DNA of 64,000 nucleotides from a virus: IMG/VR virus record IMGVR_UViG_3300044646_001937, positions 140,455-204,454 of that record; one strand, written 5' to 3'. The position numbers and the translations under genes are program-made. The notes under the pieces were generated by a model. It worked only from the letters and a program-made list of their open reading frames with translations, was not told where the DNA came from and ran no database searches. Every line of letters begins with the position of its first letter. Positions within the stretch are counted from its first letter, which is position 1. Positions 1 to 64,000 of the stretch are shown here, piece after piece.

Positions 1-1
1 A

Positions 2-697
2 CAGATATCTGAGACAGACAACTTTTCAGATATTTTGAGAGAGAAGACAAATCTAGGAGATGTCTTTTTCACAGTAGATGATTTTAAATTGAAACAGTCT
101 GCTGGAGGCTTCTACTACTATCGCATACAGCTAACAACTGGTGACGGTAAGAAATATAGCTCACAGCCGATAATGTTTGGTTATAGTATTCAAGAGCAGA
201 GAAAGTATGCGATGGCCGCAGACGGTATTCGTAAAGAAATCCTATTGTGTAGATATGCAGGCACACAGGCTTGGCTATTACGCAGAAAGACATACAGCGC
301 AGCTACCACAGTAACATCCAAGAACATAGACCCTGTGTCAGGAGTACCCATAACAGATACACAGCATGAAGATTATGGTGTAGGTATAGATGGAGGATAT
401 TTTGATCCTGTGCCCTGCATGTACCATATAGAATCTAGCAGCCAAGATAAACAGCTATCCCCTGACGGTATAGGTGTAAAAGAAACATACGCCTTTAACG
501 TCAGAGCTCCGGGCTATCCTTTGTTTGAGATAAGAGATGTGTTGTGTGATATTAACGGAGGGCTTAGATATAGCATACAAGCCAGAAACTCTAAAAACTT
601 CCCAGGAACGAGTATCACATTGTTTCAAAAAGCCACACTCATGCAGATCCCAAGTACAGACACAATCTACTCAATTCCAATACCTGTAACCGTATAG
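2..697 (+). CDS. Hypothetical phage structural protein, 5'-truncated by window edge
   Basis: The reading frame is already open at base 2, so the true start lies upstream. The first usable in-frame start inside the window would only be a TTG at 35. I do not recognise the family. The protein is rich in Tyr, Ser and Thr with beta-type alternation and no membrane segment. It ends (TAG at 695-697) one base before the next gene and lies two genes upstream of the tail sheath. By position it could be a head-tail connector or neck protein. That is inference from gene order only. Confidence 0.6.
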   Translation, partial: QISETDNFSDILREKTNLGDVFFTVDDFKLKQSAGGFYYYRIQLTTGDGKKYSSQPIMFGYSIQEQRKYAMAADGIRKEILLCRYAGTQAWLLRRKTYSAATTVTSKNIDPVSGVPITDTQHEDYGVGIDGGYFDPVPCMYHIESSSQDKQLSPDGIGVKETYAFNVRAPGYPLFEIRDVLCDINGGLRYSIQARNSKNFPGTSITLFQKATLMQIPSTDTIYSIPIPVTV

Positions 698-698
698 T

Positions 699-1397
699 AT
701 GAATACAGATAACACACAAGATTGTACAAATGATATAGGTTACGTAACAGCATACGACAGGGAAGTTTACGCTAAAGATGAACGCGTAATGGTACTGACC
801 CCATGGACAGTGCAAAACATTTGCTACGAAGTAATTAAAAACTATATGATTGAAAACCCTCCCCAAGATGAAGGGTATAAATTTGCTCAAAAATATAGTC
901 CTGATGATCTAGAGTCAGGAATATCTCTAGAGATAGCATATCATTATAAAGATGCTGTAGTTCAAAAACGCCCTGGCATATACGTATCCAGAGGCGAAAC
1001 CAATTTTGTATTTCCAACAATAAATCAGCTCATAGGTATAAACACAGCAGAATCAGAAAAGCAAAGATTTGCGATGCTTCAGATGCCTATAAATATTGCT
1101 GTAGTAGCTACAAACGTAGGTTTTGCAGAACAGTTGGCAGAGTATGTATTTAAAATTTTCCTAAGATATCAGGAGGTTATTAAACAGGACTTTTGCATTC
1201 GTCAATTTAAGCTGGCATCGCTAGGCGCTCCTCAGTTATACTTGGAAAGTAAAGATCATATCTTTGTAAACGTTACGCTTTTAGCTACATTTGATATGGG
1301 CGCATTGATTAAAGGAGATGATCTCAAGATTAAAACAATGTCTTATGCGATTTTTACAAGCTGTGTAGATCAACCACTATCAACTAATCTTTTGTAG
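699..1397 (+). CDS. Putative tail-completion / tail-terminator-like protein
   Basis: A 232-residue protein starting one base after the preceding stop, with no Shine-Dalgarno sequence. No family is recognised with certainty. Its middle (about residues 105-210) alternates hydrophobic strands and a helix, ending in a 'FVNVTLLATFDMG' strand. In contractile phages the gene just before the sheath usually encodes a neck or tail-terminator protein, so that role is inferred from position. A 92-base gap with a TATAAA-type element separates it from the sheath gene, which suggests that the sheath has its own transcript. Confidence 0.5.
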   Translation: MNTDNTQDCTNDIGYVTAYDREVYAKDERVMVLTPWTVQNICYEVIKNYMIENPPQDEGYKFAQKYSPDDLESGISLEIAYHYKDAVVQKRPGIYVSRGETNFVFPTINQLIGINTAESEKQRFAMLQMPINIAVVATNVGFAEQLAEYVFKIFLRYQEVIKQDFCIRQFKLASLGAPQLYLESKDHIFVNVTLLATFDMGALIKGDDLKIKTMSYAIFTSCVDQPLSTNLL

Positions 1398-1453
1398 TAA
1401 ATTGTTTCAAAAATTATTGCATTACCCCTCAGTTTCAACTAAACTTAAACTAG

Positions 1454-1460
1454 TATAAAT
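1454..1460 (+). promoter_or_regulatory. Candidate promoter -10 element (TATAAAT) for the tail sheath gene
   Basis: TATAAATA lies in the 92-base gap before the sheath gene, about 30 nt upstream of its ATG. It matches the T4 late-promoter core, but it also resembles a sigma-70 -10 box. No good -35 is visible at 17 bp. A GGAG at 1472-1475 is 14 nt from the ATG, which is far for a ribosome-binding site. Confidence 0.4.
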
Positions 1461-1489
1461 AAACATATACCGGAGAAATAACTAAACAT

Positions 1490-4315
1490 ATGTACATCAC
1501 ACCTAGAGTATTAATTCAGCAAGAATTCCTGCAGCTACCTGTCTACAGTGAATTTCCATTACCTGCTTTCATCATCGGTCCTAACTATTCGCTGCTACGC
1601 TACAGCGAACCCAATGAAAAGAACCACACCGCAGCAACTACTAAAGACGGCGTGTTACTGGCTACCGAAAACAATTATATTGCTGATGCAGATACTAGCT
1701 ATGATTTTCCTAATGTTCCTGCAGGCGGAAACATAGACCCTACATACACGAAAGTGTATGCTGAGTCTGTTGAAGCGCAATATTTCCCACTACTGTCTTT
1801 AGGTAGTGATTCGGGAGACGCCAATGTTGAGTTAGTACCCAGCGTTTCTGGCGGATACTACAGGAACAAGGTCAGGTTCACTAATCTTGTTATGAAGACC
1901 GCAAATAACTACGTCCGTAGCGAATTACTCTCAAATAGAGACGTTGCGGTGGGTGATGTTATCGAAATTTCCGATCTTGATAATCCTGGAGACACAGCAT
2001 CTGTCGTACGTGCAAAGATCAAAGCTATTGAACCTGAAACGTACATTATTAATGAAGATCTTGCCTCTTATGTCGAAGACATTTACAACAACGAATCTAA
2101 TACAGCTAACCAGAGCCAAGACTATGGGCTTTCTGGATCTGCCACTGGCGTTACAGTAGACGTGAACGAAGACTTTGCATATATCGGATATGCAGGGAGA
2201 AAGATTGTTACAGATACCTACACAGTCACAGTAACTGTAGGCGGAAGTCTTACTGCAGCAAGGTTCTCGATTTCTTCAGATAATGGGGCATTTAAAACAA
2301 AGACCAATGTAGCATTATCTGCAGGCGTTCTCACGCTAGACGACGCTTCAGGCAATAATGTTAAACTTGAGTTTTCACTCGCAGAAGGAGTGACATTCAC
2401 AGCCGCCACAGTGTGGACTTTGAACGTTGAAGCTGCAGTTACACAAGTCACTCCTACCGTTACAGGCACATACTCCGGAGAAGCAGACATAGTCTACACC
2501 CTCACGGTGGAGCGTGGTGGCGCATTCTATGATGGAACTAACTCTACAACCTGCGCTAGGATTTTGGTTAAATCTTCTATCGTAGACACCGCCTCGTTAA
2601 CTTTACCCAGGAAGGCTACACCTGTATTCCAATTGGGAGGCCTAGGCTTGTCGGCAGTGTTTTCTGCAGGTAGTGTTGGTGTCGGTACGGATTATGAAGG
2701 TCTTGTGGCAGGCGATGTGTACTATGTATCAGTTGTTGCAGCTAAGCACGGCGCAGTCACTATTGTGGAATTTGCTGAAACGTTACCTGATTCTTTATTT
2801 GACGCAGCAAATAAAACAGCCTCATTATTCTTGACTCAAAACTCAATACAATTGAATGAAGTTAAGAACACACTAACAGACACCAGAAACTGGACACAGG
2901 ACGAAGCTTACGTGACAGTAAACTCAGGCGCAACCACATCAGTCAGCTCTATTATCGTTGCAGGATCTCCTGCAGAATTACCTATCAAGAAAGCAAAATT
3001 GTTCATTGAATATAGAGCCTTGTTGCAAAACAATATTGTGGCAATTGACTCTGTGCGTAGTCAAGCAGATGTCCTTGCCAAACTTGGCACAATTCACCCT
3101 GACAACCCTCTTGCTCAGGGTGTAAATGACGCTGTCTTAAACGCAGCCAATCAGCTAGTGTACTTCATTGGTGTAGCTACAGATGATCTGGCTGGCTACC
3201 TAAACGCAATCAAAATCTCTGAAAAGAGCGACAAGGTTTACGGGTTTGTGCCACTTACCTTCGATCGCACAATTCAGGACGCTGTGGTTGCACACGTCAA
3301 CGCATACAGCACTAGAGAAGTTGGACGCTGGAGAGTTGCATGGCTTTCCGTACAGGACAATAAAGAGCGCATGATCTATGATAGCGCCGAATACACCGCC
3401 ACAGTTACCAACGACTTGCTCGGCAGAACAAGATTACTGACAATCGAAAATGCCAAGTTTATTGAGGATGGGGTACGCGCAAACGACTCAATCCGCATTA
3501 ATTTTAGCGCTACATCGGACGGCAAGTTAACCTATGATGAGTATATTGTTGACAGTGTACAGACCAATACTACACTGTTGTTGACCCATTCATTACCATA
3601 TGCAATTACACCGAGCGGTGGAGCAAAAGTTCAGGTTGTAAGAAACTACACCAAGAGTGAGCGTGCCTACAACCTAGCTAAGATAGGTGGAGACTATAAC
3701 AATAGACGCGTTCGTTGCGTATTCCCTGATACCTTTAAGTATAAGGGCGTTACGAAGCAAGGCTATTTCGCCGCTGCAGGCTTGGCAGGTCTCAGGTCTG
3801 GTGTTGTTCCTCACCAGGGCTTAACCAACTCCGAATATCTCGGAGCAGACGACCTTAGCAAGGTTGTTATTGATTTCTCTCAGGATGAGCTGAATGTTAT
3901 GGCTGAGCAGGGTATCTGGATCATTACACAGGAAGTTATTGGCTCAACTCCATATGTGAGGCATCAATTGACCACTGATGAGCGCAGCTTGAACACGTCG
4001 GAAGACTCTATCACTACGAACGTAGATAGTATTAGCTACGCTCTCAAGAAAGTCTTGTCACCGTTTATCGGTAGGTTCAATATTAATCCTGATAACGTGG
4101 CTGTTATTAGAGCTGCCGTCGTGGCAGAACTTACATTTAGGTCATCCAACACATACACTGCCCGCGCAGGAAACCAGTTGGTGTCATTCACTCCAGCAAC
4201 CGACATCATCAAGCTTGAAGCAAATCCAACATTCAAGGACATGATTGATATTGAAGTGCGCTTGAATGTGCCTTACCCAATCAACTACATTAACCTGAAA
4301 TTGATTGTTGGCTAA
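1490..4315 (+). CDS. Tail sheath protein (enlarged)
   Basis: Contractile tail sheath protein, 941 residues; T4 gp18 is about 660. The C-terminal third (about 690-941) has the typical sheath core, with the Gly/Ala-rich 'GYFAAAGLAGLRSGVVP' near residue 758 followed by 'ELNVMAEQGIWIITQ' near 800 and a strand-rich end. The N-terminus (MYITPRVL...) is also sheath-like. Between about residues 240 and 415 there are two similar Ig-like units ('TYTVTVTVGG' and 'IVYTLTVERGG', each ending in a Val-rich strand), probably surface-exposed insertions. The sheath polymerises around the tube and contracts on infection. A promoter-like element lies upstream. Two small genes and the tube gene follow. Confidence 0.93.
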   Translation: MYITPRVLIQQEFLQLPVYSEFPLPAFIIGPNYSLLRYSEPNEKNHTAATTKDGVLLATENNYIADADTSYDFPNVPAGGNIDPTYTKVYAESVEAQYFPLLSLGSDSGDANVELVPSVSGGYYRNKVRFTNLVMKTANNYVRSELLSNRDVAVGDVIEISDLDNPGDTASVVRAKIKAIEPETYIINEDLASYVEDIYNNESNTANQSQDYGLSGSATGVTVDVNEDFAYIGYAGRKIVTDTYTVTVTVGGSLTAARFSISSDNGAFKTKTNVALSAGVLTLDDASGNNVKLEFSLAEGVTFTAATVWTLNVEAAVTQVTPTVTGTYSGEADIVYTLTVERGGAFYDGTNSTTCARILVKSSIVDTASLTLPRKATPVFQLGGLGLSAVFSAGSVGVGTDYEGLVAGDVYYVSVVAAKHGAVTIVEFAETLPDSLFDAANKTASLFLTQNSIQLNEVKNTLTDTRNWTQDEAYVTVNSGATTSVSSIIVAGSPAELPIKKAKLFIEYRALLQNNIVAIDSVRSQADVLAKLGTIHPDNPLAQGVNDAVLNAANQLVYFIGVATDDLAGYLNAIKISEKSDKVYGFVPLTFDRTIQDAVVAHVNAYSTREVGRWRVAWLSVQDNKERMIYDSAEYTATVTNDLLGRTRLLTIENAKFIEDGVRANDSIRINFSATSDGKLTYDEYIVDSVQTNTTLLLTHSLPYAITPSGGAKVQVVRNYTKSERAYNLAKIGGDYNNRRVRCVFPDTFKYKGVTKQGYFAAAGLAGLRSGVVPHQGLTNSEYLGADDLSKVVIDFSQDELNVMAEQGIWIITQEVIGSTPYVRHQLTTDERSLNTSEDSITTNVDSISYALKKVLSPFIGRFNINPDNVAVIRAAVVAELTFRSSNTYTARAGNQLVSFTPATDIIKLEANPTFKDMIDIEVRLNVPYPINYINLKLIVG

Positions 4316-4321
4316 CCTATC

Positions 4322-4561
4322 ATGACTTCGTTTGAAGTAGGATTCATTAAATACGCTGAAGAATGTGGGTTATCCAATGAAAGGATAGCCCACATTCTTA
4401 AAAGAGCCGCAGATTATCCTGAAGTATCCAGCTTATTCAAACAACTTCCAGAAGCAGAAGAAGAATCTCCAGAGCATCTCGACGATATGAATAATCTTAT
4501 GCAGCAGGATTTAATCGACAGACAAATGCTTGAAGACGCACAAAAACTGAAAATGCAATGA
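4322..4561 (+). CDS. Hypothetical small acidic helical protein
   Basis: A 79-residue protein, mainly helical and acidic (a Glu-rich stretch near residues 43-52), with no recognised family. It starts six bases after the sheath stop and overlaps the next gene by ATGA at 4558-4561, so the two are translationally coupled. Its place between sheath and tube suggests a minor tail or assembly role, but nothing in the sequence proves this. Confidence 0.7.
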   Translation: MTSFEVGFIKYAEECGLSNERIAHILKRAADYPEVSSLFKQLPEAEEESPEHLDDMNNLMQQDLIDRQMLEDAQKLKMQ

Positions 4562-4761
4562 AAGTTGTAGTAACAGGAGATTTTAGAGAACCTACATTAT
4601 TAAATACAGATAAAGCTACAGGTGTACTAATATATTCTGATGACGGTAGACCTAACGTAATATTCAGGATGATTGGTAACGGTAAAGGATGGATCAGATA
4701 CACTAAAGGAGAAGATGCAAATTTTGATGAAATTGCACAATCTCTAGGCCTCATAAAATAA
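4558..4761 (+). CDS. Hypothetical 67-residue protein
   Basis: A small protein with a beta-rich start (MKVVVTGDF...) and a GWIRYTKGE segment. No family is recognised. Its start codon overlaps the preceding stop (ATGA). It ends 70 bases before the tail tube gene, and that gap holds a clear promoter, so this gene likely ends the sheath transcript. Confidence 0.65.
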   Translation: MKVVVTGDFREPTLLNTDKATGVLIYSDDGRPNVIFRMIGNGKGWIRYTKGEDANFDEIAQSLGLIK

Positions 4762-4773
4762 GACAATCAACGC

Positions 4774-4802
4774 TTGCGATAACTCTACAAATTAGCTATA
4801 AT
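4774..4802 (+). promoter_or_regulatory. Sigma-70-type promoter for the tail tube gene
   Basis: TTGCGA (4774-4779), a 17-base spacer and a perfect TATAAT (4797-4802). The tube ATG is 29 bases past the -10 box, leaving an AT-rich leader of about 22 nt. With the hairpin after the gene this gives a separate one-gene unit, as expected for a tube protein needed in many copies. Confidence 0.7.
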
Positions 4803-4831
4803 AATAACAGAAACAATTAACTTAAAAATAT

Positions 4832-5254
4832 ATGGCAGACTTATTTCAATTTGAAACACCAGCAGCAAGAGCTCCATTAACAGCCGACAAGGCCACCATC
4901 CAGTGGGGTGGAGTTATTGCAGGCGCGATTCAGGTAAGCATCACCTATGCACAGCAGATTAACCGTCGCCGCACAATTGGCAACAAGTCCGCAGCAATCT
5001 GGGGATCCCAGCCCAGCGGACAGGTTAACATCCAAAGACTTCTAACCTCCGACGCTGGAGCACTCACCAGCGCCCCAGGCTGGAGCGGCTGTAACCCAGG
5101 CACAGTAACCCTGTCACTTGGCGGATGCGCTGGCGGAGGCCCAACCTACACAGCTACCAGTGCAGTTGTTTCTCAATTCTCAGTGTCCGCTGAAGCAGAA
5201 AGCCTCACAGTCATGGACAATGTGGTGATCGAGTTCATGCAGTTGTCTGCTTAA
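4832..5254 (+). CDS. Tail tube protein
   Basis: A 140-residue protein that by size, beta-rich composition and place after the sheath is the major tail tube subunit, forming stacked rings inside the sheath. It has a short N-terminal arm, a central 'IQVSITYAQQINRRRTIGN' strand pair, Gly-rich loops, and a C-terminal strand ending in 'VVIEFMQLSA'. It has its own promoter (4774-4802) and a downstream hairpin (5277-5313), consistent with high expression. Its GC content looks higher than that of its neighbours, which also fits strong expression. The assignment rests on context and fold-like pattern, not on a detected signature. Confidence 0.78.
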   Translation: MADLFQFETPAARAPLTADKATIQWGGVIAGAIQVSITYAQQINRRRTIGNKSAAIWGSQPSGQVNIQRLLTSDAGALTSAPGWSGCNPGTVTLSLGGCAGGGPTYTATSAVVSQFSVSAEAESLTVMDNVVIEFMQLSA

Positions 5255-5276
5255 TTATATTAAACTGCTTGCTTAT

Positions 5277-5313
5277 TTGAGCCTCTGTCTTATATATTAA
5301 GGCAGAGGCTCAA
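5277..5313 (+). terminator. Terminator hairpin after the tail tube gene
   Basis: An inverted repeat TTGAGCCTCTG ... CAGAGGCTCAA (11 bp, perfect) closes an AT-rich loop of about 15 nt. It is followed by a short AT-rich stretch (ACTATTTATG) but no long T run. Its place 23 bases after the tube stop suits partial termination or 3'-end protection of the tube mRNA. Confidence 0.7.
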
Positions 5314-5348
5314 ACTATTTATGCTGTGAGCTATAAAATAAAACACAC

Positions 5349-7844
5349 ATGAGTATCAGGCAAAACCCATTACCTTCAGATCATCCAAATTTTAATACTC
5401 CGTCTAAAGTATTTGTAGGTGAAATCATTACATCATGCTCAGGCTCGCACGCCATCACAGTAGCAAGATCTAAGCACGGCGGAGCAAAATCAGCCGACGG
5501 CGGATACATGATGCAGGGAACATTGGCCACGTCAGTAATGGCTTCTATATTTGGATTTAGAGAGTCAGCACCTCCACAACCAGGAACACAGGTTGTATGC
5601 TTAGAAGAGTCTGCAAGTCATTGCTATATTTTAGGTATGCTACCCAAGCAAAACCCCAACCTGGACAATATGCCCAATAGGGCCGCTCTTGGGGCAGGTA
5701 ACGCCCTAGAAGACAGCGCCAATAGGAAGGGACATGAAAAATATACACCAAGGATATATGACAACAGAAGACCTACAGACGCGGTAGATGGTGAGCATGT
5801 TGTCAGTAATGAGTTTGGGGTTTTGCTTGGGCTGTATCAGCAGTTAGCTAATCTGAAAGCATCAGAGCTAGCGCAAGTGCAGTGCTTCCTTTTGGATGAT
5901 CTTGTGCGTGTGATCAGTCATAATTTTCAACACTATACAGCTCTTGGCGAATATAATATATATCATGACGGTAAAGCATTAATGGCCGAATTTGGAGCCA
6001 CACACAAGACCTCAGAAGCATATGGAAAACCCGCTGTAAACTCAGACTCCTCTTCTGCAACATTCACGAAAACAGGAACGCATACTGCAGATGATGAAAA
6101 TGACTTTTATAAAATCTCAGGAGATGAGCGAATAAAAGCAATTGAGCGCTTTAAATGGTTTCTTGGTACTGTGGGAGATTTTTTGCATGTATTCATGGTT
6201 AGACCTGATCCGCAAGAATCAAGAGTTTTAGATCCGACTAAAAAACCAAACAAACCAGACACAGGGTTATGTGATTTGCATATAGGTACTGACGGAGGAC
6301 TGCATTTACGTAGTGTAAAAGAAGTATTTATTGAAAAAACTAATTGGATTAGGGTACCGCTGAGAGTGGCTGCTCCGGATGATGAAGCTGGAGACGACGC
6401 AGCTAAAATAAAGTATAAAGAGAAAGAGCTTTTTAAGTTTGATAATGAAATTATTGCAACACATAACCCTATTAGGTACGCGTTACAGATAAGGGACTAT
6501 GTAGCTTATGTAAACGAGAAGCTTAATTATGAGAATTTTAAAAAACATGAAAAAGATTTTTATGTAAACGATGAATTAAGCAAAGAAGAAGCACTTAATA
6601 GGATAGGTAAAGTAGATCAAGAAACTTCTCTTAAGCTGAGCGATTATAAACTTAGAACTGCTGGAATATATCTAATGCCAAATGGAGGCATAACAATTAG
6701 AGATGCATGGAATTCAGCAATAATTATGGAGGGTGGTAACGTTTATATACAGCCAGCAAAAGATCTTATAACTCAACCTTTAAGAAGTATGGTTGTAAAG
6801 GCAGGCAAAAACATAAACATGTCTTGCCGCAAACATATAGATCTCTCCTCAAGCGATGAAGGAATGAGAATCAAGACACACAAGTCTCAATATCTATATA
6901 GTCATGAAGGAGGCGTTATTCTTGAAGCAAATGCTGAAAAAGACGTAGCCTATGCGCCTATACCCTCAAAAGGCGCCTTACAGCAAGTTGGAGGAATCGT
7001 ACTTAAATCTAGTTTGGGTATATACAACTATGCTGAAAAAAACATAGTGAACTTTGCTAAAGGAAAAATGCTGCTCCAGTCCTTAGACAATATGGATATC
7101 ACTGCAGGTTTTGAGGATGATAAAGCCAACAAAACCGCTAATAAGCCCATCAAACCCAAAAAAAATAACTCTAAGGAATCTTTAGCTACAGACAAAAAAG
7201 ATGAATCTTCAACTACAAACAAAAAAGCCGCAACTCGAAAAAAACAAGCAAGCATCACAGTATATAGCCAGAACAATATGACAGTTCTGGCGGACAAGTC
7301 TATGCTCCTACACTCAAAGGAATTAGCCACCATGGTATCAGACAAGCAAATGATATTGGCCGGCGCAGCCGCAACACTGCTTGGAGAGAAAGGCGATTCA
7401 ATTTCTACTGAAGGCGTTATAGAAACTGAAAAGATGGTAAAAGATATATTTAAAAAACCAAGAGAGATTAAAAAAGAATTACTCAAACAAACAGTATTTG
7501 AAAAAGCCACTAATTTTGAAGCACTAGAGTTTAAGTTTCTTAACTCTAAAGAATACGGTAGTGACATAGACAAAGAAAAAGACCCGTTTCCTATTACATT
7601 AGCGCAGCAGGATAATTTGTTGACAAACTTATATAAACTAGAAGAATGGAAAGAGGAAAAGATTAACGAGTCATATCCGTATCCTGGTAAAGATTTGTTT
7701 GAAAAGTTTTATTATATTACTCAAAAACCTAACAATTTACAGAAGCATCCCATTGATAAAGATTCACATAGTAAAGCAGACCCGCAGAATATTCCCGCAA
7801 CTATAACCCTGACATCACTAAGCAAATACAAAGTATTAAAATAA
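5349..7844 (+). CDS. Baseplate spike / gp5-VgrG-like protein with OB-like N-terminal domain
   Basis: An 831-residue protein. Residues about 18-100 look like the OB-fold of gp5/VgrG spikes: 'KVFVGEIITS' followed by 'PGTQVVCLEE' and 'CYILGMLP'. A long middle part follows, then a repetitive strand-rich segment from about residue 440 ('IYLMPNGGITI...', 'NVYIQPAKDL', 'GKNINMSCRKHIDLSS') like the beta-prism or helix of spikes. A Lys/Ser-rich linker lies near 591-640, and a further strand-rich and then helical end completes the protein. No lysozyme domain is visible. By family it would sit at the tail tip and help pierce the cell surface. It heads the long baseplate operon, preceded by an AT-rich TATAAAATA element about 10 bases before its ATG. 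Confidence 0.72.
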   Translation: MSIRQNPLPSDHPNFNTPSKVFVGEIITSCSGSHAITVARSKHGGAKSADGGYMMQGTLATSVMASIFGFRESAPPQPGTQVVCLEESASHCYILGMLPKQNPNLDNMPNRAALGAGNALEDSANRKGHEKYTPRIYDNRRPTDAVDGEHVVSNEFGVLLGLYQQLANLKASELAQVQCFLLDDLVRVISHNFQHYTALGEYNIYHDGKALMAEFGATHKTSEAYGKPAVNSDSSSATFTKTGTHTADDENDFYKISGDERIKAIERFKWFLGTVGDFLHVFMVRPDPQESRVLDPTKKPNKPDTGLCDLHIGTDGGLHLRSVKEVFIEKTNWIRVPLRVAAPDDEAGDDAAKIKYKEKELFKFDNEIIATHNPIRYALQIRDYVAYVNEKLNYENFKKHEKDFYVNDELSKEEALNRIGKVDQETSLKLSDYKLRTAGIYLMPNGGITIRDAWNSAIIMEGGNVYIQPAKDLITQPLRSMVVKAGKNINMSCRKHIDLSSSDEGMRIKTHKSQYLYSHEGGVILEANAEKDVAYAPIPSKGALQQVGGIVLKSSLGIYNYAEKNIVNFAKGKMLLQSLDNMDITAGFEDDKANKTANKPIKPKKNNSKESLATDKKDESSTTNKKAATRKKQASITVYSQNNMTVLADKSMLLHSKELATMVSDKQMILAGAAATLLGEKGDSISTEGVIETEKMVKDIFKKPREIKKELLKQTVFEKATNFEALEFKFLNSKEYGSDIDKEKDPFPITLAQQDNLLTNLYKLEEWKEEKINESYPYPGKDLFEKFYYITQKPNNLQKHPIDKDSHSKADPQNIPATITLTSLSKYKVLK

Positions 7845-7849
7845 ATTAT

Positions 7850-8365
7850 ATGGAACCTCCACAACCCTTCAACACGTCAATTGAAATGAATAACGAAAAG
7901 CCTAAAAATTTGGAAATTACAGATAAAGAAAAAGAGCGGTTTTTCAAAAGTATTCTAGCCGATAAGCCCCACGAAGAAACTGTAACTTTGTTTGACAATA
8001 AATTAAGTGTAACCTTCAGATCGCTTACCGTCCAAGAAAACACTGACGTCGTTAATCAAATTATTAGAGATAAGGAAAACGGCATCGCTGTAGACAACGA
8101 TACATATTACATAACCATATCAGTATATCGTTTGGCACTATCCATGGTATCTGTAGACGGCAACACCTTTAGTTCAATAGTTAAGGAAGGGTTTTCGCCA
8201 TCGTTTGAAAAAGATACGTATGTACTAGCTAGGTCTAGACCAATTCTTGCCTGGGGTACTCCAAAACTATCGGTGTTTCTTGATGCGTTTCAAACATTTG
8301 AAAACAAAGCAATCAAGCTAGCCAGCGAGGTTCAAAACGCAAATTTTTGGAAAGCCAGCACGTAA
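7850..8365 (+). CDS. Tail assembly chaperone (short product, G-type)
   Basis: A 171-residue protein directly upstream of a second, start-less frame and the tape measure gene. This is the classic place of the tail assembly chaperones (lambda gpG/gpGT type). The sequence is acidic and mixed alpha/beta; the family is not recognised by motif. Near its end lies the slippery heptamer A_AAT_TTT at 8341-8347 in the correct register, with a stem-loop beginning six bases later. Part of the ribosomes should therefore shift to -1 and make a longer protein of about 282 residues (166 from this gene plus 116). The two forms probably coat the tape measure during tail assembly. Confidence 0.8.
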   Translation: MEPPQPFNTSIEMNNEKPKNLEITDKEKERFFKSILADKPHEETVTLFDNKLSVTFRSLTVQENTDVVNQIIRDKENGIAVDNDTYYITISVYRLALSMVSVDGNTFSSIVKEGFSPSFEKDTYVLARSRPILAWGTPKLSVFLDAFQTFENKAIKLASEVQNANFWKAST

Positions 8366-8398
8366 AATTGCTAACTTCAGGCTATTTACGTGGCTGGC
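8341..8398 (+). promoter_or_regulatory. Programmed -1 ribosomal frameshift signal (slippery site plus stem-loop)
   Basis: The heptamer AAATTTT at 8341-8347 is read A_AAT_TTT in the upstream frame, fitting X_XXY_YYZ. After a 6-nt spacer (TGGAAA) comes a stem: GCCAGCACGTAAA (8354-8366) pairs with TTTACGTGGCTGGC (8385-8398), 13 bp with a single bulged C and an 18-nt loop. The zero-frame stop (8363-8365) lies inside the stem. The -1 frame is open from 8302 to 8697 and has no ATG near its beginning. Spacing and geometry match known frameshift signals. Confidence 0.88.
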
Positions 8399-8697
8399 TT
8401 AATTTTGACTACATGCTTCCTTCGTCAAGACTGAGGGAAGAAATCATCCTAGCGCATCTACAGGATGAGTATATCTATGAACTGTTGAAGAGTAGGCTTT
8501 TCATAGAGACAGTATTGAGGGCTACCTTGGACCAGCGTACATCCTCAACGCTTGATCCTATATTTGAAGTATCTAGGCAGTTGATTGGATTAAAATTGCC
8601 TTCAGCTCTTCCAAAAGATACAATAAAAGAAGAAAAGTTATCAAAAAATGACCTTAAAGAATGGAAAGAGTTTCTAGATAAAGTAAACAAGAAGTAG
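8347..8697 (+). CDS. Tail assembly chaperone, -1 frameshift extension (T-type)
   Basis: This 116-residue frame is open from 8302 but has no ATG until well inside it. The first possible start is a TTG at 8347, the base where the -1 shift would enter. It is therefore best read as the C-terminal extension of the preceding gene rather than a separate protein. It is helical and ends in a Lys-rich tail (KEWKEFLDKVNKK). It stops three bases before the tape measure ATG. In lambda the equivalent T domain binds the tail tube protein while the G domain binds the tape measure; the same split is inferred here. Confidence 0.85.
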   Translation: MESQHVKLLTSGYLRGWLNFDYMLPSSRLREEIILAHLQDEYIYELLKSRLFIETVLRATLDQRTSSTLDPIFEVSRQLIGLKLPSALPKDTIKEEKLSKNDLKEWKEFLDKVNKK

Positions 8698-8700
8698 TAT

Positions 8701-11700
8701 ATGGCTGACCCAGGCAATTTTGACCCTTATGAGATGTACTCAAATTTTTCCCATATGGGGAGAAATTTTGGCAATCCATTGCTTAATTCTCTAGCCATGA
8801 TGGCGTTTGGGCATAATTATATGCCAGACACAGAGGAGAGTGGTCAGGACATGCATGAGGCTTTATTGCAGAGAGAAAGATCTGCAAATTTCATGCAGCT
8901 GCAGAGATCATCCTTTGCAAACAATGCACTTTTCCAGAAAATGGGTATATCTGGAAATATGGCAACAAGTGTCATGGCTGGTGTTATGTCATCACCAGAT
9001 AGCGCAGCATCTAAAATGATGTCAGGCGTTTTGGGCGGAAATCCCATGGCCGCATCTGCAAAAATATACTCAGGACTCACAGGCGCAAACGTGATGGGGG
9101 CCTTTGGCAGGACAGGGAACATCACAGCTGAAGAAACCGAAAGCGTGATGCAGTCTCTAGCCAAAAACTTCTACACCTCTCAAAACTATGAAGGACCTGA
9201 AGGCGTAAAAGAAGACATTAAAAAGAAAAGCAGACAATATATTACTGATCTAGCTGAACGAAAAGGAGGCTCTGGGCTTATTGAGTTAAAGGAAAAGGCT
9301 GGTATAGATTTAACTGACGGGAAAGGAGGTCTGGCCAAAGATTATAAAGAAAAAATTGCGAAGTTCGATATCACTGAAGGAGATGATGAGCGGGCTGTAA
9401 GACACTCTGCAAGTGATTTAAGAACTAAAAGCAACACACTTTCAGATAAAATAAGCAAGGCAACTAAAGAGGGTGATGAGAAGCTAAAAAAGAAACTTGA
9501 AGAATCTATAGAAAAAGATCTCAAGGATAACTTTAAAATGGCTAAGGATGAAATTGATAAGCAGTACAAAAAGAATGGAAAGCTGGATTTATCAAAACTA
9601 GAAAAAGATGCAAAAGATTCTTTTTCGCAAACATCCCCGCTTGAAGGTATGCGTAAAGAGGCGGAAGCGGCCAAAACAGCTGGATCTAGAATTACTGGAT
9701 TTGATTTTGCGAAATCTAGAGGGTTTAAACTAGAAGACATTACCTCAGGTTTTACAAAAGCCGCAGAACTCAGAATGCTTGGAGATAGTAGAAGCATGAC
9801 TCCGACCCAGGCAATGGACAAGTTTTCCAAAAACGCAGGAGGGGCAATGGATGCAGCTAGAGGTATATTTGGAAACAGGTCAGGCGGAGAATTAATGGAA
9901 AAGATTTCGCAATTTGCAGGATCAAATGTGGATTTAAGCACAAAAGGAGGCAGCGCCGAGATTGAGGGACTATTACGAAAAACAAATGCTACAGCTAGGG
10001 TAGCCGGAGTCAGTATAAAAACAATGTTGGCTATCATTGATTCTGCAAAACAATTGGCCGCAAATAATCCAGCACTGCAACATATGAGCAGCTCAGCAGC
10101 TGTAGAAACGTCACTACAGGCAGTCAAGGGTGCTGCTCAGATGGGTAAGATGATGACTGGTACGGAATTCAGGCAGGCAGGAGGAACACAGGGGCTATCC
10201 TCACAAGCAATCCAAGAGTCGCAAGCTTTTTCACAGTCTGAGTTAGGACAGAGTACATACGCCTTATTAGCGGCATCAAAAGGTACAGATGCTGAAGACT
10301 TCGTTAAGGACCTGGTTAAGAATGGTAAACTCACTGCCCAATATTTAAATAATGGAGGTATTGCTGAGATCGCCAAGAAAATGGGTAAATCGGAAATGGA
10401 AGTTATAAATCTTTCGCAGAACAGGCTGCTGTCAGAGTCGGGCATGAAAGATGACGACAATACTAAAATTGTTTCTGAAGGCGCAGGAAAGACAGGCGTA
10501 GAATCTATGTTTGACTATCTGGCTAAATATGGAAAAGGATACTCCAAAGAAGATTTAGAAAAAAAATATAAAGAAGAGTATTTGGCTAAAGGTAAATCTG
10601 TGAGTGATTTTAAAAGAGAAGTGTTGATGCCTAAGCTTGGAAGAACTAAACAAGGTATGGAGCTGGCGCGTACATACGATTTCAGTATCACCAAACACAT
10701 GCTCGAGTCTGCTATGACTCCTGAGGAAAAAGCAGCAATGGACAAAGAAATCAAGCAGGAGACAGCTAAATCTGCGGAAGTAGCCAAACAGAATGCAGGT
10801 AGAAATGCTCCAATGCTTACGCAAATTATGCAGGGTATAGCTGCTGGAGATAAAAAATTTGATAAGTATGATATAGATGCAGCCAGGGAAGAAATGTCGA
10901 AAATTTTTGCAACAGGAGGCAAAAAGCGAGACGATGTGACTGCCGCAGCAATGCTTAAAGCTGAAGACGCTGGCGAGGTATTAGTGAAGGAGATTTCAAG
11001 CGACCAAAGAATGCCTATGAAGAGATCCGCCCAGCTACTGAGTATAGTGATGGCAGGCAAAAAGCGTGAACTTGAAAGTCAGGGAGACACCGAAGAGGCC
11101 GCAAAGCTGGACACTAATATTACAGAACAAGATATTTCAGAGCTTAGAAAACAAGGATCTGCAGGTAAGTATAATAACAACAACCAAGCCATGAGTGCTC
11201 TTGAGCGCCTTGAAGCTAAACCTGACAACGAATTAACTCAACCTGAGCGTGAAGAAAAAACAAAACTGCAGAGATTGCGTAAAACAGGGATATTGCAAAA
11301 CGCCGAAGCTTATGAACATCTAAAAAAGGGCGACACCTCTGCAGCCATTAGGTCTGTTGGTCAAGCGGCTGTAGAAGATAATCAAAAAGCAAAAGCCAAA
11401 GACGATCTTGTTCCTAAAAATCAATCACCTCAATTACAGGCTTCTATGAAAGAAGCTGCAGAGGCTGGTAAAAAAATAATAGATCAGACCACCAAAAAGG
11501 GAGGCATTCTAAGTTTTGAGGAAGAAAAAATAGCTGAAGATGTTAATAAAGTAACTGAAGCGAACAGAAAGTCACTGATTGAGGCTGGTAGAGTAGATGA
11601 AGCCAGAGGACTTGGTAAAGTAACCAACCAGGAGCTGGAAGACCTAACTAAACGCGGCAAAGATGTTCTGGGCGGCATGACTGCTGTGGAGGCGGAAAAT

Positions 11701-12312
11701 GAGTTAGAAAAACTAGAGCACGACGACGCAAAAGGTAAGTTGGACGAAGCATCTAAAGAAAAATTAAAATTGCTGAGAACAACCAGAAAGATGGGAGGTT
11801 TCTCAAGTCAAAAGGCCTTTGAGGGAATGACTTCAGGCAAACGTGAGCAGGTGGCGATGGGTAGCCTAGAGGCATCAAAAGCTATTCAAAACAAAGTTGC
11901 TTTTGATAGTCAAAAAGCAAACATAGACGAAAAGCTATCAAAAGATTTAGATAAGTACGAACAAAGCAAAGGCATCAGCGCCGAAGGAAAGGCAGCAATA
12001 GCTGAAGCTCGACAGGCCTATACTGTAAATGGCAAGATTGACTTTGACAAGATGCGCAAAGATCAGGCTTCTGGAGAAGGGATTTTTAAAGGAAATCAAA
12101 AGAAATTTGAAGCTCTTGGAGGGTTGCTCCAAGGATCATCAAAACAAATTGAAGAAGCCAAAGCGCAAACCATCGCTAAAAACGAGCAGACTGGAGCTGA
12201 CCCCATGAAACAGGCTCTGGACGCTTTAAAAGAAATGATAGGTTTGCTAAAAAGCGGCGGAGGTATAGGTGACAAATTAAGCGATTTAGCAAAAGCAATA
12301 GCACACATATAA
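8701..12312 (+). CDS. Tape measure protein
   Basis: A 1203-residue, strongly helical protein with many Lys/Glu/Ala/Gln coiled-coil-like stretches, placed directly after the frameshifted chaperones. Met/Gly/Ala-rich segments occur near residues 90-150 and Ala-rich helices near 430-490. No peptidase or lysozyme motif is seen. It spans the tail tube lumen and sets tail length. With the usual 1.5 angstrom per residue, 1203 residues predict a tail of roughly 180 nm (inference). The start is the first ATG after the chaperone stop. Confidence 0.85.
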   Translation: MADPGNFDPYEMYSNFSHMGRNFGNPLLNSLAMMAFGHNYMPDTEESGQDMHEALLQRERSANFMQLQRSSFANNALFQKMGISGNMATSVMAGVMSSPDSAASKMMSGVLGGNPMAASAKIYSGLTGANVMGAFGRTGNITAEETESVMQSLAKNFYTSQNYEGPEGVKEDIKKKSRQYITDLAERKGGSGLIELKEKAGIDLTDGKGGLAKDYKEKIAKFDITEGDDERAVRHSASDLRTKSNTLSDKISKATKEGDEKLKKKLEESIEKDLKDNFKMAKDEIDKQYKKNGKLDLSKLEKDAKDSFSQTSPLEGMRKEAEAAKTAGSRITGFDFAKSRGFKLEDITSGFTKAAELRMLGDSRSMTPTQAMDKFSKNAGGAMDAARGIFGNRSGGELMEKISQFAGSNVDLSTKGGSAEIEGLLRKTNATARVAGVSIKTMLAIIDSAKQLAANNPALQHMSSSAAVETSLQAVKGAAQMGKMMTGTEFRQAGGTQGLSSQAIQESQAFSQSELGQSTYALLAASKGTDAEDFVKDLVKNGKLTAQYLNNGGIAEIAKKMGKSEMEVINLSQNRLLSESGMKDDDNTKIVSEGAGKTGVESMFDYLAKYGKGYSKEDLEKKYKEEYLAKGKSVSDFKREVLMPKLGRTKQGMELARTYDFSITKHMLESAMTPEEKAAMDKEIKQETAKSAEVAKQNAGRNAPMLTQIMQGIAAGDKKFDKYDIDAAREEMSKIFATGGKKRDDVTAAAMLKAEDAGEVLVKEISSDQRMPMKRSAQLLSIVMAGKKRELESQGDTEEAAKLDTNITEQDISELRKQGSAGKYNNNNQAMSALERLEAKPDNELTQPEREEKTKLQRLRKTGILQNAEAYEHLKKGDTSAAIRSVGQAAVEDNQKAKAKDDLVPKNQSPQLQASMKEAAEAGKKIIDQTTKKGGILSFEEEKIAEDVNKVTEANRKSLIEAGRVDEARGLGKVTNQELEDLTKRGKDVLGGMTAVEAENELEKLEHDDAKGKLDEASKEKLKLLRTTRKMGGFSSQKAFEGMTSGKREQVAMGSLEASKAIQNKVAFDSQKANIDEKLSKDLDKYEQSKGISAEGKAAIAEARQAYTVNGKIDFDKMRKDQASGEGIFKGNQKKFEALGGLLQGSSKQIEEAKAQTIAKNEQTGADPMKQALDALKEMIGLLKSGGGIGDKLSDLAKAIAHI

Positions 12313-12319
12313 TAAGCAT

Positions 12320-12757
12320 ATGCCAGCATCACTAGTAACTTTAGGAGGAGGAGATCTATTTAAAAGCGGAGGAGGAGCCGACTCGCTTGTAAACATACCA
12401 ATGGTTAATAGCGTCATAGGACCTGGCGGACTAGCTGTGTATGACAGCGTTAGCGCGCAAGTGGCAGAAACTCTTCAGTTTTTTATTACGTTTGACGACG
12501 TAATTAAGTTCATCCATTTTGGAAAAGGTCTTGGTAATGTCACAGCTCAAGGTACTTTATTTTGTGATTGCAGCGGAGATCTACCAGGAGCCGGCCAAAT
12601 AGCCGGAGCCATCAAAGGGCTTAGAGGCTCAAAGCAACAGTTATCAGTAGGAAAACTGCAATGTACTGGAGTAATGACAAGCGCATCAATTACTGTAACA
12701 GGTGGAGATGACACCATGGGAATATTTAACTTTCAATTTGCTATAGTGAACTATTAA
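12320..12757 (+). CDS. Second tube-like / baseplate tube-adaptor protein
   Basis: A 145-residue beta-rich protein whose size resembles the tube protein, with strand pairs 'ETLQFFITFDDVIKF' and 'ASITVTGGDDTMGIFNFQF' near the C-terminus. It lies between tape measure and hub genes, where many contractile systems encode a tube initiator or a tube-to-hub adaptor. That role is inferred. It starts seven bases after the tape measure stop and is followed two bases later by the next gene. Confidence 0.5.
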   Translation: MPASLVTLGGGDLFKSGGGADSLVNIPMVNSVIGPGGLAVYDSVSAQVAETLQFFITFDDVIKFIHFGKGLGNVTAQGTLFCDCSGDLPGAGQIAGAIKGLRGSKQQLSVGKLQCTGVMTSASITVTGGDDTMGIFNFQFAIVNY

Positions 12758-12759
12758 TT

Positions 12760-13722
12760 ATGTTTAATCATTTCGCAACACTGCTTAGCAACATTGATTT
12801 ACTGCAACTAGAACCTACAGCAAATAGGTTTTTACTAGCCGCAGGAAAAGACAAGCTACTAGATGTAACTAATAACAGTGTTCTTAAACTGACAGATACT
12901 TATACAACTTTAAAAATAGATAGAATATATTCAGATCTATTAAACAGAAATTATCACAGGATCGAACTGCCTACACAGCTAGAGGGGGTTTATAATCTTC
13001 TTTTTCCTGAAGGCAGTTCTGCATATCATAAGCAGTTTCTATTGTACTGCTATTTACGTGTAATTTCAGGAACAGATAAAGCGGAGCATGTTAAAAACTA
13101 TGACAATAGGATAACTTATAGTCTAAACGAAGTGTCGGAGTATTTTAAATTTAATAAACTCACAAGAACACTTTATAGTGATAGAGGTTTTGAGTTGCTT
13201 GTCTCAGGCAGCCTAAAGCCGCAGAATACTTTAACAAATTCATCCTCAGTGTTTATCATAAGCCAAGAGAAAGATACCTCTAACGTTTATGTCTATAACG
13301 CCACACAAAGAGAATATTACAAAGCAGGAAAAGCCTCCACAAACAATCCGCAGGGCATGTCAACCGCTTTAGAGTTCAGCTCACTAGGTCAAACTACATC
13401 TAAACCTATAGGTCTAGGAGATACAGGACTAACCATAACTCTCACAGGAGATTTTAATAACCTTACTACAGGATTCACAAAGTCCAGTAATAAGCGCTGG
13501 TCATTCATCGCAGAAGCTCCTTTTGTATTCAGTCTTTCTGAAAAAATGAATGACTTGAACTTAAAATATCGTTATATTGAGAGTATGTTTGAATACAATA
13601 GAAATGCCTGTAATTTAACGTATGAGAATATGTGGAACCAGCACTTCAATGATGCATATAAACTTACAGGATTACTTTTAGCCTATGTTGAAAGGGTGCA
13701 TTTGTTATGGCAGGAGATGTAA
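12760..13722 (+). CDS. Hypothetical baseplate-region protein
   Basis: A 320-residue protein of unknown family. An N-terminal helical part (about 1-150) is followed by a strand-rich middle (about 150-260) and a helical C-terminus rich in aromatic residues. The end of the gene overlaps the following hub gene by 16 bases. A baseplate or hub accessory role is suggested by its position alone. Confidence 0.7.
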   Translation: MFNHFATLLSNIDLLQLEPTANRFLLAAGKDKLLDVTNNSVLKLTDTYTTLKIDRIYSDLLNRNYHRIELPTQLEGVYNLLFPEGSSAYHKQFLLYCYLRVISGTDKAEHVKNYDNRITYSLNEVSEYFKFNKLTRTLYSDRGFELLVSGSLKPQNTLTNSSSVFIISQEKDTSNVYVYNATQREYYKAGKASTNNPQGMSTALEFSSLGQTTSKPIGLGDTGLTITLTGDFNNLTTGFTKSSNKRWSFIAEAPFVFSLSEKMNDLNLKYRYIESMFEYNRNACNLTYENMWNQHFNDAYKLTGLLLAYVERVHLLWQEM

Positions 13723-15290
13723 AAATAAGTACAAGTATAGGTACAGCGATAGGAGCAACAATTGTGTATCCTATGGGAGGAATACCCTACGCCGCTGTCG
13801 ACATTATACCGTCAGGAGGGATTAAAATATCTCAAGGAGGACTACCTGATATAGATTCTCAAAAACGCCAGGAGGCATCTGTGTCAGTGTCAGTGAAGTC
13901 AAATGGAGGCAGGGGAGGTAGTTTAAATTTTAAAGGAGTGATCGACGGCATGAGTGTAAACAATATGGTCGGGCAGAGCTCGTACCAAGCAATTATTAAA
14001 AACGCCGGCGTATGTCTACTTGAAGCCACAACACTAATGCCTGGTCTCATTCCCTCAGGTATTAATGTTTACAAAATGCCCAACTTTGGGGCCACTCATA
14101 ACTCACAAGGAGGAGACGACGACAATTTGGAACATTTTGTAGATATGCAGGATGTAGATCTGAAAAAATCTCCAATAGAGGTTTACACAGAAATTCTTAA
14201 AAAAATATTACAAATGCAAGTCGATGGCTCGTGGGAGAAAAAAGTAGGGCTTGAAGAGATGGTTTCAGGAGGACAGCCTTTTGAAAAAATATTCAATGGT
14301 TCAGCCTACAAAAAAACAGCAACGAACGCATTAAAGTATATATCTACCGTAGATTTAAGCGCAGTTACCTCAGGCGCAGCATCCAAGGTAGGCATGAGCG
14401 ATGACGCACTGGTGACTAGTTTGATGAGAATTTTTAAACTAGGCCCCCAGGTAGTGCTTGAGAATTATCTAAACTTCTTAAGATTGTTAGGGTGTACAGT
14501 AATATTCAGTAACAGTAAAATGTATGTTGTACCGGAAAACTCTACACTTAAACAAGGAGGAAAAGGAATAAACAGCGCTACTCCTAATGACTATAATGCT
14601 TATTCATATAACGATAATGGTTATAGAGATATAGGTAGCTGTATAGTACTGACAGATGGAAGTATGGGAGGATTCAACTTAGCTAGCAAGGGGTTTGATT
14701 CAGGCACAATAGGCTGCTTTGAAGACGCGAAAGTATCTAAAGCCGGAGGAACCCTCATAGTTTCAGCAAACCCATTCATGGCCGCATCAGCAAACGCGCC
14801 GGCAGCATCAGACAGTAAAAAAATAGCTCAAAAGATGGACAATCCAGGAGATCCGTTACTAAAATCTCCAGCTACCGCAGCCGAGCAGGGTAAGGCTCAA
14901 TCAGGCGCAGCCGCACTAGCCAGCGGAATGAAAAATAGATTTAAGAAAGTCGGATCAGTGCTAGACAATTATGCACAGTCTGTACTATATCAGGCCAGAT
15001 ATGGAGACAGAACAGGCTCTGTGACTATGGAGTTTAATCCGAATTGGGTACCAGGAACAGGCGGCTCTATATTTATTAAGCAAACAAATACGTATATACA
15101 TTTTAATGTAACCACTGTAACGCACATGATTAGTACTGCAGCGCCAACCACCGGAACAGCCATAACAACAGTGAGCTTCAACTGTGGAAGAGTAGGTCAA
15201 AGTCCTGCAGGACTGGATAGCTATAAATATTTTGGATACGACAGCGGTAAGGAAAAAGGTATTCAAGGGTCATATATAGGAGATTCTTAA
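13707..15290 (+). CDS. Putative baseplate hub protein (gp27/gpD-like)
   Basis: A 527-residue protein. Its N-terminal strands, a central helical part with 'VLENYLNFLRLLGCTVIFS', an Ala/Ser-rich linker near 355-410, and a C-terminal strand domain with 'GTGGSIFIKQTNTYIHFNV' recall hub proteins such as gp27 and gpD, where this last domain packs the tube-like ring. The position after tape measure and tube adaptor agrees. No catalytic motif is visible. The start overlaps the previous gene by 16 bases, and the sigma-like gene follows after two bases. Confidence 0.55.
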   Translation: MAGDVKISTSIGTAIGATIVYPMGGIPYAAVDIIPSGGIKISQGGLPDIDSQKRQEASVSVSVKSNGGRGGSLNFKGVIDGMSVNNMVGQSSYQAIIKNAGVCLLEATTLMPGLIPSGINVYKMPNFGATHNSQGGDDDNLEHFVDMQDVDLKKSPIEVYTEILKKILQMQVDGSWEKKVGLEEMVSGGQPFEKIFNGSAYKKTATNALKYISTVDLSAVTSGAASKVGMSDDALVTSLMRIFKLGPQVVLENYLNFLRLLGCTVIFSNSKMYVVPENSTLKQGGKGINSATPNDYNAYSYNDNGYRDIGSCIVLTDGSMGGFNLASKGFDSGTIGCFEDAKVSKAGGTLIVSANPFMAASANAPAASDSKKIAQKMDNPGDPLLKSPATAAEQGKAQSGAAALASGMKNRFKKVGSVLDNYAQSVLYQARYGDRTGSVTMEFNPNWVPGTGGSIFIKQTNTYIHFNVTTVTHMISTAAPTTGTAITTVSFNCGRVGQSPAGLDSYKYFGYDSGKEKGIQGSYIGDS

Positions 15291-15292
15291 TT

Positions 15293-15925
15293 ATGAATGA
15301 CGTAGAACAGATGATTAAGGACAACAAGAAGTTGATTGAACTGGAAGTGAGTAGATATGCTACTAACCTACCGAAGATAACTGTACAGCTAGAAGCCTAT
15401 AAGCTAGCCAGAGAGGCAGCCAAAACATATAGCCCCGCCTCTGGATTTAAATTTAGCACGCATCTAGTGAACAGTCTTAAAAAACTATCAAGACTTTCCA
15501 CGCAATATGGTAACGTAGTGAGAATTCCTGAGAATACTCAGTTTGGTATAAATAAACTGCAGAAACTTGAAAAGGATCTGGAGCACACTCTAGGTAGAGC
15601 ACCAACCACAGATGAGCTAAGCCATCACTCAGGAATGTCCATGAACGCTATAGTTAATACGCTAGGCAGCAAAAAGATAAGCTCAGGTATATCCTCTCTT
15701 TTTGAAAGCCCTACACTGTTTGACAGTAACAATGACGAATGGGTGCATTTCGTATATCACGATCTGAGCGACAAAGATAAATTAATTTTTGAACATAAGA
15801 CAGGATTTGGTGGAAAGCCTGTGATGGACAATTCGTCACTGGCCAAGAAATTAAATTTGTCTACCAGTACTTTAAGTAATAGAATTAAGATGATAAATAA
15901 TACATTAGCGAAAGGATGGAAATAA
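15293..15925 (+). CDS. Sigma-70-like transcription factor within the baseplate operon
   Basis: A 210-residue protein with three parts of a sigma factor in order. Region 2.3/2.4-like: 'YSPASGFKFSTHLVNSLKKL' (46-65), compare the 'Y..GYKFSTYA..WIR' core. Region 3: 'VRIPENTQFGINKL' (76-89) then 'LGRAPTTDELSHHSGM' (100-115). Region 4: 'LSDKDKLIFEHKTGFGG' (158-174) followed by the helix-turn-helix 'SSLAKKLNLSTSTLSNRI' (181-198). Region 1 and most of region 2 are missing, so it is shorter than a housekeeping sigma factor, like T4 gp55. It probably directs host RNA polymerase to a class of phage promoters. Its place among tail genes, two bases after the hub gene, is unusual. Confidence 0.85.
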   Translation: MNDVEQMIKDNKKLIELEVSRYATNLPKITVQLEAYKLAREAAKTYSPASGFKFSTHLVNSLKKLSRLSTQYGNVVRIPENTQFGINKLQKLEKDLEHTLGRAPTTDELSHHSGMSMNAIVNTLGSKKISSGISSLFESPTLFDSNNDEWVHFVYHDLSDKDKLIFEHKTGFGGKPVMDNSSLAKKLNLSTSTLSNRIKMINNTLAKGWK

Positions 15926-16342
15926 ATGGCAGTTTTCTCAAAACTTAAAAGACTTGTAGAGAAGTTCGATACTTGGATGCAAAAAATCCCCACAGCCCGT
16001 TTGGGTAATGATGTGGAGGGCAGAGCTTGGTTTGCTAAGAGTATAGAATATACAAACCCTTTTAAGCTTCAAAACCTGCGAAATATTACAGACAGGGAAG
16101 ATCTAAATAGTGATTATTCTGCTAAATATGACGTAAAAGACCCTAAAGGCAGAAAAGGCATAAGTGGTATTAAAGTTGAAATCTCTGCGCTGTACAGTTT
16201 TCAAAAATGTTTTGTGCAGAGGTATAAAGGTAGAATGCACTACTACAGGGATGACCTCTCACAAAAGGGAGCTAGAAATATGGGTACAGTAAACCAGTCT
16301 CTAGGTATACTTGAAGAGTTTAAAAATAACCTTAAAAATTAA
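15926..16342 (+). CDS. Hypothetical basic protein in the baseplate operon
   Basis: A 138-residue basic protein with an amphipathic N-terminal helix and a 'ALYSFQKCFVQRYKGRMHYYRDD' type segment near residues 89-112. No family is recognised. Its ATG directly follows the stop of the sigma-like gene, and the gp25-like gene begins two bases after its end. It could be a baseplate wedge accessory or a partner of the sigma-like protein; neither can be decided here. Confidence 0.7.
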   Translation: MAVFSKLKRLVEKFDTWMQKIPTARLGNDVEGRAWFAKSIEYTNPFKLQNLRNITDREDLNSDYSAKYDVKDPKGRKGISGIKVEISALYSFQKCFVQRYKGRMHYYRDDLSQKGARNMGTVNQSLGILEEFKNNLKN

Positions 16343-16344
16343 CC

Positions 16345-16824
16345 ATGCCGATCAGCTCTATCACCTCAAATTACATAGACAGAAAAAAAGACATTAGTAT
16401 ATTTCAATATCCTAATGCTCTAGCTATTGGAGAGCAGACAGTGGCACCTAAGTTTGGTAAAATTTCCAGATACTGTACTGGAGTACAAAAGCTGATCCAA
16501 AATTATGCTGTGATGCTTCTCACCAATATAGGTTCTCAACCAAATTACCCCACCTTTGGCACAAATTTAATGGGCAAACTTAATGCAGGAATTTCACCTG
16601 TAGACAAACTTGCAGCATCTCAGCTTTTTGAATTAGCTAGTTATGAGACAGTATCAGCGTTAAAAAGCTACCAGCATTATCGCACAGACATTCCAGACGA
16701 TGAGCTCATTGTTGACGCCACATTGACTGATATAGCTCTCCAGGGAGGCTTTGCAGCTTTCGAAGTAACAATAACAACCCAAGCCGGTGATGCGGTTGAG
16801 TTCGTAGTCCCATTACCTAAATAA
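16345..16824 (+). CDS. Baseplate wedge protein, gp25-like
   Basis: A 159-residue protein matching the gp25/gpW-like baseplate family in size and layout. An N-terminal part is followed by 'GVQKLIQNYAVMLLTNIGSQPNYPTFG' (about 46-72, the helix plus 'G..P..P.FGT' turn typical of the family), a helical stretch, then a C-terminal strand pair ('FAAFEVTITT'). The J-like gene follows five bases later, the usual pairing of gp25 with gp6. The protein helps join the sheath to the baseplate. Confidence 0.83.
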   Translation: MPISSITSNYIDRKKDISIFQYPNALAIGEQTVAPKFGKISRYCTGVQKLIQNYAVMLLTNIGSQPNYPTFGTNLMGKLNAGISPVDKLAASQLFELASYETVSALKSYQHYRTDIPDDELIVDATLTDIALQGGFAAFEVTITTQAGDAVEFVVPLPK

Positions 16825-16829
16825 ATATT

Positions 16830-18452
16830 ATGGCCGAAAACATAGAAGCAACAGTAGAGCGCCTCACAGCCTTCATAGAGCAGAACTACGCCGACGTAGA
16901 AGCAGGACCAGGGTCAGTCATCAGCGAGCTACTAATAAAGTTGGCTGCTACATTACACAATGAGCAGTACAATCTTATTACACAACTAGAACAGGGAAAT
17001 ACATTTTTAAAAGTAGCCGAATCGACTGAAGACACATATTCCCCGATAATTGACCAGCTGGCGTCAAACTATAACACAGCCAGAAACGCAGGTATTAAGG
17101 TCAAAGGCAGAATCAAGGTAACTATTGACGATGATAATGAATACAATTTTACAGCACGTCAGATCCAGTTTATTCAACCCAGCTTAAACCTTAGATATTT
17201 CCTGACAACAGATGCTCGTGTAAGATTATCTCCATCTCCAACACTAGCTGAAACGCAGTTGTATCGCGATAACGGTCTTTACTATTTTATATTAGATGTA
17301 GAGGCAGAGTATGCAGGCGAGCAGTATCAGGCGTCTTCAGGAACTTTGTTTACTGTCGGAGAAAACAATTTTATCGATGGTTTTGTAAAAGCAGAAGCTT
17401 ATGGTAATTTCTCATCAGGTTTGTCACCAGAAACAGATAAAGAGTTGGTAGCTAAAATAAAATATAATTTAGGTAACACCAGGTTTGATTCGCCTGCAGG
17501 TATAGCAAACAGGTTCAGCAGGGAATTTCCAGGCTTTCAATATCTCTCTGTATGTGGCGCAAACGATATAGAGATGACTAGGTCTAAACAAAACGCGCTA
17601 GGCATATCAACATTCGGTAAGGCTGACGTGTATGTAAGGTCAAGCATTGGGCCGCAAGTAATGCACCTTAAGAAGCAGGCCACAAAAACTGCAGAAAACA
17701 CATGGACTATTGATATGTTGAATCATGAAGTTCCAGGCTTTTACAATATTGTTAGTATTATTCCTGATGTGGTAGACATGTCACTGGGTGGAACATTGCT
17801 ACAGAAAACGCCTATAGCCTACAGTTACGCATACTATCCTGAAAAAAGAAATAACGAGTTGTATAGTGTCATAGATGCAAGGTTTACAAAATATCAAACA
17901 GCAACCGTCACACTTGATTATGCCGACCCTGGTAATGCAGAAATAGGAAGCAATGCTTATTTCTTACTGCAGGTTAACTATCAACCTAATATTGCGGAAA
18001 TGCAAGACCTGCTATTGTCTGACACTGAAAGATTAGCTTGCGCAGACTATCTTGTAAAAGCAGTGATTCCATGTATGGTTTCACTGAATATTCAGCTACT
18101 TAAGAAAAGACCAACAGACACGTTTGAGTCACTGAATATTCAGCAGCTTAAAAAAGATATTTTCTTATATATTAACACAATTCCATTTGGAGAAGAATTG
18201 CATGCATCTAGAATAGTAGATATATGTCATAATTACGACATCAGACGAGTAGATCTACCGATAAGCATGAAGGGTGTCATCCTATGTCCAGACGGAACCA
18301 GCCTACCTATTTCAGGCAATGACGCGCTAACCATCCCAAATAATCTGGCTAAGGGGGTAACTCCAAAAACAACAGCTTATTTCATAGACTATTACAGAAC
18401 AGAAAACGGGCAGATCAACCCTATTGATAACATAGGCTTAAATATTGTTTAA
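16830..18452 (+). CDS. Baseplate wedge protein, gp6/J-like
   Basis: A 540-residue protein of the baseplate J family. It begins with an N-terminal helix and the characteristic 'ADVEAGPGSVISELLIKLAA' (20-39), followed by strand domains with 'YNFTARQIQF' near residue 108 and a 'SPETDKELVAKI' segment near 199. Together with gp25 it builds the wedge ring that triggers contraction. It overlaps no upstream gene. Its stop lies one base before the most likely start of the next gene. Confidence 0.85.
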   Translation: MAENIEATVERLTAFIEQNYADVEAGPGSVISELLIKLAATLHNEQYNLITQLEQGNTFLKVAESTEDTYSPIIDQLASNYNTARNAGIKVKGRIKVTIDDDNEYNFTARQIQFIQPSLNLRYFLTTDARVRLSPSPTLAETQLYRDNGLYYFILDVEAEYAGEQYQASSGTLFTVGENNFIDGFVKAEAYGNFSSGLSPETDKELVAKIKYNLGNTRFDSPAGIANRFSREFPGFQYLSVCGANDIEMTRSKQNALGISTFGKADVYVRSSIGPQVMHLKKQATKTAENTWTIDMLNHEVPGFYNIVSIIPDVVDMSLGGTLLQKTPIAYSYAYYPEKRNNELYSVIDARFTKYQTATVTLDYADPGNAEIGSNAYFLLQVNYQPNIAEMQDLLLSDTERLACADYLVKAVIPCMVSLNIQLLKKRPTDTFESLNIQQLKKDIFLYINTIPFGEELHASRIVDICHNYDIRRVDLPISMKGVILCPDGTSLPISGNDALTIPNNLAKGVTPKTTAYFIDYYRTENGQINPIDNIGLNIV

Positions 18453-18453
18453 A

Positions 18454-20268
18454 ATGGATATTAAATTTTTATCTGAAGCGTATCCATCCAATGACCTCAC
18501 TGACGGACAATATTTATACAGGTCTTTAGGTTCTTTTTGGACACACATATTTCAGGATAAAAAGGCACTGCAAGGCTACACACTAGGCCAAGCGGAAGAA
18601 TTAACGCAGTCATATTTAAAGCTGGCTGAAATAATTAATACATACAGCGTCAAAAATATTCCATTGTACGCCAAAGAAAAATGGAAACCGCTGCTCATTA
18701 AAAAATCAGCAGCCAACAAAGCTTCTTTTAAGTTTGAAAATACTGGAGCAGTGTTTGGGGTACAACCGCAAGATGACCCATACTACGCTAATAGACTGTT
18801 TAGGTTCGGTTTTCCGAAAGAAACAGGAGATTCTGTTTACGGTTATGAGGTAGGTAACAATATTAAAGACTTTGGACTGCTGGCTAACAGAGTAATAGCG
18901 CCGTCTTTAGTTTTATTACCTGGAGTCGACTTTACGTTAAGTAATGGTGTATTGTACTTTAACAAAGATATATTTAATTCAGATTATCTACCTAAATCAA
19001 AAATACTTGGAGAGTTTGGCAGCGTGGTACAATTCAAAGACGCATCAGGCGAGCTAGTTGATGATGAATTAATTATCCTATGGATGCACGATGCTAGTAT
19101 AGATGTAGACTATCTATACAAAAACTTTGGGATACTTTTTGACTTTAGATTGAGTACATCTCAAAACTACAAAGATATACTTAAATCTTTTATGCAGCTT
19201 GCGGTAGACGGACCTTCAATCGAAGCAATCACACTAGCACTCTCCGCGTTCTGCGGGCTACCAACAGTTATAGAGCCTACTGAAACAGTTGAGGATATTT
19301 TTACAAACTCCAACCATACCCACAGGATTGTAGTCACAGACAAGCAGGTATACAGATTGCCCATAGATCAAGAACTAGCGAGAAATGTACAAGTAGGTAA
19401 AAAGATATACTTAGGACAATGCATTGGAGCTGGGCTTGAAGTCATAGATGCAGTCATAACACCTGACTGGTGGATAAATAGTATCAAAACAAAGAAGTTA
19501 GGTTTACCGGCCCACTTGTTTGCAGCTAATGTAAAACATCAACTGTTTTTTGAATCTGACGTTACCTTGATTACAAAAACAAATGGCGATATATATTTTC
19601 CTGTAACTGGAAACCCCAGGGACGTGCAGGCTTTTCAGGCATATATTAACGAACCAGCAAACAAAACAATTATTTCCGAAAAGCTGGGGTTGCTCGATGA
19701 CAACTCCACAGGATTATACAGCTCTCCTTTGGATTTTGTATTTTCAAATTTTTTAAAAAACAATACGCTTTTAATTAAGCTGTCGTTTCATTCCGACAAA
19801 CAACTAAAATTGTTTTTTGATCTGCTGCCTACTATCAAGGATTATTTACCTGCGCATGTGTGCCTGCTTACATATGTCACCTTAACATTACAGAGCGAAA
19901 TATTAGGAGGGCTTAATAATGCTCTAAGTATTTCTGATTACCCTAATGAATATTTCAGTATGGATGGTTCGGATCCTTTCACAGGCAGTCGTCCAGGCAG
20001 CGTGGAAGAATCTGTATACTATAAAGATTATGCAAATAGGTTATTCTGTATATCTGTAGGACCATATAGGGACGGAAAGCCTTTACATGATGAAGATAAC
20101 CTGGATACTATTATGATTGATAATGGTACCACAAAGAACACCAGCTTTTCAGGCATAAAATCAGGACTTTTAAGAACAGAAATACCTGAAATTGTGATAC
20201 CTCCAGGCGATGCGGCTAGAGGGCCATCTACCAGAGAGGTGCAAACTATCTTATTAATCGACTTTTAA
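18454..20268 (+). CDS. Putative baseplate wedge / tail protein
   Basis: I chose the ATG at 18454, one base after the J-like stop; a TTG at 18445 is also in frame. The 604-residue protein has no recognised motif. It has a helical N-terminus, a middle with 'KFENTGAVFGVQPQDDP' and strand-rich parts. In many contractile phages the gene after gp6/J encodes another wedge component (gp7 or protein I type), so that role is inferred. It ends the long tail operon, and a promoter-like TATAAT follows at 20280. Confidence 0.55.
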   Translation: MDIKFLSEAYPSNDLTDGQYLYRSLGSFWTHIFQDKKALQGYTLGQAEELTQSYLKLAEIINTYSVKNIPLYAKEKWKPLLIKKSAANKASFKFENTGAVFGVQPQDDPYYANRLFRFGFPKETGDSVYGYEVGNNIKDFGLLANRVIAPSLVLLPGVDFTLSNGVLYFNKDIFNSDYLPKSKILGEFGSVVQFKDASGELVDDELIILWMHDASIDVDYLYKNFGILFDFRLSTSQNYKDILKSFMQLAVDGPSIEAITLALSAFCGLPTVIEPTETVEDIFTNSNHTHRIVVTDKQVYRLPIDQELARNVQVGKKIYLGQCIGAGLEVIDAVITPDWWINSIKTKKLGLPAHLFAANVKHQLFFESDVTLITKTNGDIYFPVTGNPRDVQAFQAYINEPANKTIISEKLGLLDDNSTGLYSSPLDFVFSNFLKNNTLLIKLSFHSDKQLKLFFDLLPTIKDYLPAHVCLLTYVTLTLQSEILGGLNNALSISDYPNEYFSMDGSDPFTGSRPGSVEESVYYKDYANRLFCISVGPYRDGKPLHDEDNLDTIMIDNGTTKNTSFSGIKSGLLRTEIPEIVIPPGDAARGPSTREVQTILLIDF

Positions 20269-20279
20269 AATAAAACCAA

Positions 20280-20285
20280 TATAAT
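20280..20285 (+). promoter_or_regulatory. TATAAT -10 box immediately before the first fibre-region gene
   Basis: A perfect TATAAT whose end is only 8 nt from the ATG at 20294, so the transcript would be leaderless or nearly so. The -35 region is weak (ATCGAC region near 20257-20262). Confidence 0.5.
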
Positions 20286-20293
20286 AATAATCT

Positions 20294-20860
20294 ATGCTAA
20301 CAACAGAAACATTAACTGCCAACAAAGCACTTGCAGGGTTTGTTAAGATTTGGAGATCTTGCAAAGCTACAGGCAACGTGGATTTGCTTGTAGATAAACA
20401 GAACATGATATTGAAGGGTGGTGCAAGGCTTGTGGCTCAAGCACTTGGAGGAAAACCAGAGGCCAAGATATGGGGCATGTATATCGGGTACAATAATCTT
20501 GAATCGTTTAATCCCCCAGCAATTACAGTTGATTACGCAAATCCTTTTGCAGAGTTTAACGAAGTTAACGGTTTTGGTTATCTCAGAGAGCCACTAACAT
20601 TCACGCCATCGTACATGTCCTCTGAAGGCTACACAGACAACACAGTGTTGTTTTCCACAATGATCACATCCGCCACTAACGCCGGCGGCGCAGAGTTTAA
20701 TACGGATAGTAGAATTTACGAAGTTGCACTTGTGGCTGCAGGAGATCCTGATGACAGTACGGAAGATACAGTATTTTCTAGAACTAATTTTACTCCCGTA
20801 AAATATGATTCAAGCTACAACTTCACAATAACATGGGGAGTTAGAATTTTATTACCCTAA
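20294..20860 (+). CDS. Putative tail-fibre / baseplate-associated structural protein
   Basis: A 188-residue beta-rich protein, Asn/Thr/Gly-rich, with helical N-terminus ('LTANKALAGFVKIWRSCKAT'). No clear family. The strand pattern and 'YNFTITWGVRILLP' end are like short phage structural proteins found near fibre genes. It begins the host-interaction block and is followed three bases after its stop by the next gene. Confidence 0.6.
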   Translation: MLTTETLTANKALAGFVKIWRSCKATGNVDLLVDKQNMILKGGARLVAQALGGKPEAKIWGMYIGYNNLESFNPPAITVDYANPFAEFNEVNGFGYLREPLTFTPSYMSSEGYTDNTVLFSTMITSATNAGGAEFNTDSRIYEVALVAAGDPDDSTEDTVFSRTNFTPVKYDSSYNFTITWGVRILLP

Positions 20861-20863
20861 TAT

Positions 20864-22897
20864 ATGAGCGTAACTCCCTGGCTACCTACAGTTAGAAGAA
20901 TTAAAGACGGAGAGACGGTAGAGCAAACAACCGTAAATCTACCTATAGACCAACTTACTCAAAGAGATCAGCATCTTTATGAGAAGTTTGAAGAAATGGC
21001 GGGCAAGTCTGTACTGATCACTTTTGGACAGCCTATACATCCTAATGAAACATTGCAGGTAGGCGAGCTAAGTCTGGTATATTACAAAAGCGACGCATCT
21101 GGGGCTGGTGTAGCAAAAGGAACCACAGGGTTCTCATCAGCCTTTTCTTCGATGTTCACTCCAAACAATTCAAACTATACGTTTGGGTTGGTGAAGACTG
21201 TCTACCCATCAAACAATACAGTAGATCTTTACACTGAAGGCTTCTGCGATCTTCCGGTGGATTTAGATCATGCAATTTACGGACTAATTCAAAAAGATTC
21301 CGCAGGTGTCGTTGAAGAGTTTAGTGTAGGTCCATACTACTTGTCCACAAAAACTCCAGGCAAAATAACTAAAGACCCCTCTGGTATACCTGTGTACGTT
21401 GGCTACGCTGTCAGTAAAAGACACTTTTTACTGCATACCAATGTTGATGAATTTTCACAATTTTTTATAAATTATAGATATCATTTACTAGATAGAGTGG
21501 CTGGAGTACCAGCACTCTCAAATGCCACTTGGACTATAGCGTCCTCTGATATCACAAAACTAGGTTGGATATCAGCTGCAGCGGCAGTAAGTTCAGGAGT
21601 AGTTGCACCAGAAGGAGCAGTATTCTATTACAATATACCAGCTCCTTCAGTTATTGTCACAGACACGTACATCACTGACACAGAAAAAGAGGAAGCCTCA
21701 CAACTAACTAAATATCTTCCTCCCATACCTGCCAATTTCATACAGCTCTACGTCAACGGCACCCTAGCCAGATACAATGACATTTATGATACTGCTGGAG
21801 ATTTTTCAGTAAATGAGTATGGTTTATGGTGGCATAAAAATACCGCTGGTTTGCAACCCTGGTCCGCAGCCTACCCACAAACAGCCCCCACAGGTAGCCC
21901 ATCGAACTGGAGTACATTAAAAGCTACCACTATAAGCAGCTCTAGAAAAAATATCTTTATAAGCTTTTCTAAATTTAACCCCGCCCTCAGAACACAGCTT
22001 GTAAGTTCGCTAAGACCTTTTAATACCCTAGGTACAGATTACTCATCTAATTTTATAAAATTTTACAGCGTTGATGATTTAGGGGCAGAGTCGCGTACAG
22101 GAGATTTAATTGTATCTATAGATCCTAAAACGAACTATGTAGGATATAAAACATCGTTTACATCTTCTGACATAAATACGCTTACCGATAATTTTTCATA
22201 TCCTGCAGTAAGATCTTCATCGTTTTCAGCCAATAGGGCAGTTGCGGCCATAAAATACGTCAAAGAGGAAGGGTTGTTTAAAGCGGCCCTGACTCCAGTT
22301 GTATCGAAGTTAGTGGGCAGCGGGGGAATTAATGTCACTGAAGAAGAAAATACTGGCGTATGGACTGTAGATTACCTATCTCAAGGACAGACAGGACAGG
22401 TAGATTCCATAGAACCAATCAACGCCAGACTGGAGTTCATGGACCTTACATCTTACATCAAGTTACCAGTTCCTGGCGCCACACCGTTTGGCTTGATAGG
22501 TAAAATTGTACTACCCAAAGGCACTTCAAACGATAAAGACCTGAGAATTATTTTTCATCTGTTTGGAGATACAACATCCCTTGATACCTCGGTTGCTTTT
22601 ACTTTTGAATACTCTAGTGTGACCGCAAGCAATAGCGCAGCTAGCTCAGACTACACTACCGTAAATGCATTGAAGTATACAGCCCCTGAAAATCCGGCAG
22701 TGTTCGATTTAGCTGAAGGCCAGTATGTAGCGTACACATCCATAAGATTATCGAATGATAATTTTGTGATACCTAAAGCACACATCAGAGAAGACTCTGT
22801 AATTAATTTTAAAATACTCAGATTTACTACAGACACCGAAACCAGCTATTCCGGTAATGTAGGCATCTTGGGTATTTATTGGGAAACTTTAACATAG
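20864..22897 (+). CDS. Putative large tail structural protein
   Basis: A 677-residue beta-rich protein. Its N-terminal segment 'VRRIKDGETVEQTTVNLPID' leads into 'LTQRDQHLYEKF' (helical), a pattern seen at the start of baseplate-anchored tail proteins. The rest is Ser/Thr/Asn-rich strand repeats with a jelly-roll-like C-terminus. No enzyme motif is seen. It is likely part of the peripheral baseplate or fibre base. Confidence 0.55.
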   Translation: MSVTPWLPTVRRIKDGETVEQTTVNLPIDQLTQRDQHLYEKFEEMAGKSVLITFGQPIHPNETLQVGELSLVYYKSDASGAGVAKGTTGFSSAFSSMFTPNNSNYTFGLVKTVYPSNNTVDLYTEGFCDLPVDLDHAIYGLIQKDSAGVVEEFSVGPYYLSTKTPGKITKDPSGIPVYVGYAVSKRHFLLHTNVDEFSQFFINYRYHLLDRVAGVPALSNATWTIASSDITKLGWISAAAAVSSGVVAPEGAVFYYNIPAPSVIVTDTYITDTEKEEASQLTKYLPPIPANFIQLYVNGTLARYNDIYDTAGDFSVNEYGLWWHKNTAGLQPWSAAYPQTAPTGSPSNWSTLKATTISSSRKNIFISFSKFNPALRTQLVSSLRPFNTLGTDYSSNFIKFYSVDDLGAESRTGDLIVSIDPKTNYVGYKTSFTSSDINTLTDNFSYPAVRSSSFSANRAVAAIKYVKEEGLFKAALTPVVSKLVGSGGINVTEEENTGVWTVDYLSQGQTGQVDSIEPINARLEFMDLTSYIKLPVPGATPFGLIGKIVLPKGTSNDKDLRIIFHLFGDTTSLDTSVAFTFEYSSVTASNSAASSDYTTVNALKYTAPENPAVFDLAEGQYVAYTSIRLSNDNFVIPKAHIREDSVINFKILRFTTDTETSYSGNVGILGIYWETLT

Positions 22898-22906
22898 TAT
22901 TAGATT

Positions 22907-23785
22907 ATGCCATGGGTAGATAGTTTAGACTGGTTATCATTAAACGCGTTAAGAAAATACCCAATAAGGGAAGGTCTTAGCGCGTCTAGTGATGACGGTC
23001 TATTTTCTATACCAGACACATTGATTGTAGATTTTTCACTTTGTGCATCGTCAGATGTGGCAAAAAGATTCTATATATCCAACATATTCAATAAACTTAC
23101 AGCCATAGTAATCACCATATCAGATGATGAAGATGTTGTTGTAGGTACGTTTGAAGCAACCGCACAAGAAGAAGATCTTACATATTATTTAAACGCTACA
23201 GCCGCCTATGCTAGAGCCAACGGAAAACTCACTATAGGCTCTTTTAAAGATTTGCAATATCAGCCATCAGGTAGCTTCACCTTTTCCATAACGGCTACAG
23301 AATTTGAACCAAGAACAATTATTCCAGGACTAAAAGGCATTGATCGTATCAGTTTTACAGATAACATAAACGGCGAACAATCACTAACAGGTAGTGTGCT
23401 GCTTACATCCAGAAATAACTTAATTTTTTCATACGCCGACAATAGAGTGTATATGGATGCTGGTGGAGATATAGGGTTAAATAAGCCATGTGCCACAGGA
23501 AATTGTGTTAAGAGTATAAACGGTGTAAAACCTGATCCTTTAACAGGAGATGTCGGACTTATAGGTATAGACTGCTTGAGTATATTTAGCGATAAAGCAC
23601 ATACTTTAAAGATAGAAGACCTTTGCTGTGTGCCCTGTGCGGGCTGTAATGATCTGGAAGAATTGACTGCCAGGACGATTGAATTAGAGAATAAACTTTT
23701 AGATTTAAGAGATCTCTACAATCAAGCAAACGCCCAATTACAGACTTATTTAAATACTATAAACTCCAATTGCGCATGTCCTTAG
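22907..23785 (+). CDS. Baseplate-anchored tail protein with 'YPI' and 'INGV' modules
   Basis: A 292-residue protein. Residues 5-20 (LDWLSLNALRKYPIRE) carry the N..L..YP motif shared with four other genes here. Strand-rich parts and 'KSINGVKPDPLTGDVGL' near residue 204 follow, then a Cys-rich stretch (LCCVPCAGC) near 241 and a C-terminal coiled coil (about 250-285) ending in CACP. The coiled coil suggests trimerisation. Together with the next gene it looks like a fibre-attachment adaptor. Function is inferred from the modules. Confidence 0.6.
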   Translation: MPWVDSLDWLSLNALRKYPIREGLSASSDDGLFSIPDTLIVDFSLCASSDVAKRFYISNIFNKLTAIVITISDDEDVVVGTFEATAQEEDLTYYLNATAAYARANGKLTIGSFKDLQYQPSGSFTFSITATEFEPRTIIPGLKGIDRISFTDNINGEQSLTGSVLLTSRNNLIFSYADNRVYMDAGGDIGLNKPCATGNCVKSINGVKPDPLTGDVGLIGIDCLSIFSDKAHTLKIEDLCCVPCAGCNDLEELTARTIELENKLLDLRDLYNQANAQLQTYLNTINSNCACP

Positions 23786-23809
23786 TTGCTGTTAAAATAA
23801 CAAAATATT

Positions 23810-26800
23810 ATGGCAGCGCTGGAGTACCTAACGCAGAATAGTCTAACATCACATCCTTTTAAAAATTCTTATGGGCTTGAAGAGGGGACAGGTGCTGTCG
23901 ACGGTTGGTTTTACGACATTCTATTTGTTTCGTATGACGACTCTATTCGTAGAGTATACCTCCAAAAAATAGAAAAAAAGGAAAACGGCAGTTTAGAGAT
24001 AGGGATCAATAACGCTGAAACGCTAGCTAGGCTGCCTGAGGGTCTAATAACTATAGCCGCTGAAGATGTTGTAGATCATTATGCCAATAAAATAAAAAGT
24101 TTTGTAGGCGTAGCCAAATCAAAGTTTGCTATTAAGTTTGTGATTGGTCCAACTTTGGCGGCTAAAGAAGCTTTTTCAGAAAATTACCTACCTGCAGTAA
24201 CCGAACTTTCAAGCGATGTAACAGTATTAAACACTGTCAGGGTGAATTCTATTACATTTGAGGCTTATGACGGACCAATTTTAAACACTGTAAAGCTATA
24301 TACTGGAGAAGAAATAGCCCTAGTCGAGCCCAGATATAATTCAACATTTACACTAACAGACACAAGCTCCGGCGAGTTGAGTGTCTCCGCAGGTAGCGGC
24401 GCTGGACTGTATGACAATTGTCCAACCCCAGGAAGTATAACCGATGTTCATACTTTAAATGAAATACCACCAAACTCAGAAGGAACTTTATTTCTACATG
24501 CCACAGAGTGTCATTCATTAAATTTATTAACAACTAATGACGAACTTATATATGGTGATCAATTAGACACCTACAGATCATTTACTTCACCTGGTAATAC
24601 AGAACCGTTCAATGCAGTTAATCCAGAACACACTATAACTTTAGAGAATTTTTGCAGCGTTAAGTGTCCCCATGAAAACGTAAAAGCTTTAGCGTATTAT
24701 ATTAATCGTATAACTGACGGAGCTTCTGGACTAGCTGACATAGCGGTTAGAAATACAGAAACTAGAGGTATAGGTAGTGCTGAAGGAACAGAATTTCATG
24801 TAGATAATGCAGATTTCTGTGATGCTGCTGCGAACATATTCTTAAAATGCCCTGTAGATAGTGAAGCATTCATTCCATGCAATCAGGGTTTTATTAAATA
24901 TTTGCACGAAGGACGCACATTGCAGGTGTCCTACGATAACGCCACAATTACAAATTACACAATTGTTTCTGTGATTAATGAGAATACTGTATTACTAGAC
25001 GGCGCTCCGTCTGGAATAATGGGCAAAATCCCATTTAGGGTAATTGATAGTGGTGTTATAAGTAATATCAATTGCGCTAGCAGTCTTTATAACAAACAAA
25101 ATGACGATAAATTAAAACCATACTTTAAAGTAAGATACAGTACCAGTGAAGCATTCAATTCGGATTTTGAGTATGTCACATACGCAGCAATATCTGTAGG
25201 TGTATTTAATCCAGGTCCAGAACCTGTGCGACTCAATATAGCCTTTAATCCAAATGGACTAGGACAACAAGGCAGTTTTAAAATAAGAAAAACAGATTCA
25301 ATCTACGTTTCCAGCGAAAGTGTAGTTGACTTAGATTGTAAAGAGCACGCATTTGTAGAAGCAGTCTACTATATCAAGTGCGGAGAACCTGCCAGCAATT
25401 TTAGTATATTGGTAACAAACATTACAGCCAACCCAGATGAGATATTAGGAGATGGAGCATATTACCTACCTCCGTTAGTTGGTGTGAGTTGTCCAGGAGA
25501 CATAGCCGGAGCAATAAACACCGTGCAAATTGTAAAGCAAGACACGGACACATTTAGCCAAATCATTGGCGTTGATCCGTTAGTTCAAGATGTTAAAATT
25601 TATGGAACACTTCCTGATTGGTTGACTATAACATTTCAGCCAGCACAATCAGGACAGCCCAGCTCTTCACTAGTGCTTACAGGTACAAAAATATCTACAA
25701 ATAATTATAATACGGAATATAATTTGTATGCAAGATACACAGGCATTGCAATACCTGTGGTATCGCAGCTAGTTATTCAGTATGTGGCTCCGCCCATATT
25801 TATATATCCTACAGAGAAGTATTTTACTCAGGAAAAACCTCTAGTTATTGACCCGCTCATAATTTATACCGAAGAAAATCCACTAACGCAGCTTACTGTG
25901 AAAAACATGGATAAGCCGCTTAGCTGGAACGGTGACAATTTTAGTTCTTATGGAGTTGACGTAATTGCTGAACGCGAGCTACCTCAGGGACTAACGCTAG
26001 ACACGGTTACAGGAAAAATAACAGGAAGGTTGTTAGAGGGGGTAACGGACGAAGGATACTGGAAAATAGCTTTAACAGCTACAAATCCTGCAGGTATAGT
26101 TTCTCAAAATCTTTATCTGGGGGTATCCAAAAGAGCCATCCCTGTAATTTCTTTTTTACAGCAGTTACCTACAGTCATAGATAACTACACCCAATATACG
26201 ATTGAGGAGCCTTTGTGTTCGTTTAAAGCCACAAATGATCCTATCCTTCTATATCAGACGACAGATAAATTACCGTCAGGACTTAGACTGGACACCACCA
26301 AAGGCGTTATATATGGCAAGATTACTGAAACAGCAGCAGGAACCAAAACAATCAATGTTTACGCTAGGAATTTTTATGGAAAATCCATACTTCCGCTAGA
26401 AGTAACGATCTCATATACCATATATAAACAACCAGAAATTCAAGCGCCTACACAGTTTGCAAGATTTAATGGTGAGGACGGCTCCACACTAGAAGAGCCA
26501 CTATGTACAATAGTTGCAACACAAGCCTATGGAGGGCTTAATAATTTTGATCCGCTACTTACAGACGCCACACGCAATCATTACACAGCCACAAATCTAC
26601 CTCCTGGTTTTTCAGTAGATCTTTATACCGGTAAAGTCTATGGAATCCTAGATACTTCTGAAGGTTTTTCAAGAGCCTATGCGGTAACATTAAAAGCCTC
26701 TAATCTAGTTAATACCGCAACTGTACAAATTTACATTACATTTCCAAATGTAAAATTGCCTGTAATTACAAATTTGGCGAGTGGTAGTTTGTTTAAAGTT

Positions 26801-29800
26801 ACTAGGAACCTAGAGTATTCCGTAGAAGCTGGCCCACTGGCGTCAATATATGCGATCTATTTAGACCCTATAATTATCGCCACAGGTTTACCTGCAGGAT
26901 TAACCTGCCTACCTACCGGAGAAGTAGTAGGTATGGTAGACTCTTTGCTACCCGCCGGAGATTATACCGTTTCATTTAGGGCACAAAATAGATATGGAGT
27001 ATCCACCCCAGCTATTGTATGTATCGTACGAGTGGGGATTGAGCTACTTAGCCCACTACCTAACTCAATGTTAAACTTATCTGTGAATGCACAGATTACA
27101 CCAATACAAATTACAACAAGCCAGGGTGTGCCAGTAACACTTACAGTCAGGAATTTACCGGCAGGGCTAACATTTAATAATTCACAAATATACGGCACAC
27201 CGGTTACAGTCGGCAGATCTAAAATATACATAACCGCGTCGGCTGGAGTCTTCGGTATAATAAAAGCCGTCATAAACGTATCCGTGTCAATTCCCACATA
27301 TAGTCTTTCAGGTGCAGTTGTGGGTGTCGACTTAGCAGCGGCAACAAATGTTTTTTTAACCATAACCAGTGTAGAAACTGGCGCTATATACACAATAAAA
27401 ACTACAAGCACGGGCACATACCAACTTAATGGGCTGTATGCAGGGATATACAACGTATCCGCCCGTAAGGATCGATTTGAAATAGAGCCAATCACAAGAA
27501 CAATTACAATTGTAAATACGGATGTTGCATTGCAGAGTTTTTTAATTACAGGACCATACAGACTTATAGTCGGTACAGTAACCAACGCAATTAATAAAAG
27601 CGGTGTAGAGAACGTGGCGATAATTACATTTAATAGGACTGTGTACACAGATACAGCAGGCAGGTTTTTTATAAATTTATTACAGAACGAAGAAATCACA
27701 ATTACTGCGGATGCTGTTTCTTATGTGTTTAATCCAAAAACAATAGATATACCGATTAGTAATGAAGACTCAGGAGGTTATTCGTTTAAAGCCACTCCCT
27801 CGCACAATATTTCAGGAACTATAGTTTCTAAAAACATTGAAGTTCCTGCAAATATTGGAGTTCTGATAGACAATCAGAACACTGGAGAAAAATATTACGA
27901 TATAGCACCTGCAGGCAGCATTTCAGTGCAGGCACTTGACGGAAAATACAAAATATATCCTAACCCTGAAGCATCAGATTATTATAATAGTATATGGCAA
28001 TTTAAGCCAAAGTATATACCTGTAGAGGTGAATGGTCTGTCGATTCAACTAGCGAAATCGTTTAACATATTTTCAGGTAAAACAATATCAGGAAGAGTTA
28101 TTGCTCCGATATATGAAACAGAAATTGGTCTACCTATTCCTGTTGCTGGTGTGGCGATTACTGCCGCAAATATTACTCTAGATCAGACAAGGTTTATTTG
28201 GCTGAAGTTGGATGCAAACAATCCACCGACTATAAAGCTAGATCTAAAAACAATTAGAGCTGCCGCAGCATCCACTGAAAACATTCCTGTGACGGTTGAT
28301 TTTACAACAGGATTTTTTAATCTAAGAGGTACAACAGCAGGACAGCTTTCAATGGATGGATACACTGCGTCAGTAGAAGAAATAATTCTTCTGAAAGATC
28401 AATTTTATCCTGAGTTAAACGGAATATATACAATTGTAAACCCAGGCTCTGCAACAGAGACGTTCCATCTCGTCAGAAGTACTGAAGCAAACTACAATGA
28501 ATCTTTAAAAGTTGGTGCAGCAATATATGTAATTGGAGGCATCACAAACAGCGCTGCTACATATTATTTAACTACTGAAGATCAAGTTACAGCAATTTCA
28601 GATATAGATGGAAATTTCACACTGACAAACGTCTACCCAGACACTTACAACCTATACGCTCATAAAGAAGGTGTTGGTATATTAAGTATTCCTCAAGTCA
28701 ACGTATCCACGAATAATGCAACCAATCTAGTAATCGTGCCTAATACATATCAAATCACTGGCACGATACAGTATAGAGCGAATTATTTAAGCACGACGAA
28801 GACTCCGCTGACAGATGTTCGCATCAGTCTTTATAGAGCAAAAGATTTATTCTTACTTAAAAAAAGCGAGAAATCAAAAGCAGACGGCTCATGGATATTT
28901 AGATCTGTACCTGACGGAGACTATATATTGAAAGCTGAATTTAGAGGAATGACACCTACAGTAGTTGAACAAAAAATTACTGTAGATGATGGCGATGTTA
29001 ATCTGGTTGCCATGGAAGTGTATATAGCTGTTTTTACAGCACCATCCGCACCTATAGTAAATAACATACAGGGTGGTTATAGGTCACTAAAGGTGACAGT
29101 GAGCGAAAACCCAGAAGACATAGGTACAGAAATCCGCTATTACGAATATTCGCTAGACTCAGGCACAACATGGGCAACTGCAGTGAAAACTTCAGACAGC
29201 GAGATATTGATCCCCGATCTCCCTCCAGCAGAAAAAACTATCTTTAAATTAAGAGCCAGAAACTTATGGTCGTATGGACCTGAGGTTGAGCTGCAGGGTG
29301 TTGCATTTGACCGCCCTGGCGCACCTACAATTACAAGTATAGCGCGCAAAAATAAAGAGCTGTTGGTAAATTTTTCACCACCACTATTTTCAGGCGGGCT
29401 ATACATAGACAACTATGCATATTCCACAGACGGAGGTATCACTTTTTTACCTATTACTCCAGCAAACATAACTGGCTCATTTAGTATACTTAAAAGATCA
29501 AATAATGGGTTGGATTTGGTGAATGGTGAAAAATATCAAATAGTCCTTCACGCGCTAGCTGGAGAAGCTGCAGGTTTAGACTCAGAGCCGGAAATAACAT
29601 TCCCTGTAGGTACTCCTGGACCGTCGAGACTTCTGAGTGTTGTCGGCGGAAGATTGAATGAGCTAGATATAAGCTTTGAACCTCCAGAAATAACCAATGG
29701 TGCACCTGTGGCAGATTATGCATATTCTTTAAATGGAGGTCCATTTACACCATTAGGTACAGTTAACAGTCCCGCAACAATAACAAATTTACTCAACGGT

Positions 29801-30523
29801 ACAATCTATAGCGTGAGAGTCGCCGCAATCAATTCTGAAGGCGTCGGTGATGCCTCTAATTCAATTCAGGCAAGAGTTGGTGTAACTGCTGACGCTCCAA
29901 CTATATTTAAGGCAGAGCACGCAGGAGGAGGCAAACTAAGAATTTACATACAGCCTGGCGCTAATGGATTTTCACCAATAACAGGCTACGTTTATTACAT
30001 TGATTCCCCTGAAGGGGGCACAGAAAACAGCAACACAGCCACACCATTAGGCGGCCTTACACCTGACAACACTGCAATAGTGTATAGTAAACTTGATGGG
30101 CAGGGCGGAACAATTGGGACTATGTTTGAAGAGTCAAGATTGTACACAATCAGCATAGCTGCCGTTAATGAGTTTGGAACTAGTACAGCTTCTGAAAAAA
30201 TATCTTTTTTTGTAGTATATACAGCACCTCGCGCGCTAATAGTTAATTCGTATATAGAAGAGCATGATAGAGTCATATTCAACTTATCTTTTGAAAACAA
30301 TGACACAGGAGGCGCTGGAGGATATGTTACAATAACCAGTATAATTAGAGACTCTGATGGAAATATAATTACGGATACGTATGGAAATCCCTTGGATAAT
30401 CTTCAAACATACTATAATGTTTTCACTCGTTCAGAGTATACCTATACTGTAGCTGGGTTGACTGCAGGGGTTACGTATGATATCACAATTTTAACATCAA
30501 ATGCTGCAGGCACAGGAGCTTAG
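23810..30523 (+). CDS. Giant tail fibre-like protein with Ig-like, carboxypeptidase-regulatory-like and fibronectin-III-like repeats
   Basis: A 2237-residue protein. The N-terminus (residues 4-15, YLTQNSLTSHPF) has the shared anchor motif. From about residue 600 to 1120 run about six putative Ig domains of the He_PIG type, each with a 'LP.GL..D..TG...G' core. From about 1160 to 1330 and 1648 to 1740 come carboxypeptidase-regulatory-like units. About five fibronectin-III-like repeats (about 1740-2237) close the protein, which ends in tandem stop codons TAG TAG TAA. No signal peptide or transmembrane segment is visible. It likely forms a long flexible receptor-binding or whisker-like fibre. Confidence 0.8.
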   Translation: MAALEYLTQNSLTSHPFKNSYGLEEGTGAVDGWFYDILFVSYDDSIRRVYLQKIEKKENGSLEIGINNAETLARLPEGLITIAAEDVVDHYANKIKSFVGVAKSKFAIKFVIGPTLAAKEAFSENYLPAVTELSSDVTVLNTVRVNSITFEAYDGPILNTVKLYTGEEIALVEPRYNSTFTLTDTSSGELSVSAGSGAGLYDNCPTPGSITDVHTLNEIPPNSEGTLFLHATECHSLNLLTTNDELIYGDQLDTYRSFTSPGNTEPFNAVNPEHTITLENFCSVKCPHENVKALAYYINRITDGASGLADIAVRNTETRGIGSAEGTEFHVDNADFCDAAANIFLKCPVDSEAFIPCNQGFIKYLHEGRTLQVSYDNATITNYTIVSVINENTVLLDGAPSGIMGKIPFRVIDSGVISNINCASSLYNKQNDDKLKPYFKVRYSTSEAFNSDFEYVTYAAISVGVFNPGPEPVRLNIAFNPNGLGQQGSFKIRKTDSIYVSSESVVDLDCKEHAFVEAVYYIKCGEPASNFSILVTNITANPDEILGDGAYYLPPLVGVSCPGDIAGAINTVQIVKQDTDTFSQIIGVDPLVQDVKIYGTLPDWLTITFQPAQSGQPSSSLVLTGTKISTNNYNTEYNLYARYTGIAIPVVSQLVIQYVAPPIFIYPTEKYFTQEKPLVIDPLIIYTEENPLTQLTVKNMDKPLSWNGDNFSSYGVDVIAERELPQGLTLDTVTGKITGRLLEGVTDEGYWKIALTATNPAGIVSQNLYLGVSKRAIPVISFLQQLPTVIDNYTQYTIEEPLCSFKATNDPILLYQTTDKLPSGLRLDTTKGVIYGKITETAAGTKTINVYARNFYGKSILPLEVTISYTIYKQPEIQAPTQFARFNGEDGSTLEEPLCTIVATQAYGGLNNFDPLLTDATRNHYTATNLPPGFSVDLYTGKVYGILDTSEGFSRAYAVTLKASNLVNTATVQIYITFPNVKLPVITNLASGSLFKVTRNLEYSVEAGPLASIYAIYLDPIIIATGLPAGLTCLPTGEVVGMVDSLLPAGDYTVSFRAQNRYGVSTPAIVCIVRVGIELLSPLPNSMLNLSVNAQITPIQITTSQGVPVTLTVRNLPAGLTFNNSQIYGTPVTVGRSKIYITASAGVFGIIKAVINVSVSIPTYSLSGAVVGVDLAAATNVFLTITSVETGAIYTIKTTSTGTYQLNGLYAGIYNVSARKDRFEIEPITRTITIVNTDVALQSFLITGPYRLIVGTVTNAINKSGVENVAIITFNRTVYTDTAGRFFINLLQNEEITITADAVSYVFNPKTIDIPISNEDSGGYSFKATPSHNISGTIVSKNIEVPANIGVLIDNQNTGEKYYDIAPAGSISVQALDGKYKIYPNPEASDYYNSIWQFKPKYIPVEVNGLSIQLAKSFNIFSGKTISGRVIAPIYETEIGLPIPVAGVAITAANITLDQTRFIWLKLDANNPPTIKLDLKTIRAAAASTENIPVTVDFTTGFFNLRGTTAGQLSMDGYTASVEEIILLKDQFYPELNGIYTIVNPGSATETFHLVRSTEANYNESLKVGAAIYVIGGITNSAATYYLTTEDQVTAISDIDGNFTLTNVYPDTYNLYAHKEGVGILSIPQVNVSTNNATNLVIVPNTYQITGTIQYRANYLSTTKTPLTDVRISLYRAKDLFLLKKSEKSKADGSWIFRSVPDGDYILKAEFRGMTPTVVEQKITVDDGDVNLVAMEVYIAVFTAPSAPIVNNIQGGYRSLKVTVSENPEDIGTEIRYYEYSLDSGTTWATAVKTSDSEILIPDLPPAEKTIFKLRARNLWSYGPEVELQGVAFDRPGAPTITSIARKNKELLVNFSPPLFSGGLYIDNYAYSTDGGITFLPITPANITGSFSILKRSNNGLDLVNGEKYQIVLHALAGEAAGLDSEPEITFPVGTPGPSRLLSVVGGRLNELDISFEPPEITNGAPVADYAYSLNGGPFTPLGTVNSPATITNLLNGTIYSVRVAAINSEGVGDASNSIQARVGVTADAPTIFKAEHAGGGKLRIYIQPGANGFSPITGYVYYIDSPEGGTENSNTATPLGGLTPDNTAIVYSKLDGQGGTIGTMFEESRLYTISIAAVNEFGTSTASEKISFFVVYTAPRALIVNSYIEEHDRVIFNLSFENNDTGGAGGYVTITSIIRDSDGNIITDTYGNPLDNLQTYYNVFTRSEYTYTVAGLTAGVTYDITILTSNAAGTGA

Positions 30524-30547
30524 TAGTAAATTAATATTTAAAGCCGT

Positions 30548-33500
30548 ATGATAATCAAAGTTACTCCAAAATTTACAGCTCCCAAGGGATTGTTTGTAAC
30601 GCATCAATACGGTAACAGCCAATACCCATTAAACATATATAATTACCCAGACAGTGGCAGCGCTGGGCTATTAATTTATGTAAAAGTTGCAACCACGGGC
30701 GGACAACCAGTAACAGGATATACGCTTGAAGCATCAGCCTTAGGGATACCTACTATAAATAGAGACATCACTTGGATCACCCCTGAAGAGGCGGAGCAGT
30801 CATCTATCGGTGAGTATCTTTTAAAAATTACAAATCTCACACCCGAAAAACAATACACATTAAAAATAGCCTTAAAAAATAGTGTAGGTGCAAGTGAAAT
30901 TGTAACAATACCTGGAAGTTCATTAACAATTCCGAAAGTTCGCCCTACCATACCCAGTGCGGAATTTTATAATTACCAACCTACTGACGCTCGCGTACAA
31001 TTAAAGGTAACAATAAGCCCTCAAGAATCCTTTGAAAACCTTATAGTTTTTGGATATTTAAGATACGATGGAGAGCCTCCGTCTGATGAAACTCTTTTAA
31101 ATGACCTGCGTAACACTCGCACAGACATGGCAGGAGCCGGCGAAATTTACACAAGATTCCCACTTGAGTCAGTGCAAAGTTACTCATACAATCAAATATC
31201 TGGAATATGTGATCAAAATTTTGGTTCGCCTTATGATCTATATAATCTTTGTATGAGATGCTTATGGGGAGCTCCCTACAATTTCTCAGGCTTTGTGCGA
31301 AGGACTGTTCCCCTATACCCGCTAATAACCACTCCTGGGGATAAATATTTCTGGATACCTAGCGGGGAAAATACCTATGAGGGAGGTATAACAAAAAACA
31401 CCACTACGATTGTTTATCCGTTACTGCTACGCAGCGAAGGCGCGTATTATTATGGAGAAAATCTTACCTCCACCCCGCAAGCCTATGCAGAATCGGCTGG
31501 GCTTTCTAATGTATTTAATATATTCTCATATTTTACAGGAATTCCTGACCGCATAGATAGTGTACTTGAGCATGGCTGGGAGTATACTTCTAATGGCTGG
31601 CGATATGTACTGTCCTTTTACCCTCCGGCAGATGGCGGATTAAGCATAACAGAATATGGTTATTATTTTGACCGAACTGCCTACGACAATAATGCATATG
31701 CTCCTCCGTATATTCCAAACATAGATTCGGACGATCTGACGTATGTTAATACTTTTGAGCAACGCTATGACTCTGATTGGATGTCATACATAGCCCTGAT
31801 TATAGATCCCCCTAGATTCTATCCATCAGGCTCTCAAGACTTAATTTCTTATCGTATAAGGGTAACAATAGCTGCAAAAAATGCTAACGGAGCAGCACCT
31901 GTAGCTCCCGCGACAGAGATAGTCAGAAATACTGGAGGGTATTTCTATAATTATTACCTTGGTAATTTTAATATATTAGCCATAGGTATTGTTGACCACT
32001 CTGTCACTCTAGAAACAATAGGTGGTCAGCAATATCAAAACATTCAAATCCTTGAGTATCCTTATTTGAAAGTTTACTACGAAATCGATAGAAACAATCC
32101 GGATTACGTAGCCAGAATGAATCATATACTAGCCGACCCTAACTATGGCGGCTTGTTTAGCCCACGCTATAAAACATCAGCTTTTAATGGTTGGTTGATG
32201 TTTGATAGCGTGGATGAAGATTCTTTTGGTTTTTTTGCGACTAGTAATTTTTTATACGAGCTTGCGCCTCAAACTACGTATGATTACACCATGAAACTTG
32301 ATACGCAGGATTATGTGTACTCTCCTGAAACAAATTTCACATTTACCACAGGAGCTATTGTCCAAGTTGTAAGCCTTGTAGCCAAATCACACTACAGCGG
32401 AAATGTTGTGTTAGCATATACCGGCGAAACTTACGCATTACTGTCCAGGCAAATTAATTGGTATTATAAAGAGTTTGGAAGTGAAATTATTAACATAGGC
32501 GGAGCAATATACAAAACATTTGATAAAGTATTTATGGTCAATTCTCCTGCTCTTATAGCAGGAAAATCCTATTACTTTTATATTAAAGTGACTAATATTT
32601 TTGGACAGTCGGAATATTCCCCTGCGTCTAACCTAGTCTCAATCACACTACTAACAACACCAGCACTAGCCCCAAGGGTGACAGTAATTCCTTCAGACTC
32701 GATGATTACAGTTTATGTGGACAAATTGTCTAATGCTTTAGCTGGAGGTTTGCCTGTGACAAACTACCAGATGATGTTTTCACCCACCGACGACCCAGAT
32801 TACCAGTTTACGAGCTTTAACCCACCGAGATCACAATCATCATTATATCCAGCATTTTATTACCCTCCAGGGTCATTTGGAAACCCTTTAGCGGTAATTG
32901 ATGGACTGGCCAATGGTCGTGAATATATGATATCGGTGAGCGCAATTAACGATAAAGGAGTAGGTCAACAATCACCTATTGTGAAAGCTACTCCACTAGG
33001 TGTACCTAATTTTCCTAGAGTATTAGCTACCGTAGGAGACAGAAGTGTTACGGTCGCTTTTATCCCCCCTTTGGATACCGGAGGGTCACCCATACTAAAA
33101 TACCAGTATTCTACAGATGCTGGGCAAACCTGGTTAGACGCTTTTGTAGCAGGAACCACGAATTACGATTTAACTAGTCCTATAGTTATAACCAAACATA
33201 GCGTAAATAACCAATCTCTCAACAACGGACAGTTATACCAAGTTAGATTGCGCGCAGTTAACGCACAAGGACCAGGAGATGCCTCCATAACAATACAAGC
33301 CACTCCTGTGGGCCCACCTTCGCCGCCCGTTATAGATGAAATCGTTTCATCTGATAAACAATTAGTTGTCAAGTTTACCCCTCCTATAGCTCAAAATGCT
33401 GACACACCTGTACTGGGTTATAAATACTCTCTAGATGACGACTATGAGAATTTTAATAAAGACACATATATCACAGTTGTGCCAACAAACAACCAGTTCA

Positions 33501-35869
33501 CAATATCTGGAGCAACTATCCCAGTTGGACTAGCTCCAAATATAAATTTACGCAACAACAGTACATATACTATAAGATTAAAAGCATACAACGTTTTAGG
33601 TGATGGAGAGCCGTATGTTGCAACAGGAACTCCTATGCCATTACCTCCAGCATTAGAAATAACCCGTATAGTTCCTAGAAGTAAAAAACTAGACGTGTAT
33701 TTTGTTCGTAATTATGTGATTGGAGGACCTGAAGTAGGTAATATTGATAGAATATGGTATACTTTGAACGGAGGAGAAAAGCTTACAGAAACAACTTTAG
33801 ATTTGGTAAGCCCGTTAACCATTACCGGCGGAGATCCAAGCTCGACTGGACTGCTTACAAATAATGTTCCATACACTATAAGACTTTATGGTAAGAACAC
33901 TGCAGGTTTTGGAGCAGCATATAATGCAGTAACAGGAATACCTACAGCCACATTACCAACAGCTCCCACCATCACAAGCCTGGTAAGCAACAATCAATCA
34001 GGGCAGCTTGTAGTGTCATTTAATCCCCCCACAGACATTGGAGGGACAAGCATTATCGACTACGAGTACATAGCCTACACCAGCGGGCAAGAGACATCCG
34101 CCATTGCAGTCTCATCTAATAAAACCAGTAGTCCTATAGTTATAAACAAGCTAACTAACGGTGAAGTGTACTTTGTCAAAGTGCGTGCTGTTAACGCTGT
34201 TGGTGCCGGTCCGTTTTCTAATTATTTATATAGAAGACCGCTCACTTCTCCTTTGTTTGAGATAACCAGAATAGACCCTGTGGCTACTGATCTGGTATCG
34301 CCACAGCTTCAAGTAACATATGATGTACTAGAAGATGGAGGTTATGGGTTATATAGTAACCCTGAAGGACCCTTCACTATACAGTACAAAGTAAGCAAAT
34401 TTGCAAATTTTAGCGGAGCCGCGTGGCAGTCGTATAGAACAACTGGAAACTTATTCAAGTATGTTACAAATCCATTTTATATAGATGTGCCATTGGAGTA
34501 CGACACTGAGTATTACGTTAAAATAAAAGCAGATCTAGACGTCAATCAGACAGAAAATGCAGGTAATTTTATAGAATCAGAGCCTTTTGCTGTCACACCC
34601 CAAAAAACAATACCACCGTCAGCGCCAATAATCACGCAAATGCTTGCCCCAGAGAGAGGCACTGTACATATTTATTTTACACCAGGGCCAGCCAACGGAA
34701 CAACCGGCACGCTGATTGGCTATAAATGGGTAGATATGAAAGCAGGCGGTACTACACATTTATTTTCCACAGCCTCAACGTCCCCCCTAGTAATATCCGG
34801 ATTAGCTGATGCATATTACGTTAATTTAAAACTAGTTGCGTACAATGAATACGGAGATAGCGCACCCTCCAACGAGGGTGCGGTGGTTACACCTGGCCTA
34901 CCTTTTGCACCTACAATATTAAACTCAAAATTTACACAAGAAACAGGGGTACTTTTGGTAAATTTTATACCACCATACTATGTTATTCCAGAAAACCATA
35001 GACCTGTAATAAACTACGCGTACACTGTTACTCAAGAAGGCCTTCCATATCCAAATGCAACCGTACTAGCCACACCCACAACAACATCACCTCTGTCGAT
35101 TAGTGTTAGCGGAATTGTTGGAGACGGTAGTAGATATCTAGTCAGATTGGCCGCAATAAACGAAATAGGTGTTGGCGCATTTTCTGCTGTTAACATATTT
35201 ACGCCACCACTGGGGCCTGAACCACCTGAAATACTGGGATTTGTACCAGGACTTAACTCAATAACTGTTAACTACAAAGCACCAGAAAAAAGCGGTTCAG
35301 GTAATCTGATAGGGTATACGTGTAAATACTCAAATAACGCTGAACCATTTACGTTCAGCTCTACTGGCGAGGCTACTGGAAGTTTTACAATACCAAATTT
35401 AACTGTTAATACGTATTATGTACTTATATTGAGGGCAGTGAATGCCTTAAATGTTGCAGGATTACCGTCAAAAGCAGCTACAGCACATACAGCAATTGCA
35501 CCAAGCATACAGCAGGTAGGATACGACACACAGACATCCGACATATTCTTAATACCTACAGGGTCCACCGGAGCCACCGGAGCATCTACACCCGTTGACG
35601 GCAGTTTCTTGTTTATCTCATCTCGTCTATATAGATACGGCTCGTACGCCTATTCCGACCAGCTTAAATACGTAAATGGTAAAGCATACAGGCCGTACAC
35701 AGGATGGTATGACACTACCAGCGATCAGATAATACAAGGTGCTCCCGGCAAATATTATACTGACGGTGTAGCAGATACAAATTCTCAAGATTTATTAAAC
35801 GCTAAACCGCTTACAGGTGCAGGGTGGGTCGATTCTTCAACATTGGTCATTGGAGCTACAGGAGGCTAG
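30548..35869 (+). CDS. Giant fibronectin-III repeat tail protein
   Basis: A 1773-residue protein. A fibronectin-III-like unit opens it, an unusual Tyr/Pro-rich region (about 150-600) follows, then about nine fibronectin-III-like repeats (about 705-1650) with the 'P.AP.I....L.V.F.PP' and 'Y.VRL.AVN..G.G' signatures. Near the C-terminus is a short collagen-like Gly-X-Y run (GSTGATGAST, about 1676-1685), and the protein ends in GATGG. Its start lies in the same frame as the preceding giant gene, separated by several stop codons, and it lacks the N-terminal anchor motif of its neighbours. Confidence 0.78.
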   Translation: MIIKVTPKFTAPKGLFVTHQYGNSQYPLNIYNYPDSGSAGLLIYVKVATTGGQPVTGYTLEASALGIPTINRDITWITPEEAEQSSIGEYLLKITNLTPEKQYTLKIALKNSVGASEIVTIPGSSLTIPKVRPTIPSAEFYNYQPTDARVQLKVTISPQESFENLIVFGYLRYDGEPPSDETLLNDLRNTRTDMAGAGEIYTRFPLESVQSYSYNQISGICDQNFGSPYDLYNLCMRCLWGAPYNFSGFVRRTVPLYPLITTPGDKYFWIPSGENTYEGGITKNTTTIVYPLLLRSEGAYYYGENLTSTPQAYAESAGLSNVFNIFSYFTGIPDRIDSVLEHGWEYTSNGWRYVLSFYPPADGGLSITEYGYYFDRTAYDNNAYAPPYIPNIDSDDLTYVNTFEQRYDSDWMSYIALIIDPPRFYPSGSQDLISYRIRVTIAAKNANGAAPVAPATEIVRNTGGYFYNYYLGNFNILAIGIVDHSVTLETIGGQQYQNIQILEYPYLKVYYEIDRNNPDYVARMNHILADPNYGGLFSPRYKTSAFNGWLMFDSVDEDSFGFFATSNFLYELAPQTTYDYTMKLDTQDYVYSPETNFTFTTGAIVQVVSLVAKSHYSGNVVLAYTGETYALLSRQINWYYKEFGSEIINIGGAIYKTFDKVFMVNSPALIAGKSYYFYIKVTNIFGQSEYSPASNLVSITLLTTPALAPRVTVIPSDSMITVYVDKLSNALAGGLPVTNYQMMFSPTDDPDYQFTSFNPPRSQSSLYPAFYYPPGSFGNPLAVIDGLANGREYMISVSAINDKGVGQQSPIVKATPLGVPNFPRVLATVGDRSVTVAFIPPLDTGGSPILKYQYSTDAGQTWLDAFVAGTTNYDLTSPIVITKHSVNNQSLNNGQLYQVRLRAVNAQGPGDASITIQATPVGPPSPPVIDEIVSSDKQLVVKFTPPIAQNADTPVLGYKYSLDDDYENFNKDTYITVVPTNNQFTISGATIPVGLAPNINLRNNSTYTIRLKAYNVLGDGEPYVATGTPMPLPPALEITRIVPRSKKLDVYFVRNYVIGGPEVGNIDRIWYTLNGGEKLTETTLDLVSPLTITGGDPSSTGLLTNNVPYTIRLYGKNTAGFGAAYNAVTGIPTATLPTAPTITSLVSNNQSGQLVVSFNPPTDIGGTSIIDYEYIAYTSGQETSAIAVSSNKTSSPIVINKLTNGEVYFVKVRAVNAVGAGPFSNYLYRRPLTSPLFEITRIDPVATDLVSPQLQVTYDVLEDGGYGLYSNPEGPFTIQYKVSKFANFSGAAWQSYRTTGNLFKYVTNPFYIDVPLEYDTEYYVKIKADLDVNQTENAGNFIESEPFAVTPQKTIPPSAPIITQMLAPERGTVHIYFTPGPANGTTGTLIGYKWVDMKAGGTTHLFSTASTSPLVISGLADAYYVNLKLVAYNEYGDSAPSNEGAVVTPGLPFAPTILNSKFTQETGVLLVNFIPPYYVIPENHRPVINYAYTVTQEGLPYPNATVLATPTTTSPLSISVSGIVGDGSRYLVRLAAINEIGVGAFSAVNIFTPPLGPEPPEILGFVPGLNSITVNYKAPEKSGSGNLIGYTCKYSNNAEPFTFSSTGEATGSFTIPNLTVNTYYVLILRAVNALNVAGLPSKAATAHTAIAPSIQQVGYDTQTSDIFLIPTGSTGATGASTPVDGSFLFISSRLYRYGSYAYSDQLKYVNGKAYRPYTGWYDTTSDQIIQGAPGKYYTDGVADTNSQDLLNAKPLTGAGWVDSSTLVIGATGG

Positions 35870-35937
35870 TGTTACTTATCTGGTTAAATGATTGCAAGAA
35901 GAGGAGCTATGGCTTATTATCTGTATGATATAGCTGT

Positions 35938-38900
35938 ATGGAAAAAACATCATTAATTGAATATAAGCTTAAATCTTATCTTGGCGGGGTATTAGCAAAA
36001 TTAAAGTATGTGAATTCGCCTTTAACTCCCTTAACTAAGGTAGAATATTCTTTTGATGGTGTTACATGGACCGAACTAAGCTCTCAAGCTTTTTCTAATA
36101 CTATTATAGCTCAAGATCCGGTTACTCCATATATTTATACTATTGAAAGAATTTTTGTACCTCTGGCTGAATATAGAGACTATTTAATCTCATTCAGATT
36201 GACAAATACTGTAGCTACTGGAGCACAATCTATTCCTGGAATAGGGCGTAGAGGAGGACCACCTGAAGCTCTTGTGGTAAAACCCACGTTGACACGCTTA
36301 CCATACATGAATCGGTACACCAACGTAGCTTTCAGCGTTTTTTCAACTCTGTCGAGCACCGTGGTAGGAAAAATGATTGTGACATTTGAATATGACCCAA
36401 TGCTTGATGGTGGTAGCGGATCAACGCCCATAACGGATGTACTCATCTCTCTAGATAGTCGGCAAACATGGCTGCAACCGGACACACTTGAAGTGTTCAA
36501 AACAACCAAACAAAGCAACGTTGTTGAAACCTATGTTGCTGGTGATACAAATAGGACGTTTTCAGGTATTGGTACTTTTGTAAGAGTTTCTTACACTTTA
36601 CCTCAAGGTGGAGATTTTACGTATCTGCAAGACTCTCCAATATATTACAAAACTATTAATTTCGCAGGAGAATCTCCGGCAATTAAAATAGTGACAAAAT
36701 TACCTCTAGTAATTGTAACATCCCCAAACAACCCGGACTATCCTATACTAAATAAAATTGAATCTTCCGATTGGTATTTTGGCAGCAACCAAGAAGTCCG
36801 CAGAGACCTGCAGGTGTATTTGGAATTACCAGAATCTACAGGTTTTGGAGAGCCGTACCAATTGCAATCCACGCAATTACTAGATTTAGCTGAGCTTACC
36901 CCTGTAAGCGTTACACCGCCAGAAGGGCAGCAGGCTTTAAAAAACATAGACCTTACAGTGACTACAGTGGGCGACACATTCAGAAGGGGTGAGCGCTTAA
37001 AAATATACAGTCAGGCAAACCCATCTAAAATATGGTTTATAGCTCAAGTAACAAGTAATTCCAGAGTAAATCCTGTTTTATCTTTAGATATTTTAGAAAA
37101 ATACGCTGTGACACCTTATAGCATAAGTGTAAATAGCTTCGCTAATGGGGCCGATGAATTCCATAAAAATACCCCTTTGTGGAATATACATAATCACCCT
37201 ATAAACTACCCGCTTTTAGATTTGTATGTTGGTGATCAGTTAAGAGATGACGATGTTTTTGTTAGTGGTAGAACTTTATCTTTTTTTAGAAAAGATATAA
37301 GTTTTAACGATATATACTTCTATGCAACAATCATAAGCAAAGATATAAATATTGGAAAATTAACCATTAAAATAACATCTAAAAGCGATTGCTTGCAGAA
37401 CAATTGTCACAACAATCAATCTTTCTTAACTTCATGGGAAATAACACCGATTATGACTTCTGCGGATACTTTCCCAACAGAAGCAAATGACTGGGTAATT
37501 GAGCCGTTATACCCTGTATTAGAGGCAAGATACAACTTAGCTGAAGCAAGCAATCCGAATTCTATAATTGAAAAAGGTACAGCAGGATTAACCATAATTA
37601 AAGACGACAACAACATTCCAACTTTGGGATATTTTACAATACGAGGCATTTCTGATATTGAAACGTATGCATTAAATATGACCTATGGTCCTGCGGGCGC
37701 TGAATTTTTGTCGCGATTATCCCCAACGTCAACAATTCAATGCAGCCTCTTAAGTATAGCTCAGAAAGTTACTTTTTTACCGATACGTACATACACTGAA
37801 GCCGTATACACTAACGAGTTTGTATCTTGGTGGTACTTATCAAAGCTTACACCGCTAGTGTCACAAACTGAAATAAAATTTAAATTACCTTTAGCTCCAA
37901 ACGACAATTCCACTATAGCTGTAGCGTATAGAAAAATAGTTCGAACTGAAATTGAAAATATCGAAGGAATAACTACCCCAAGTAGCTTGTATGAAGGGCG
38001 TGTAGTAGGTGAGTTGAATTTTGTTGCTTTACAGTCCACACCAACAACTGACGCACTTAGAGAGATTACATTTCCTATAGATGAGGCTACACATTTAAAC
38101 AATGAAGGCCGCCGCGTTGAGATAAGTTACGAGATAAGCTTTTTAAAAATTATTAGAAATTTAACCTCAAATAACGAGGAGCTTCTAACTGAACTAAATA
38201 AATTAAAAGATAAAATTCCAGGAGATATTGTAAAAACTACAATTAGTATTCCTGGAGCGCAGCCAATAGATTTTGTGCTAGGAAGAGAACTGCTGAACCC
38301 CACCGCAATAGGATTAACATTAGTCTACAATGATCAGCTTCCAGGCTACGAATATCTGGATTTTAAAGACACTCAAGCGCAAGATATTACATTAAAGCAG
38401 ACAGATTTTTACCGCAGTACGATCGAATACTCCACCAACCAAGGCGGGAGCTGGAGACATGTACTAAAACCTGGAATTCCTGCATATGATGAAAAATTTT
38501 CTCAAGTAAATACCACGTATTATCAAAACATCGGGGCTGACATTATTACTTTTACAGAAGAAAATTACAATGTATACCCAGCCGGGACTCTTCTATCTGG
38601 AGAAACAATTCAGGACTATACCTATGTCGTAGAAGCGCTGGATGCGTTTAGTGTTAGGATAAGCAAACCGCAAAAAGCATCAGCATTTAGTCCAGCAGTT
38701 AAAAGTTCCGTGCTCGCAAAGTATACAGGCACATCTACTACATACACTAGATTTCAAAAAGGTACTGCAATCATGTATGTAGATAAGTATCTAGACTACA
38801 CGACAGACCTGCCAGTCAAGATAGCAAACACCACATTGACCGGCGCGGCCAATATAATAGCGCAAAGACCATACATGCTCGGAAATGTAAAAAATTACAA

Positions 38901-41900
38901 TCAATCTACAGGCAGGCTTGAAATTGTTATTACAAGTATCACAACTTCACCAGTTTCTGGTGCACTTGATAATTTGAGTAGTTGGGAAATAACGCACGCG
39001 TTAAGGAAAAAAACATATATAGATAAATTTATTAGTATCCTATACGGTTACACTAATAATTATTTTAGCTCAGCGAGCAACACAAAAAGACCCACAATTT
39101 ATGTTGGCAATCTTGCCGAAGCTCAGGCATACAGTATATGGTTACGTACCAGTAATACACTTTATGGTAAAGGTCCCATAATTAAGCTAAGCGGAACCAC
39201 AACAGCCTTACCCAGTAGCCCGCCCACAGTTGATGTAAAGCTGACAATAGCAGGATTTGATATAGATATTAGTCCAGGATTTGCGGAAAAAGCATGGATA
39301 CAAGCGCCACAGGCAGCTATTCAAGGTTATGAATATGCAATAATAAGCGGAAACGTATGGTATGACGTTGATGTAACTCCAACATGGAACACATTAAACA
39401 ATGGTGTAATTACGGGGTTGACTCAAAATGCCGAATACATGCTCAGTTTTAGATCTGTTTCGGCTAATGGAGCGGGTCCAGCTACAGTGCCTAAAGTGTA
39501 TAAAACAGCCTCTTTGCCTCTTAAAATAACCAGTCTGACAGGATTCATGCCTTTGATCGGTATTACCGAAATAGTTCTTCCTTCAGAAATAGTTTTATCG
39601 GCAATCCCCTACACTATTGAATATGAATTGGAGCAAGGGTATTACGATAAATTAGGTAGATATATAGATGACCCTACTTTAGCTGGTAAAACCGGCATTT
39701 TAGCAGATAACTCGCTATTGAATCTGTACACAGATTTAACTGCAACAGCAATATTCAATGAAACGCAAATTAACAGTATCCGCACGTATTTTGTAAAACT
39801 TAGATGTGTTAATGAGGTGGGACAAGGACCTTGGTCCGATACATTCATATTATCAGTACTTTCACCAGAAATTAGACCTGTTAAAGTAAAGTGGTCTCCG
39901 GGTCCTTCATGCATACTTATTGATGAGATAGGTTTGATGGATACTGAGCTAAAGTTGAACTTAACTAGAGGTACAAGACCCGCAGAAATAAAGACACTTA
40001 ATTCTGCGGTAAGATGGCAATACGCAAAAGTAGTAACCGTCGCCCCCAGAATACTTACAGACAACCGCATATATTACACAGGTAACGAGCAAAAATATAC
40101 TGATGCAGGGCAAGAAGAGCCCGTCATTCATTTAAAAAATGCCCTAGCGGCAGTTGAGTGGCAGAATATCGTATCAAACACAATACCCATGGAAGACGAG
40201 CAAAGCGTTATACTACTCTTCAGAGCAGCTAACGCAGCCGGAGGTATCGAGATGACTGATGTGTTAGGCTATGACGGCGCTTATAGTAGATTTACTTACA
40301 ATCCCATAGAACCGTACGGATTTGCGTCAAAGTATTTTCAAGACGGTCCAGAGTTTGATACCTACCATAGAACTAAAAGCATTTATCAGTACGACACTGA
40401 TCGCCCCAACCGTTGCTATGGAGCTTTATTTAAAAAAACCAGCTTCTCAGCAAACTGCCCATTACCACGACTTGCCTATAACAAGTATGGTAGATATATC
40501 AAATATCAAGAAGAGTTATTTTCACCTTTCTTTAACCTTGAAGAAAGGACAATTAAGACGCAACCATTTTTGGATTTTGAATTATCTTACGTTAAAAACT
40601 ATGAGCAACTCGGAGGAATTAACGATACAGTATACACCTCTCCCATGCTTACCTGTACAGAATTACCTTGCGAGCTAGGTGTAAGCTCATCTGTGCAGGT
40701 TAGTGCAGCAACTGAAGACATTTTGGCCCCCAATGATTTTGTTATTATCACCGACTCATTAACTGGAGGGGTTGCTCACCGTTACGCATTAGCTTACGTT
40801 AAAAGCGTTGATGAAATTGACGAATCCAACAAAACTAAAAGCGGATATAAAATTTTCTGGCTCAATGAAGAGACGACTGCAGCAGCATTAGGTAGTGGGT
40901 TTATGTCACCATGGCCTGAAGGCTTACCCACATCAGTGTATAACGTTGTGGATAGCTCTTCATTCCGCCTACACACATTAAGTGAACTTCAGCCAAAATT
41001 TGCAAAAGATCCATGGACCATAACTTCAGGGTATCTCCCTGTATCTAACACACCAGGGATAATTGCCGCATTTAAAACTACATCTAATTTATTTTCAGGA
41101 GCATTACCTTTTCGTGATGCTGACGGTAAAGACTTTTGGAGCGTAACATTAAACATGAGTATGACCAATTATTTTGAAAATACTTATGTAGGTATAAAAG
41201 TTTACAAATATAATAATAACCCAAACCAATATGCAACAAACACTTTAACTTTACTTGGAGAATCTAGGTTTTTCAGATCAGAAGAACCTGATATTAATGT
41301 TTTCGCGCAATACAACGCAGTGTTTTTTATACCTGAAGAAGGTATTATTTTTGACATATATGACGAGATCTATCTTGAAATATTTGCATGCATTAAGCCA
41401 AACACACTTACACATCCCCCCGGTACATTAAGCACGCAACATACAGTTACAATTAAATTTGATAGCAGTTCTTATTTAAGTACAACGATACCTAAAGATT
41501 TTAAATACAGAGATCAAATGGTAACGTTCGACGTTTTAAGGATTGGTCGACTAATACCGTCTAATAGAGCATTTTATACACCTTCAGCAGGTGCCCGCTC
41601 ATACATAAATAAGTACGCTGCGAGTGTAGGTTTTCTTATACAAGGAAACGTTAACTGGGCGTCTCTTCGACAAAGTCTTGAGCAGATGCTGCCTGTATAT
41701 AGACCATATGATTTATTTCCAGCACAGTCACCCATAGCAATCGAGCAAGGCCTTGTCGGCGATTCTTGGTCTCAAGGAAATTCCTATGAGCTAGTGACTC
41801 TTGTACCTAGTAGGTATTACACTGACCCTTTAACTCCATCGATAGTTAATGGTTCAGTTTTTAAGGTAAATGGAAATACTCCGGCAGAGTACTCGTTATT

Positions 41901-44900
41901 CTCTGACGGGAAATTAACTAGTGTCCCTGCATTAAAAATAATTACACCAATATCTACAGCTATAAGTGACAAGTATAGTGTATCGGAATGGTTGCACGGC
42001 TATCTAGAAAACAACACATTCAAAGGAGCATCTACGCGTACTGAAAAAGTTTATCGCGCTACGTACGTAGACCAATTTAATAATGTTACGGAAGAAGGCT
42101 ATGATGGTATCCCTACATATAAATACGCTAAAGACGATGTAGTTATACATTATATTGATGTTTACGATACGCAAAATCAGCATTCAAGAGAATCAGTACT
42201 TTATAAGTCTAAAGTAGACAACAACGACAATCCTATATATGACACAGACTATTGGGAGCCTATAACATTACCAGGAGTCAGTAAAGTGGACGGTCAACAT
42301 CCTATACTGCCTGTCCCAGTGATTACCTACTCAATACAACCACCTGACCCACCTATAGTCGTAGACATTATTGAAGAGCATAACCGCATAGGTTTTGTAA
42401 TTAAGCCCCCATATTTTAAAAAATATAAAAATAATTCAACCCAAATAGATGACTTTTTGAGTGCGAATTATTATGACGGAGGAATGGCAAAAGACAGTCC
42501 ACTGGTATTTAGAGCCAATAAATCAATAGGTCTCACAAATCACAAATCACCAGAAGCTCAAGGAATAAGCCTTGAATCAATGCTGCCCACCCTGCGCTTT
42601 AAGTACCCCGCAGCAGGTATAAGCACTGTACAATTTAATAGAAATAATTCAAGTACTTTATTTGCATTTGATAAATACATTGTAGCTGGAGATAACTTAT
42701 ATATAAATGCACCTGGCCAACTTCCAGCTTTATCTAAAGGCTATACTATAAAAAGTATTAGTACGTTGCAGAACGGTTTGTGTGTAATTGAATATTATGA
42801 TGATTTTGCCACGGCGGATAAAAGCTCTTTTGAATTTAACTTTATATTTGGTGGAGGTCATAGCGTATATGTGACTCACAATCCTATAAATGACCACGTA
42901 TTGGTGCCAGACACTACAAAATCAAGATATGAGACAAACACATATTGGTTAAATAACTGTCTTGAAGACGAAGAGTACCTCATAACTATAAGACTAGATA
43001 ATGGCTGGAAACCTAAATTGCAAAAAATAGAAAACACCTACACTAAGGTATATAGAGTTAGAACAAAGAAAATAACGCCACCAGCGCCAGCAATTGATAG
43101 TATTCAATATGACGGTAGTGTATTTAAATTAAATTTTACTTACGGCAGCAGTCCTGTACCCTTGTATTACAATTGGCAAGAGTTGTCCGCTAACGATTAT
43201 ACAGAACTGTCGACCACTGTAAGACAATTACCATTCTACTACGGTATTTCGTTTGCAACCGTAAACGAAACAGTTCTCGCAGGAGGGGAGGCAACCATCA
43301 CAAGGACTAGGTACCGCACAGGATCCTTGGCCCCCATATACAAAGATTATGCAACAAATTACTGGCAGCAGTTGCTGGATATGCGTCAGGACATTACATT
43401 TTCTGCATATAGATGGCCTACAGACGCAGAATTACAGGATATTGAAAGTCAATATAGTCCTGCCGTCTGGCCTACAGGTAAAGAAAGTTATTTGAATGAT
43501 CGAGCTGATAAATGGTTTAGTAGATACAAAATACCTATAGATGCCTACGCGAATAAATCTACGCCAGGCAGCGTGACTGATGTAAAATACTACACCCCAA
43601 ATGCGTCATATCCTTATGATGAACAAGGGGTAATGGCGTTATCTACACAAACAGACATTTACTCAAGCAATCCTATGCTCTTGTCTCCTGTAGGTATTAA
43701 AAACGATCCTAGAGGGCGAGCGTATTTAACAGCATACCGAAGATACTGGGATGATGAGAATTATAAAATTCCCTCTGACGCAATTAGCTCGCTATCTAGT
43801 AATACTGATACATTTGGAGAAAGACCCACACATATACCCATATATTCTCCAACAGGTAAGACATTGCGTGACGATAATAAAGTTTGCGGTTTATTGTACA
43901 CTTCTGACGAGTATTTTAACAAACATCCCTATTATCAAGATTATGCCGATTCAATATACCTCTCAATATATAGGGCACCGTTTAGACGAAAAGCTGCCAA
44001 CAATGCCGTAAATAACATACATGCAGATATAGATTCATCTGGGTATAGCTACAGTCATATTAACTTTCCTGTACGCGCAACACTCGGAAGCTCAAAATAT
44101 ACTAACAATCAACAGATTACTTTAAACTCAAATGGTTTTTATAGTGTACCCTCGATTTCCTCGATCCCCAACTCAGATACTACATACTACAGCTCTTCCT
44201 ATGTAGACACATATTTTGGTATACCTGCTGCGATTAATTATTTTTTAACTACAAACATTGAAGATTACATTCCGTTATATAGAGAAACAGCCGTGGTTAG
44301 ATCAAATTTAAGTGAGGACCTACTGGAGTCTCAACGTGTACTAGCTGTAGTTAAATATGATAACTCTCCTTACACAGAAATTATATCCACAGCTTTTCCT
44401 GGGCTAGCCTTCAATAGACGTAAAGATTACGAAGCTTCAGAAATAGATGTACCCATCACAGATAATTTAAATTTATTTTCAGAAATAGCTGCAAACTACT
44501 ACACGGATTGGTTTGCAAATGACCTCTATGTACCACCCAAGAAAAAATATTCAAACTTTGAAACCTTTTCTGCTATAGAGCAAGAGGAGTTTCACGCTGT
44601 GTCAGATTTTGCGGTACTTAAATCTTATAATAGAAATATTCCCACATATGCAGTTTATGTCTGCCAGTCCCAGAATATTTGCTGTGTGATGTCTTCAGGC
44701 AATTTAAACGGTATAAGTAAGAACGAAAACGACAATCCGTCAGATACCTTTTCGTCGCTGCTGCCTTTTGAGCATAGACCTTATATCAGTAATCAGACAC
44801 CCTTTGTTGAGTGGGGATTTAGGCGTAACTACTTTCAAACTCTTGACTATGGCTATAGTAAAAGCTTTCTTGACTACGACAGGTACGTTTGGCCCGTTCT

Positions 44901-46788
44901 ATCTGAAGGAAATATCAAAGATCCCAATAGGACAGGAGCTGCTCCAACATACCCAGCGTCACACATGTCACCCATCGAATTGTCAGGGGCATACGACGCA
45001 TCATGGTCCGCCAGAAACACCATACAGCTAAACAAGAATATTTCAGGAGATATGGTTGGGGAAAACATTAAAAATTTAAAAATGTCTCAACCTACCCATG
45101 TAGCAATTGACGGGCAAGGTAACATATATATTTCTGATACTGGAAATAAAAAGATTAAATTACTCACCAGATCAGAAACAATTAAAGACCCCAACCTGCA
45201 CGAGAGTGATATTAAAAATTTAATTAATTATACTTCGGCAAGAACGATAAGTACTTTAGATGAGTTTCCTGGACAGCTTGAAGTTAGTGACGACGGAAAC
45301 ACCATCACCTTCCTAGCTGGCGGAAAACTATACCGCAGAATCAAGGGTGTAAATTATTTAATTACAGGTGAAAATTTAAATACCACCAATAAAACACCTG
45401 CAAAAAATTATCAATGGCCTGTGTACAGTGCCGCATGGGGTAGGTCTCTACCGGAAGACTACGGTAAAGAATTTATATCTAGCTTTATTCAGACAACTAA
45501 TGGAAGTACAATATTCTTCAGTAACGGTAGAGGCAAGGTTGTAAAAATTAATTGCATGACTAATTTAGACAAAATTGCTTATGTAGAATACTCTTTTGAC
45601 AACATAACATTTACGAAATATTCCGAAACCACAGGCATCCCAGTACCTAATGTGCAGTTAGGTACAGCTATACCTATGTATTTTAGGACTGTGTCTACGG
45701 ATAATGTACGAAGCACTACAGTACAATTAACTACAGATCCGTATTTAAAGGCAAACGAAAGTGTAGCCGTATCCTCAGTGACAGCGGCCCTGCAATTTAA
45801 AGCAACCGATTATTTTACGCATAAAGACGGGACTACACAACGCAGGGCAAGATATCTAGTTACACCACCATCAATAGTTACATCACTTTCCGAAGGGGAA
45901 AATTTTCCTAAAAATATAATAACGCTCGTGCAATCAACTAGAGTTACATCTGTAAATAATAGCGCATTTGTTATCGCCGAAGCTAAACAAAGATTAAACT
46001 ATGTACAAAAAATAATGCGGCTAAAATCTACTACAGCAGCAGATCTAGTTAAACTTAAAAAAGAAGAAGAGTTGGCTCTTAAATTAATTGCAAGCCCTTC
46101 ACTGGATGTAAGAACCTCCGATGCATGGAGATTCAGAAATGTTTCTTCTGCCCCTATATCTGGAATTTCTAAATATGATTTCCTCGAAATGGATGTAACG
46201 ATTAAATTTACGGCAAGCAGGAATACCGGTATCACCTCAATAAACCCAACGCCAATACCCTACACCGATTACATCGTAATCATCAAAAATATTACAAAGA
46301 ATAGGGTTTTTGAAATAACAGGCGACGCAACTAAATATAAATATATTAAATCAAAAGAAATAGATCCTGCGTCCGGGGTTATAACATACGTTGTCAGATT
46401 CTACAACGACACCTACGTTACCGAGAGTAATCCAAGATTTAAACATTGGAGAACACGCCCGATATTCACAGATTCAGAGCCTCCAGCGTACGAGTACCAT
46501 AGAGTGCCTAGACAATTAAAAAAATTCGGCAATTACACCAGTCCAATAAATCTAGGCCAATCTTACATTAGACCGGCAGACGCAGCGCTTGATAGAGGTT
46601 GGTATTCTAATGAGTATGTGGAGTTTTCAGGTCCTGATTTTTCTAAAGGAGACACTTTAGAAATATATATTGTTCCGGACAAAACAAAATACTCTAAGCG
46701 AGCAAGTTACACACCATATACTATAACTATGAGTGACGCAACTAACCTGCAGCTTACTGGAGCTAAAGGACAATCAGTGGTTTACTAG
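35938..46788 (+). CDS. Giant 3616-residue tail protein with fibronectin-III-like and NHL-like segments
   Basis: The largest gene in the window (10.85 kb). It opens with a strand pattern of fibronectin-III type ('KVEYSFDGVTWTEL'), and further such units occur near residues 1100-1200. Long Tyr/Asn/Thr-rich strand regions of unknown family fill the middle. Near residue 3050 is an NHL-repeat-like stretch ('PTHVAIDGQGNIYISDTGN'), hinting at a beta-propeller blade. Near residues 3340-3390 a Lys/Glu-rich helix occurs. No transmembrane segment or protease motif is visible. It is likely a major host-contact or tail-side structure. In-frame upstream stops support the chosen ATG. Confidence 0.75.
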   Translation: MEKTSLIEYKLKSYLGGVLAKLKYVNSPLTPLTKVEYSFDGVTWTELSSQAFSNTIIAQDPVTPYIYTIERIFVPLAEYRDYLISFRLTNTVATGAQSIPGIGRRGGPPEALVVKPTLTRLPYMNRYTNVAFSVFSTLSSTVVGKMIVTFEYDPMLDGGSGSTPITDVLISLDSRQTWLQPDTLEVFKTTKQSNVVETYVAGDTNRTFSGIGTFVRVSYTLPQGGDFTYLQDSPIYYKTINFAGESPAIKIVTKLPLVIVTSPNNPDYPILNKIESSDWYFGSNQEVRRDLQVYLELPESTGFGEPYQLQSTQLLDLAELTPVSVTPPEGQQALKNIDLTVTTVGDTFRRGERLKIYSQANPSKIWFIAQVTSNSRVNPVLSLDILEKYAVTPYSISVNSFANGADEFHKNTPLWNIHNHPINYPLLDLYVGDQLRDDDVFVSGRTLSFFRKDISFNDIYFYATIISKDINIGKLTIKITSKSDCLQNNCHNNQSFLTSWEITPIMTSADTFPTEANDWVIEPLYPVLEARYNLAEASNPNSIIEKGTAGLTIIKDDNNIPTLGYFTIRGISDIETYALNMTYGPAGAEFLSRLSPTSTIQCSLLSIAQKVTFLPIRTYTEAVYTNEFVSWWYLSKLTPLVSQTEIKFKLPLAPNDNSTIAVAYRKIVRTEIENIEGITTPSSLYEGRVVGELNFVALQSTPTTDALREITFPIDEATHLNNEGRRVEISYEISFLKIIRNLTSNNEELLTELNKLKDKIPGDIVKTTISIPGAQPIDFVLGRELLNPTAIGLTLVYNDQLPGYEYLDFKDTQAQDITLKQTDFYRSTIEYSTNQGGSWRHVLKPGIPAYDEKFSQVNTTYYQNIGADIITFTEENYNVYPAGTLLSGETIQDYTYVVEALDAFSVRISKPQKASAFSPAVKSSVLAKYTGTSTTYTRFQKGTAIMYVDKYLDYTTDLPVKIANTTLTGAANIIAQRPYMLGNVKNYNQSTGRLEIVITSITTSPVSGALDNLSSWEITHALRKKTYIDKFISILYGYTNNYFSSASNTKRPTIYVGNLAEAQAYSIWLRTSNTLYGKGPIIKLSGTTTALPSSPPTVDVKLTIAGFDIDISPGFAEKAWIQAPQAAIQGYEYAIISGNVWYDVDVTPTWNTLNNGVITGLTQNAEYMLSFRSVSANGAGPATVPKVYKTASLPLKITSLTGFMPLIGITEIVLPSEIVLSAIPYTIEYELEQGYYDKLGRYIDDPTLAGKTGILADNSLLNLYTDLTATAIFNETQINSIRTYFVKLRCVNEVGQGPWSDTFILSVLSPEIRPVKVKWSPGPSCILIDEIGLMDTELKLNLTRGTRPAEIKTLNSAVRWQYAKVVTVAPRILTDNRIYYTGNEQKYTDAGQEEPVIHLKNALAAVEWQNIVSNTIPMEDEQSVILLFRAANAAGGIEMTDVLGYDGAYSRFTYNPIEPYGFASKYFQDGPEFDTYHRTKSIYQYDTDRPNRCYGALFKKTSFSANCPLPRLAYNKYGRYIKYQEELFSPFFNLEERTIKTQPFLDFELSYVKNYEQLGGINDTVYTSPMLTCTELPCELGVSSSVQVSAATEDILAPNDFVIITDSLTGGVAHRYALAYVKSVDEIDESNKTKSGYKIFWLNEETTAAALGSGFMSPWPEGLPTSVYNVVDSSSFRLHTLSELQPKFAKDPWTITSGYLPVSNTPGIIAAFKTTSNLFSGALPFRDADGKDFWSVTLNMSMTNYFENTYVGIKVYKYNNNPNQYATNTLTLLGESRFFRSEEPDINVFAQYNAVFFIPEEGIIFDIYDEIYLEIFACIKPNTLTHPPGTLSTQHTVTIKFDSSSYLSTTIPKDFKYRDQMVTFDVLRIGRLIPSNRAFYTPSAGARSYINKYAASVGFLIQGNVNWASLRQSLEQMLPVYRPYDLFPAQSPIAIEQGLVGDSWSQGNSYELVTLVPSRYYTDPLTPSIVNGSVFKVNGNTPAEYSLFSDGKLTSVPALKIITPISTAISDKYSVSEWLHGYLENNTFKGASTRTEKVYRATYVDQFNNVTEEGYDGIPTYKYAKDDVVIHYIDVYDTQNQHSRESVLYKSKVDNNDNPIYDTDYWEPITLPGVSKVDGQHPILPVPVITYSIQPPDPPIVVDIIEEHNRIGFVIKPPYFKKYKNNSTQIDDFLSANYYDGGMAKDSPLVFRANKSIGLTNHKSPEAQGISLESMLPTLRFKYPAAGISTVQFNRNNSSTLFAFDKYIVAGDNLYINAPGQLPALSKGYTIKSISTLQNGLCVIEYYDDFATADKSSFEFNFIFGGGHSVYVTHNPINDHVLVPDTTKSRYETNTYWLNNCLEDEEYLITIRLDNGWKPKLQKIENTYTKVYRVRTKKITPPAPAIDSIQYDGSVFKLNFTYGSSPVPLYYNWQELSANDYTELSTTVRQLPFYYGISFATVNETVLAGGEATITRTRYRTGSLAPIYKDYATNYWQQLLDMRQDITFSAYRWPTDAELQDIESQYSPAVWPTGKESYLNDRADKWFSRYKIPIDAYANKSTPGSVTDVKYYTPNASYPYDEQGVMALSTQTDIYSSNPMLLSPVGIKNDPRGRAYLTAYRRYWDDENYKIPSDAISSLSSNTDTFGERPTHIPIYSPTGKTLRDDNKVCGLLYTSDEYFNKHPYYQDYADSIYLSIYRAPFRRKAANNAVNNIHADIDSSGYSYSHINFPVRATLGSSKYTNNQQITLNSNGFYSVPSISSIPNSDTTYYSSSYVDTYFGIPAAINYFLTTNIEDYIPLYRETAVVRSNLSEDLLESQRVLAVVKYDNSPYTEIISTAFPGLAFNRRKDYEASEIDVPITDNLNLFSEIAANYYTDWFANDLYVPPKKKYSNFETFSAIEQEEFHAVSDFAVLKSYNRNIPTYAVYVCQSQNICCVMSSGNLNGISKNENDNPSDTFSSLLPFEHRPYISNQTPFVEWGFRRNYFQTLDYGYSKSFLDYDRYVWPVLSEGNIKDPNRTGAAPTYPASHMSPIELSGAYDASWSARNTIQLNKNISGDMVGENIKNLKMSQPTHVAIDGQGNIYISDTGNKKIKLLTRSETIKDPNLHESDIKNLINYTSARTISTLDEFPGQLEVSDDGNTITFLAGGKLYRRIKGVNYLITGENLNTTNKTPAKNYQWPVYSAAWGRSLPEDYGKEFISSFIQTTNGSTIFFSNGRGKVVKINCMTNLDKIAYVEYSFDNITFTKYSETTGIPVPNVQLGTAIPMYFRTVSTDNVRSTTVQLTTDPYLKANESVAVSSVTAALQFKATDYFTHKDGTTQRRARYLVTPPSIVTSLSEGENFPKNIITLVQSTRVTSVNNSAFVIAEAKQRLNYVQKIMRLKSTTAADLVKLKKEEELALKLIASPSLDVRTSDAWRFRNVSSAPISGISKYDFLEMDVTIKFTASRNTGITSINPTPIPYTDYIVIIKNITKNRVFEITGDATKYKYIKSKEIDPASGVITYVVRFYNDTYVTESNPRFKHWRTRPIFTDSEPPAYEYHRVPRQLKKFGNYTSPINLGQSYIRPADAALDRGWYSNEYVEFSGPDFSKGDTLEIYIVPDKTKYSKRASYTPYTITMSDATNLQLTGAKGQSVVY

Positions 46789-46822
46789 TATTATTTATTC
46801 ATGTTTTAATTTAGAGTATTGC

Positions 46823-46831
46823 TGATATAAT
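46823..46831 (+). promoter_or_regulatory. Extended -10 promoter before the 437-residue tail protein
   Basis: TGATATAAT (TG at 46823-46824, TATAAT at 46826-46831) lies in the 50-base gap after the giant gene. Its end is 7 nt before the ATG at 46839, so transcription would start at or next to the start codon. The -35 region is weak. Confidence 0.5.
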
Positions 46832-46838
46832 TTAATCT

Positions 46839-48152
46839 ATGTCGATAGTCGCCTTAACTCACAACAATAAAAACCAGTACAGGAAGTATCCATTCAAACA
46901 AGGAGCTTCACTTAAAACTGTACAAGGGCGCACATTATCGGATGCAGTAATTGTCAACATATCTCTCACAAGCACTTACGGAAGACACAGGGTTTATGTA
47001 AAACAAGTTTTTTACAAAGACAGCACCATGACTGTAACAATAGCTTCAGTCTTTGATGATACTGTGTTAGGGGCATTTTACGGGGACGTTACAGAAGATT
47101 TTACAACATTATCGCTAATACCCTTTGTAAGGTTTGTCAGCGGGAATATCACACTAGGATCATTAAACGCACTAGATTCAATTACTGCGATATTGAATTT
47201 TACAGCAGCCAATAGTGAATTGGAAGAATCTACGATATTTTGCTATAAGGTACCAGGAGTAACCAGTATAAATGACTCAAAGAAAAACCAGGTTAGAGGT
47301 AATGTTAATTTCGGTAATTTGACAAATCTAGATAAAGCAACTTCAACTGGTAGCGTGCTGTTTACTGTGGTAAACACCACAAGTATTCAAAACACTTCAG
47401 ATAGGTCTTCTTATTTTGGAAACTGTGCCACGCCAATAATAAAAACAATTAACGGCGTCTACCCTATGAGCGCTGTAGAAAACACCCCTACAGACAACGA
47501 TGGCAATCTGTATCTTGTAGGAGTGAAGCCTGTAGTTTTTTATGGTACTCCAGGGCAGGACGACACGATGACTCCAGGTAACCTGAAAATTGATGCTGAA
47601 AATATGACAATCAGTACACTGTGTACTGAAAAGTATAAAGCAATCCCACCAGTGAACGTGTCTGGTTTTACAACAGCAGAAAGTAAAAATCTTTATTTCA
47701 ATAAACCGGATTTGTTAAAAAACTCTCAAGCCGCCATATATCCTTACACAATACCTGCAAGAGTATCCTCTAATGTGTTCGATGTTAAATTACCAGAATA
47801 CTACTATTGGCCTCAATATGTAAAACCAGAGTACTATAACGAATGGCAATTATTGGTACCTTCTACACCAACAATCACATCAGTTGTACCAACCAGCTAC
47901 GGTGCTGCAGTATATTTCACTCCTCCTAAAAATCCTAGCGTCTCAGGCATTACATTCTACAGCTATAGCATAGACAATGGCACAGATTGGAGGACGCTTA
48001 CAAATGTAACAAACCCATTCAATATATCTAATCTATTGCAGCCGGAGACAGACTATTATTTAATACTTAAAGCCCATAACTCTCTGCTATCTGCGGGCGG
48101 AGGAGAACCATCAGCACCGTTTAAATTTACGACACTACCATACTCAAATTAG
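46839..48152 (+). CDS. Baseplate-anchored tail protein with 'YPF' module, INGV module and a fibronectin-III domain
   Basis: A 437-residue protein. Residues 5-22 include NNKNQYRKYPFKQG, the shared anchor motif. 'KTINGVYPMS' occurs near residue 204, and a single fibronectin-III-like domain (about 343-435, 'PTITSVVPTSYGAAVYFTPP') closes the protein. The order anchor, INGV, repeat domain copies in small form the layout of the 2237-residue protein. It is the first of three consecutive paralogous-looking genes, spaced by only seven and three bases. Confidence 0.6.
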   Translation: MSIVALTHNNKNQYRKYPFKQGASLKTVQGRTLSDAVIVNISLTSTYGRHRVYVKQVFYKDSTMTVTIASVFDDTVLGAFYGDVTEDFTTLSLIPFVRFVSGNITLGSLNALDSITAILNFTAANSELEESTIFCYKVPGVTSINDSKKNQVRGNVNFGNLTNLDKATSTGSVLFTVVNTTSIQNTSDRSSYFGNCATPIIKTINGVYPMSAVENTPTDNDGNLYLVGVKPVVFYGTPGQDDTMTPGNLKIDAENMTISTLCTEKYKAIPPVNVSGFTTAESKNLYFNKPDLLKNSQAAIYPYTIPARVSSNVFDVKLPEYYYWPQYVKPEYYNEWQLLVPSTPTITSVVPTSYGAAVYFTPPKNPSVSGITFYSYSIDNGTDWRTLTNVTNPFNISNLLQPETDYYLILKAHNSLLSAGGGEPSAPFKFTTLPYSN

Positions 48153-48159
48153 ATTATTT

Positions 48160-48873
48160 ATGGCTAAATATAATATATTAAATTGGCAAAATGAAAACAG
48201 TCTATCTAATTTTCCGTTAGTTTCTTATATAGAATTTCGCGACTTTTTGGTAGATGCAAGTTTTGTACAATTCGATAATTTTATACCAATTTTAAATACT
48301 ATTGCTGTGGACGAAACTAACGTCACGCTCACCATAACTTTTGATTATGGCGTGAATAGCGGTATAGTACTATCAAAGCAAACATTTCTTCAAAATCCAA
48401 ACAGTGCATATATACGGTTGTATACCCCCACAAATGACAGATATCTTGGAGTAATTTCATTTGGCCCAGGTACATTAGATTTATTCAAAACTCACATAGG
48501 GCGCATATTAACATTAGATATGCAGTTCTCCCCAGACGCTGTGAGAAGCATCCCGCTGCAGGATGCGGTATATACATTTGACGGAATTTACGGCGATCTG
48601 GTACTTGGTAGAGGCGCTACGGACGACTCGATATTCTACAATATATCAACAGCAAAAAATACTATTGTTTTTAATGCTGTGAAATATCATGAAATAACAC
48701 CCTCTAATCAAAAACAAGGTTTGCGTAAAATTAACCTCGTACCTCCATTGGAGAATAATATCAATCTGTCTTCTAACGAGGTGATTAGGGTGACACCTGA
48801 CAGCTCAAATTCTTTACGAATATCGCTAGTGTCAGGATCACCAAGTAACGCATTTCAGATTTCTAAAGTATAA
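48160..48873 (+). CDS. Small baseplate-anchored tail protein with 'FPL' module
   Basis: A 237-residue beta-rich protein whose start (NWQNENSLSNFPL, residues 8-20) has the shared anchor motif. There is no repeat domain and no INGV module of the usual form. It appears to be a reduced member of the same family, perhaps a minor adaptor or an empty attachment unit. Confidence 0.55.
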   Translation: MAKYNILNWQNENSLSNFPLVSYIEFRDFLVDASFVQFDNFIPILNTIAVDETNVTLTITFDYGVNSGIVLSKQTFLQNPNSAYIRLYTPTNDRYLGVISFGPGTLDLFKTHIGRILTLDMQFSPDAVRSIPLQDAVYTFDGIYGDLVLGRGATDDSIFYNISTAKNTIVFNAVKYHEITPSNQKQGLRKINLVPPLENNINLSSNEVIRVTPDSSNSLRISLVSGSPSNAFQISKV

Positions 48874-48876
48874 TTT

Positions 48877-49776
48877 ATGGAACAGGTAATTGATTGGTTA
48901 AATGAAAATGAAAATAGAGCCTACCCGCTACTTGATAACTACCCTAAAATTGGTCAAGTAGAAGGCTCGGATGTAGACATACCTGAAAACTTATTACTAG
49001 ACCTTCAGCTAATAACATCGCTAAGCCTATCTGCAACCTCAAATGTACTTTTAAAAAATATCAGCTATTCATTAACTGACAACAATTCTACTGTAACCTT
49101 TGGTACAGCCGAAAACACGATCACCGAGTTCATAATAACTGATTTTAACCAACAAACATATCCATTATATGTAAGGAATACAGATGGCTGCCTTGCTGTG
49201 TTTGGTCCAGGACTGTATACATTAAGCTTGGTGGCACCTCCAGACGCTAGTATAGTAACAAATATCCCAATAGAACCCAGCCTATGTACACAGTTTAACG
49301 ACGCTTGGTTAGGAGTAAACAAATTAAGTACATCTCCAGAAAAGGTTACAAATTTAGGCTCTTTAAATGTAACTCTCCCTCTGCAAAAAATATTGGAAAA
49401 TTCGATACACGAGCTTACTGGGGATATAACATTTGCAGAGGGTTATAACTTCTACGTAAGTATTTTTGAAAATCTAATTGACCTGGGTGTTGGTCGAGAT
49501 TATGGTTTAAAAGTGAGCTGCGATACATTTTTCCTAGATGAAGTCTACCTTGATTGTGACGAAATTGTGTCATATATAAACGGTGTGCCTCCTGACGAAA
49601 ATGGTAACTTTAAGCTTGAAGCAGGAACAAATATCTCAATTACTCCAGGTATAAATATATCTGAGACTTTTGTGGATAATTTTCTTGAAGACGCTAACGC
49701 TCATTCCCTATTCGTAGGCATGAACTTCTCAGCGGAAGATATTTGCGCTCCATTAAAATTAAGACCAAGCCGATAG
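48877..49776 (+). CDS. Baseplate-anchored tail protein with 'YPL' and 'INGV' modules
   Basis: A 299-residue protein with the anchor motif at residues 6-18 (DWLNENENRAYPL) and 'SYINGVPPDENGNFKL' near 231-246. It is strand-rich throughout with no coiled coil, and no enzymatic motif is found. It follows the previous family member after three bases and ends five bases before the next gene. Confidence 0.58.
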   Translation: MEQVIDWLNENENRAYPLLDNYPKIGQVEGSDVDIPENLLLDLQLITSLSLSATSNVLLKNISYSLTDNNSTVTFGTAENTITEFIITDFNQQTYPLYVRNTDGCLAVFGPGLYTLSLVAPPDASIVTNIPIEPSLCTQFNDAWLGVNKLSTSPEKVTNLGSLNVTLPLQKILENSIHELTGDITFAEGYNFYVSIFENLIDLGVGRDYGLKVSCDTFFLDEVYLDCDEIVSYINGVPPDENGNFKLEAGTNISITPGINISETFVDNFLEDANAHSLFVGMNFSAEDICAPLKLRPSR

Positions 49777-49780
49777 TAAT

Positions 49781-50107
49781 ATGCAAAACACAAACAATAA
49801 AAGACTAGTGCTAACAAGCGTTAATCAGGTAATTACATTGTTTAAATCGAATCCACAGCTTGCAGAGCAGATGCCCAGGTTTAAGCAGATCACAGAGATG
49901 CCGTTAAGCACAACCCCCAAAAAGTCCTGCAATTGCGGAGCCAAGCAAAATTTCGTCACACCTGACGCAAATAAGCAAACAGCAGAGAATATTCTCTCAT
50001 CAATGGTTACATCAGATTTTTTAAAGATTAAAAGTATTTTAGAGCTCAATCAATTGTGCTATTATAAGAGAGGTGACAAAGGCGCACTTGATCTTATCTG
50101 TGTATGA
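49781..50107 (+). CDS. Hypothetical protein with a Cys-Asn-Cys motif
   Basis: A 108-residue protein. Its N-terminal helix (about 12-35) is followed by 'KKSCNCGAKQNF' (47-58) and a C-terminal helix that also has a Cys. Three to four Cys residues could bind a metal, but the spacing is not a standard zinc finger. It overlaps the next gene by ATGA at 50104-50107. Confidence 0.6.
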   Translation: MQNTNNKRLVLTSVNQVITLFKSNPQLAEQMPRFKQITEMPLSTTPKKSCNCGAKQNFVTPDANKQTAENILSSMVTSDFLKIKSILELNQLCYYKRGDKGALDLICV

Positions 50108-50799
50108 CAAACAACATCCATAATATTCCTCAGTTTTTTACAGTAGACGCAAAAGGTGACGCCCAGGCTGCGTACAGTGAACTTTTTGATGGTTATGAAG
50201 TCACTAAAGAGTCAAGAATCACACCTAGGGTAAATAATAGCCATGAAAAGACTCCAGCTGTCCGAGCAATAGGAGTTCCAGGGATTCCTTTTGAAAGAGG
50301 AGAACCTAACCCAGATGTTTTCTATCAAGGTGAGGATATAGTGTATGATCTGTATCTTTATTTTGACGGCGCACCTGTGTCTGTAGCTGACTATGATATT
50401 ATGGTAATGGTAAAGGCCAGCCCAAGAGCTTTTACGGTAGTATGGGAAGGTAAGCTAGATTCAGGTATATACCCTATTCAAAATGCTCCAGGTTTATTTG
50501 AAGTTTGGATACCCTCAAGCGCAACAGAGCAATTGCGTGCAGGTACATATCACATCGAGGTACAGTTGGTAGAATCTTTAGCTAGAGGCAAAGGTAGACA
50601 TGATAGAAAACATGTATTACTCCAACACGTATTCAATATTGACTATAGTACATTCTCCACAAAACCTGAAACAAGGTCAGCACTGGGCGAAAAACTTACC
50701 AGAGAGGGAGTAGAGGCTACCTGGCCTAACAGCCCTGATACTGTAGGTAAGTTTATAGGTGGAGAAGGGCAGAGCAGTGGCATGCCATCCAAAATGTAA
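50104..50799 (+). CDS. Putative baseplate upper protein-like (BppU-type N-terminal domain)
   Basis: A 231-residue protein. The segment from about residue 78 to 165 ('FYQGEDIVYDLYLYFDGAPV', then strands and 'LRAGTYHIEVQLVE') resembles the Ig-like N-terminal domain of BppU-type proteins that link receptor-binding proteins to the baseplate. The C-terminus is polar and probably disordered. The assignment is by pattern only. It overlaps the upstream gene by ATGA and ends the fibre block. Confidence 0.45.
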   Translation: MTNNIHNIPQFFTVDAKGDAQAAYSELFDGYEVTKESRITPRVNNSHEKTPAVRAIGVPGIPFERGEPNPDVFYQGEDIVYDLYLYFDGAPVSVADYDIMVMVKASPRAFTVVWEGKLDSGIYPIQNAPGLFEVWIPSSATEQLRAGTYHIEVQLVESLARGKGRHDRKHVLLQHVFNIDYSTFSTKPETRSALGEKLTREGVEATWPNSPDTVGKFIGGEGQSSGMPSKM

Positions 50800-50814
50800 A
50801 TAGCCTTTAGTTTA

Positions 50815-50823
50815 TGGTATAAT
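50815..50823 (+). promoter_or_regulatory. Extended -10 promoter (TGGTATAAT)
   Basis: TGGTATAAT with TATAAT at 50818-50823, following the fibre block. An ATG at 50832 lies 8 nt past it and would give a leaderless transcript. Another ATG at 50868 would give a leader of about 38 nt. The same TGGTATAATAT string recurs upstream of the tmRNA. Confidence 0.6.
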
Positions 50824-50831
50824 ATATTGCA

Positions 50832-51044
50832 ATGGTGCTAATTAGCTATCACCAGCGTAATATAACCATGAATATACATACACTAAGAAACCTCATACCG
50901 TCACTGGATGAGTTATCCATAAAGGATATAGACGCGCTACATGAAGCGTTGGTAGAGTACGTAGCTTCAAAAGAGGCCACGATCAAACGCATCAGGCTTG
51001 TTCAGCATGATGGCAGAAAAGATCTTCACCCTGTTACAAAATGA
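50832..51044 (+). CDS. Hypothetical small protein
   Basis: A protein of 70 residues, or 58 if translation starts at the ATG at 50868. The core 'LIPSLDELSIKDIDALHEAL' is an amphipathic helix pair and the C-terminus is basic. No family is recognised. The stop overlaps the start of the next gene (ATGA at 51041). The start choice is uncertain because the promoter at 50815-50823 lies directly before the first ATG. Confidence 0.55.
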   Translation: MVLISYHQRNITMNIHTLRNLIPSLDELSIKDIDALHEALVEYVASKEATIKRIRLVQHDGRKDLHPVTK

Positions 51045-51325
51045 ACTATACCAAAGCTTCCTACATAATAGGACTTATTACTGTCGGTATAGTTTTTTAC
51101 ACCTTGGGTTATACCCATGGGGTAAAGAAAGCCGAGCAGGGCTGGAGACTTAGGCTTATTGCCGCAGACTTTGCGGAATACAATAAGCGCACCGGGGACT
51201 GGGAACTTCGCTCTATGGATGACGTCGTGACAAGCGGCCTCATCCTAGGGAAAGGAAAACTTCCATCACCCCCAGCAGCAGATCCCAAGATAGAACCATC
51301 ACTATTGATCCGCAATCGGAAATAG
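51041..51325 (+). CDS. Small membrane protein
   Basis: A 94-residue protein with one N-terminal transmembrane helix (about residues 7-26, 'SYIIGLITVGIVFYTLGYTH') followed by a basic and then acidic soluble part. The topology fits a spanin or holin accessory or an inner-membrane regulator, but no family is recognised and no lipobox is present. The tmRNA promoter's -35 and the gene's last codons overlap. Confidence 0.55.
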   Translation: MNYTKASYIIGLITVGIVFYTLGYTHGVKKAEQGWRLRLIAADFAEYNKRTGDWELRSMDDVVTSGLILGKGKLPSPPAADPKIEPSLLIRNRK

Positions 51326-51334
51326 TGGTATAAT
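51305..51334 (+). promoter_or_regulatory. Sigma-70-type promoter of the tmRNA gene
   Basis: TTGATC (51305-51310), an 18-base spacer ending in TGG, and TATAAT (51329-51334). The mature 5' end of the tmRNA is 25 nt downstream of the -10 box, so a short leader would need removal, normally by RNase P. Confidence 0.7.
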
Positions 51335-51358
51335 ATCTTGAGATCATTTTAGTTTTTA

Positions 51359-51757
51359 GGGGGTGAACCGGTTTCGACTGTGTATGAGCCCCTGCAGCAG
51401 CATGTAGAGGAAGCCTGGTTGGCCTCTTAAAAAATCTAGGTAAAATAAACGCAAAGTCTGAATTTGACTTCGCCCCTTCGGTAGCAGAAGCGGATGCATT
51501 CCTCAAGGCCGCCGGCTTTGTGGATGCTGAGCTCCTCGCTGCATAAGGTACAGACTGGATGCTATTAAAAGTCTGTAAATGTTAGTAGCTGGTGCTTGAA
51601 GAAAAGAATTGCCGCTCAAGCAGAACAAATAACAATTCAAGAGAATGCGTACAGTTTGTCTTCCGACGATACGCATTCTTACAAAAGGAAGGCTAAGCAT
51701 GTAGACGCTGTAGGATAAGTATACAGGACAGGGGTTCGACTCCCCTCACCTCCACCA
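51359..51757 (+). ncRNA. ssrA: Transfer-messenger RNA (tmRNA), one-piece, phage-encoded
   Basis: The 399-nt RNA has all landmarks. The 5' end GGGGGTG pairs with CACCTCC before an encoded ACCA (3' end at 51757). The D-loop-like GGTTTCGACTG lies at 51370-51380. A T-arm GGGGTTCGACTCCCC sits near the 3' end. The resume codon is probably GCA at 51451-51453, and the tag frame runs 31 codons, AKSEFDFAPSVAEADAFLKA then AGFVDAELLAA, to TAA at 51544-51546. It ends in hydrophobic LLAA as needed for ClpXP-type recognition. A long pseudoknot-rich middle follows. tmRNA rescues stalled ribosomes and tags their products. A phage copy is rare, and the tag is long (E. coli has 10 tag residues). Confidence 0.95.
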
Positions 51758-51772
51758 CTTTGGTGTTGGTCT

Positions 51773-51826
51773 GTGTTATGGTTGCCTCCCTCACTGTGCT
51801 GCGGCATGGTGGGGGAGGTTTAACAC
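51773..51826 (+). terminator. Large hairpin between tmRNA and the convergent minus-strand gene
   Basis: CCTCCCTCAC (51785-51794) pairs with GTGGGGGAGG (51809-51818), 10 bp with one G-T pair. An outer GTGTTA/TAACAC arm (51773-51778 / 51821-51826) adds length. It lies 15 bases after the tmRNA and 15 before the stop of a minus-strand gene, so it can serve both directions. No strong T tract follows on either side. Confidence 0.55.
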
Positions 51827-51840
51827 AATAGATCATTTCT

Positions 51841-53118
51841 TTACCTATCAGCAACTATCTTAATATTGTGACACGTAAGCTGGATCATTGTGATCAGCTG
51901 TCTCACATATTTTTCATTGATGAAGGGAATACCTAGCCCAAGACTCAAAAACATCTTTCTGACTCCTTTGGTAAATAGATGGCATGACATAAAGTATTTG
52001 TCCTCCATCTCAAAAGGAACAGCATGCTCCTCAAAATAGATCATTCCGCACCATATGAATTCGTCTTCACTTTTTTTGCGGATCTCGTTAATATCCAGAG
52101 TAAAGTTGGTAAGCTGTTCTTCTTCATTCTTTTTGATCAAGAAGTAGGCCTTGTCTCGTTTGACATAGGTTTTTCCCTGTACGTTAAACTGCTGCTCCCT
52201 GGATTTCATCCAGGAGGGCAGCAATACTTGACCACTTCTTTTTTCTAGCTCTTGGACTTGATGGTATTTAAGCATGGGTACATGATTACGCAGGTCATCC
52301 GTACCCTGCTTACCTATCATAAGATCTGTGATATCATCACTAAACTTAGAATTAGCTGCCTCGCTCCATATCTTGATAAGCTGCTCTGTACCTACCATGT
52401 CAGATATTTTTACAGGGCTAGTATTCCAATAGTCGTTCTTATAGTTCCATGTATTCCCTTGCTTAACTTTAAGCTCATTCATATCCCTGACAATCTCTAC
52501 TCCAGTTTTACCATACCAGCCGTACTCGCCATTTATAAAGATAGTCTCACGCTGGTTGAGGTCTGTAAGTCTAGCCATCTCTAGCGAGCATATATGCTTT
52601 GGAGACGCAAAGGTGGGAATCACCACAGTTTTCTTATACTTATACTTTTTATCAAGATCAAGTTGCGGGAAATTACTAAGTACTTTCTCGGTTAGATAGC
52701 CAAACTTATTATTAATTAGTTCAGGCATACCTATATCCTCAAGCATATTCTTAAAGTACACAACCTTGTCATGCTGTCTAGCCCTGGCTGTTTGAGCTTC
52801 CTGCACACTCATTACCCAGGCAGACTGATAAAGCATTATTCTAGTTTGATTCTTATATAGGGTTTTTTCCGCATATTCGCTGTATGGTAGCTTGAAGTCA
52901 AAGCAGTCTGAGAAATCTCTGCAAATGATTCCATACAACCTAGACCATTCGGATACGGGGAAAAAATCAAATATGTTACCCACAAAATCACTAACTTTCG
53001 ACTTGGCGTACCAGCCAAACAGAGGTAATCTTACAAATTCATACTCTGAAGTATTAGCCCCAAGCTTAGAAACTACGCTGGGTAGGTTTATTTTAGAATT
53101 GAAACTATTTAACAACAT
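51841..53118 (-). CDS. Hypothetical protein, isolated minus-strand gene
   Basis: A 425-residue protein from the ATG at 53118; the frame continues 16 codons upstream, but only into the opposite gene. It is rich in aromatic and Lys residues, with 'IPTFASPKHICSLE' near residue 180 and a 'FINGEYGWYGKTG' segment near 205. No known motif for nuclease, polymerase or helicase could be confirmed. It is transcribed opposite to all surrounding genes except the terminase, shares a promoter region with the gene at 53137, and faces the tmRNA. It may be a late-acquired gene. Confidence 0.7.
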   Translation of the reverse strand: MLLNSFNSKINLPSVVSKLGANTSEYEFVRLPLFGWYAKSKVSDFVGNIFDFFPVSEWSRLYGIICRDFSDCFDFKLPYSEYAEKTLYKNQTRIMLYQSAWVMSVQEAQTARARQHDKVVYFKNMLEDIGMPELINNKFGYLTEKVLSNFPQLDLDKKYKYKKTVVIPTFASPKHICSLEMARLTDLNQRETIFINGEYGWYGKTGVEIVRDMNELKVKQGNTWNYKNDYWNTSPVKISDMVGTEQLIKIWSEAANSKFSDDITDLMIGKQGTDDLRNHVPMLKYHQVQELEKRSGQVLLPSWMKSREQQFNVQGKTYVKRDKAYFLIKKNEEEQLTNFTLDINEIRKKSEDEFIWCGMIYFEEHAVPFEMEDKYFMSCHLFTKGVRKMFLSLGLGIPFINEKYVRQLITMIQLTCHNIKIVADR

Positions 53119-53126
53119 TGTATAAT
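53099..53126 (+). promoter_or_regulatory. Strong sigma-70 promoter for the 53137 gene
   Basis: TTGAAA (53099-53104), a 16-base spacer and TATAAT (53121-53126). The ATG at 53137 is 10 nt past the -10 box, giving a leader of only a few bases. The -35 overlaps the first codons of the divergent minus-strand gene, so the two genes may interfere. Confidence 0.7.
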
Positions 53127-53136
53127 GGAATGAATT

Positions 53137-54198
53137 ATGAGTTACAAAATTGCATTTGACCAACAATCAGATTTTTCAGGCAAAGAATTGTTCAATCTCT
53201 CTAGAGGAGTTGATTTGCCTGAGTATGTTAAAACAGCCGAAGTTGAAGATGCATACGAGCTTTCAGCCCTACCTAAAACCGCCTTTGCGGATCCTGACAG
53301 GGGCATATATCCTGTCAATACTGCAGCTAGGGTGTATGTGTCTAACATGTATTTCATGGATAAAAAAGCTTCTATTAAGAAGTTATACGGGGACGACTAC
53401 ACTAGTCAACTGGAAAATAATATTAAGCAAGCCGCAGAAATCTTTGGAATCTCTGAGGATTTGGTAGATTTTGAAAAGTCCAAAAATATCAAGGAAGCTT
53501 CAGACTATAGTGAAAGACATATGGTCGACTTCAATGTTCCTGGAATGACCGAACCAGTTCAACTGTACCCCATCAAGACAGCCAGCGACCTATCAGATTC
53601 CGCTCAGCATTTTGCAAACAATATCAAAAACTTCCCATTTGATGTACGCATCAAGAGCGCTGAAAATTTTGTAGAGGCAGCTAAAGAACTAGCTGTGGAT
53701 GAACTTCCTGATATTGTTATGAAATACGCAGGATTATATTACCCAGAGATCGAGCATATGGCAGAGGAGCTCTGGCGCAGAAGCACAAAGCTAGCCAACG
53801 AAGATCACAAGGCTATCTATAGTGCAATGGCTGACGATATTGAGAACATCACAAACATCTCAGACGTAATGAAGATTGCCGAGACATGCTTCCATGTAGA
53901 GAATATGGAAGGATTGTACGACAAGACAAAGGTGGCTGAACTGCTAGGAGATCCTGTGGATAGGTTCTTTACAGCACCAATTCAGAAAATTGCGCAAGAC
54001 CTGAGCTTTGTGGAAGTGCATGGAGACAAGTACAAGCTAGCCGATCTTACAAAGATCAGCAAGGATAAGTACGAAGAAGCATTTGGAGACTGCGGGATTG
54101 ATCCTGCAGACCCTGTAAAGATTGCAGATATTCTCCCCACCATGCCCAGAAGCGATGTAAAGCTTCTTGAGGAAATCACAGGGTTGAGGCCTATCTAA
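53137..54198 (+). CDS. Possible capsid-morphogenesis / DUF6582-like protein
   Basis: A 353-residue acidic, helical protein. The segment 44-73 ('ALPKTAFADPDRGIYPVNTA', then 'ARVYVSNMYF') followed by 'AAEIFGI' near 98-104 resembles the 'LP..AFA.P..RK.PI....HV..A...F' motif with a helical end seen in several phage head-related proteins. This similarity is from memory of the pattern and is weak. The rest is long helices with no enzyme motif. It has its own promoter and terminator, so it is a monocistronic unit, and probably well expressed. Confidence 0.45.
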   Translation: MSYKIAFDQQSDFSGKELFNLSRGVDLPEYVKTAEVEDAYELSALPKTAFADPDRGIYPVNTAARVYVSNMYFMDKKASIKKLYGDDYTSQLENNIKQAAEIFGISEDLVDFEKSKNIKEASDYSERHMVDFNVPGMTEPVQLYPIKTASDLSDSAQHFANNIKNFPFDVRIKSAENFVEAAKELAVDELPDIVMKYAGLYYPEIEHMAEELWRRSTKLANEDHKAIYSAMADDIENITNISDVMKIAETCFHVENMEGLYDKTKVAELLGDPVDRFFTAPIQKIAQDLSFVEVHGDKYKLADLTKISKDKYEEAFGDCGIDPADPVKIADILPTMPRSDVKLLEEITGLRPI

Positions 54199-54233
54199 TT
54201 AACAAACTTAAACAAACTAAAATTAAATAACAG

Positions 54234-54265
54234 CCCGCCAAGCTACAACTTGGCGGGTTTCTTTT
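54234..54265 (+). terminator. Rho-independent terminator
   Basis: A perfect 9-bp stem CCCGCCAAG / CTTGGCGGG (54234-54242 / 54249-54257) with a 6-nt loop CTACAA, followed by TTTCTTTT. It ends directly at the ATG of the next gene (54266), leaving that gene no room for a promoter downstream of it. Confidence 0.92.
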
Positions 54266-54829
54266 ATGTCAACATATACAGAAGAAGACGTACATGTAGA
54301 GTGGGTGCCTGGAGGCAAACACCATAAGAAAAGGAAAAGCCTACCGTTACTTAATTCTCCGGAAGAGTTTTTTAATAACGCACTAAGAGGAAATAAAGCT
54401 ATAATTGTTAAAGCTTTCAATATAAGGAAAAGTAAATCTAGTATATCTCGATATACTATAAATCTAATTGTAGGCTATAGGCAGGATTTTGAGTTTAAGG
54501 ACCCCAAAATATTCATAAACCATTGGAGGTTGTGGCCATATGCTACTCCTCCGGAAGAGACTATGATTGCTTCTAGGTACCTGCCGGCACCATTCAGCAA
54601 TATTCACGCAATTCTACCTTGCAGTAAATTTAGCCATAACGAATCGCCTGTATCAAAGTACCTTAGAGCACCTAGAGTAAGTTTATTTCCCAGATATGGT
54701 GAGGAGTACATATATAATCTTGACGCTAGTATTAACTCAGATGATCTTGCTTCTTGGATGACTATAGTTAATCTGGCTGTTCAGAAAGTTCACAAACAGT
54801 TTGTGGATGAGAACGGTGAGATTGTATAA
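54266..54829 (+). CDS. Hypothetical protein
   Basis: A 187-residue basic protein with a 'KHHKKRKSLPLLN' stretch near residues 18-30 and a Trp/Pro-rich middle (about 80-100). No family is recognised. Its ATG abuts the T tract of the upstream terminator, so it can only be expressed by read-through or from a promoter inside the previous gene. It begins a run of three same-strand genes ending at the AAA+ ATPase. Confidence 0.6.
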   Translation: MSTYTEEDVHVEWVPGGKHHKKRKSLPLLNSPEEFFNNALRGNKAIIVKAFNIRKSKSSISRYTINLIVGYRQDFEFKDPKIFINHWRLWPYATPPEETMIASRYLPAPFSNIHAILPCSKFSHNESPVSKYLRAPRVSLFPRYGEEYIYNLDASINSDDLASWMTIVNLAVQKVHKQFVDENGEIV

Positions 54830-54836
54830 TGCCTAT

Positions 54837-55385
54837 ATGAAGAGTAAAAAACAAATATTGAAAGATGAGAAAGCTCCTGTTCTTGTACTTATAGCCCTGA
54901 TCGCTAAAGAATATGGCGAAGAGTGTTACCACTGGGAGCCTCTTGTTTTAAAAGCAGAATTACAGGAAGATTTTGAAGTAGAGTTGTCGGACCTGCAATC
55001 AGATAAAATACAGGCAGGTATTACAATCCTGACTACAGATCAGTACGAAACAAACGTACCTGTTTTTGAAACTCTCAACTATCTGCTAAACAATCAGCCT
55101 GACGATCTGGAAGATTTTAATCCACTAGAACCTGAAGAGCTGATTTGCGGACTGACTGAAGCATATTTGATTAGAGGTGAAAAATTAGACTTTTCTCCTG
55201 AAGTTAGAGTTTATGCTGGCCTGGTCTTCCATGAATATGGTATGCATAAGCCTCCTACATTGTTTCCAGAAGCAATCATGAAAGAGCGTGAAGGAAACGA
55301 TGACTCAAAGAACGAGGCTCTGCAGGAGCTGTTTGATGAAAAAATTAAACTTATTAAGAAATACCTAGACAATGCACAGCTATAA
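54837..55385 (+). CDS. Hypothetical acidic helical protein
   Basis: A 182-residue acidic protein (start ATG at 54837; a TTG at 54801 is upstream in frame). It is helical with 'CYHWEPLVLKAELQED' near residue 30. No family is recognised. The end overlaps the AAA+ gene by 14 bases, so both are likely co-translated, and it could be an adaptor of that ATPase. Confidence 0.65.
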   Translation: MKSKKQILKDEKAPVLVLIALIAKEYGEECYHWEPLVLKAELQEDFEVELSDLQSDKIQAGITILTTDQYETNVPVFETLNYLLNNQPDDLEDFNPLEPEELICGLTEAYLIRGEKLDFSPEVRVYAGLVFHEYGMHKPPTLFPEAIMKEREGNDDSKNEALQELFDEKIKLIKKYLDNAQL

Positions 55386-56484
55386 TACACTTCTTGCAAA
55401 TATTTATGAAAAGCCTAACGCTAAAAGGCTAGAGCATCTGTATAACATACTTTTTGAAACCATACCCACTACAGTAACCTTTTCTGATAACTTTGAGATA
55501 GATTCTCTGAAAGCCCTCGAAGAGCACTTTGACATCTTTACAAGTGATATAACGGTGGTAGGGTCTAGGCTTGTAGAAGAAAACGTGTGGGTAGGTAAGA
55601 AGGGTACTTATAGAGATATACTGCTACATTCTTCGTATAGATCCCCTGACGGAGATCATCCTATGCTGGGTGCAGTATACGGCAACAGTGTTAAAAAAGA
55701 AGATATCGACAGTATGCACGTAAGCGTTAGAGCTGCGTGCAAAGACAGAGAAGAGGCCAAACGGTTATGCGATCTTTTGTTGCCGTTTAAACTGCAACTT
55801 AAGAATAAGATCTACATGCTTACAGCTAGTTATGGAGAGCTCAGTTTGTCTCCGCTACCCACAATGGACGTTAATAGCAATTTAGCTCTAAACTATGGTT
55901 CAGAGTTTGAAGCTTTCCATGAAAAGATTATGGATAGCCTTAAAACAAAGACATCTGGACTGTATCTGTTCAGTGGGCCTCCAGGCACAGGCAAGTCATC
56001 CTACATCAAATATCTCACAACATGCGATATTGGACGTAAGATAGTATACATCCCAGGAGGCATGATTGAGCAGCTAGTCTCTCCCGAAATGGTTCCATTG
56101 CTAGTCGAGAACAAGAATATTATTCTAGTTATCGAGGACGCTGAAAAAGCTCTAATTTCTAGAGAGGTATCAGCAAACACAGATATGGTGCAGACTGTAC
56201 TCAACCTTACGTCAGGCTTCCTTGGAGATGCTGCCAATGTATCCATCATTGCCACATTCAATACATCTAAAGATAACATTGATTCGGCACTATTGCGTAA
56301 AGGTAGGTTAAAGCTCAGCTATGAGTTTGATAAGCTTTCGCTAGATGACACTATTAAACTGGCGGAATCTCTTGGATTAAATACCTCCGGAATTACCGAA
56401 GGCATGACTCTTGCAGATATTTATCACATGGAAGAGCAACCAGGATATGAGAAGCCTGAAGAAAAGCGCGTAGGGTTCTTCTAA
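55372..56484 (+). CDS. AAA+ ATPase (BCS1-like)
   Basis: A 370-residue protein with an N-terminal domain (about 1-175) that has no recognised fold and a C-terminal AAA+ core. The core has Walker A GPPGTGKS (202-209), Walker B 'IILVIED' ending at E255-D256, sensor 1 'IIATFNTS' (about 293-300) and an arginine-finger-like 'LLRKGRLKL' (R309-R312). The order and 'RKGR' match BCS1/CDC48-type ATPases. It lacks the transmembrane helix of mitochondrial BCS1. It probably remodels a protein substrate. The gene ends convergent with the terminase, their stop codons overlapping by four bases. Confidence 0.85.
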   Translation: MHSYNTLLANIYEKPNAKRLEHLYNILFETIPTTVTFSDNFEIDSLKALEEHFDIFTSDITVVGSRLVEENVWVGKKGTYRDILLHSSYRSPDGDHPMLGAVYGNSVKKEDIDSMHVSVRAACKDREEAKRLCDLLLPFKLQLKNKIYMLTASYGELSLSPLPTMDVNSNLALNYGSEFEAFHEKIMDSLKTKTSGLYLFSGPPGTGKSSYIKYLTTCDIGRKIVYIPGGMIEQLVSPEMVPLLVENKNIILVIEDAEKALISREVSANTDMVQTVLNLTSGFLGDAANVSIIATFNTSKDNIDSALLRKGRLKLSYEFDKLSLDDTIKLAESLGLNTSGITEGMTLADIYHMEEQPGYEKPEEKRVGFF

Positions 56485-58202
56485 CCCTCTATTGCATCTG
56501 GTCCAGCTGAAGAGCTTGGGCCAATAAGACCTGCGTCACCTACAGCCATATAGGCGGCGCAAACAGCAAACACCAGACTGTGCAGCGCATCGTCTGGTTG
56601 CTTTGGGTGGTGATCATATATCAGCTCCTGTCCAAATAGTCCATCTCTGACCTCAATGAATACATTCAATATATCCTGCATATATTCTGAAACGTCGTTC
56701 CATTGAGGAAAAACTATTTTGCCTGCCTTAAGCTGTCTGATTACAAGAGATATTACATCAGACCTATGCAAGACCCATCTATTTTGACGCCAGTCATAAG
56801 CACCAGCGTCAAAGTACTGGATAACCTTGCTGCGTCTATAGGCAGCCATTTGCGAGCGTTGAGGGCTCGTCAGCTCACAAAGCTTAATACCCCTAAAAGG
56901 GTCAGGACCACTGTCCGCGACACAGAAAGCGTTAACAGCATTAGCTCTCCTGGCAATGTCTTTAATGTGCGCCTCATGGTCGTGTCCCCTGTATATCTTA
57001 GAAAAGAATACTTCGTACACTCCATCGCCACGCATTGCCCCAAGCGTAGCTACAGTTCTAGACTGCGCCATACTCACACCCCAGTCTACACCCATAGTAT
57101 ATAGCTTATACTTGGTTTTATTCTTACTCAAAATACTGAGTTTAGTTTCATCGTTATTTTCAAACTGAGGCCCTAGAGTACATAGCTTTACAAGCTCCTC
57201 TTGCGTAATAGGTTTTGAACCTATATCGTAAGTAAGCCCAAAAGTCTCGTTCATTACAGTTTTAAGTTCATATTTACCACTATGAACTTTCTCATAAATT
57301 TCTTTCCACTCTTTAGGGTCTTCGTTGAAATGCGGAAGAATAGGCTGTGCTAGATGATAGCCGGTAATCAGATAGTCTGATGGGTTCATGCTTACCCATT
57401 CACCTATCCTGCAATCTATTCTTTTAGAGCACTTGGAGCAGCTAAGCCCATGAGGCTGCACCATCTTAAGAGGGTCGTTACCTTCTGTAAGCGAATTCCA
57501 ATGGTTGCAAGCCTCACACTTCATCATCCACTCCAGCTGATTGGAAGTCTTCCATATTCTATGTATGGTATTAGTACTATCCAGCGGAGTGCCTGCAAAA
57601 ATTTCTCGCTTATAAGGACTCATTGCCATTGTTTCCTGAATAATCGGGATTTGATCATACTGGATATCCTGAACCTCGTCGTACACCACACAGTCTACGG
57701 CAGGTCCACGAGTTCTGGTTGCATCATCCTTAACATACCTAAACAAAACACTACTATGCGTATCGTCTAATATCTTTTCAAAAACATCATTTTTAAACCA
57801 TCCTTTGACTAATAATTCTTTGATTTTAGGACTCTCAAATCTTGGGGGCAGATAGTTACTAGAGAAATATTTGGTAGTCAGCTCCTGAGGACCAACATAC
57901 ATCATTTTAAAATAATTCCACCGGATTAGGTTAAGACATATAAAATTAGATAATAAGGTAGACTTTAGCGTTTTACGACTACACTTTAAGATTAGTTTTT
58001 GAGGCATATTGTCATAGATATGCTTCAGCATCGGGAAATCCTCCAGCTTCTGGAGTCTTCCCTCATTGTCGTAGAGGTAATTCTCTACAAAGTGAGAGGG
58101 AGGTAGTACCGAAAAAATTAACTGGCGGGCAAGAAATGTGGACTTCGCATTGTTTTTGCGAAGTAATTTCTCAATAGTGTCTTTAACTAAATGGGTCGTC
58201 AT
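56481..58202 (-). CDS. Terminase large subunit with a zinc-ribbon-like insertion
   Basis: A 573-residue packaging motor (start ATG at 58202; a TTG seven codons upstream is less likely). The ATPase has an atypical Walker A KCSRKTLKST (73-82), Walker B CVVYDE (D175-E176) and a 'FAGTP' coupling segment (about 202-206). Two Cys pairs (C229/C232 and C255/C258) form a zinc-ribbon-like insert, as in GpA-type terminases. The RNase-H-like nuclease has D373 (VDWG), D430 (VADSG) and D537/D538 (PDDALHS). It cuts concatemers and drives DNA into the head. It is on the opposite strand to the tail genes. No small subunit is recognised next to it. Confidence 0.9.
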   Translation of the reverse strand: MTTHLVKDTIEKLLRKNNAKSTFLARQLIFSVLPPSHFVENYLYDNEGRLQKLEDFPMLKHIYDNMPQKLILKCSRKTLKSTLLSNFICLNLIRWNYFKMMYVGPQELTTKYFSSNYLPPRFESPKIKELLVKGWFKNDVFEKILDDTHSSVLFRYVKDDATRTRGPAVDCVVYDEVQDIQYDQIPIIQETMAMSPYKREIFAGTPLDSTNTIHRIWKTSNQLEWMMKCEACNHWNSLTEGNDPLKMVQPHGLSCSKCSKRIDCRIGEWVSMNPSDYLITGYHLAQPILPHFNEDPKEWKEIYEKVHSGKYELKTVMNETFGLTYDIGSKPITQEELVKLCTLGPQFENNDETKLSILSKNKTKYKLYTMGVDWGVSMAQSRTVATLGAMRGDGVYEVFFSKIYRGHDHEAHIKDIARRANAVNAFCVADSGPDPFRGIKLCELTSPQRSQMAAYRRSKVIQYFDAGAYDWRQNRWVLHRSDVISLVIRQLKAGKIVFPQWNDVSEYMQDILNVFIEVRDGLFGQELIYDHHPKQPDDALHSLVFAVCAAYMAVGDAGLIGPSSSAGPDAIEG

Positions 58203-58358
58203 AACCAAAAAACCAAACAGCAACAGAATAAAAAAAGAATAGAAAATACATCCGTTGATCTATATAACTTTTTTGATACCTCCTTTGCCACTATGATAAG
58301 TATCTTCAGTGGCAAGCCTCCTGGCAATAAAAAACATTATAGGGTCTACAAAAAATAA
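58191..58358 (+). CDS. Possible small ORF overlapping the divergent terminase start
   Basis: A 55-residue frame (MGRHNQKTKQQQNKKRIENT...) starts 12 bases inside the terminase gene on the opposite strand and fills the divergent gap. It is basic and Gln/Lys-rich at the start. There is no Shine-Dalgarno site and no promoter directly upstream, and an 8-bp inverted repeat (TTGCCACT/AGTGGCAA, 58285-58292 / 58308-58315) sits inside. It may be only the terminase leader read on the wrong strand. Confidence 0.25.
   Translation: MGRHNQKTKQQQNKKRIENTSVDLYNFFDTSFATMISIFSGKPPGNKKHYRVYKK
58336..58341 (-). promoter_or_regulatory. Candidate -10 box for the terminase gene
   Basis: TATAAT on the minus strand (plus-strand ATTATA). 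A leader of about 125 nt would follow before the ATG at 58202; it contains an 8-bp hairpin (58285-58315) and an AGGAGG downstream of that hairpin. The -35 is poor. Confidence 0.35.
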
Positions 58359-58373
58359 TAACTATGCTATAAT
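58345..58373 (+). promoter_or_regulatory. Promoter for the AAA+ cassette operon
   Basis: TCTACA (58345-58350), a 17-base spacer with TG at the extended position, and TATAAT (58368-58373). The ATG of the first gene (58384) is 10 nt past the -10 box. No terminator or second promoter is seen until 63040, so one transcript can cover all genes to 63031. Confidence 0.65.
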
Positions 58374-58383
58374 AGTTGTTATT

Positions 58384-58542
58384 ATGAGTAGAACTATCAG
58401 GAAATATCAAATAAAAGATAGGCGTAATCGTTATAAAACTAACGAGAAACTAGACCTTAAGGGTAGATATTATACGGATGTAGCCAAATCCCATGATAGA
58501 AAAATCAAAAAGAAGGGGCTACAAGAAGAAGACGAAGATTGA
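58384..58542 (+). CDS. Small basic protein, first gene of the cassette
   Basis: A 52-residue, very basic protein (MSRTIRKYQIKDRRNRYKTN...) with an acidic tail EEDED. No family is recognised. I chose the ATG at 58384, just after the promoter. It overlaps the double AT-hook gene by 50 bases in another frame, so both must be translated from one message. A nucleic-acid-binding or regulatory role is possible. Confidence 0.6.
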   Translation: MSRTIRKYQIKDRRNRYKTNEKLDLKGRYYTDVAKSHDRKIKKKGLQEEDED

Positions 58543-58993
58543 TGTTGCGTCTGAACCTGTAGCCCGTAAACGGGGAAGGCCCAAAGGGGCCAAGAACAAA
58601 CCTAAGCAGCCTATAGCTCATACTGAGCCTGTAGCTGTTGAGGTTCGTAAGAGAGGCAGACCAAAGGGAGCCAAGAATAAGCCTAAGGCTATTGCTCCTG
58701 CTATGGTGATAAAGGTTAAAGCTAAACCTGCACCTGAGGAGATTAGGGTAAATAAGAAAGTTGAGCAGGTGGATGAGCATCCACTTTTTGCTGCAGTCAA
58801 ATGGCTGGAGAAGCATATGCATCCTTCCCAGTCGGCATATTACGCCAAACGAGCCGCTAGAGCGGGCGCAACGTTGCATAACGCAATGCTTGCCGACATC
58901 CTTGGATTCTTCAACGTCCAGGAAACAAACATACTTAAACAAGTAAAAAAGAATAACTTCATAGCAACATTCGCAGACAATGAACTTCATTAA
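58493..58993 (+). CDS. Double AT-hook DNA-binding protein
   Basis: A 166-residue protein with two identical AT-hook motifs, KRGRPKGAKNKPK at 26-38 and 53-65, each with the GRP core that binds the minor groove of AT-rich DNA. A Lys/Pro linker (about 66-85) leads into a helical domain (about 95-166) of unknown fold. It overlaps the upstream gene by 50 bases and the AAA+ gene by 14. It may compact or mark the AT-rich phage DNA, or deliver the ATPase complex to it; this last point is inference. Confidence 0.78.
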   Translation: MIEKSKRRGYKKKTKIDVASEPVARKRGRPKGAKNKPKQPIAHTEPVAVEVRKRGRPKGAKNKPKAIAPAMVIKVKAKPAPEEIRVNKKVEQVDEHPLFAAVKWLEKHMHPSQSAYYAKRAARAGATLHNAMLADILGFFNVQETNILKQVKKNNFIATFADNELH

Positions 58994-60581
58994 CAAACTA
59001 GCAAAATATAGGGAAGCATCGTATCCGGCGGTATTCGTACTTACTCACGAGGAGTCCAGACTTTGTGGTGAGATTATGCATATACCTCCAGCAGATGAGA
59101 AAAGCCCTGAAGTTACAGTGCATGAGTGGGATGCTCAAAAGGGTCTTGTATATAAAAAGGGACCTAATAAAATAAAACACCCCGGCGATACTGTGGAAAG
59201 CACTACAGCGCTGGAATATATACAGAGTTTTAACGCAGCAGATAATATTTTTATACTGAAAGATTTTACTCCATTTCTGGATAGGCCATTAAACGTCCGT
59301 CTTTTAAGAAACAGCTGGAATATCCTTAAAGCTAATCGAAATATGATCGTTTTCAGTGGTCATAAATTTGCTGTGCCTGGAGAGCTTCAAAAAGAGATAC
59401 AGCTACTAGATTATACACTGCCTGATAACAAGGCTATCTCAGAGCGTCTCACATATATCTTGGATTCTGTGAATAAAGCCCGAAATGAATTGGATAAGCC
59501 GCCGCTTGATGTAGATAAAGATATCTTTGAGTCTGCTGTGGAGGCAGCCAAAGGTATGACCTATATGGAGGTCGAGAACGCCTATTCTATGGGCTGGCAG
59601 TCAGTCAAAAAGATTAACGATAAATTCGTAGATGTTGTGTTTCATGAAAAGATTGCGCAGCTTAAGAAAAATGGGCTGCTTACATACATGGAACCTAACA
59701 TCGACTTCAGTAACGTTGGCGGTTTGCATGGATTAAAAACGTGGCTAAATACACGCAAGGACGCTTATTCCGAGGAAGCTCGCCAATACAAGCTACCTCT
59801 TCCAAAGGGTATGCTTCTGGCCAGTGTTCCAGGTACTGGCAAGTCATTGATATGTAAAGCAGTTGCAAAAGAGTTTAAGTGTCCTCTGTTTGCACTAGAC
59901 CTGTCCAAGGTGTTTGACTCGCTTGTAGGTAACAGCGAGAAAAACATGGGTGAGGTAATCAAGACGATTAACGCTGTAGGTAAATGTGTAATCCTGATCG
60001 ACGAGATCGAGAAAAGCTTTAGTAACAGCGCAGTCAGCGGTTCTGGAGATAGTGGTGTCAGTAGCCGCATCTTTGGCACTTTCCTTACATGGCTAAACGA
60101 CCGTGATAACCCAGCGTTCATTGTGGCCACAACAAATAATCACACACTGCTTCCGGCTGCACTTATTCGTAAGGGCCGTTTCGATCAACTGTTCTGGCTA
60201 GATTTGCCTACAGCAGACGAGAGGAAGGAGATCTTTAATGTGGTTATTGCAAAGTATGGGCGAGATCCTAAGAACTTTGCTATCAAAACACTGGTTGCTG
60301 GCGCTGATAATTTCACAGGTGCTGAGATAGAGGAGGTATTCAAAGATGCATTATATAAAGCGTATCACGCTAAAGAAGAAGTGGCAGATACTCATGTTTT
60401 AGAGGTACTATCGGAATTTATTCCTTTCGCAGTATCCCACGAGCATGACCTGAAGACTATGCGAAAGCAGGCTCAGGGTAAACTTGTAATGGTTACAACT
60501 AAAGGTGATCCTGTAGCTGACGTACAGAAAAACATGCGCAAGTTAAGCATTGCAATTGGCGGCGAAGAAACTGAAGACTAA
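58980..60581 (+). CDS. AAA+ ATPase, Ycf46-like
   Basis: A 533-residue protein. Its N-terminal part (about 1-240) has the layout of Ycf46-like proteins: an alpha/beta domain and helices. The AAA+ core starts with 'VGGLHGLKTWL' (about 249-259) and has Walker A SVPGTGKS (282-289), Walker B 'ILIDE' (D341-E342), the family mark 'GDSGVSSRIFGTFLTWL' (356-372), sensor 1 'VATTNN' and 'IRKGRFDQLFWLDLPT' (R397-R400 as finger). Ycf46 is widespread in cyanobacteria and plastids, but related ATPases occur in other bacteria and phages. It should act as a ring-shaped remodelling motor with the genes downstream. ATP binding and hydrolysis residues are all present. Confidence 0.88.
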   Translation: MNFINKLAKYREASYPAVFVLTHEESRLCGEIMHIPPADEKSPEVTVHEWDAQKGLVYKKGPNKIKHPGDTVESTTALEYIQSFNAADNIFILKDFTPFLDRPLNVRLLRNSWNILKANRNMIVFSGHKFAVPGELQKEIQLLDYTLPDNKAISERLTYILDSVNKARNELDKPPLDVDKDIFESAVEAAKGMTYMEVENAYSMGWQSVKKINDKFVDVVFHEKIAQLKKNGLLTYMEPNIDFSNVGGLHGLKTWLNTRKDAYSEEARQYKLPLPKGMLLASVPGTGKSLICKAVAKEFKCPLFALDLSKVFDSLVGNSEKNMGEVIKTINAVGKCVILIDEIEKSFSNSAVSGSGDSGVSSRIFGTFLTWLNDRDNPAFIVATTNNHTLLPAALIRKGRFDQLFWLDLPTADERKEIFNVVIAKYGRDPKNFAIKTLVAGADNFTGAEIEEVFKDALYKAYHAKEEVADTHVLEVLSEFIPFAVSHEHDLKTMRKQAQGKLVMVTTKGDPVADVQKNMRKLSIAIGGEETED

Positions 60582-60599
60582 CAACTAACTACTAAACAT

Positions 60600-61604
60600 A
60601 TGACAAGCGAATACAAAATTACTGAAACACTGCAGAAGTACTATGACAAGGTTTTCCAAGACGGAAAGCTAGTAAACATCCACATTGGCATGTGGGGCAT
60701 GAGTCATAACCTTGAAGAGCAAGATATTAAAATAGATTCAAAACTGCCTGAGCTTGTTAAGCTGGGCAAAAAGATGCTGATCAAGCTTCCTGTATACAAC
60801 AAGTTCAAAAACTTCGAGCAAAAGATCCGCAAGTACTTATATGTAAATTCCTTTGACTTCCCATTGGTGAGTCAAGCGCACTTTGTCCCAAAGGCAAAGT
60901 ATATCGAAGTGTATACCAAACTGAATGAACTGCGTACGGAATACATGAAGATGGTAGACGAGTTCATTGAAAAGTATGAGGATTACAAGAAAGAGGCTAT
61001 TGAGTTTTACCAGGAAAACCAAGCAACCGTAAGCATATCTGACCTAGAAAAACTCTATCCGTCAGAGGCAGCATTGCGTAAAAAGTTCTACTTTGAAATT
61101 GTATCGTTTGAGATTGCTCTTCCTGCAGAGTTTACAGAGTTGAACTTACAGAATGAGATCAACCGAGAGCTCCTTGACAATGATGCCAAGAAGCAAGCAT
61201 TGCAAAATTACAAGCAGCAGTATGATAAGCAGATTACCACGCACATGGCTAAGATTGGTGACTTTGTAAGTGATGTCACTAATACCTTGCGTAGTAAGAT
61301 TGTAGAGCATTGCTCTGTAGCTTTAACCAAGATTCAGGAGAAAAAAGTTGTGTCAGAATCAAACATCAGAACGCTGCTGAAGCATATCCAGGAGTTCAGG
61401 GATATGAATTTTGTCGACGATAAGACAATCGAGGCAGAGCTCAACAAGGTTGAAGGTCTCTTGACTGGTGGTAAAGACTTGGCGACAGACAAGGACGCTA
61501 TCAGTCTTTTGCAGCAGCATTTGACAGGTGTAGTTAAAGAAGCAGAAAACCTCACAGACGTAGCAAACGTGTCTGGCGAATACTTCAGAAAATTAAGCGT
61601 ATAA
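60600..61604 (+). CDS. DUF3150-like protein
   Basis: A 334-residue, mostly coiled-coil protein. The N-terminal half fits the DUF3150 pattern: 'NIHIGMWGMSHNLEEQDIKI' (26-45), 'LPELVKLGKKMLIKL' (49-63), a turn 'FDFPLVSQAHFVPKAK' (85-100), then a long Lys/Glu helix (about 105-150). The second half (about 180-320) is helical with a 'KQALQNYKQQYDKQITTHM' region. DUF3150 genes often sit next to AAA+ (MoxR-type) ATPases in phages and bacteria, so it is probably their partner. It starts 18 bases after the ATPase stop. The function of DUF3150 is not established. Confidence 0.7.
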   Translation: MTSEYKITETLQKYYDKVFQDGKLVNIHIGMWGMSHNLEEQDIKIDSKLPELVKLGKKMLIKLPVYNKFKNFEQKIRKYLYVNSFDFPLVSQAHFVPKAKYIEVYTKLNELRTEYMKMVDEFIEKYEDYKKEAIEFYQENQATVSISDLEKLYPSEAALRKKFYFEIVSFEIALPAEFTELNLQNEINRELLDNDAKKQALQNYKQQYDKQITTHMAKIGDFVSDVTNTLRSKIVEHCSVALTKIQEKKVVSESNIRTLLKHIQEFRDMNFVDDKTIEAELNKVEGLLTGGKDLATDKDAISLLQQHLTGVVKEAENLTDVANVSGEYFRKLSV

Positions 61605-61605
61605 T

Positions 61606-61905
61606 ATGCCCTGGGATAACGACGACAATAATCTAACCGACCCTCCAAACTACGACATGTTGACTATCAGATTTAGGGGAGACAACCATGACGTAGTCTT
61701 ACCCTATTGCGAGGTAGCAAACGGCGACATCACTGAGATTGAGGATAACTTGATCAAGGTGGCAGTAAACGATAAGAAGAAAAATGTGCTGAAGCTGCCA
61801 TTTGCAGATTTCGTAAAGCTGATAGAGGAGACATTTGATATTAAAGATATCGTAAAACTAATGGTTCAAAAAGCAGGCAGTTACGACAACGTCACAGTAT
61901 TATGA
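61606..61905 (+). CDS. Hypothetical protein of the AAA+ cassette
   Basis: A 99-residue acidic protein, alternating strands and helices, with 'FADFVKLIEETFDIKD' (67-82) as an amphipathic helix. No family is recognised. It starts one base after the DUF3150-like gene and overlaps the DUF1257-like gene by ATGA (61902-61905), so it belongs to the same operon and likely to the same complex. Confidence 0.7.
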   Translation: MPWDNDDNNLTDPPNYDMLTIRFRGDNHDVVLPYCEVANGDITEIEDNLIKVAVNDKKKNVLKLPFADFVKLIEETFDIKDIVKLMVQKAGSYDNVTVL

Positions 61906-62291
61906 GTCACAGTGTAAACATCAAAACACAGTTCAAGAACATCACCACTCTGCTAGAGCAGTTTAAAAACAAGGGGTGGACGTTAAAAAACGATACCAAA
62001 TGCAACACATATCCCTCAGATCCTCGTAGAGATGAGATTCATAAATATGTAGCCAAAAACCCACATCCTAATGGTTATGATGTGGGTATTGGTATAGACG
62101 CAGATGGAAGCGCATATTTTGTGTGTGACTTCTTTGACAGGTCTATAGAAAGGCAGCTAGGAGAAAACCTGAAAGATATAAAACAAGGATATAGCCTGAC
62201 TGAGCTGAAAAAAGCCTTTCGCAGAGAAGACATGCGTTGTAAGGTTAGCGAACTAGCTACAGGTGAACTTGTAGTTGTTGCAGAAGCATAA
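61902..62291 (+). CDS. DUF1257 / Ycf35-like protein
   Basis: A 129-residue protein. The start 'MSHSVNIKTQFKN' and a strand pair 'GYDVGIGIDADGSAYFVCDF' (58-77) match the DUF1257 (Ycf35) layout, in which an N-terminal 'MSH....T....' is followed by 'YDIGF.......Y...AD'. It lies three genes after the Ycf46-like ATPase, and DUF1257 is commonly found with DUF2997 and AAA+ ATPases. Biochemical function is unknown. The overlap with the upstream gene indicates coupled translation. Confidence 0.68.
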   Translation: MSHSVNIKTQFKNITTLLEQFKNKGWTLKNDTKCNTYPSDPRRDEIHKYVAKNPHPNGYDVGIGIDADGSAYFVCDFFDRSIERQLGENLKDIKQGYSLTELKKAFRREDMRCKVSELATGELVVVAEA

Positions 62292-62293
62292 TT

Positions 62294-62584
62294 ATGGAAA
62301 TTATTACAGACGAATCGTTTGACGCCATCAAAGTAAAACTGGCGCGTTCTTTGCGTGAAGAGTTGCTTAAAGATGCGCTAACCCCTAATGGTGAAAAACA
62401 TGTAGATGTTGATGTCAGAATACCTCATGAGCTGTTTATGAGAGATCCTGACAAGCCAGGTACTGTACAGGCAGCTGCCACATACACTGTAAAAATGCCT
62501 GATGAGAAAAAGCATACAGTGTATCTACAGTTCAGATATGACAAGAATGGAAACTTGGTAAAGAACTCGATCACATATGTCTAA
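62294..62584 (+). CDS. Hypothetical protein of the AAA+ cassette
   Basis: A 96-residue protein with an N-terminal helix and a strand-rich rest ('VDVDVRIPHELF' then 'HTVYLQFRYDKNGNLV'). No family is recognised. It starts two bases after the DUF1257-like gene and overlaps the DUF2997-like gene by eight bases. The conserved place suggests a partner of those small proteins. Confidence 0.68.
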   Translation: MEIITDESFDAIKVKLARSLREELLKDALTPNGEKHVDVDVRIPHELFMRDPDKPGTVQAAATYTVKMPDEKKHTVYLQFRYDKNGNLVKNSITYV

Positions 62585-62777
62585 AAAAATGGTATTCAAG
62601 ATCAACAAAGACGGAAACGTGGTTGTTGATACTGTGCAAGGTTACGGTAGCGCTTGTATGGAGGCTACCAAGTTTATTGAAAGAGCGCTAGGTAAGGCCG
62701 ATGAGTCTACCAGAAAGACTACGGAAGAATATGAAAAGCCTGCCAAGCTAGATAATACGGAAAACATACAGCACTGA
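62577..62777 (+). CDS. DUF2997-like protein
   Basis: A 66-residue protein with the DUF2997 pattern: 'FKINKDGNVVVDTVQGYGSA' (7-26), then 'CMEATKFIERALG' (27-39), then a tail with 'KTTEEYEKP'. The Cys and the 'TKF.E.ALG' helix are the family marks. DUF2997 is regularly encoded beside DUF1257, and its function is unknown. It overlaps both neighbours (8 bases upstream, TGATG with the next). Confidence 0.78.
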   Translation: MSKKMVFKINKDGNVVVDTVQGYGSACMEATKFIERALGKADESTRKTTEEYEKPAKLDNTENIQH

Positions 62778-63031
62778 TGACAGTGATCTATATAGACAAG
62801 AATGGAGACATCCAAGGACTGGCGGATGACTTCATTGACAGGCTTGATCTAGGAACAAAACAAGTAGCCAGGGTATCTGACATTGAATGGAATCACAGCA
62901 CCAATCTGTGGGAAGCTAAAGATTCTGTGACAGGCGAAATTATCGCCAGCAACAGTGTCAGGGGTAACGTAATCAATGCTGAGCGAGCTCATCTCAATAA
63001 GAAGATAGAGCATACATTTGCTCAGCGATAG
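62777..63031 (+). CDS. Small cassette protein following DUF2997
   Basis: An 84-residue protein with 'VARVSDIEWNHSTNLWEAKD' (31-50) and a helical end with 'NAERAHLNKKI'. This layout ('R.S.VE.....W.A' followed by 'R..A...E..WL') recalls small proteins often found beside phage and plasmid genes of this kind; the family name is not certain. Start and stop overlap the upstream gene by one base. It ends 9 bases before a hairpin and closes the operon. Confidence 0.6.
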   Translation: MTVIYIDKNGDIQGLADDFIDRLDLGTKQVARVSDIEWNHSTNLWEAKDSVTGEIIASNSVRGNVINAERAHLNKKIEHTFAQR

Positions 63032-63039
63032 ACAATTAT

Positions 63040-63066
63040 CACATGAGGGTCCGACCCCCTCATGTG
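63040..63066 (+). terminator. Hairpin ending the AAA+ cassette operon
   Basis: A perfect 10-bp stem CACATGAGGG (63040-63049) / CCCTCATGTG (63057-63066) with a 7-nt loop TCCGACC, then an AT-rich tract lacking a long T run. It lies between the cassette and a new promoter-like TATAAT (63077-63082), which supports it as a terminator. Confidence 0.65.
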
Positions 63067-63076
63067 GTATCTATAT

Positions 63077-63082
63077 TATAAT
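63077..63082 (+). promoter_or_regulatory. Candidate -10 box before the 63086 gene
   Basis: TATAAT, with the first ATG (63086) only 3 nt past its end, the second (63089) 6 nt and a third (63098) 15 nt past it. Translation may therefore start at the second or third ATG. The -35 region overlaps the hairpin and is poor. Confidence 0.4.
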
Positions 63083-63085
63083 TTT

Positions 63086-63445
63086 ATGATGGAAATAATG
63101 CATTGTCAGAACATAGCACATAGAAACGCAGGAAAAATAGCTATCATCGAGCTAAGCAATCGTAATGGTACATTTATTGTACAAACACACAGCGTAAGAA
63201 AGAATCCTATGAAACATCAGAGGAAAAAGCTGTCTAGTAAAATACGCTTGAAGACTGATCATAAAGAGACCGCCATGAGTATGTTTAATGCTATTCTAGG
63301 CGAAAAACAAAAGGCAGGGTTTAAATTCCTGGCTAATGGCGAGAATATAAATATCCCTCATTTTGAGGAGCTGTTTAAACCTAAAGCTAATAAACCTAAA
63401 AAACAAAATATCGAACAACCAACCTATAGGAAACTATCTGTATGA
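63086..63445 (+). CDS. Hypothetical basic protein
   Basis: A protein of about 119 residues if started at the ATG at 63086; starts at 63089 and 63098 are equally possible, and an upstream in-frame ATG at 63062 overlaps the hairpin. It is Lys-rich, with 'KHQRKKLSSKIRLKTDHKET' near residue 43 of the 119-residue form. No family is recognised. It overlaps the nuclease gene by ATGA at 63442-63445, so it may regulate or accompany it. Confidence 0.6.
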   Translation: MMEIMHCQNIAHRNAGKIAIIELSNRNGTFIVQTHSVRKNPMKHQRKKLSSKIRLKTDHKETAMSMFNAILGEKQKAGFKFLANGENINIPHFEELFKPKANKPKKQNIEQPTYRKLSV

Positions 63446-64000
63446 AATTTATAGCATTCAGCGATCAGCATCTAGAGAGTAAACTCTATAACATCCCTGA
63501 ACTCGAGCAGGACAACCGAGAATTGTTTAAAATGGTTATAGATAAAGCTATAGAGCTTAACGTGGATTACCTCATCAGCGTTGGTGATCTGTTTGACCAC
63601 AACAGGCCTAGCAGCGAAACAATACGCTTCGTAAGCGAAGAATTATCCAGACTCAGCGCAGATGTAACGCCTCTGGCAATAGCTGGAGATCACAGCAAGC
63701 CTATCAACGGAGCAACCTGGGAGAGCGTATGCGGATTCCACAGTGTTAATAATTTTGATAGCTTTGTGGGAGTAGACTATAGTGATAATCCTGCCGACGT
63801 AATAGCGCTAATCAATCATGAGCTGAACAAGCGAGCTAAAGACACTGTTAGGTGGATATTTATGCATCAGCAGGTTCCTGAGCTATGGCCGTTCTGTGAA
63901 GACAAGAAAAAGATCAGTATCAAAGATCTGGATCTGTCTAACCAGTGTGGAAGTATTGAGGGAATATTGCTGGGCGACATCCATATCCGCAGAGAGATGC
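63442..64000 (+). CDS. SbcD/Mre11-like metallophosphoesterase, 3'-truncated by window edge
   Basis: The first 186 residues of a calcineurin-like nuclease subunit (the T4 gp47 / SbcD / Mre11 type). Motif I is SDQH (D8, H10). Motif II is GDLFDHNR (D49). Motif III reads AGDHSKP (81-87), where GNH is usual. A later His lies in 'FMHQQVPE' (H142), and GDIH (178-181) replaces the usual GHxH. In T4 such a subunit pairs with an SbcC/Rad50-like gp46 ATPase and serves in recombination and host-DNA breakdown; the partner would lie beyond the window. The rest of the gene is not visible. Confidence 0.8.
   Translation, partial: MKFIAFSDQHLESKLYNIPELEQDNRELFKMVIDKAIELNVDYLISVGDLFDHNRPSSETIRFVSEELSRLSADVTPLAIAGDHSKPINGATWESVCGFHSVNNFDSFVGVDYSDNPADVIALINHELNKRAKDTVRWIFMHQQVPELWPFCEDKKKISIKDLDLSNQCGSIEGILLGDIHIRREM

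Follow-up and report, generated by a model that had tools for sequence, protein, structure and literature searches.

A sigma factor gene within the baseplate operon of tailed phages that encode their own RNA polymerase

The window analysed here, a stretch of 64,000 nucleotides (positions 140455-204454 of a 204454-bp virus record, G000), has an open reading frame resembling a bacterial sigma factor in the middle of its baseplate genes. Why should a phage produce a transcription factor side by side with the proteins of its tail? An earlier note on this DNA had answered with a sigma-70-like protein that could drive late transcription in a positive-feedback loop. The genes involved are the following, in window coordinates.

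12320..12757, + strand: structural-operon gene, 145 aa, a neighbour kept in close relatives
12760..13722, + strand: structural-operon gene, 320 aa, conserved neighbour
13707..15290, + strand: hub-like tail gene, 527 aa, directly upstream of sigma, position and order conserved in relatives
15293..15925, + strand: sigma-70-family factor gene, ATG start, 210 aa, regions 2.1-2.4, 3 and 4
15926..16342, + strand: small conserved gene, 138 aa, directly 3' of sigma
16345..16824, + strand: gp25-like baseplate wedge gene, 159 aa (PHROG 975 baseplate protein, 2e-4; PHROG 43 baseplate wedge, 0.007)
16830..18452, + strand: gp6-like baseplate wedge gene, 540 aa (PHROG 6 baseplate wedge subunit, 2.3e-5)
18454..20268, + strand: baseplate-operon gene, ~604 aa, conserved neighbour

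The hub-like gene ends at 15290, 2 nt before the start of the sigma ORF (15293), and the next ATG (15926) stands immediately 3' of the sigma stop codon, the very spacing that the earlier note had described. Its further claim, that the factor is encoded and probably translated together with baseplate proteins, also agrees with these operon coordinates. The name 'hub' is taken from that note, as the hub-like gene gave no Pfam or PHROG match of its own; the equivalent in Vibrio phage D69 of the 138-aa gene that follows sigma weakly matches a 'baseplate hub' entry of PHROG. Elsewhere in the window there are a 2237-aa gene with Ig, fn3 and carboxypeptidase-regulatory-like repeats (23810-30523), a 3616-aa gene without any Pfam match at all (35938-46788) and a full-length tmRNA gene (51359-51757, + strand; Rfam RF00023, 148 bits), the tag of which, according to ARAGORN, is unusually long (31 residues).

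The window ORF is confirmed as a genuine bacterial-type sigma-70-family factor. The profile search against sigma families, which had been put forward as a check, matched Sigma70_r3 of Pfam over the cut-off (5.5e-7) and PHROG 351 'RNA polymerase sigma factor' across residues 5-206 (2e-11); no Sigma70_r4 match was found by sequence in Pfam. A phmmer search of the PDB recovered only sigma factors down to an E-value of ~0.02 (best 5.8e-6), with alignments that run from region 2.1 into region 3. The AlphaFold model (pLDDT 72) had sigma factors as all of its top structural matches: residues 2-72 superpose on residues 374-446 of E. coli sigma70 (1SIG; 1.3 A, Z 11.2), revealing the fold of region 2, and residues 145-210 superpose on region 4 of SigA (1.7 A, Z 10). 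Profiles, PDB alignments and structural matches all bear out the sigma-70-like identity suggested at first. As for the individual regions, 3 and 4 had been recognised correctly, and so had the missing first part, region 1 being the sole sigma region absent from the protein. Region 2 had been read as only '2.4-like', which did not hold; it is present from 2.1 onwards and complete except that one residue is missing after the KFST motif. One residue of this region, N60, invariant in 12 aligned sequences, stands where sigma70 has a tryptophan in contact with the -10 element, so that an altered promoter specificity appears plausible. Core RNA polymerase (RNAP) binding and promoter-specific initiation are the predicted functions of the protein.

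The position of the gene is a lasting feature of these phages. Sigma is intact in all close relatives (53-80% identity) with the gene order unchanged, and phages as distant as ~30% identity share the order hub-sigma-gp25-gp6. Two isolates, Vibrio phage D69 (VPHD69_0011) and Salmonella phage Arash (gp10), carry the sigma gene in the equivalent place, the Arash protein being about 22% identical to that of the window over the alignment. Using iterated profiles, we found the hub upstream and gp25 downstream in D69, in Arash and in 27 of 27 distant loci with identities of about 28-34%; in six of these (L065-L067, L070, L071 and L078) extra genes intervene between hub, sigma and gp25. Relatives at about 30% identity retain the sigma domains for core binding as well as those for DNA binding. 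Two of the loci encode the baseplate-operon sigma as a fusion protein with a NUDIX domain at its N-terminus (L065 6536-7612 and L066 6551-7642; Pfam 2.5e-11 and 8.6e-14), and in L067 the sigma frame stays open ~400 aa further upstream, a stretch with no Pfam match. Some short human-faecal records matched the sigma query as well; the two examined were bacterial dnaG-rpoD fragments, not phages, and were discarded.

The partner of such a factor would be an RNAP, and the same 204-kb record encodes one outside the window, together with a second sigma-like protein (coordinates of G000).

118825-121830: fusion of the C-terminal part of beta and the N-terminal part of beta' (Rpb2_6 2e-46, Rpb1_1, Rpb1_2, DSDGD catalytic motif)
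123409-125232: C-terminal beta' protein (Rpb1_3/4/5)
33629-34213 (= L014 14629-15213): second, ECF-like sigma protein (Sigma70_r4_2 over the cut-off)

Read by eye, the beta' stretch that bears the bacterial sigma-docking coiled coil is retained in G000. The RNAP of D69 and Arash is of the same type, and there is one PF00562 place per genome (in G024 a single frame is split into two matches). RNAP beta was present in all of the first 6 sigma phages tested; of 30 additional sigma contigs 24 had it, including 17 of 17 of those of at least 130 kb; the six contigs in which it was missing are pieces of 44-128 kb. The reverse test selected contigs by RNAP profiles, blind to their sigma content, and those already known to be sigma-positive were left out. 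A profile of all RNAP beta domains proved too diverse for scanning the collection, and two sub-profiles were used. The sigma profile gave one match in each of the 26 large contigs picked in this way, and in 24 of the 26 the hub before and gp25 after sigma were found within 1.5-kb flanks. The other two, the near-identical L375 and L376, have sigma as a 379-aa frame with no hub or gp25 in those flanks. Clustering the blind-set sigmas at 45% identity, with the proteins of the window, D69 and Arash added, yielded 13 groups, and the linkage is therefore not one clone counted repeatedly. As negative controls, three phages with other sigma types contained no RNAP, and in the stretch shown no baseplate genes lay close to their sigma genes (n=3). 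The sigma profile had no match in five isolates with a different RNAP (Rhizobium TM30, YerA41, Va2, Carin-5 and Vibrio 1.031), so that the association belongs to this lineage and not to every RNAP phage. Within the lineage, sigma is near-obligatorily linked to the phage RNAP.

G001, G002, G003, D69 and Arash (Gp196) likewise have a second sigma, encoded outside the structural operon. The ECF-like protein of G000 is hardly matched in the relatives, whose second sigmas differ.

If these phages have sigmas and a polymerase of their own, promoters of a particular kind might be expected before their genes. The earlier note had singled out TATAAATA as a promoter element of the sigma, at 1454..1461 (+ strand) in the 92-nt gap before ORF 1490-4315. 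This word belongs to no enriched class: the window contains 15 copies against 7.8 expected, nearly all within genes, and upstream of genes in G000, G005, G003, D69 and Arash there was no clear enrichment (p 0.02-1; the enrichment p-values are purely descriptive, as motifs were picked on the same genomes), which speaks against that role. Plain word enrichment upstream of genes, with no motif chosen beforehand, gave as top words GGTATAAGT in Arash, TGTTATAAG in D69 and GTGGTATAA in G000; the full D69 motif recovered by an EM search is about TGTTATAAGTAAcaTGTA (22.6 bits). The EM motifs in G000, G005, G003, G033 and from the first Arash seed drifted to ribosome-binding sites, terminators or low-complexity sequence and were unused. 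Structural genes lie on the plus strand in both isolates. Intergenic sites of the TGnTATAAG type (early-type from here on) number 0 on the plus and 20 on the minus strand in D69, and 1 and 17 in Arash; TAAAATA-type sites number 7 plus and 2 minus in D69, and 4 plus and 2 minus in Arash. Taking both phages together, 37 of 38 early-type sites are on the non-structural strand and 11 of 15 TAAAATA-type sites on the structural one (Fisher 2e-7), a strand split that played no part in picking the TGnTATAAG class. D69 and Arash have, then, two phage-specific promoter classes divided by strand. The sole structural-strand early-type site of Arash (GGTATAAGAAATATGA, L027 11588) lies at the gp9 start, right before gp10. 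The promoter classes, clear in Arash and D69, are weaker in G000 (5 upstream sites), and the early-type motif did not emerge from word enrichment in G033, G022 or G019. Host sigma70 prefers T at the last hexamer position; the hexamer ends in G in Arash and D69, which argues against a simple reading by the host factor. Another element, TTTTTTTAGCTATCAG, is found directly after terminator-like hairpins, frequently followed by TATAAT, in G000 (40413, 51650, 54047, 94032, 97378, 99159) and G005 (113389, 125519, 166978); tested as a promoter class, it showed a modest excess (28 vs 15.5 in G000; 24 vs 17 in G005).

A way to see where the sigma ends up is provided by the proteomics of Arash particles. 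Table 2 of the Arash paper gives 100% coverage for sigma Gp10, with 24 unique peptides and 467 spectra, against 128 unique peptides and 3516 spectra for beta Gp206 and 40 and 1210 for beta' Gp216 (PMC10585845). We computed from this table 2.00 spectra per residue for sigma, 2.31 for beta and 2.00 for beta', values that fit a 1:1:1 complex, in a semi-quantitative sense. The unique-peptide density of Gp10 is the highest of the 38 Arash proteins compared in the table, the primase, DNA ligase and two helicases having 0.2-0.7 per 100 aa. The second Arash sigma, Gp196, is absent from this virion table of 116 proteins (PMC10585845). The same list includes replication enzymes, the authors allow for carry-over (PMC10585845), and a list of this length very probably does include some. 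This virion evidence comes from one relative, and the window phage is known here by its genes.

Taken together, we consider it probable that the window sigma confers specificity on the phage RNAP and travels in the particle, is injected to serve early transcription and has its stock renewed by the late operon. Packaged with the phage polymerase, it may turn on the earliest phage genes once it has entered the cell. The sigma would be the promoter-specificity subunit of the phage's own multi-subunit RNAP, produced late from the baseplate operon, so that new particles would be loaded with sigma and polymerase; at the next infection the packaged holoenzyme would enter the cell and fire the early-type promoters (extended -10, TGnTATAA) without host sigma. 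A second sigma would redirect the same single RNAP to TAAAATA-like promoters before the structural genes, a class that would include the baseplate operon, and the packaged sigma would be refilled. A factor encoded only in a late operon cannot set off the very programme on which its synthesis depends, and carry-over in the particle would therefore be needed; with sigma, beta and beta' all listed in the Arash particles, packaging and injection would jointly explain gene position, linkage and virion data. Binding of the sigma to the phage RNAP and its injection are predicted steps, and which sigma reads which promoter class we infer, the packaged one being assigned to the early-type promoters by the logic of the cycle. 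If this reading is true, early transcription would be independent of both host RNAP and host sigma.

The loop of the earlier note, in which a late sigma would exert positive feedback on late promoters including its own, using the phage RNAP and reaching the virion passively, we regard as unlikely. The sigma gene does lie inside one unbroken run of structural genes, and GGTATAAGAAATATGA, an early-type site on the structural strand just before gp9-gp10 of Arash, could allow self-regulation, but a factor from the late operon alone cannot start late transcription, a second sigma exists outside the structural operon, and the density of sigma in Arash particles, as tabulated, is on a par with that of beta and beta'. 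The linkage to RNAP and the virion presence given in that table point instead to the start of the next infection. Still more doubtful is that the sigma redirects the host RNAP core to phage promoters. Phages with a sigma and no RNAP, where this happens, are common (PMC7824862, PMC13282480), and the window protein has kept the complete sigma fold, region 4 included; against this, sigma and phage RNAP occur together in all of the 26 blind-picked contigs of the lineage. Finally, a sigma fold that has lost its transcription role and been co-opted as a structural component of the baseplate or virion is very improbable, for although the fixed slot between hub and gp25-type genes, the abundant spectra tabulated for Arash particles and the replacement of the -10-contacting tryptophan by N60 would suit it, core- and DNA-binding domains are kept in ~30%-identity relatives and in the AlphaFold model, and the RNAP linkage would be left without explanation.

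What these data reveal is a sigma gene locked into the tail operon in a large, diverse phage group. If the packaged holoenzyme is real, it would explain why a regulator is produced together with structural proteins and would supply a small viral RNAP, dependent on sigma, that could be reconstituted; it would also allow the gain of sigma to be dated against the deep-branching phage RNAPs. With the isolates Arash and D69 at hand, the idea is directly testable.

In the open-access PMC literature we found no paper linking sigma, RNAP and baseplate operon. Two reviews, from 2020 (PMC7598289) and 2026 (PMC13282480), divide large phages into those with RNAP and without sigma and those with sigma and without RNAP, and Iyer et al. 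2021 draw the same line, stating that the RNAP-bearing group has no sigma (PMC7824862); contrary to the division in the reviews, sigma and RNAP co-occur without exception in the large contigs tested here. The mReC Caudovirales (Weinheimer and Aylward 2020, PMC7481178) are tailed phages from the environment in which beta and beta' can be recognised, as in the window phage, and the word sigma is absent from that paper. Closest is Arash, which like the window phage has a homologous sigma before gp25/gp6-type genes together with RNAP beta and beta'. Its sigma, beta and beta' are reported in particles (PMC10585845). Among the papers found, that on Arash is alone in noting sigma and RNAP in particles; it lists gp10 as RpoS, and its passages covered contain no discussion of gene order, conservation or a holoenzyme (PMC10585845).

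Gp55 of T4, named in the earlier note as a model, is likewise a phage-encoded sigma-type factor, but its partner is the host RNAP and its gene lies among non-structural genes, whereas the window sigma is in the baseplate operon. A gp55 type finds no support in the presence of regions 3 and 4 in the window protein, nor in hhalign, where the sigma family profile was unmatched to gp55 (probability 0.2%, a weak test against a single sequence). The multi-subunit RNAP of the window phage has its counterpart in phiKZ and AR9; in phiKZ one RNAP travels in the particle and is injected to carry out early transcription, and gp226 of AR9 and gp68 of phiKZ work in the non-virion enzyme (PMC7598289, PMC7824862, PMC13282480). 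The two schemes differ in that phiKZ and AR9 have two RNAPs and no recognisable sigma, whereas the window lineage has one RNAP place and, in six genomes, two sigma-like genes. That these tailed phages form a group with a complete packaged holoenzyme, made of one RNAP and the baseplate-operon sigma, in which the switch to a second sigma replaces the two-RNAP scheme, is a proposition to which we give an even chance.

Follow-up and report, generated by a model that had tools for sequence, protein, structure and literature searches.

A nine-gene phage operon around a Ycf46-like AAA+ ATPase contains a module that recurs in phages, plasmids and bacterial chromosomes

The window, by which we mean the whole 64,000-nucleotide stretch of viral DNA that was analysed, contains a nine-gene operon of a large phage, arranged around an AAA+ motor and several small partner proteins (Table 1). 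We recovered open reading frames (ORFs) at all nine places given in the original prediction, and the gene overlaps that it had listed were confirmed to the base (14 bases at 58980, ATGA at 61902 and TGATG at 62775). The claim that these genes form one operon was borne out, and the overlaps may point to equal dosage of the products and to their assembly in one complex. The ATG at 58384 is codon 26 of a longer GTG ORF; because homologies mostly begin about this codon, we set the start of the first gene there, as had been predicted.

Table 1. Features of the cassette, in window coordinates.
Feature	Position	Strand	Basis or remark
Extended -10 sigma-70-like promoter, TCTACA-N17-TATAAT, TG before -10	58345..58373	+	Best + strand match of scan
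52-aa basic protein, first gene of operon	58384..58542	+	Homologies mostly start near ATG 58384
166-aa protein with two AT-hook motifs, lineage-specific	58493..58993	+	GRP cores in relatives
533-aa Ycf46-like AAA+ ATPase: degenerate N-terminal AAA and active C-terminal AAA (predicted)	58980..60581	+	
334-aa DUF3150 protein, predicted largely helical	60600..61604	+	Pfam 7.9e-11, 42.2 bits
99-aa protein p99	61606..61905	+	27/28 viral loci; family confined to the phage's own lineage
129-aa DUF1257 (Ycf35) family protein, conserved MSH amino terminus	61902..62291	+	Profile homology
96-aa protein p96	62294..62584	+	23/28 viral loci; only in the phage's lineage, not all members
66-aa DUF2997 protein with the family's conserved Cys (GxxC)	62577..62777	+	Pfam
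84-aa protein p84, unnamed core family	62777..63031	+	Relatives in other phages and bacterial chromosomes
Intrinsic-terminator-like hairpin, 13 pairs	63037..63069	+	

A single promoter, as predicted, is plausible, in that the upstream element recurs in relatives and TATGNTATAAT or a near form of it immediately precedes the first gene in most of the related loci. Against this, promoter-like matches across the region are no commoner than in shuffled sequence, and the TCTACA lies inside the end of an upstream 55-aa ORF, with the TATAAT beyond that ORF's stop, so conservation of the former may be coding. The hairpin directly after the operon is strong, and hairpins of differing sequence occupy the same place in a number of relatives; no clear hairpin follows the operon in one subgroup of these (L025-L029).

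The ATPase matched the Pfam AAA family (PF00004) at 1.7e-27 (96.9 bits versus a cut-off of 21.2). Its catalytic residues lie where they had been predicted (SVPGTGKS at 282-289, D341/E342 and R397/R400) and are conserved among relatives; the elements of a classical AAA domain are all present (GTGKS at 285-289, DE at 341-342, sensor-1 NN at 386-387 and arginine fingers R397/R400). The N-terminal half aligned to the protein's own C-terminal AAA domain (hhalign 93.3%, E 2.7e-7, 160 columns) and is, on this alignment, a predicted second, degenerate AAA domain, which is new here. The assignment as a Ycf46-like AAA+ motor is plausible, refined by this second tier, and the ATPase aligned over its full length with cyanobacterial chromosomal copies, the records used for the comparison. 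By class the motor is a Cdc48/FtsH-like classical AAA. The D2 domains of Cdc48-type proteins are the best solved relatives of the active domain, and p97/Cdc48 likewise has two AAA tiers; unlike p97/Cdc48, the phage ATPase has a degenerate upper tier and just 533 aa, and the likeness does not imply function. The AAA genes of seven relatives could be taken as simply dead, a reading we rejected, as they are instead interrupted by intron-like inserts carrying endonuclease ORFs (HNH or LAGLIDADG), which fall on or close to the codons for Walker A and Walker B and have clean joints relative to near-identical uninterrupted copies. An Rfam search of these inserts returned no catalogued intron.

Two of the predicted partner assignments were confirmed directly by Pfam: DUF3150 (PF11348; 7.9e-11, 42.2 bits versus a cut-off of 24.9) and DUF2997 (PF11211; 2.1e-9, 37.6 bits versus a cut-off of 24.1), the latter with its conserved Cys present. 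The third, DUF1257, held via intermediate relatives and not by the 129-aa protein's own Pfam score, as this protein had no direct match at E 1, including to DUF1257 (PF06868). The first round of its family profile reached chromosomal and plasmid DUF1257 proteins (E 1.4e-13 to 6e-4), Pfam identified its queried relatives as DUF1257 (1.8e-22 to 1.8e-37, up to 128 bits), and in every anchored locus that holds both, DUF1257 is the module gene immediately before DUF2997. It is on this profile homology to accepted members, and on the position before DUF2997, that the predicted DUF1257 membership rests. The model of the 129-aa protein is confident (pLDDT 92.3); it had no match in the PDB (best E 0.3, TM about 0.3), and we judged as noise the weak PDB matches that suggested a likeness to class IV adenylate cyclase. 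Its only BFVD match was an unnamed viral protein of 147 aa (E 7.7e-6), equal in length to the DUF1257 protein of phage RHph_I4 and a candidate only. The DUF3150 model was of low confidence (pLDDT 68) and too uncertain for a structure search.

Three small proteins of the cassette had been called unrecognised. Of the small proteins, p99 and p96 were seen in this lineage only: no relatives of p99 were found outside this lineage in the other phages and chromosomal loci searched, and the p96 family was seen only within the lineage in the searches made. By contrast, p84, one of those called unrecognised, has relatives far beyond the lineage and is an unnamed core family of the module, new here.

The 166-aa protein contains two RKRGRPKGAKNKP motifs with cores at residues 28 and 55. 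Each has a GRP core with basic flanks (RKRGRPKG, twice), and at least two GRP cores are present in 36 of 38 relatives, which marks it as a putative AT-hook DNA-binding protein. Searches of the other phages and of the chromosomal loci yielded no relative. The protein appears to belong to this phage lineage only and not to the module elsewhere; the suggestion that it gives the motor a DNA target is unsupported beyond the lineage, and DNA targeting through it would be at most a local addition.

The ATPase is encoded in 39 distinct IMG/VR loci (44-84% identity). The order AAA-DUF3150-(p99)-DUF1257-(p96)-DUF2997-p84 is unchanged in all 28 viral loci with enough flank, 23 of which hold all seven genes. 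These loci and this fixed order indicate that the cassette is not a product of chance. Some viral loci are near-copies of each other and, because three viral scans returned almost the same set of phage contigs, we treat the viral sample as one lineage, in which the cassette is a core and not an accessory element, at a fixed place.

A neighbourhood survey bore out the claim that these families recur together in phages and bacteria. Both tests set for the original prediction, a lack of profile matches and a lack of conserved neighbours, were run, and neither refuted it. An AAA-DUF1257-DUF2997 triad is present in Rhizobium, Pseudomonas and Aeromonas phages, on IncC and cyanobacterial plasmids and in an archaeal spindle virus. 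The annotated phages that were checked yielded no DUF3150, and a gene of ~210 aa between AAA and DUF1257 in other phages was rejected as a diverged DUF3150 after hmmsearch and hhalign found nothing (probability <1%). The same five-part set occurs in Verrucomicrobiota (DUF3150>DUF1257>DUF2997>p84>AAA), which is also new here: DUF3150>DUF1257>DUF2997>p84(>AAA) lies on one strand in 9 of 15 DUF3150-anchored loci, with AAA within the fetched stretch in 6 of those 9. DUF2997-anchored loci of Bacillota and Planctomycetota hold DUF1257 in 18 of 20 cases and AAA in 15 of 20, versus only 1 of 14 control genomes for DUF1257 and 1 of 14 for DUF2997. Scanning genomes with a highly diverse alignment of the ATPase gave no usable pattern; a narrower alignment was used, and its cell counts are those of a sample. 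Partners are absent beside many Ycf46-like ATPases (46 of 110 scored tree rows, among the matches listed).

Among the matches listed, eight cyanobacterial contigs, all from one clade, have a Ycf46-like AAA gene adjoining DUF1257. Ycf46 (Synechocystis slr0374) and the plastid and cyanobacterial Ycf35 (DUF1257)-DUF2997 share the domain families of the phage cassette and, judged on the cyanobacterial chromosomal copies, the two-part ATPase layout, whereas the cyanobacterial chromosomal copies have DUF1257 but no DUF3150 or p84 by the ATPase. Published roles of the Ycf46/Ycf35 type concern CO2 use and stress, not DNA (PMC7496141). Reading the cassette as photosynthesis genes (AMG) was rejected because hosts that do not photosynthesise, plasmids and an archaeal virus carry the module too. 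In IncC plasmids the triad is sited away from a second module, CbbQ-type AAA-...-ssb-bet-exo-DUF3150-VWA, which resembles the phage cassette in placing DUF3150 by recombination genes and an AAA+ ATPase but differs in its AAA class (AAA_5/CbbQ_C) and in its CobT-like VWA protein. As the partners travel together in phages, plasmids, an archaeal virus and chromosomes, they look like one real, widespread machine, and at the level of sequence the module is well supported as a unit.

The neighbours of the module are repeatedly recombination or replication genes: SbcD and SbcC downstream in this phage, DnaB and PolI in RHph_I4, Ku and ParB in Firecracker, and a PD-(D/E)XK exonuclease, a clamp-like protein, a ligase and an integrase in Verrucomicrobiota. 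In plasmids of Vibrio and Planktothrix, genes of the ParA/ParB type lie close to the triad. As phage neighbourhoods are modular and a terminase large subunit gene adjoins this cassette just as closely, on the opposite strand, a DNA role rests on association. A remodelling machine, as originally suggested, is supported as a sensible class, and we propose, tentatively and at slightly less than even probability, a two-tier AAA+ remodeller with dedicated adaptors that would reshape protein-DNA assemblies in phage replication, recombination or end-processing.

The adjoining terminase gene and the triad of the archaeal spindle virus also speak for a virion-assembly chaperone, in which the ATPase and its partners would fold or mature head or tail proteins. 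The model here is the MoxR-VWA pair: Acidianus two-tailed virus and some jumbo phages have such pairs, for which a part in virion assembly has been reported or proposed (PMC7824862). Like the cassette, MoxR-VWA systems (CobS-CobT, RavA-ViaA) combine an AAA+ motor with one or more dedicated partner genes, in phages too (PMC7824862, PMC8651126). However, the phage motor belongs to the classical AAA class (PF00004) rather than to the MoxR class, and the cassette encodes no VWA protein, for which reason we did not file it with these systems. As the module or triad is in addition found on conjugative plasmids and in bacterial chromosomal loci, we consider a role in virion assembly quite unlikely.

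The module occurs in phages, plasmids and further mobile elements, all of which meet the same defences of the host, and this spread would fit a machine that takes a host complex, such as a defence assembly, apart. Some Verrucomicrobiota copies are flanked by genes for Eco57I-type methylases and kinases. Such host takeover or counter-defence is improbable in our judgement, given a cassette that is core to its lineage, families that are kept by plastids and cyanobacterial chromosomes, and PADLOC matches (IetA, TRIP13) that are limited to the AAA domain and come with no protease partner. Filing the cassette as an IetAS defence system was likewise rejected, as the similarity is confined to the AAA domain and no subtilisin-like IetS protease is among the cassette proteins.

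The conserved Cys of DUF2997 and the MSH start of DUF1257 are consistent with a redox or Fe-S machine, in which these proteins would be substrates or carriers for an ATPase with a radical-SAM or ferredoxin partner that the phage borrows from its host. A 4Fe-4S NrdG-like radical-SAM protein lies beside or near the ATPase in at least 11 bacterial, archaeal or plasmid loci (by Pfam for three), and Synechocystis has a DUF2997-ycf35-fed7 (ferredoxin) operon (PMC4284462); these partners point to redox chemistry rather than DNA. Nevertheless, we give this reading a low probability: a 4Fe-4S partner gene was found neither in the phage record, which is perhaps incomplete, nor in the viral loci searched, and most Planctomycetota and all Verrucomicrobiota modules seen are without one.

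In the remodeller that we favour, the upper domain of the ATPase is degenerate and the lower one active, its Walker A, Walker B, sensor and arginine-finger positions being intact. By analogy with p97/Cdc48, the ATPase would assemble into a ring and pull on a protein substrate. The helical DUF3150 protein, DUF1257, DUF2997 and p84 would be its dedicated adaptor or co-chaperone subunits, and the AT-hook protein a lineage-specific DNA tether. The most likely job of such a machine would be to take apart or reshape protein-DNA assemblies during phage genome replication, recombination or end-processing.

To our knowledge, Ycf35 and Ycf46, which are conserved in plastids and cyanobacteria, have no explained function; in the literature searched, DUF3150 is nowhere mentioned, and DUF1257 and DUF2997 are scarcely mentioned together. 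A broader conjecture, which we regard as doubtful, is that Ycf46, Ycf35 (DUF1257), DUF2997, DUF3150 and p84 are one ancient AAA+ machine for mobile-element genomes, of which the plastid and cyanobacterial ycf genes would be reduced descendants and the phage cassette among the most complete copies, with DUF3150 a general adaptor that also serves the CbbQ-type ATPase. Finding relatives of Ycf35 and Ycf46 as one operon gives two orphan families a place in a single machine that can be tested. This conserved operon spans phages, plasmids including IncC resistance plasmids, an archaeal virus and several bacterial phyla, and a laboratory plasmid in E. coli and Rhizobium or mycobacterial phages offer tractable systems in which its substrate may be found.

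Re-inspection of the sequence, the final 64 kb of a 204,454-base IMG/VR virus record, located all nine open reading frames of the cassette, their overlaps and the ATPase motifs where they had been predicted. Pfam matches exceeding the cut-off confirmed the AAA, DUF3150 and DUF2997 assignments (1.7e-27, 7.9e-11 and 2.1e-9, respectively), and the ATPase had a full-length PHROGs match to phrog_8638 (5.4e-115), a family labeled there as of unknown function. A Pfam scan of the 129-aa protein returned no match. When a profile of this protein from the phage lineage was searched against 13,911 ORFs, the first round recovered, at 1.4e-13 to 6e-7, proteins adjoining Ycf46-like ATPases on cyanobacterial contigs and, at 2.8e-5, the annotated DUF1257 protein of Rhizobium phage RHph_I4. 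As those matched proteins that were scanned carry the Pfam label DUF1257, the predicted DUF1257 identity stands, by way of intermediate relatives. Members of this family begin with MSH almost throughout, and the AlphaFold model of the protein is a confident alpha/beta structure (pLDDT 92.3) for which a search of the PDB gave no match.

The phage lineage yielded 39 distinct loci, 28 of which had enough flank for scoring gene order. Order was unchanged in 28/28, and all of these contained AAA, DUF3150, DUF1257, DUF2997 and the 84-aa protein p84. A terminase gene lies upstream on the opposite strand; downstream is SbcD, joined in several relatives by SbcC and a helicase. From this fixed order and gene set and these flanking genes, we conclude that the cassette is core genome of the lineage. 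The nearby terminase gene and the MoxR-VWA precedent (PMC7824862) count against the DNA-bound substrates favored below, and the module may instead act in virion assembly. The unit is bracketed by a predicted extended -10 promoter and a 13-bp hairpin. The sequence TATGNTATAAT or a near form precedes the first gene in most relatives; as this motif is not enriched across the window as a whole, the candidate promoter rests on its conserved place. Hairpins of differing sequence lie 3' of p84 in a number of relatives, the L025-L029 subgroup of related contigs excepted. Separately, the second AAA ATPase beside the terminase is 93% identical to its counterpart in related locus L017, compared with only 70% for the cassette ATPase, so exchange between related phages seems likely near this gene.

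Coordinates of features in the window and in fetched loci (L-numbers)
Feature	Location	Coordinates	Remarks
Largest ORF	window	35938-46788 (+)	3616 aa; presumed structural region
tmRNA gene	window	51359-51757 (+)	Rfam 148 bits; ARAGORN tag AKSEFDFAPSVAEADAFLKAAGFVDAELLAA
tmRNA	L034	720-1129	related phage
tmRNA	L038	818-1224	related phage
Second AAA ATPase gene	window	55372-56484 (+)	370 aa; adjoins terminase; kept across lineage
55-aa ORF	window	58191-58358 (+)	ends KKHYRVYKK directly before promoter; end conserved in relatives
Extended -10 promoter	window	58345-58373	predicted
Hairpin	window	63037-63069
abiF RNA	L032	3583-3619	exceeds Rfam cut-off; related phage
abiF RNA	L038	3676-3713	exceeds Rfam cut-off; related phage
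IncC plasmid pM216_AC2	L058, L326	7554-9714, 2841-10834	triad (AAA, DUF1257, DUF2997); apart from it CbbQ-type AAA, ssb, bet, exo, DUF3150, CobT-like VWA gene

The module also occurs in bacterial chromosomes. Nine of 15 DUF3150 loci fetched from Verrucomicrobiota carry DUF3150, DUF1257, DUF2997 and p84 in this order on a single strand, six of them with the ATPase within the fetched stretch; a tenth DUF1257-bearing locus is incomplete. Among DUF2997-anchored loci of Bacillota and Planctomycetota, DUF1257 was present in 18/20 and the ATPase in 15/20. DUF1257 and DUF2997 were each found in only 1/14 control genomes, and DUF3150 in none of the 14. As DUF1257 and DUF2997 are rare in controls yet frequent beside the anchor genes, the association is not an artefact of locus fetching. 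Many Ycf46-like ATPases in our tree are partner-free, including a large, mostly proteobacterial group. Partner linkage was strongly clustered (13 changes vs 43 in shuffles), figures that are indicative only because some rows were fetched via partners and the tree is a quick FastTree. Ferredoxin beside cyanobacterial DUF2997-ycf35 (PMC4284462) and a 4Fe-4S radical-SAM-like protein beside several bacterial copies likewise count against DNA-bound substrates, and may point to a redox role.

Annotated Rhizobium, Agrobacterium, Aeromonas, Pseudomonas and Rhodobacter phages encode the AAA protein, at least one other gene, and DUF1257-type and DUF2997-type genes, with p84 in three. Relatives of the ATPase are encoded by 698 plasmid records, mostly of Enterobacterales; the majority are also conjugative. 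The plasmid examined from this set is an IncC plasmid, in which DUF1257-like and DUF2997 genes come after the ATPase gene. The triad is also present on plasmids of Paenibacillus, Bacillus, Planktothrix, Trichormus, Geminocystis and Vibrio. Acidianus tailed spindle virus has AAA, DUF1257-like and DUF2997-like genes in a row, the latter two being the weakest members, recruited only in iteration rounds 2 and 3 (8.8e-6 and 2.4e-6). The component families are already known as DUFs; we found no description of the five-part module spanning element types in the literature searched.

In a profile-profile comparison, the N-terminal half of the ATPase aligned with the family's own C-terminal AAA domain (160 columns, 93.3%, E 2.7e-7). 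This half lacks a P-loop and has LKDF in place of the IDEI of the active half, and so is a degenerate upper AAA tier. The closest solved structures to the active half are D2 domains of Cdc48-type proteins. Seven relatives have the ATPase gene interrupted at or near Walker A or Walker B codons by intron-like inserts of ~0.8-1.1 kb, with HNH (L032-L034, L038) or LAGLIDADG (L035-L037) ORFs. The L032 insert follows base 1020, at Walker B, by comparison with a 99.7% identical uninterrupted copy, and that of L035 lies at about bases 849-861, within Walker A; an Rfam search of the inserts gave no group I match. L032 and L014 form a near-identical pair with and without the insert. As mobile introns favor conserved, needed codons, these sites fit a need for ATPase activity.

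The original prediction held that the AT-hook protein would give the motor a DNA target. Its motifs are real and repeated (at least two GRP cores in 36/38 lineage loci), but the protein is limited to the lineage: searches of the other phages and of chromosomal loci turned up no relatives. It therefore cannot explain the general function of the module.

The observation of the cassette is thus confirmed and strengthened, and the proposal of a remodeling machine is right in kind, its details still being hypothetical. An ATPase that is predicted to form a ring, has a degenerate upper tier and is accompanied by several small dedicated partners would most simply be a protein remodeler with adaptors. 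Recurrent neighbors of the module are DNA replication, recombination or segregation genes: SbcCD in this phage, DnaB and PolI in RHph_I4, Ku and ParB in Firecracker, exonuclease, clamp-like protein, ligase and integrase in Verrucomicrobiota, and ssb-bet-exo beside the IncC DUF3150. Transfer of SXT fell tenfold at most when bet, exo and neighboring core genes with IncA/C orthologues were deleted (PMC2791158). These repeated neighbors favor DNA-bound substrates, to which we give slightly less than an even chance; on such substrates the adaptor-equipped AAA+ remodeler would act.
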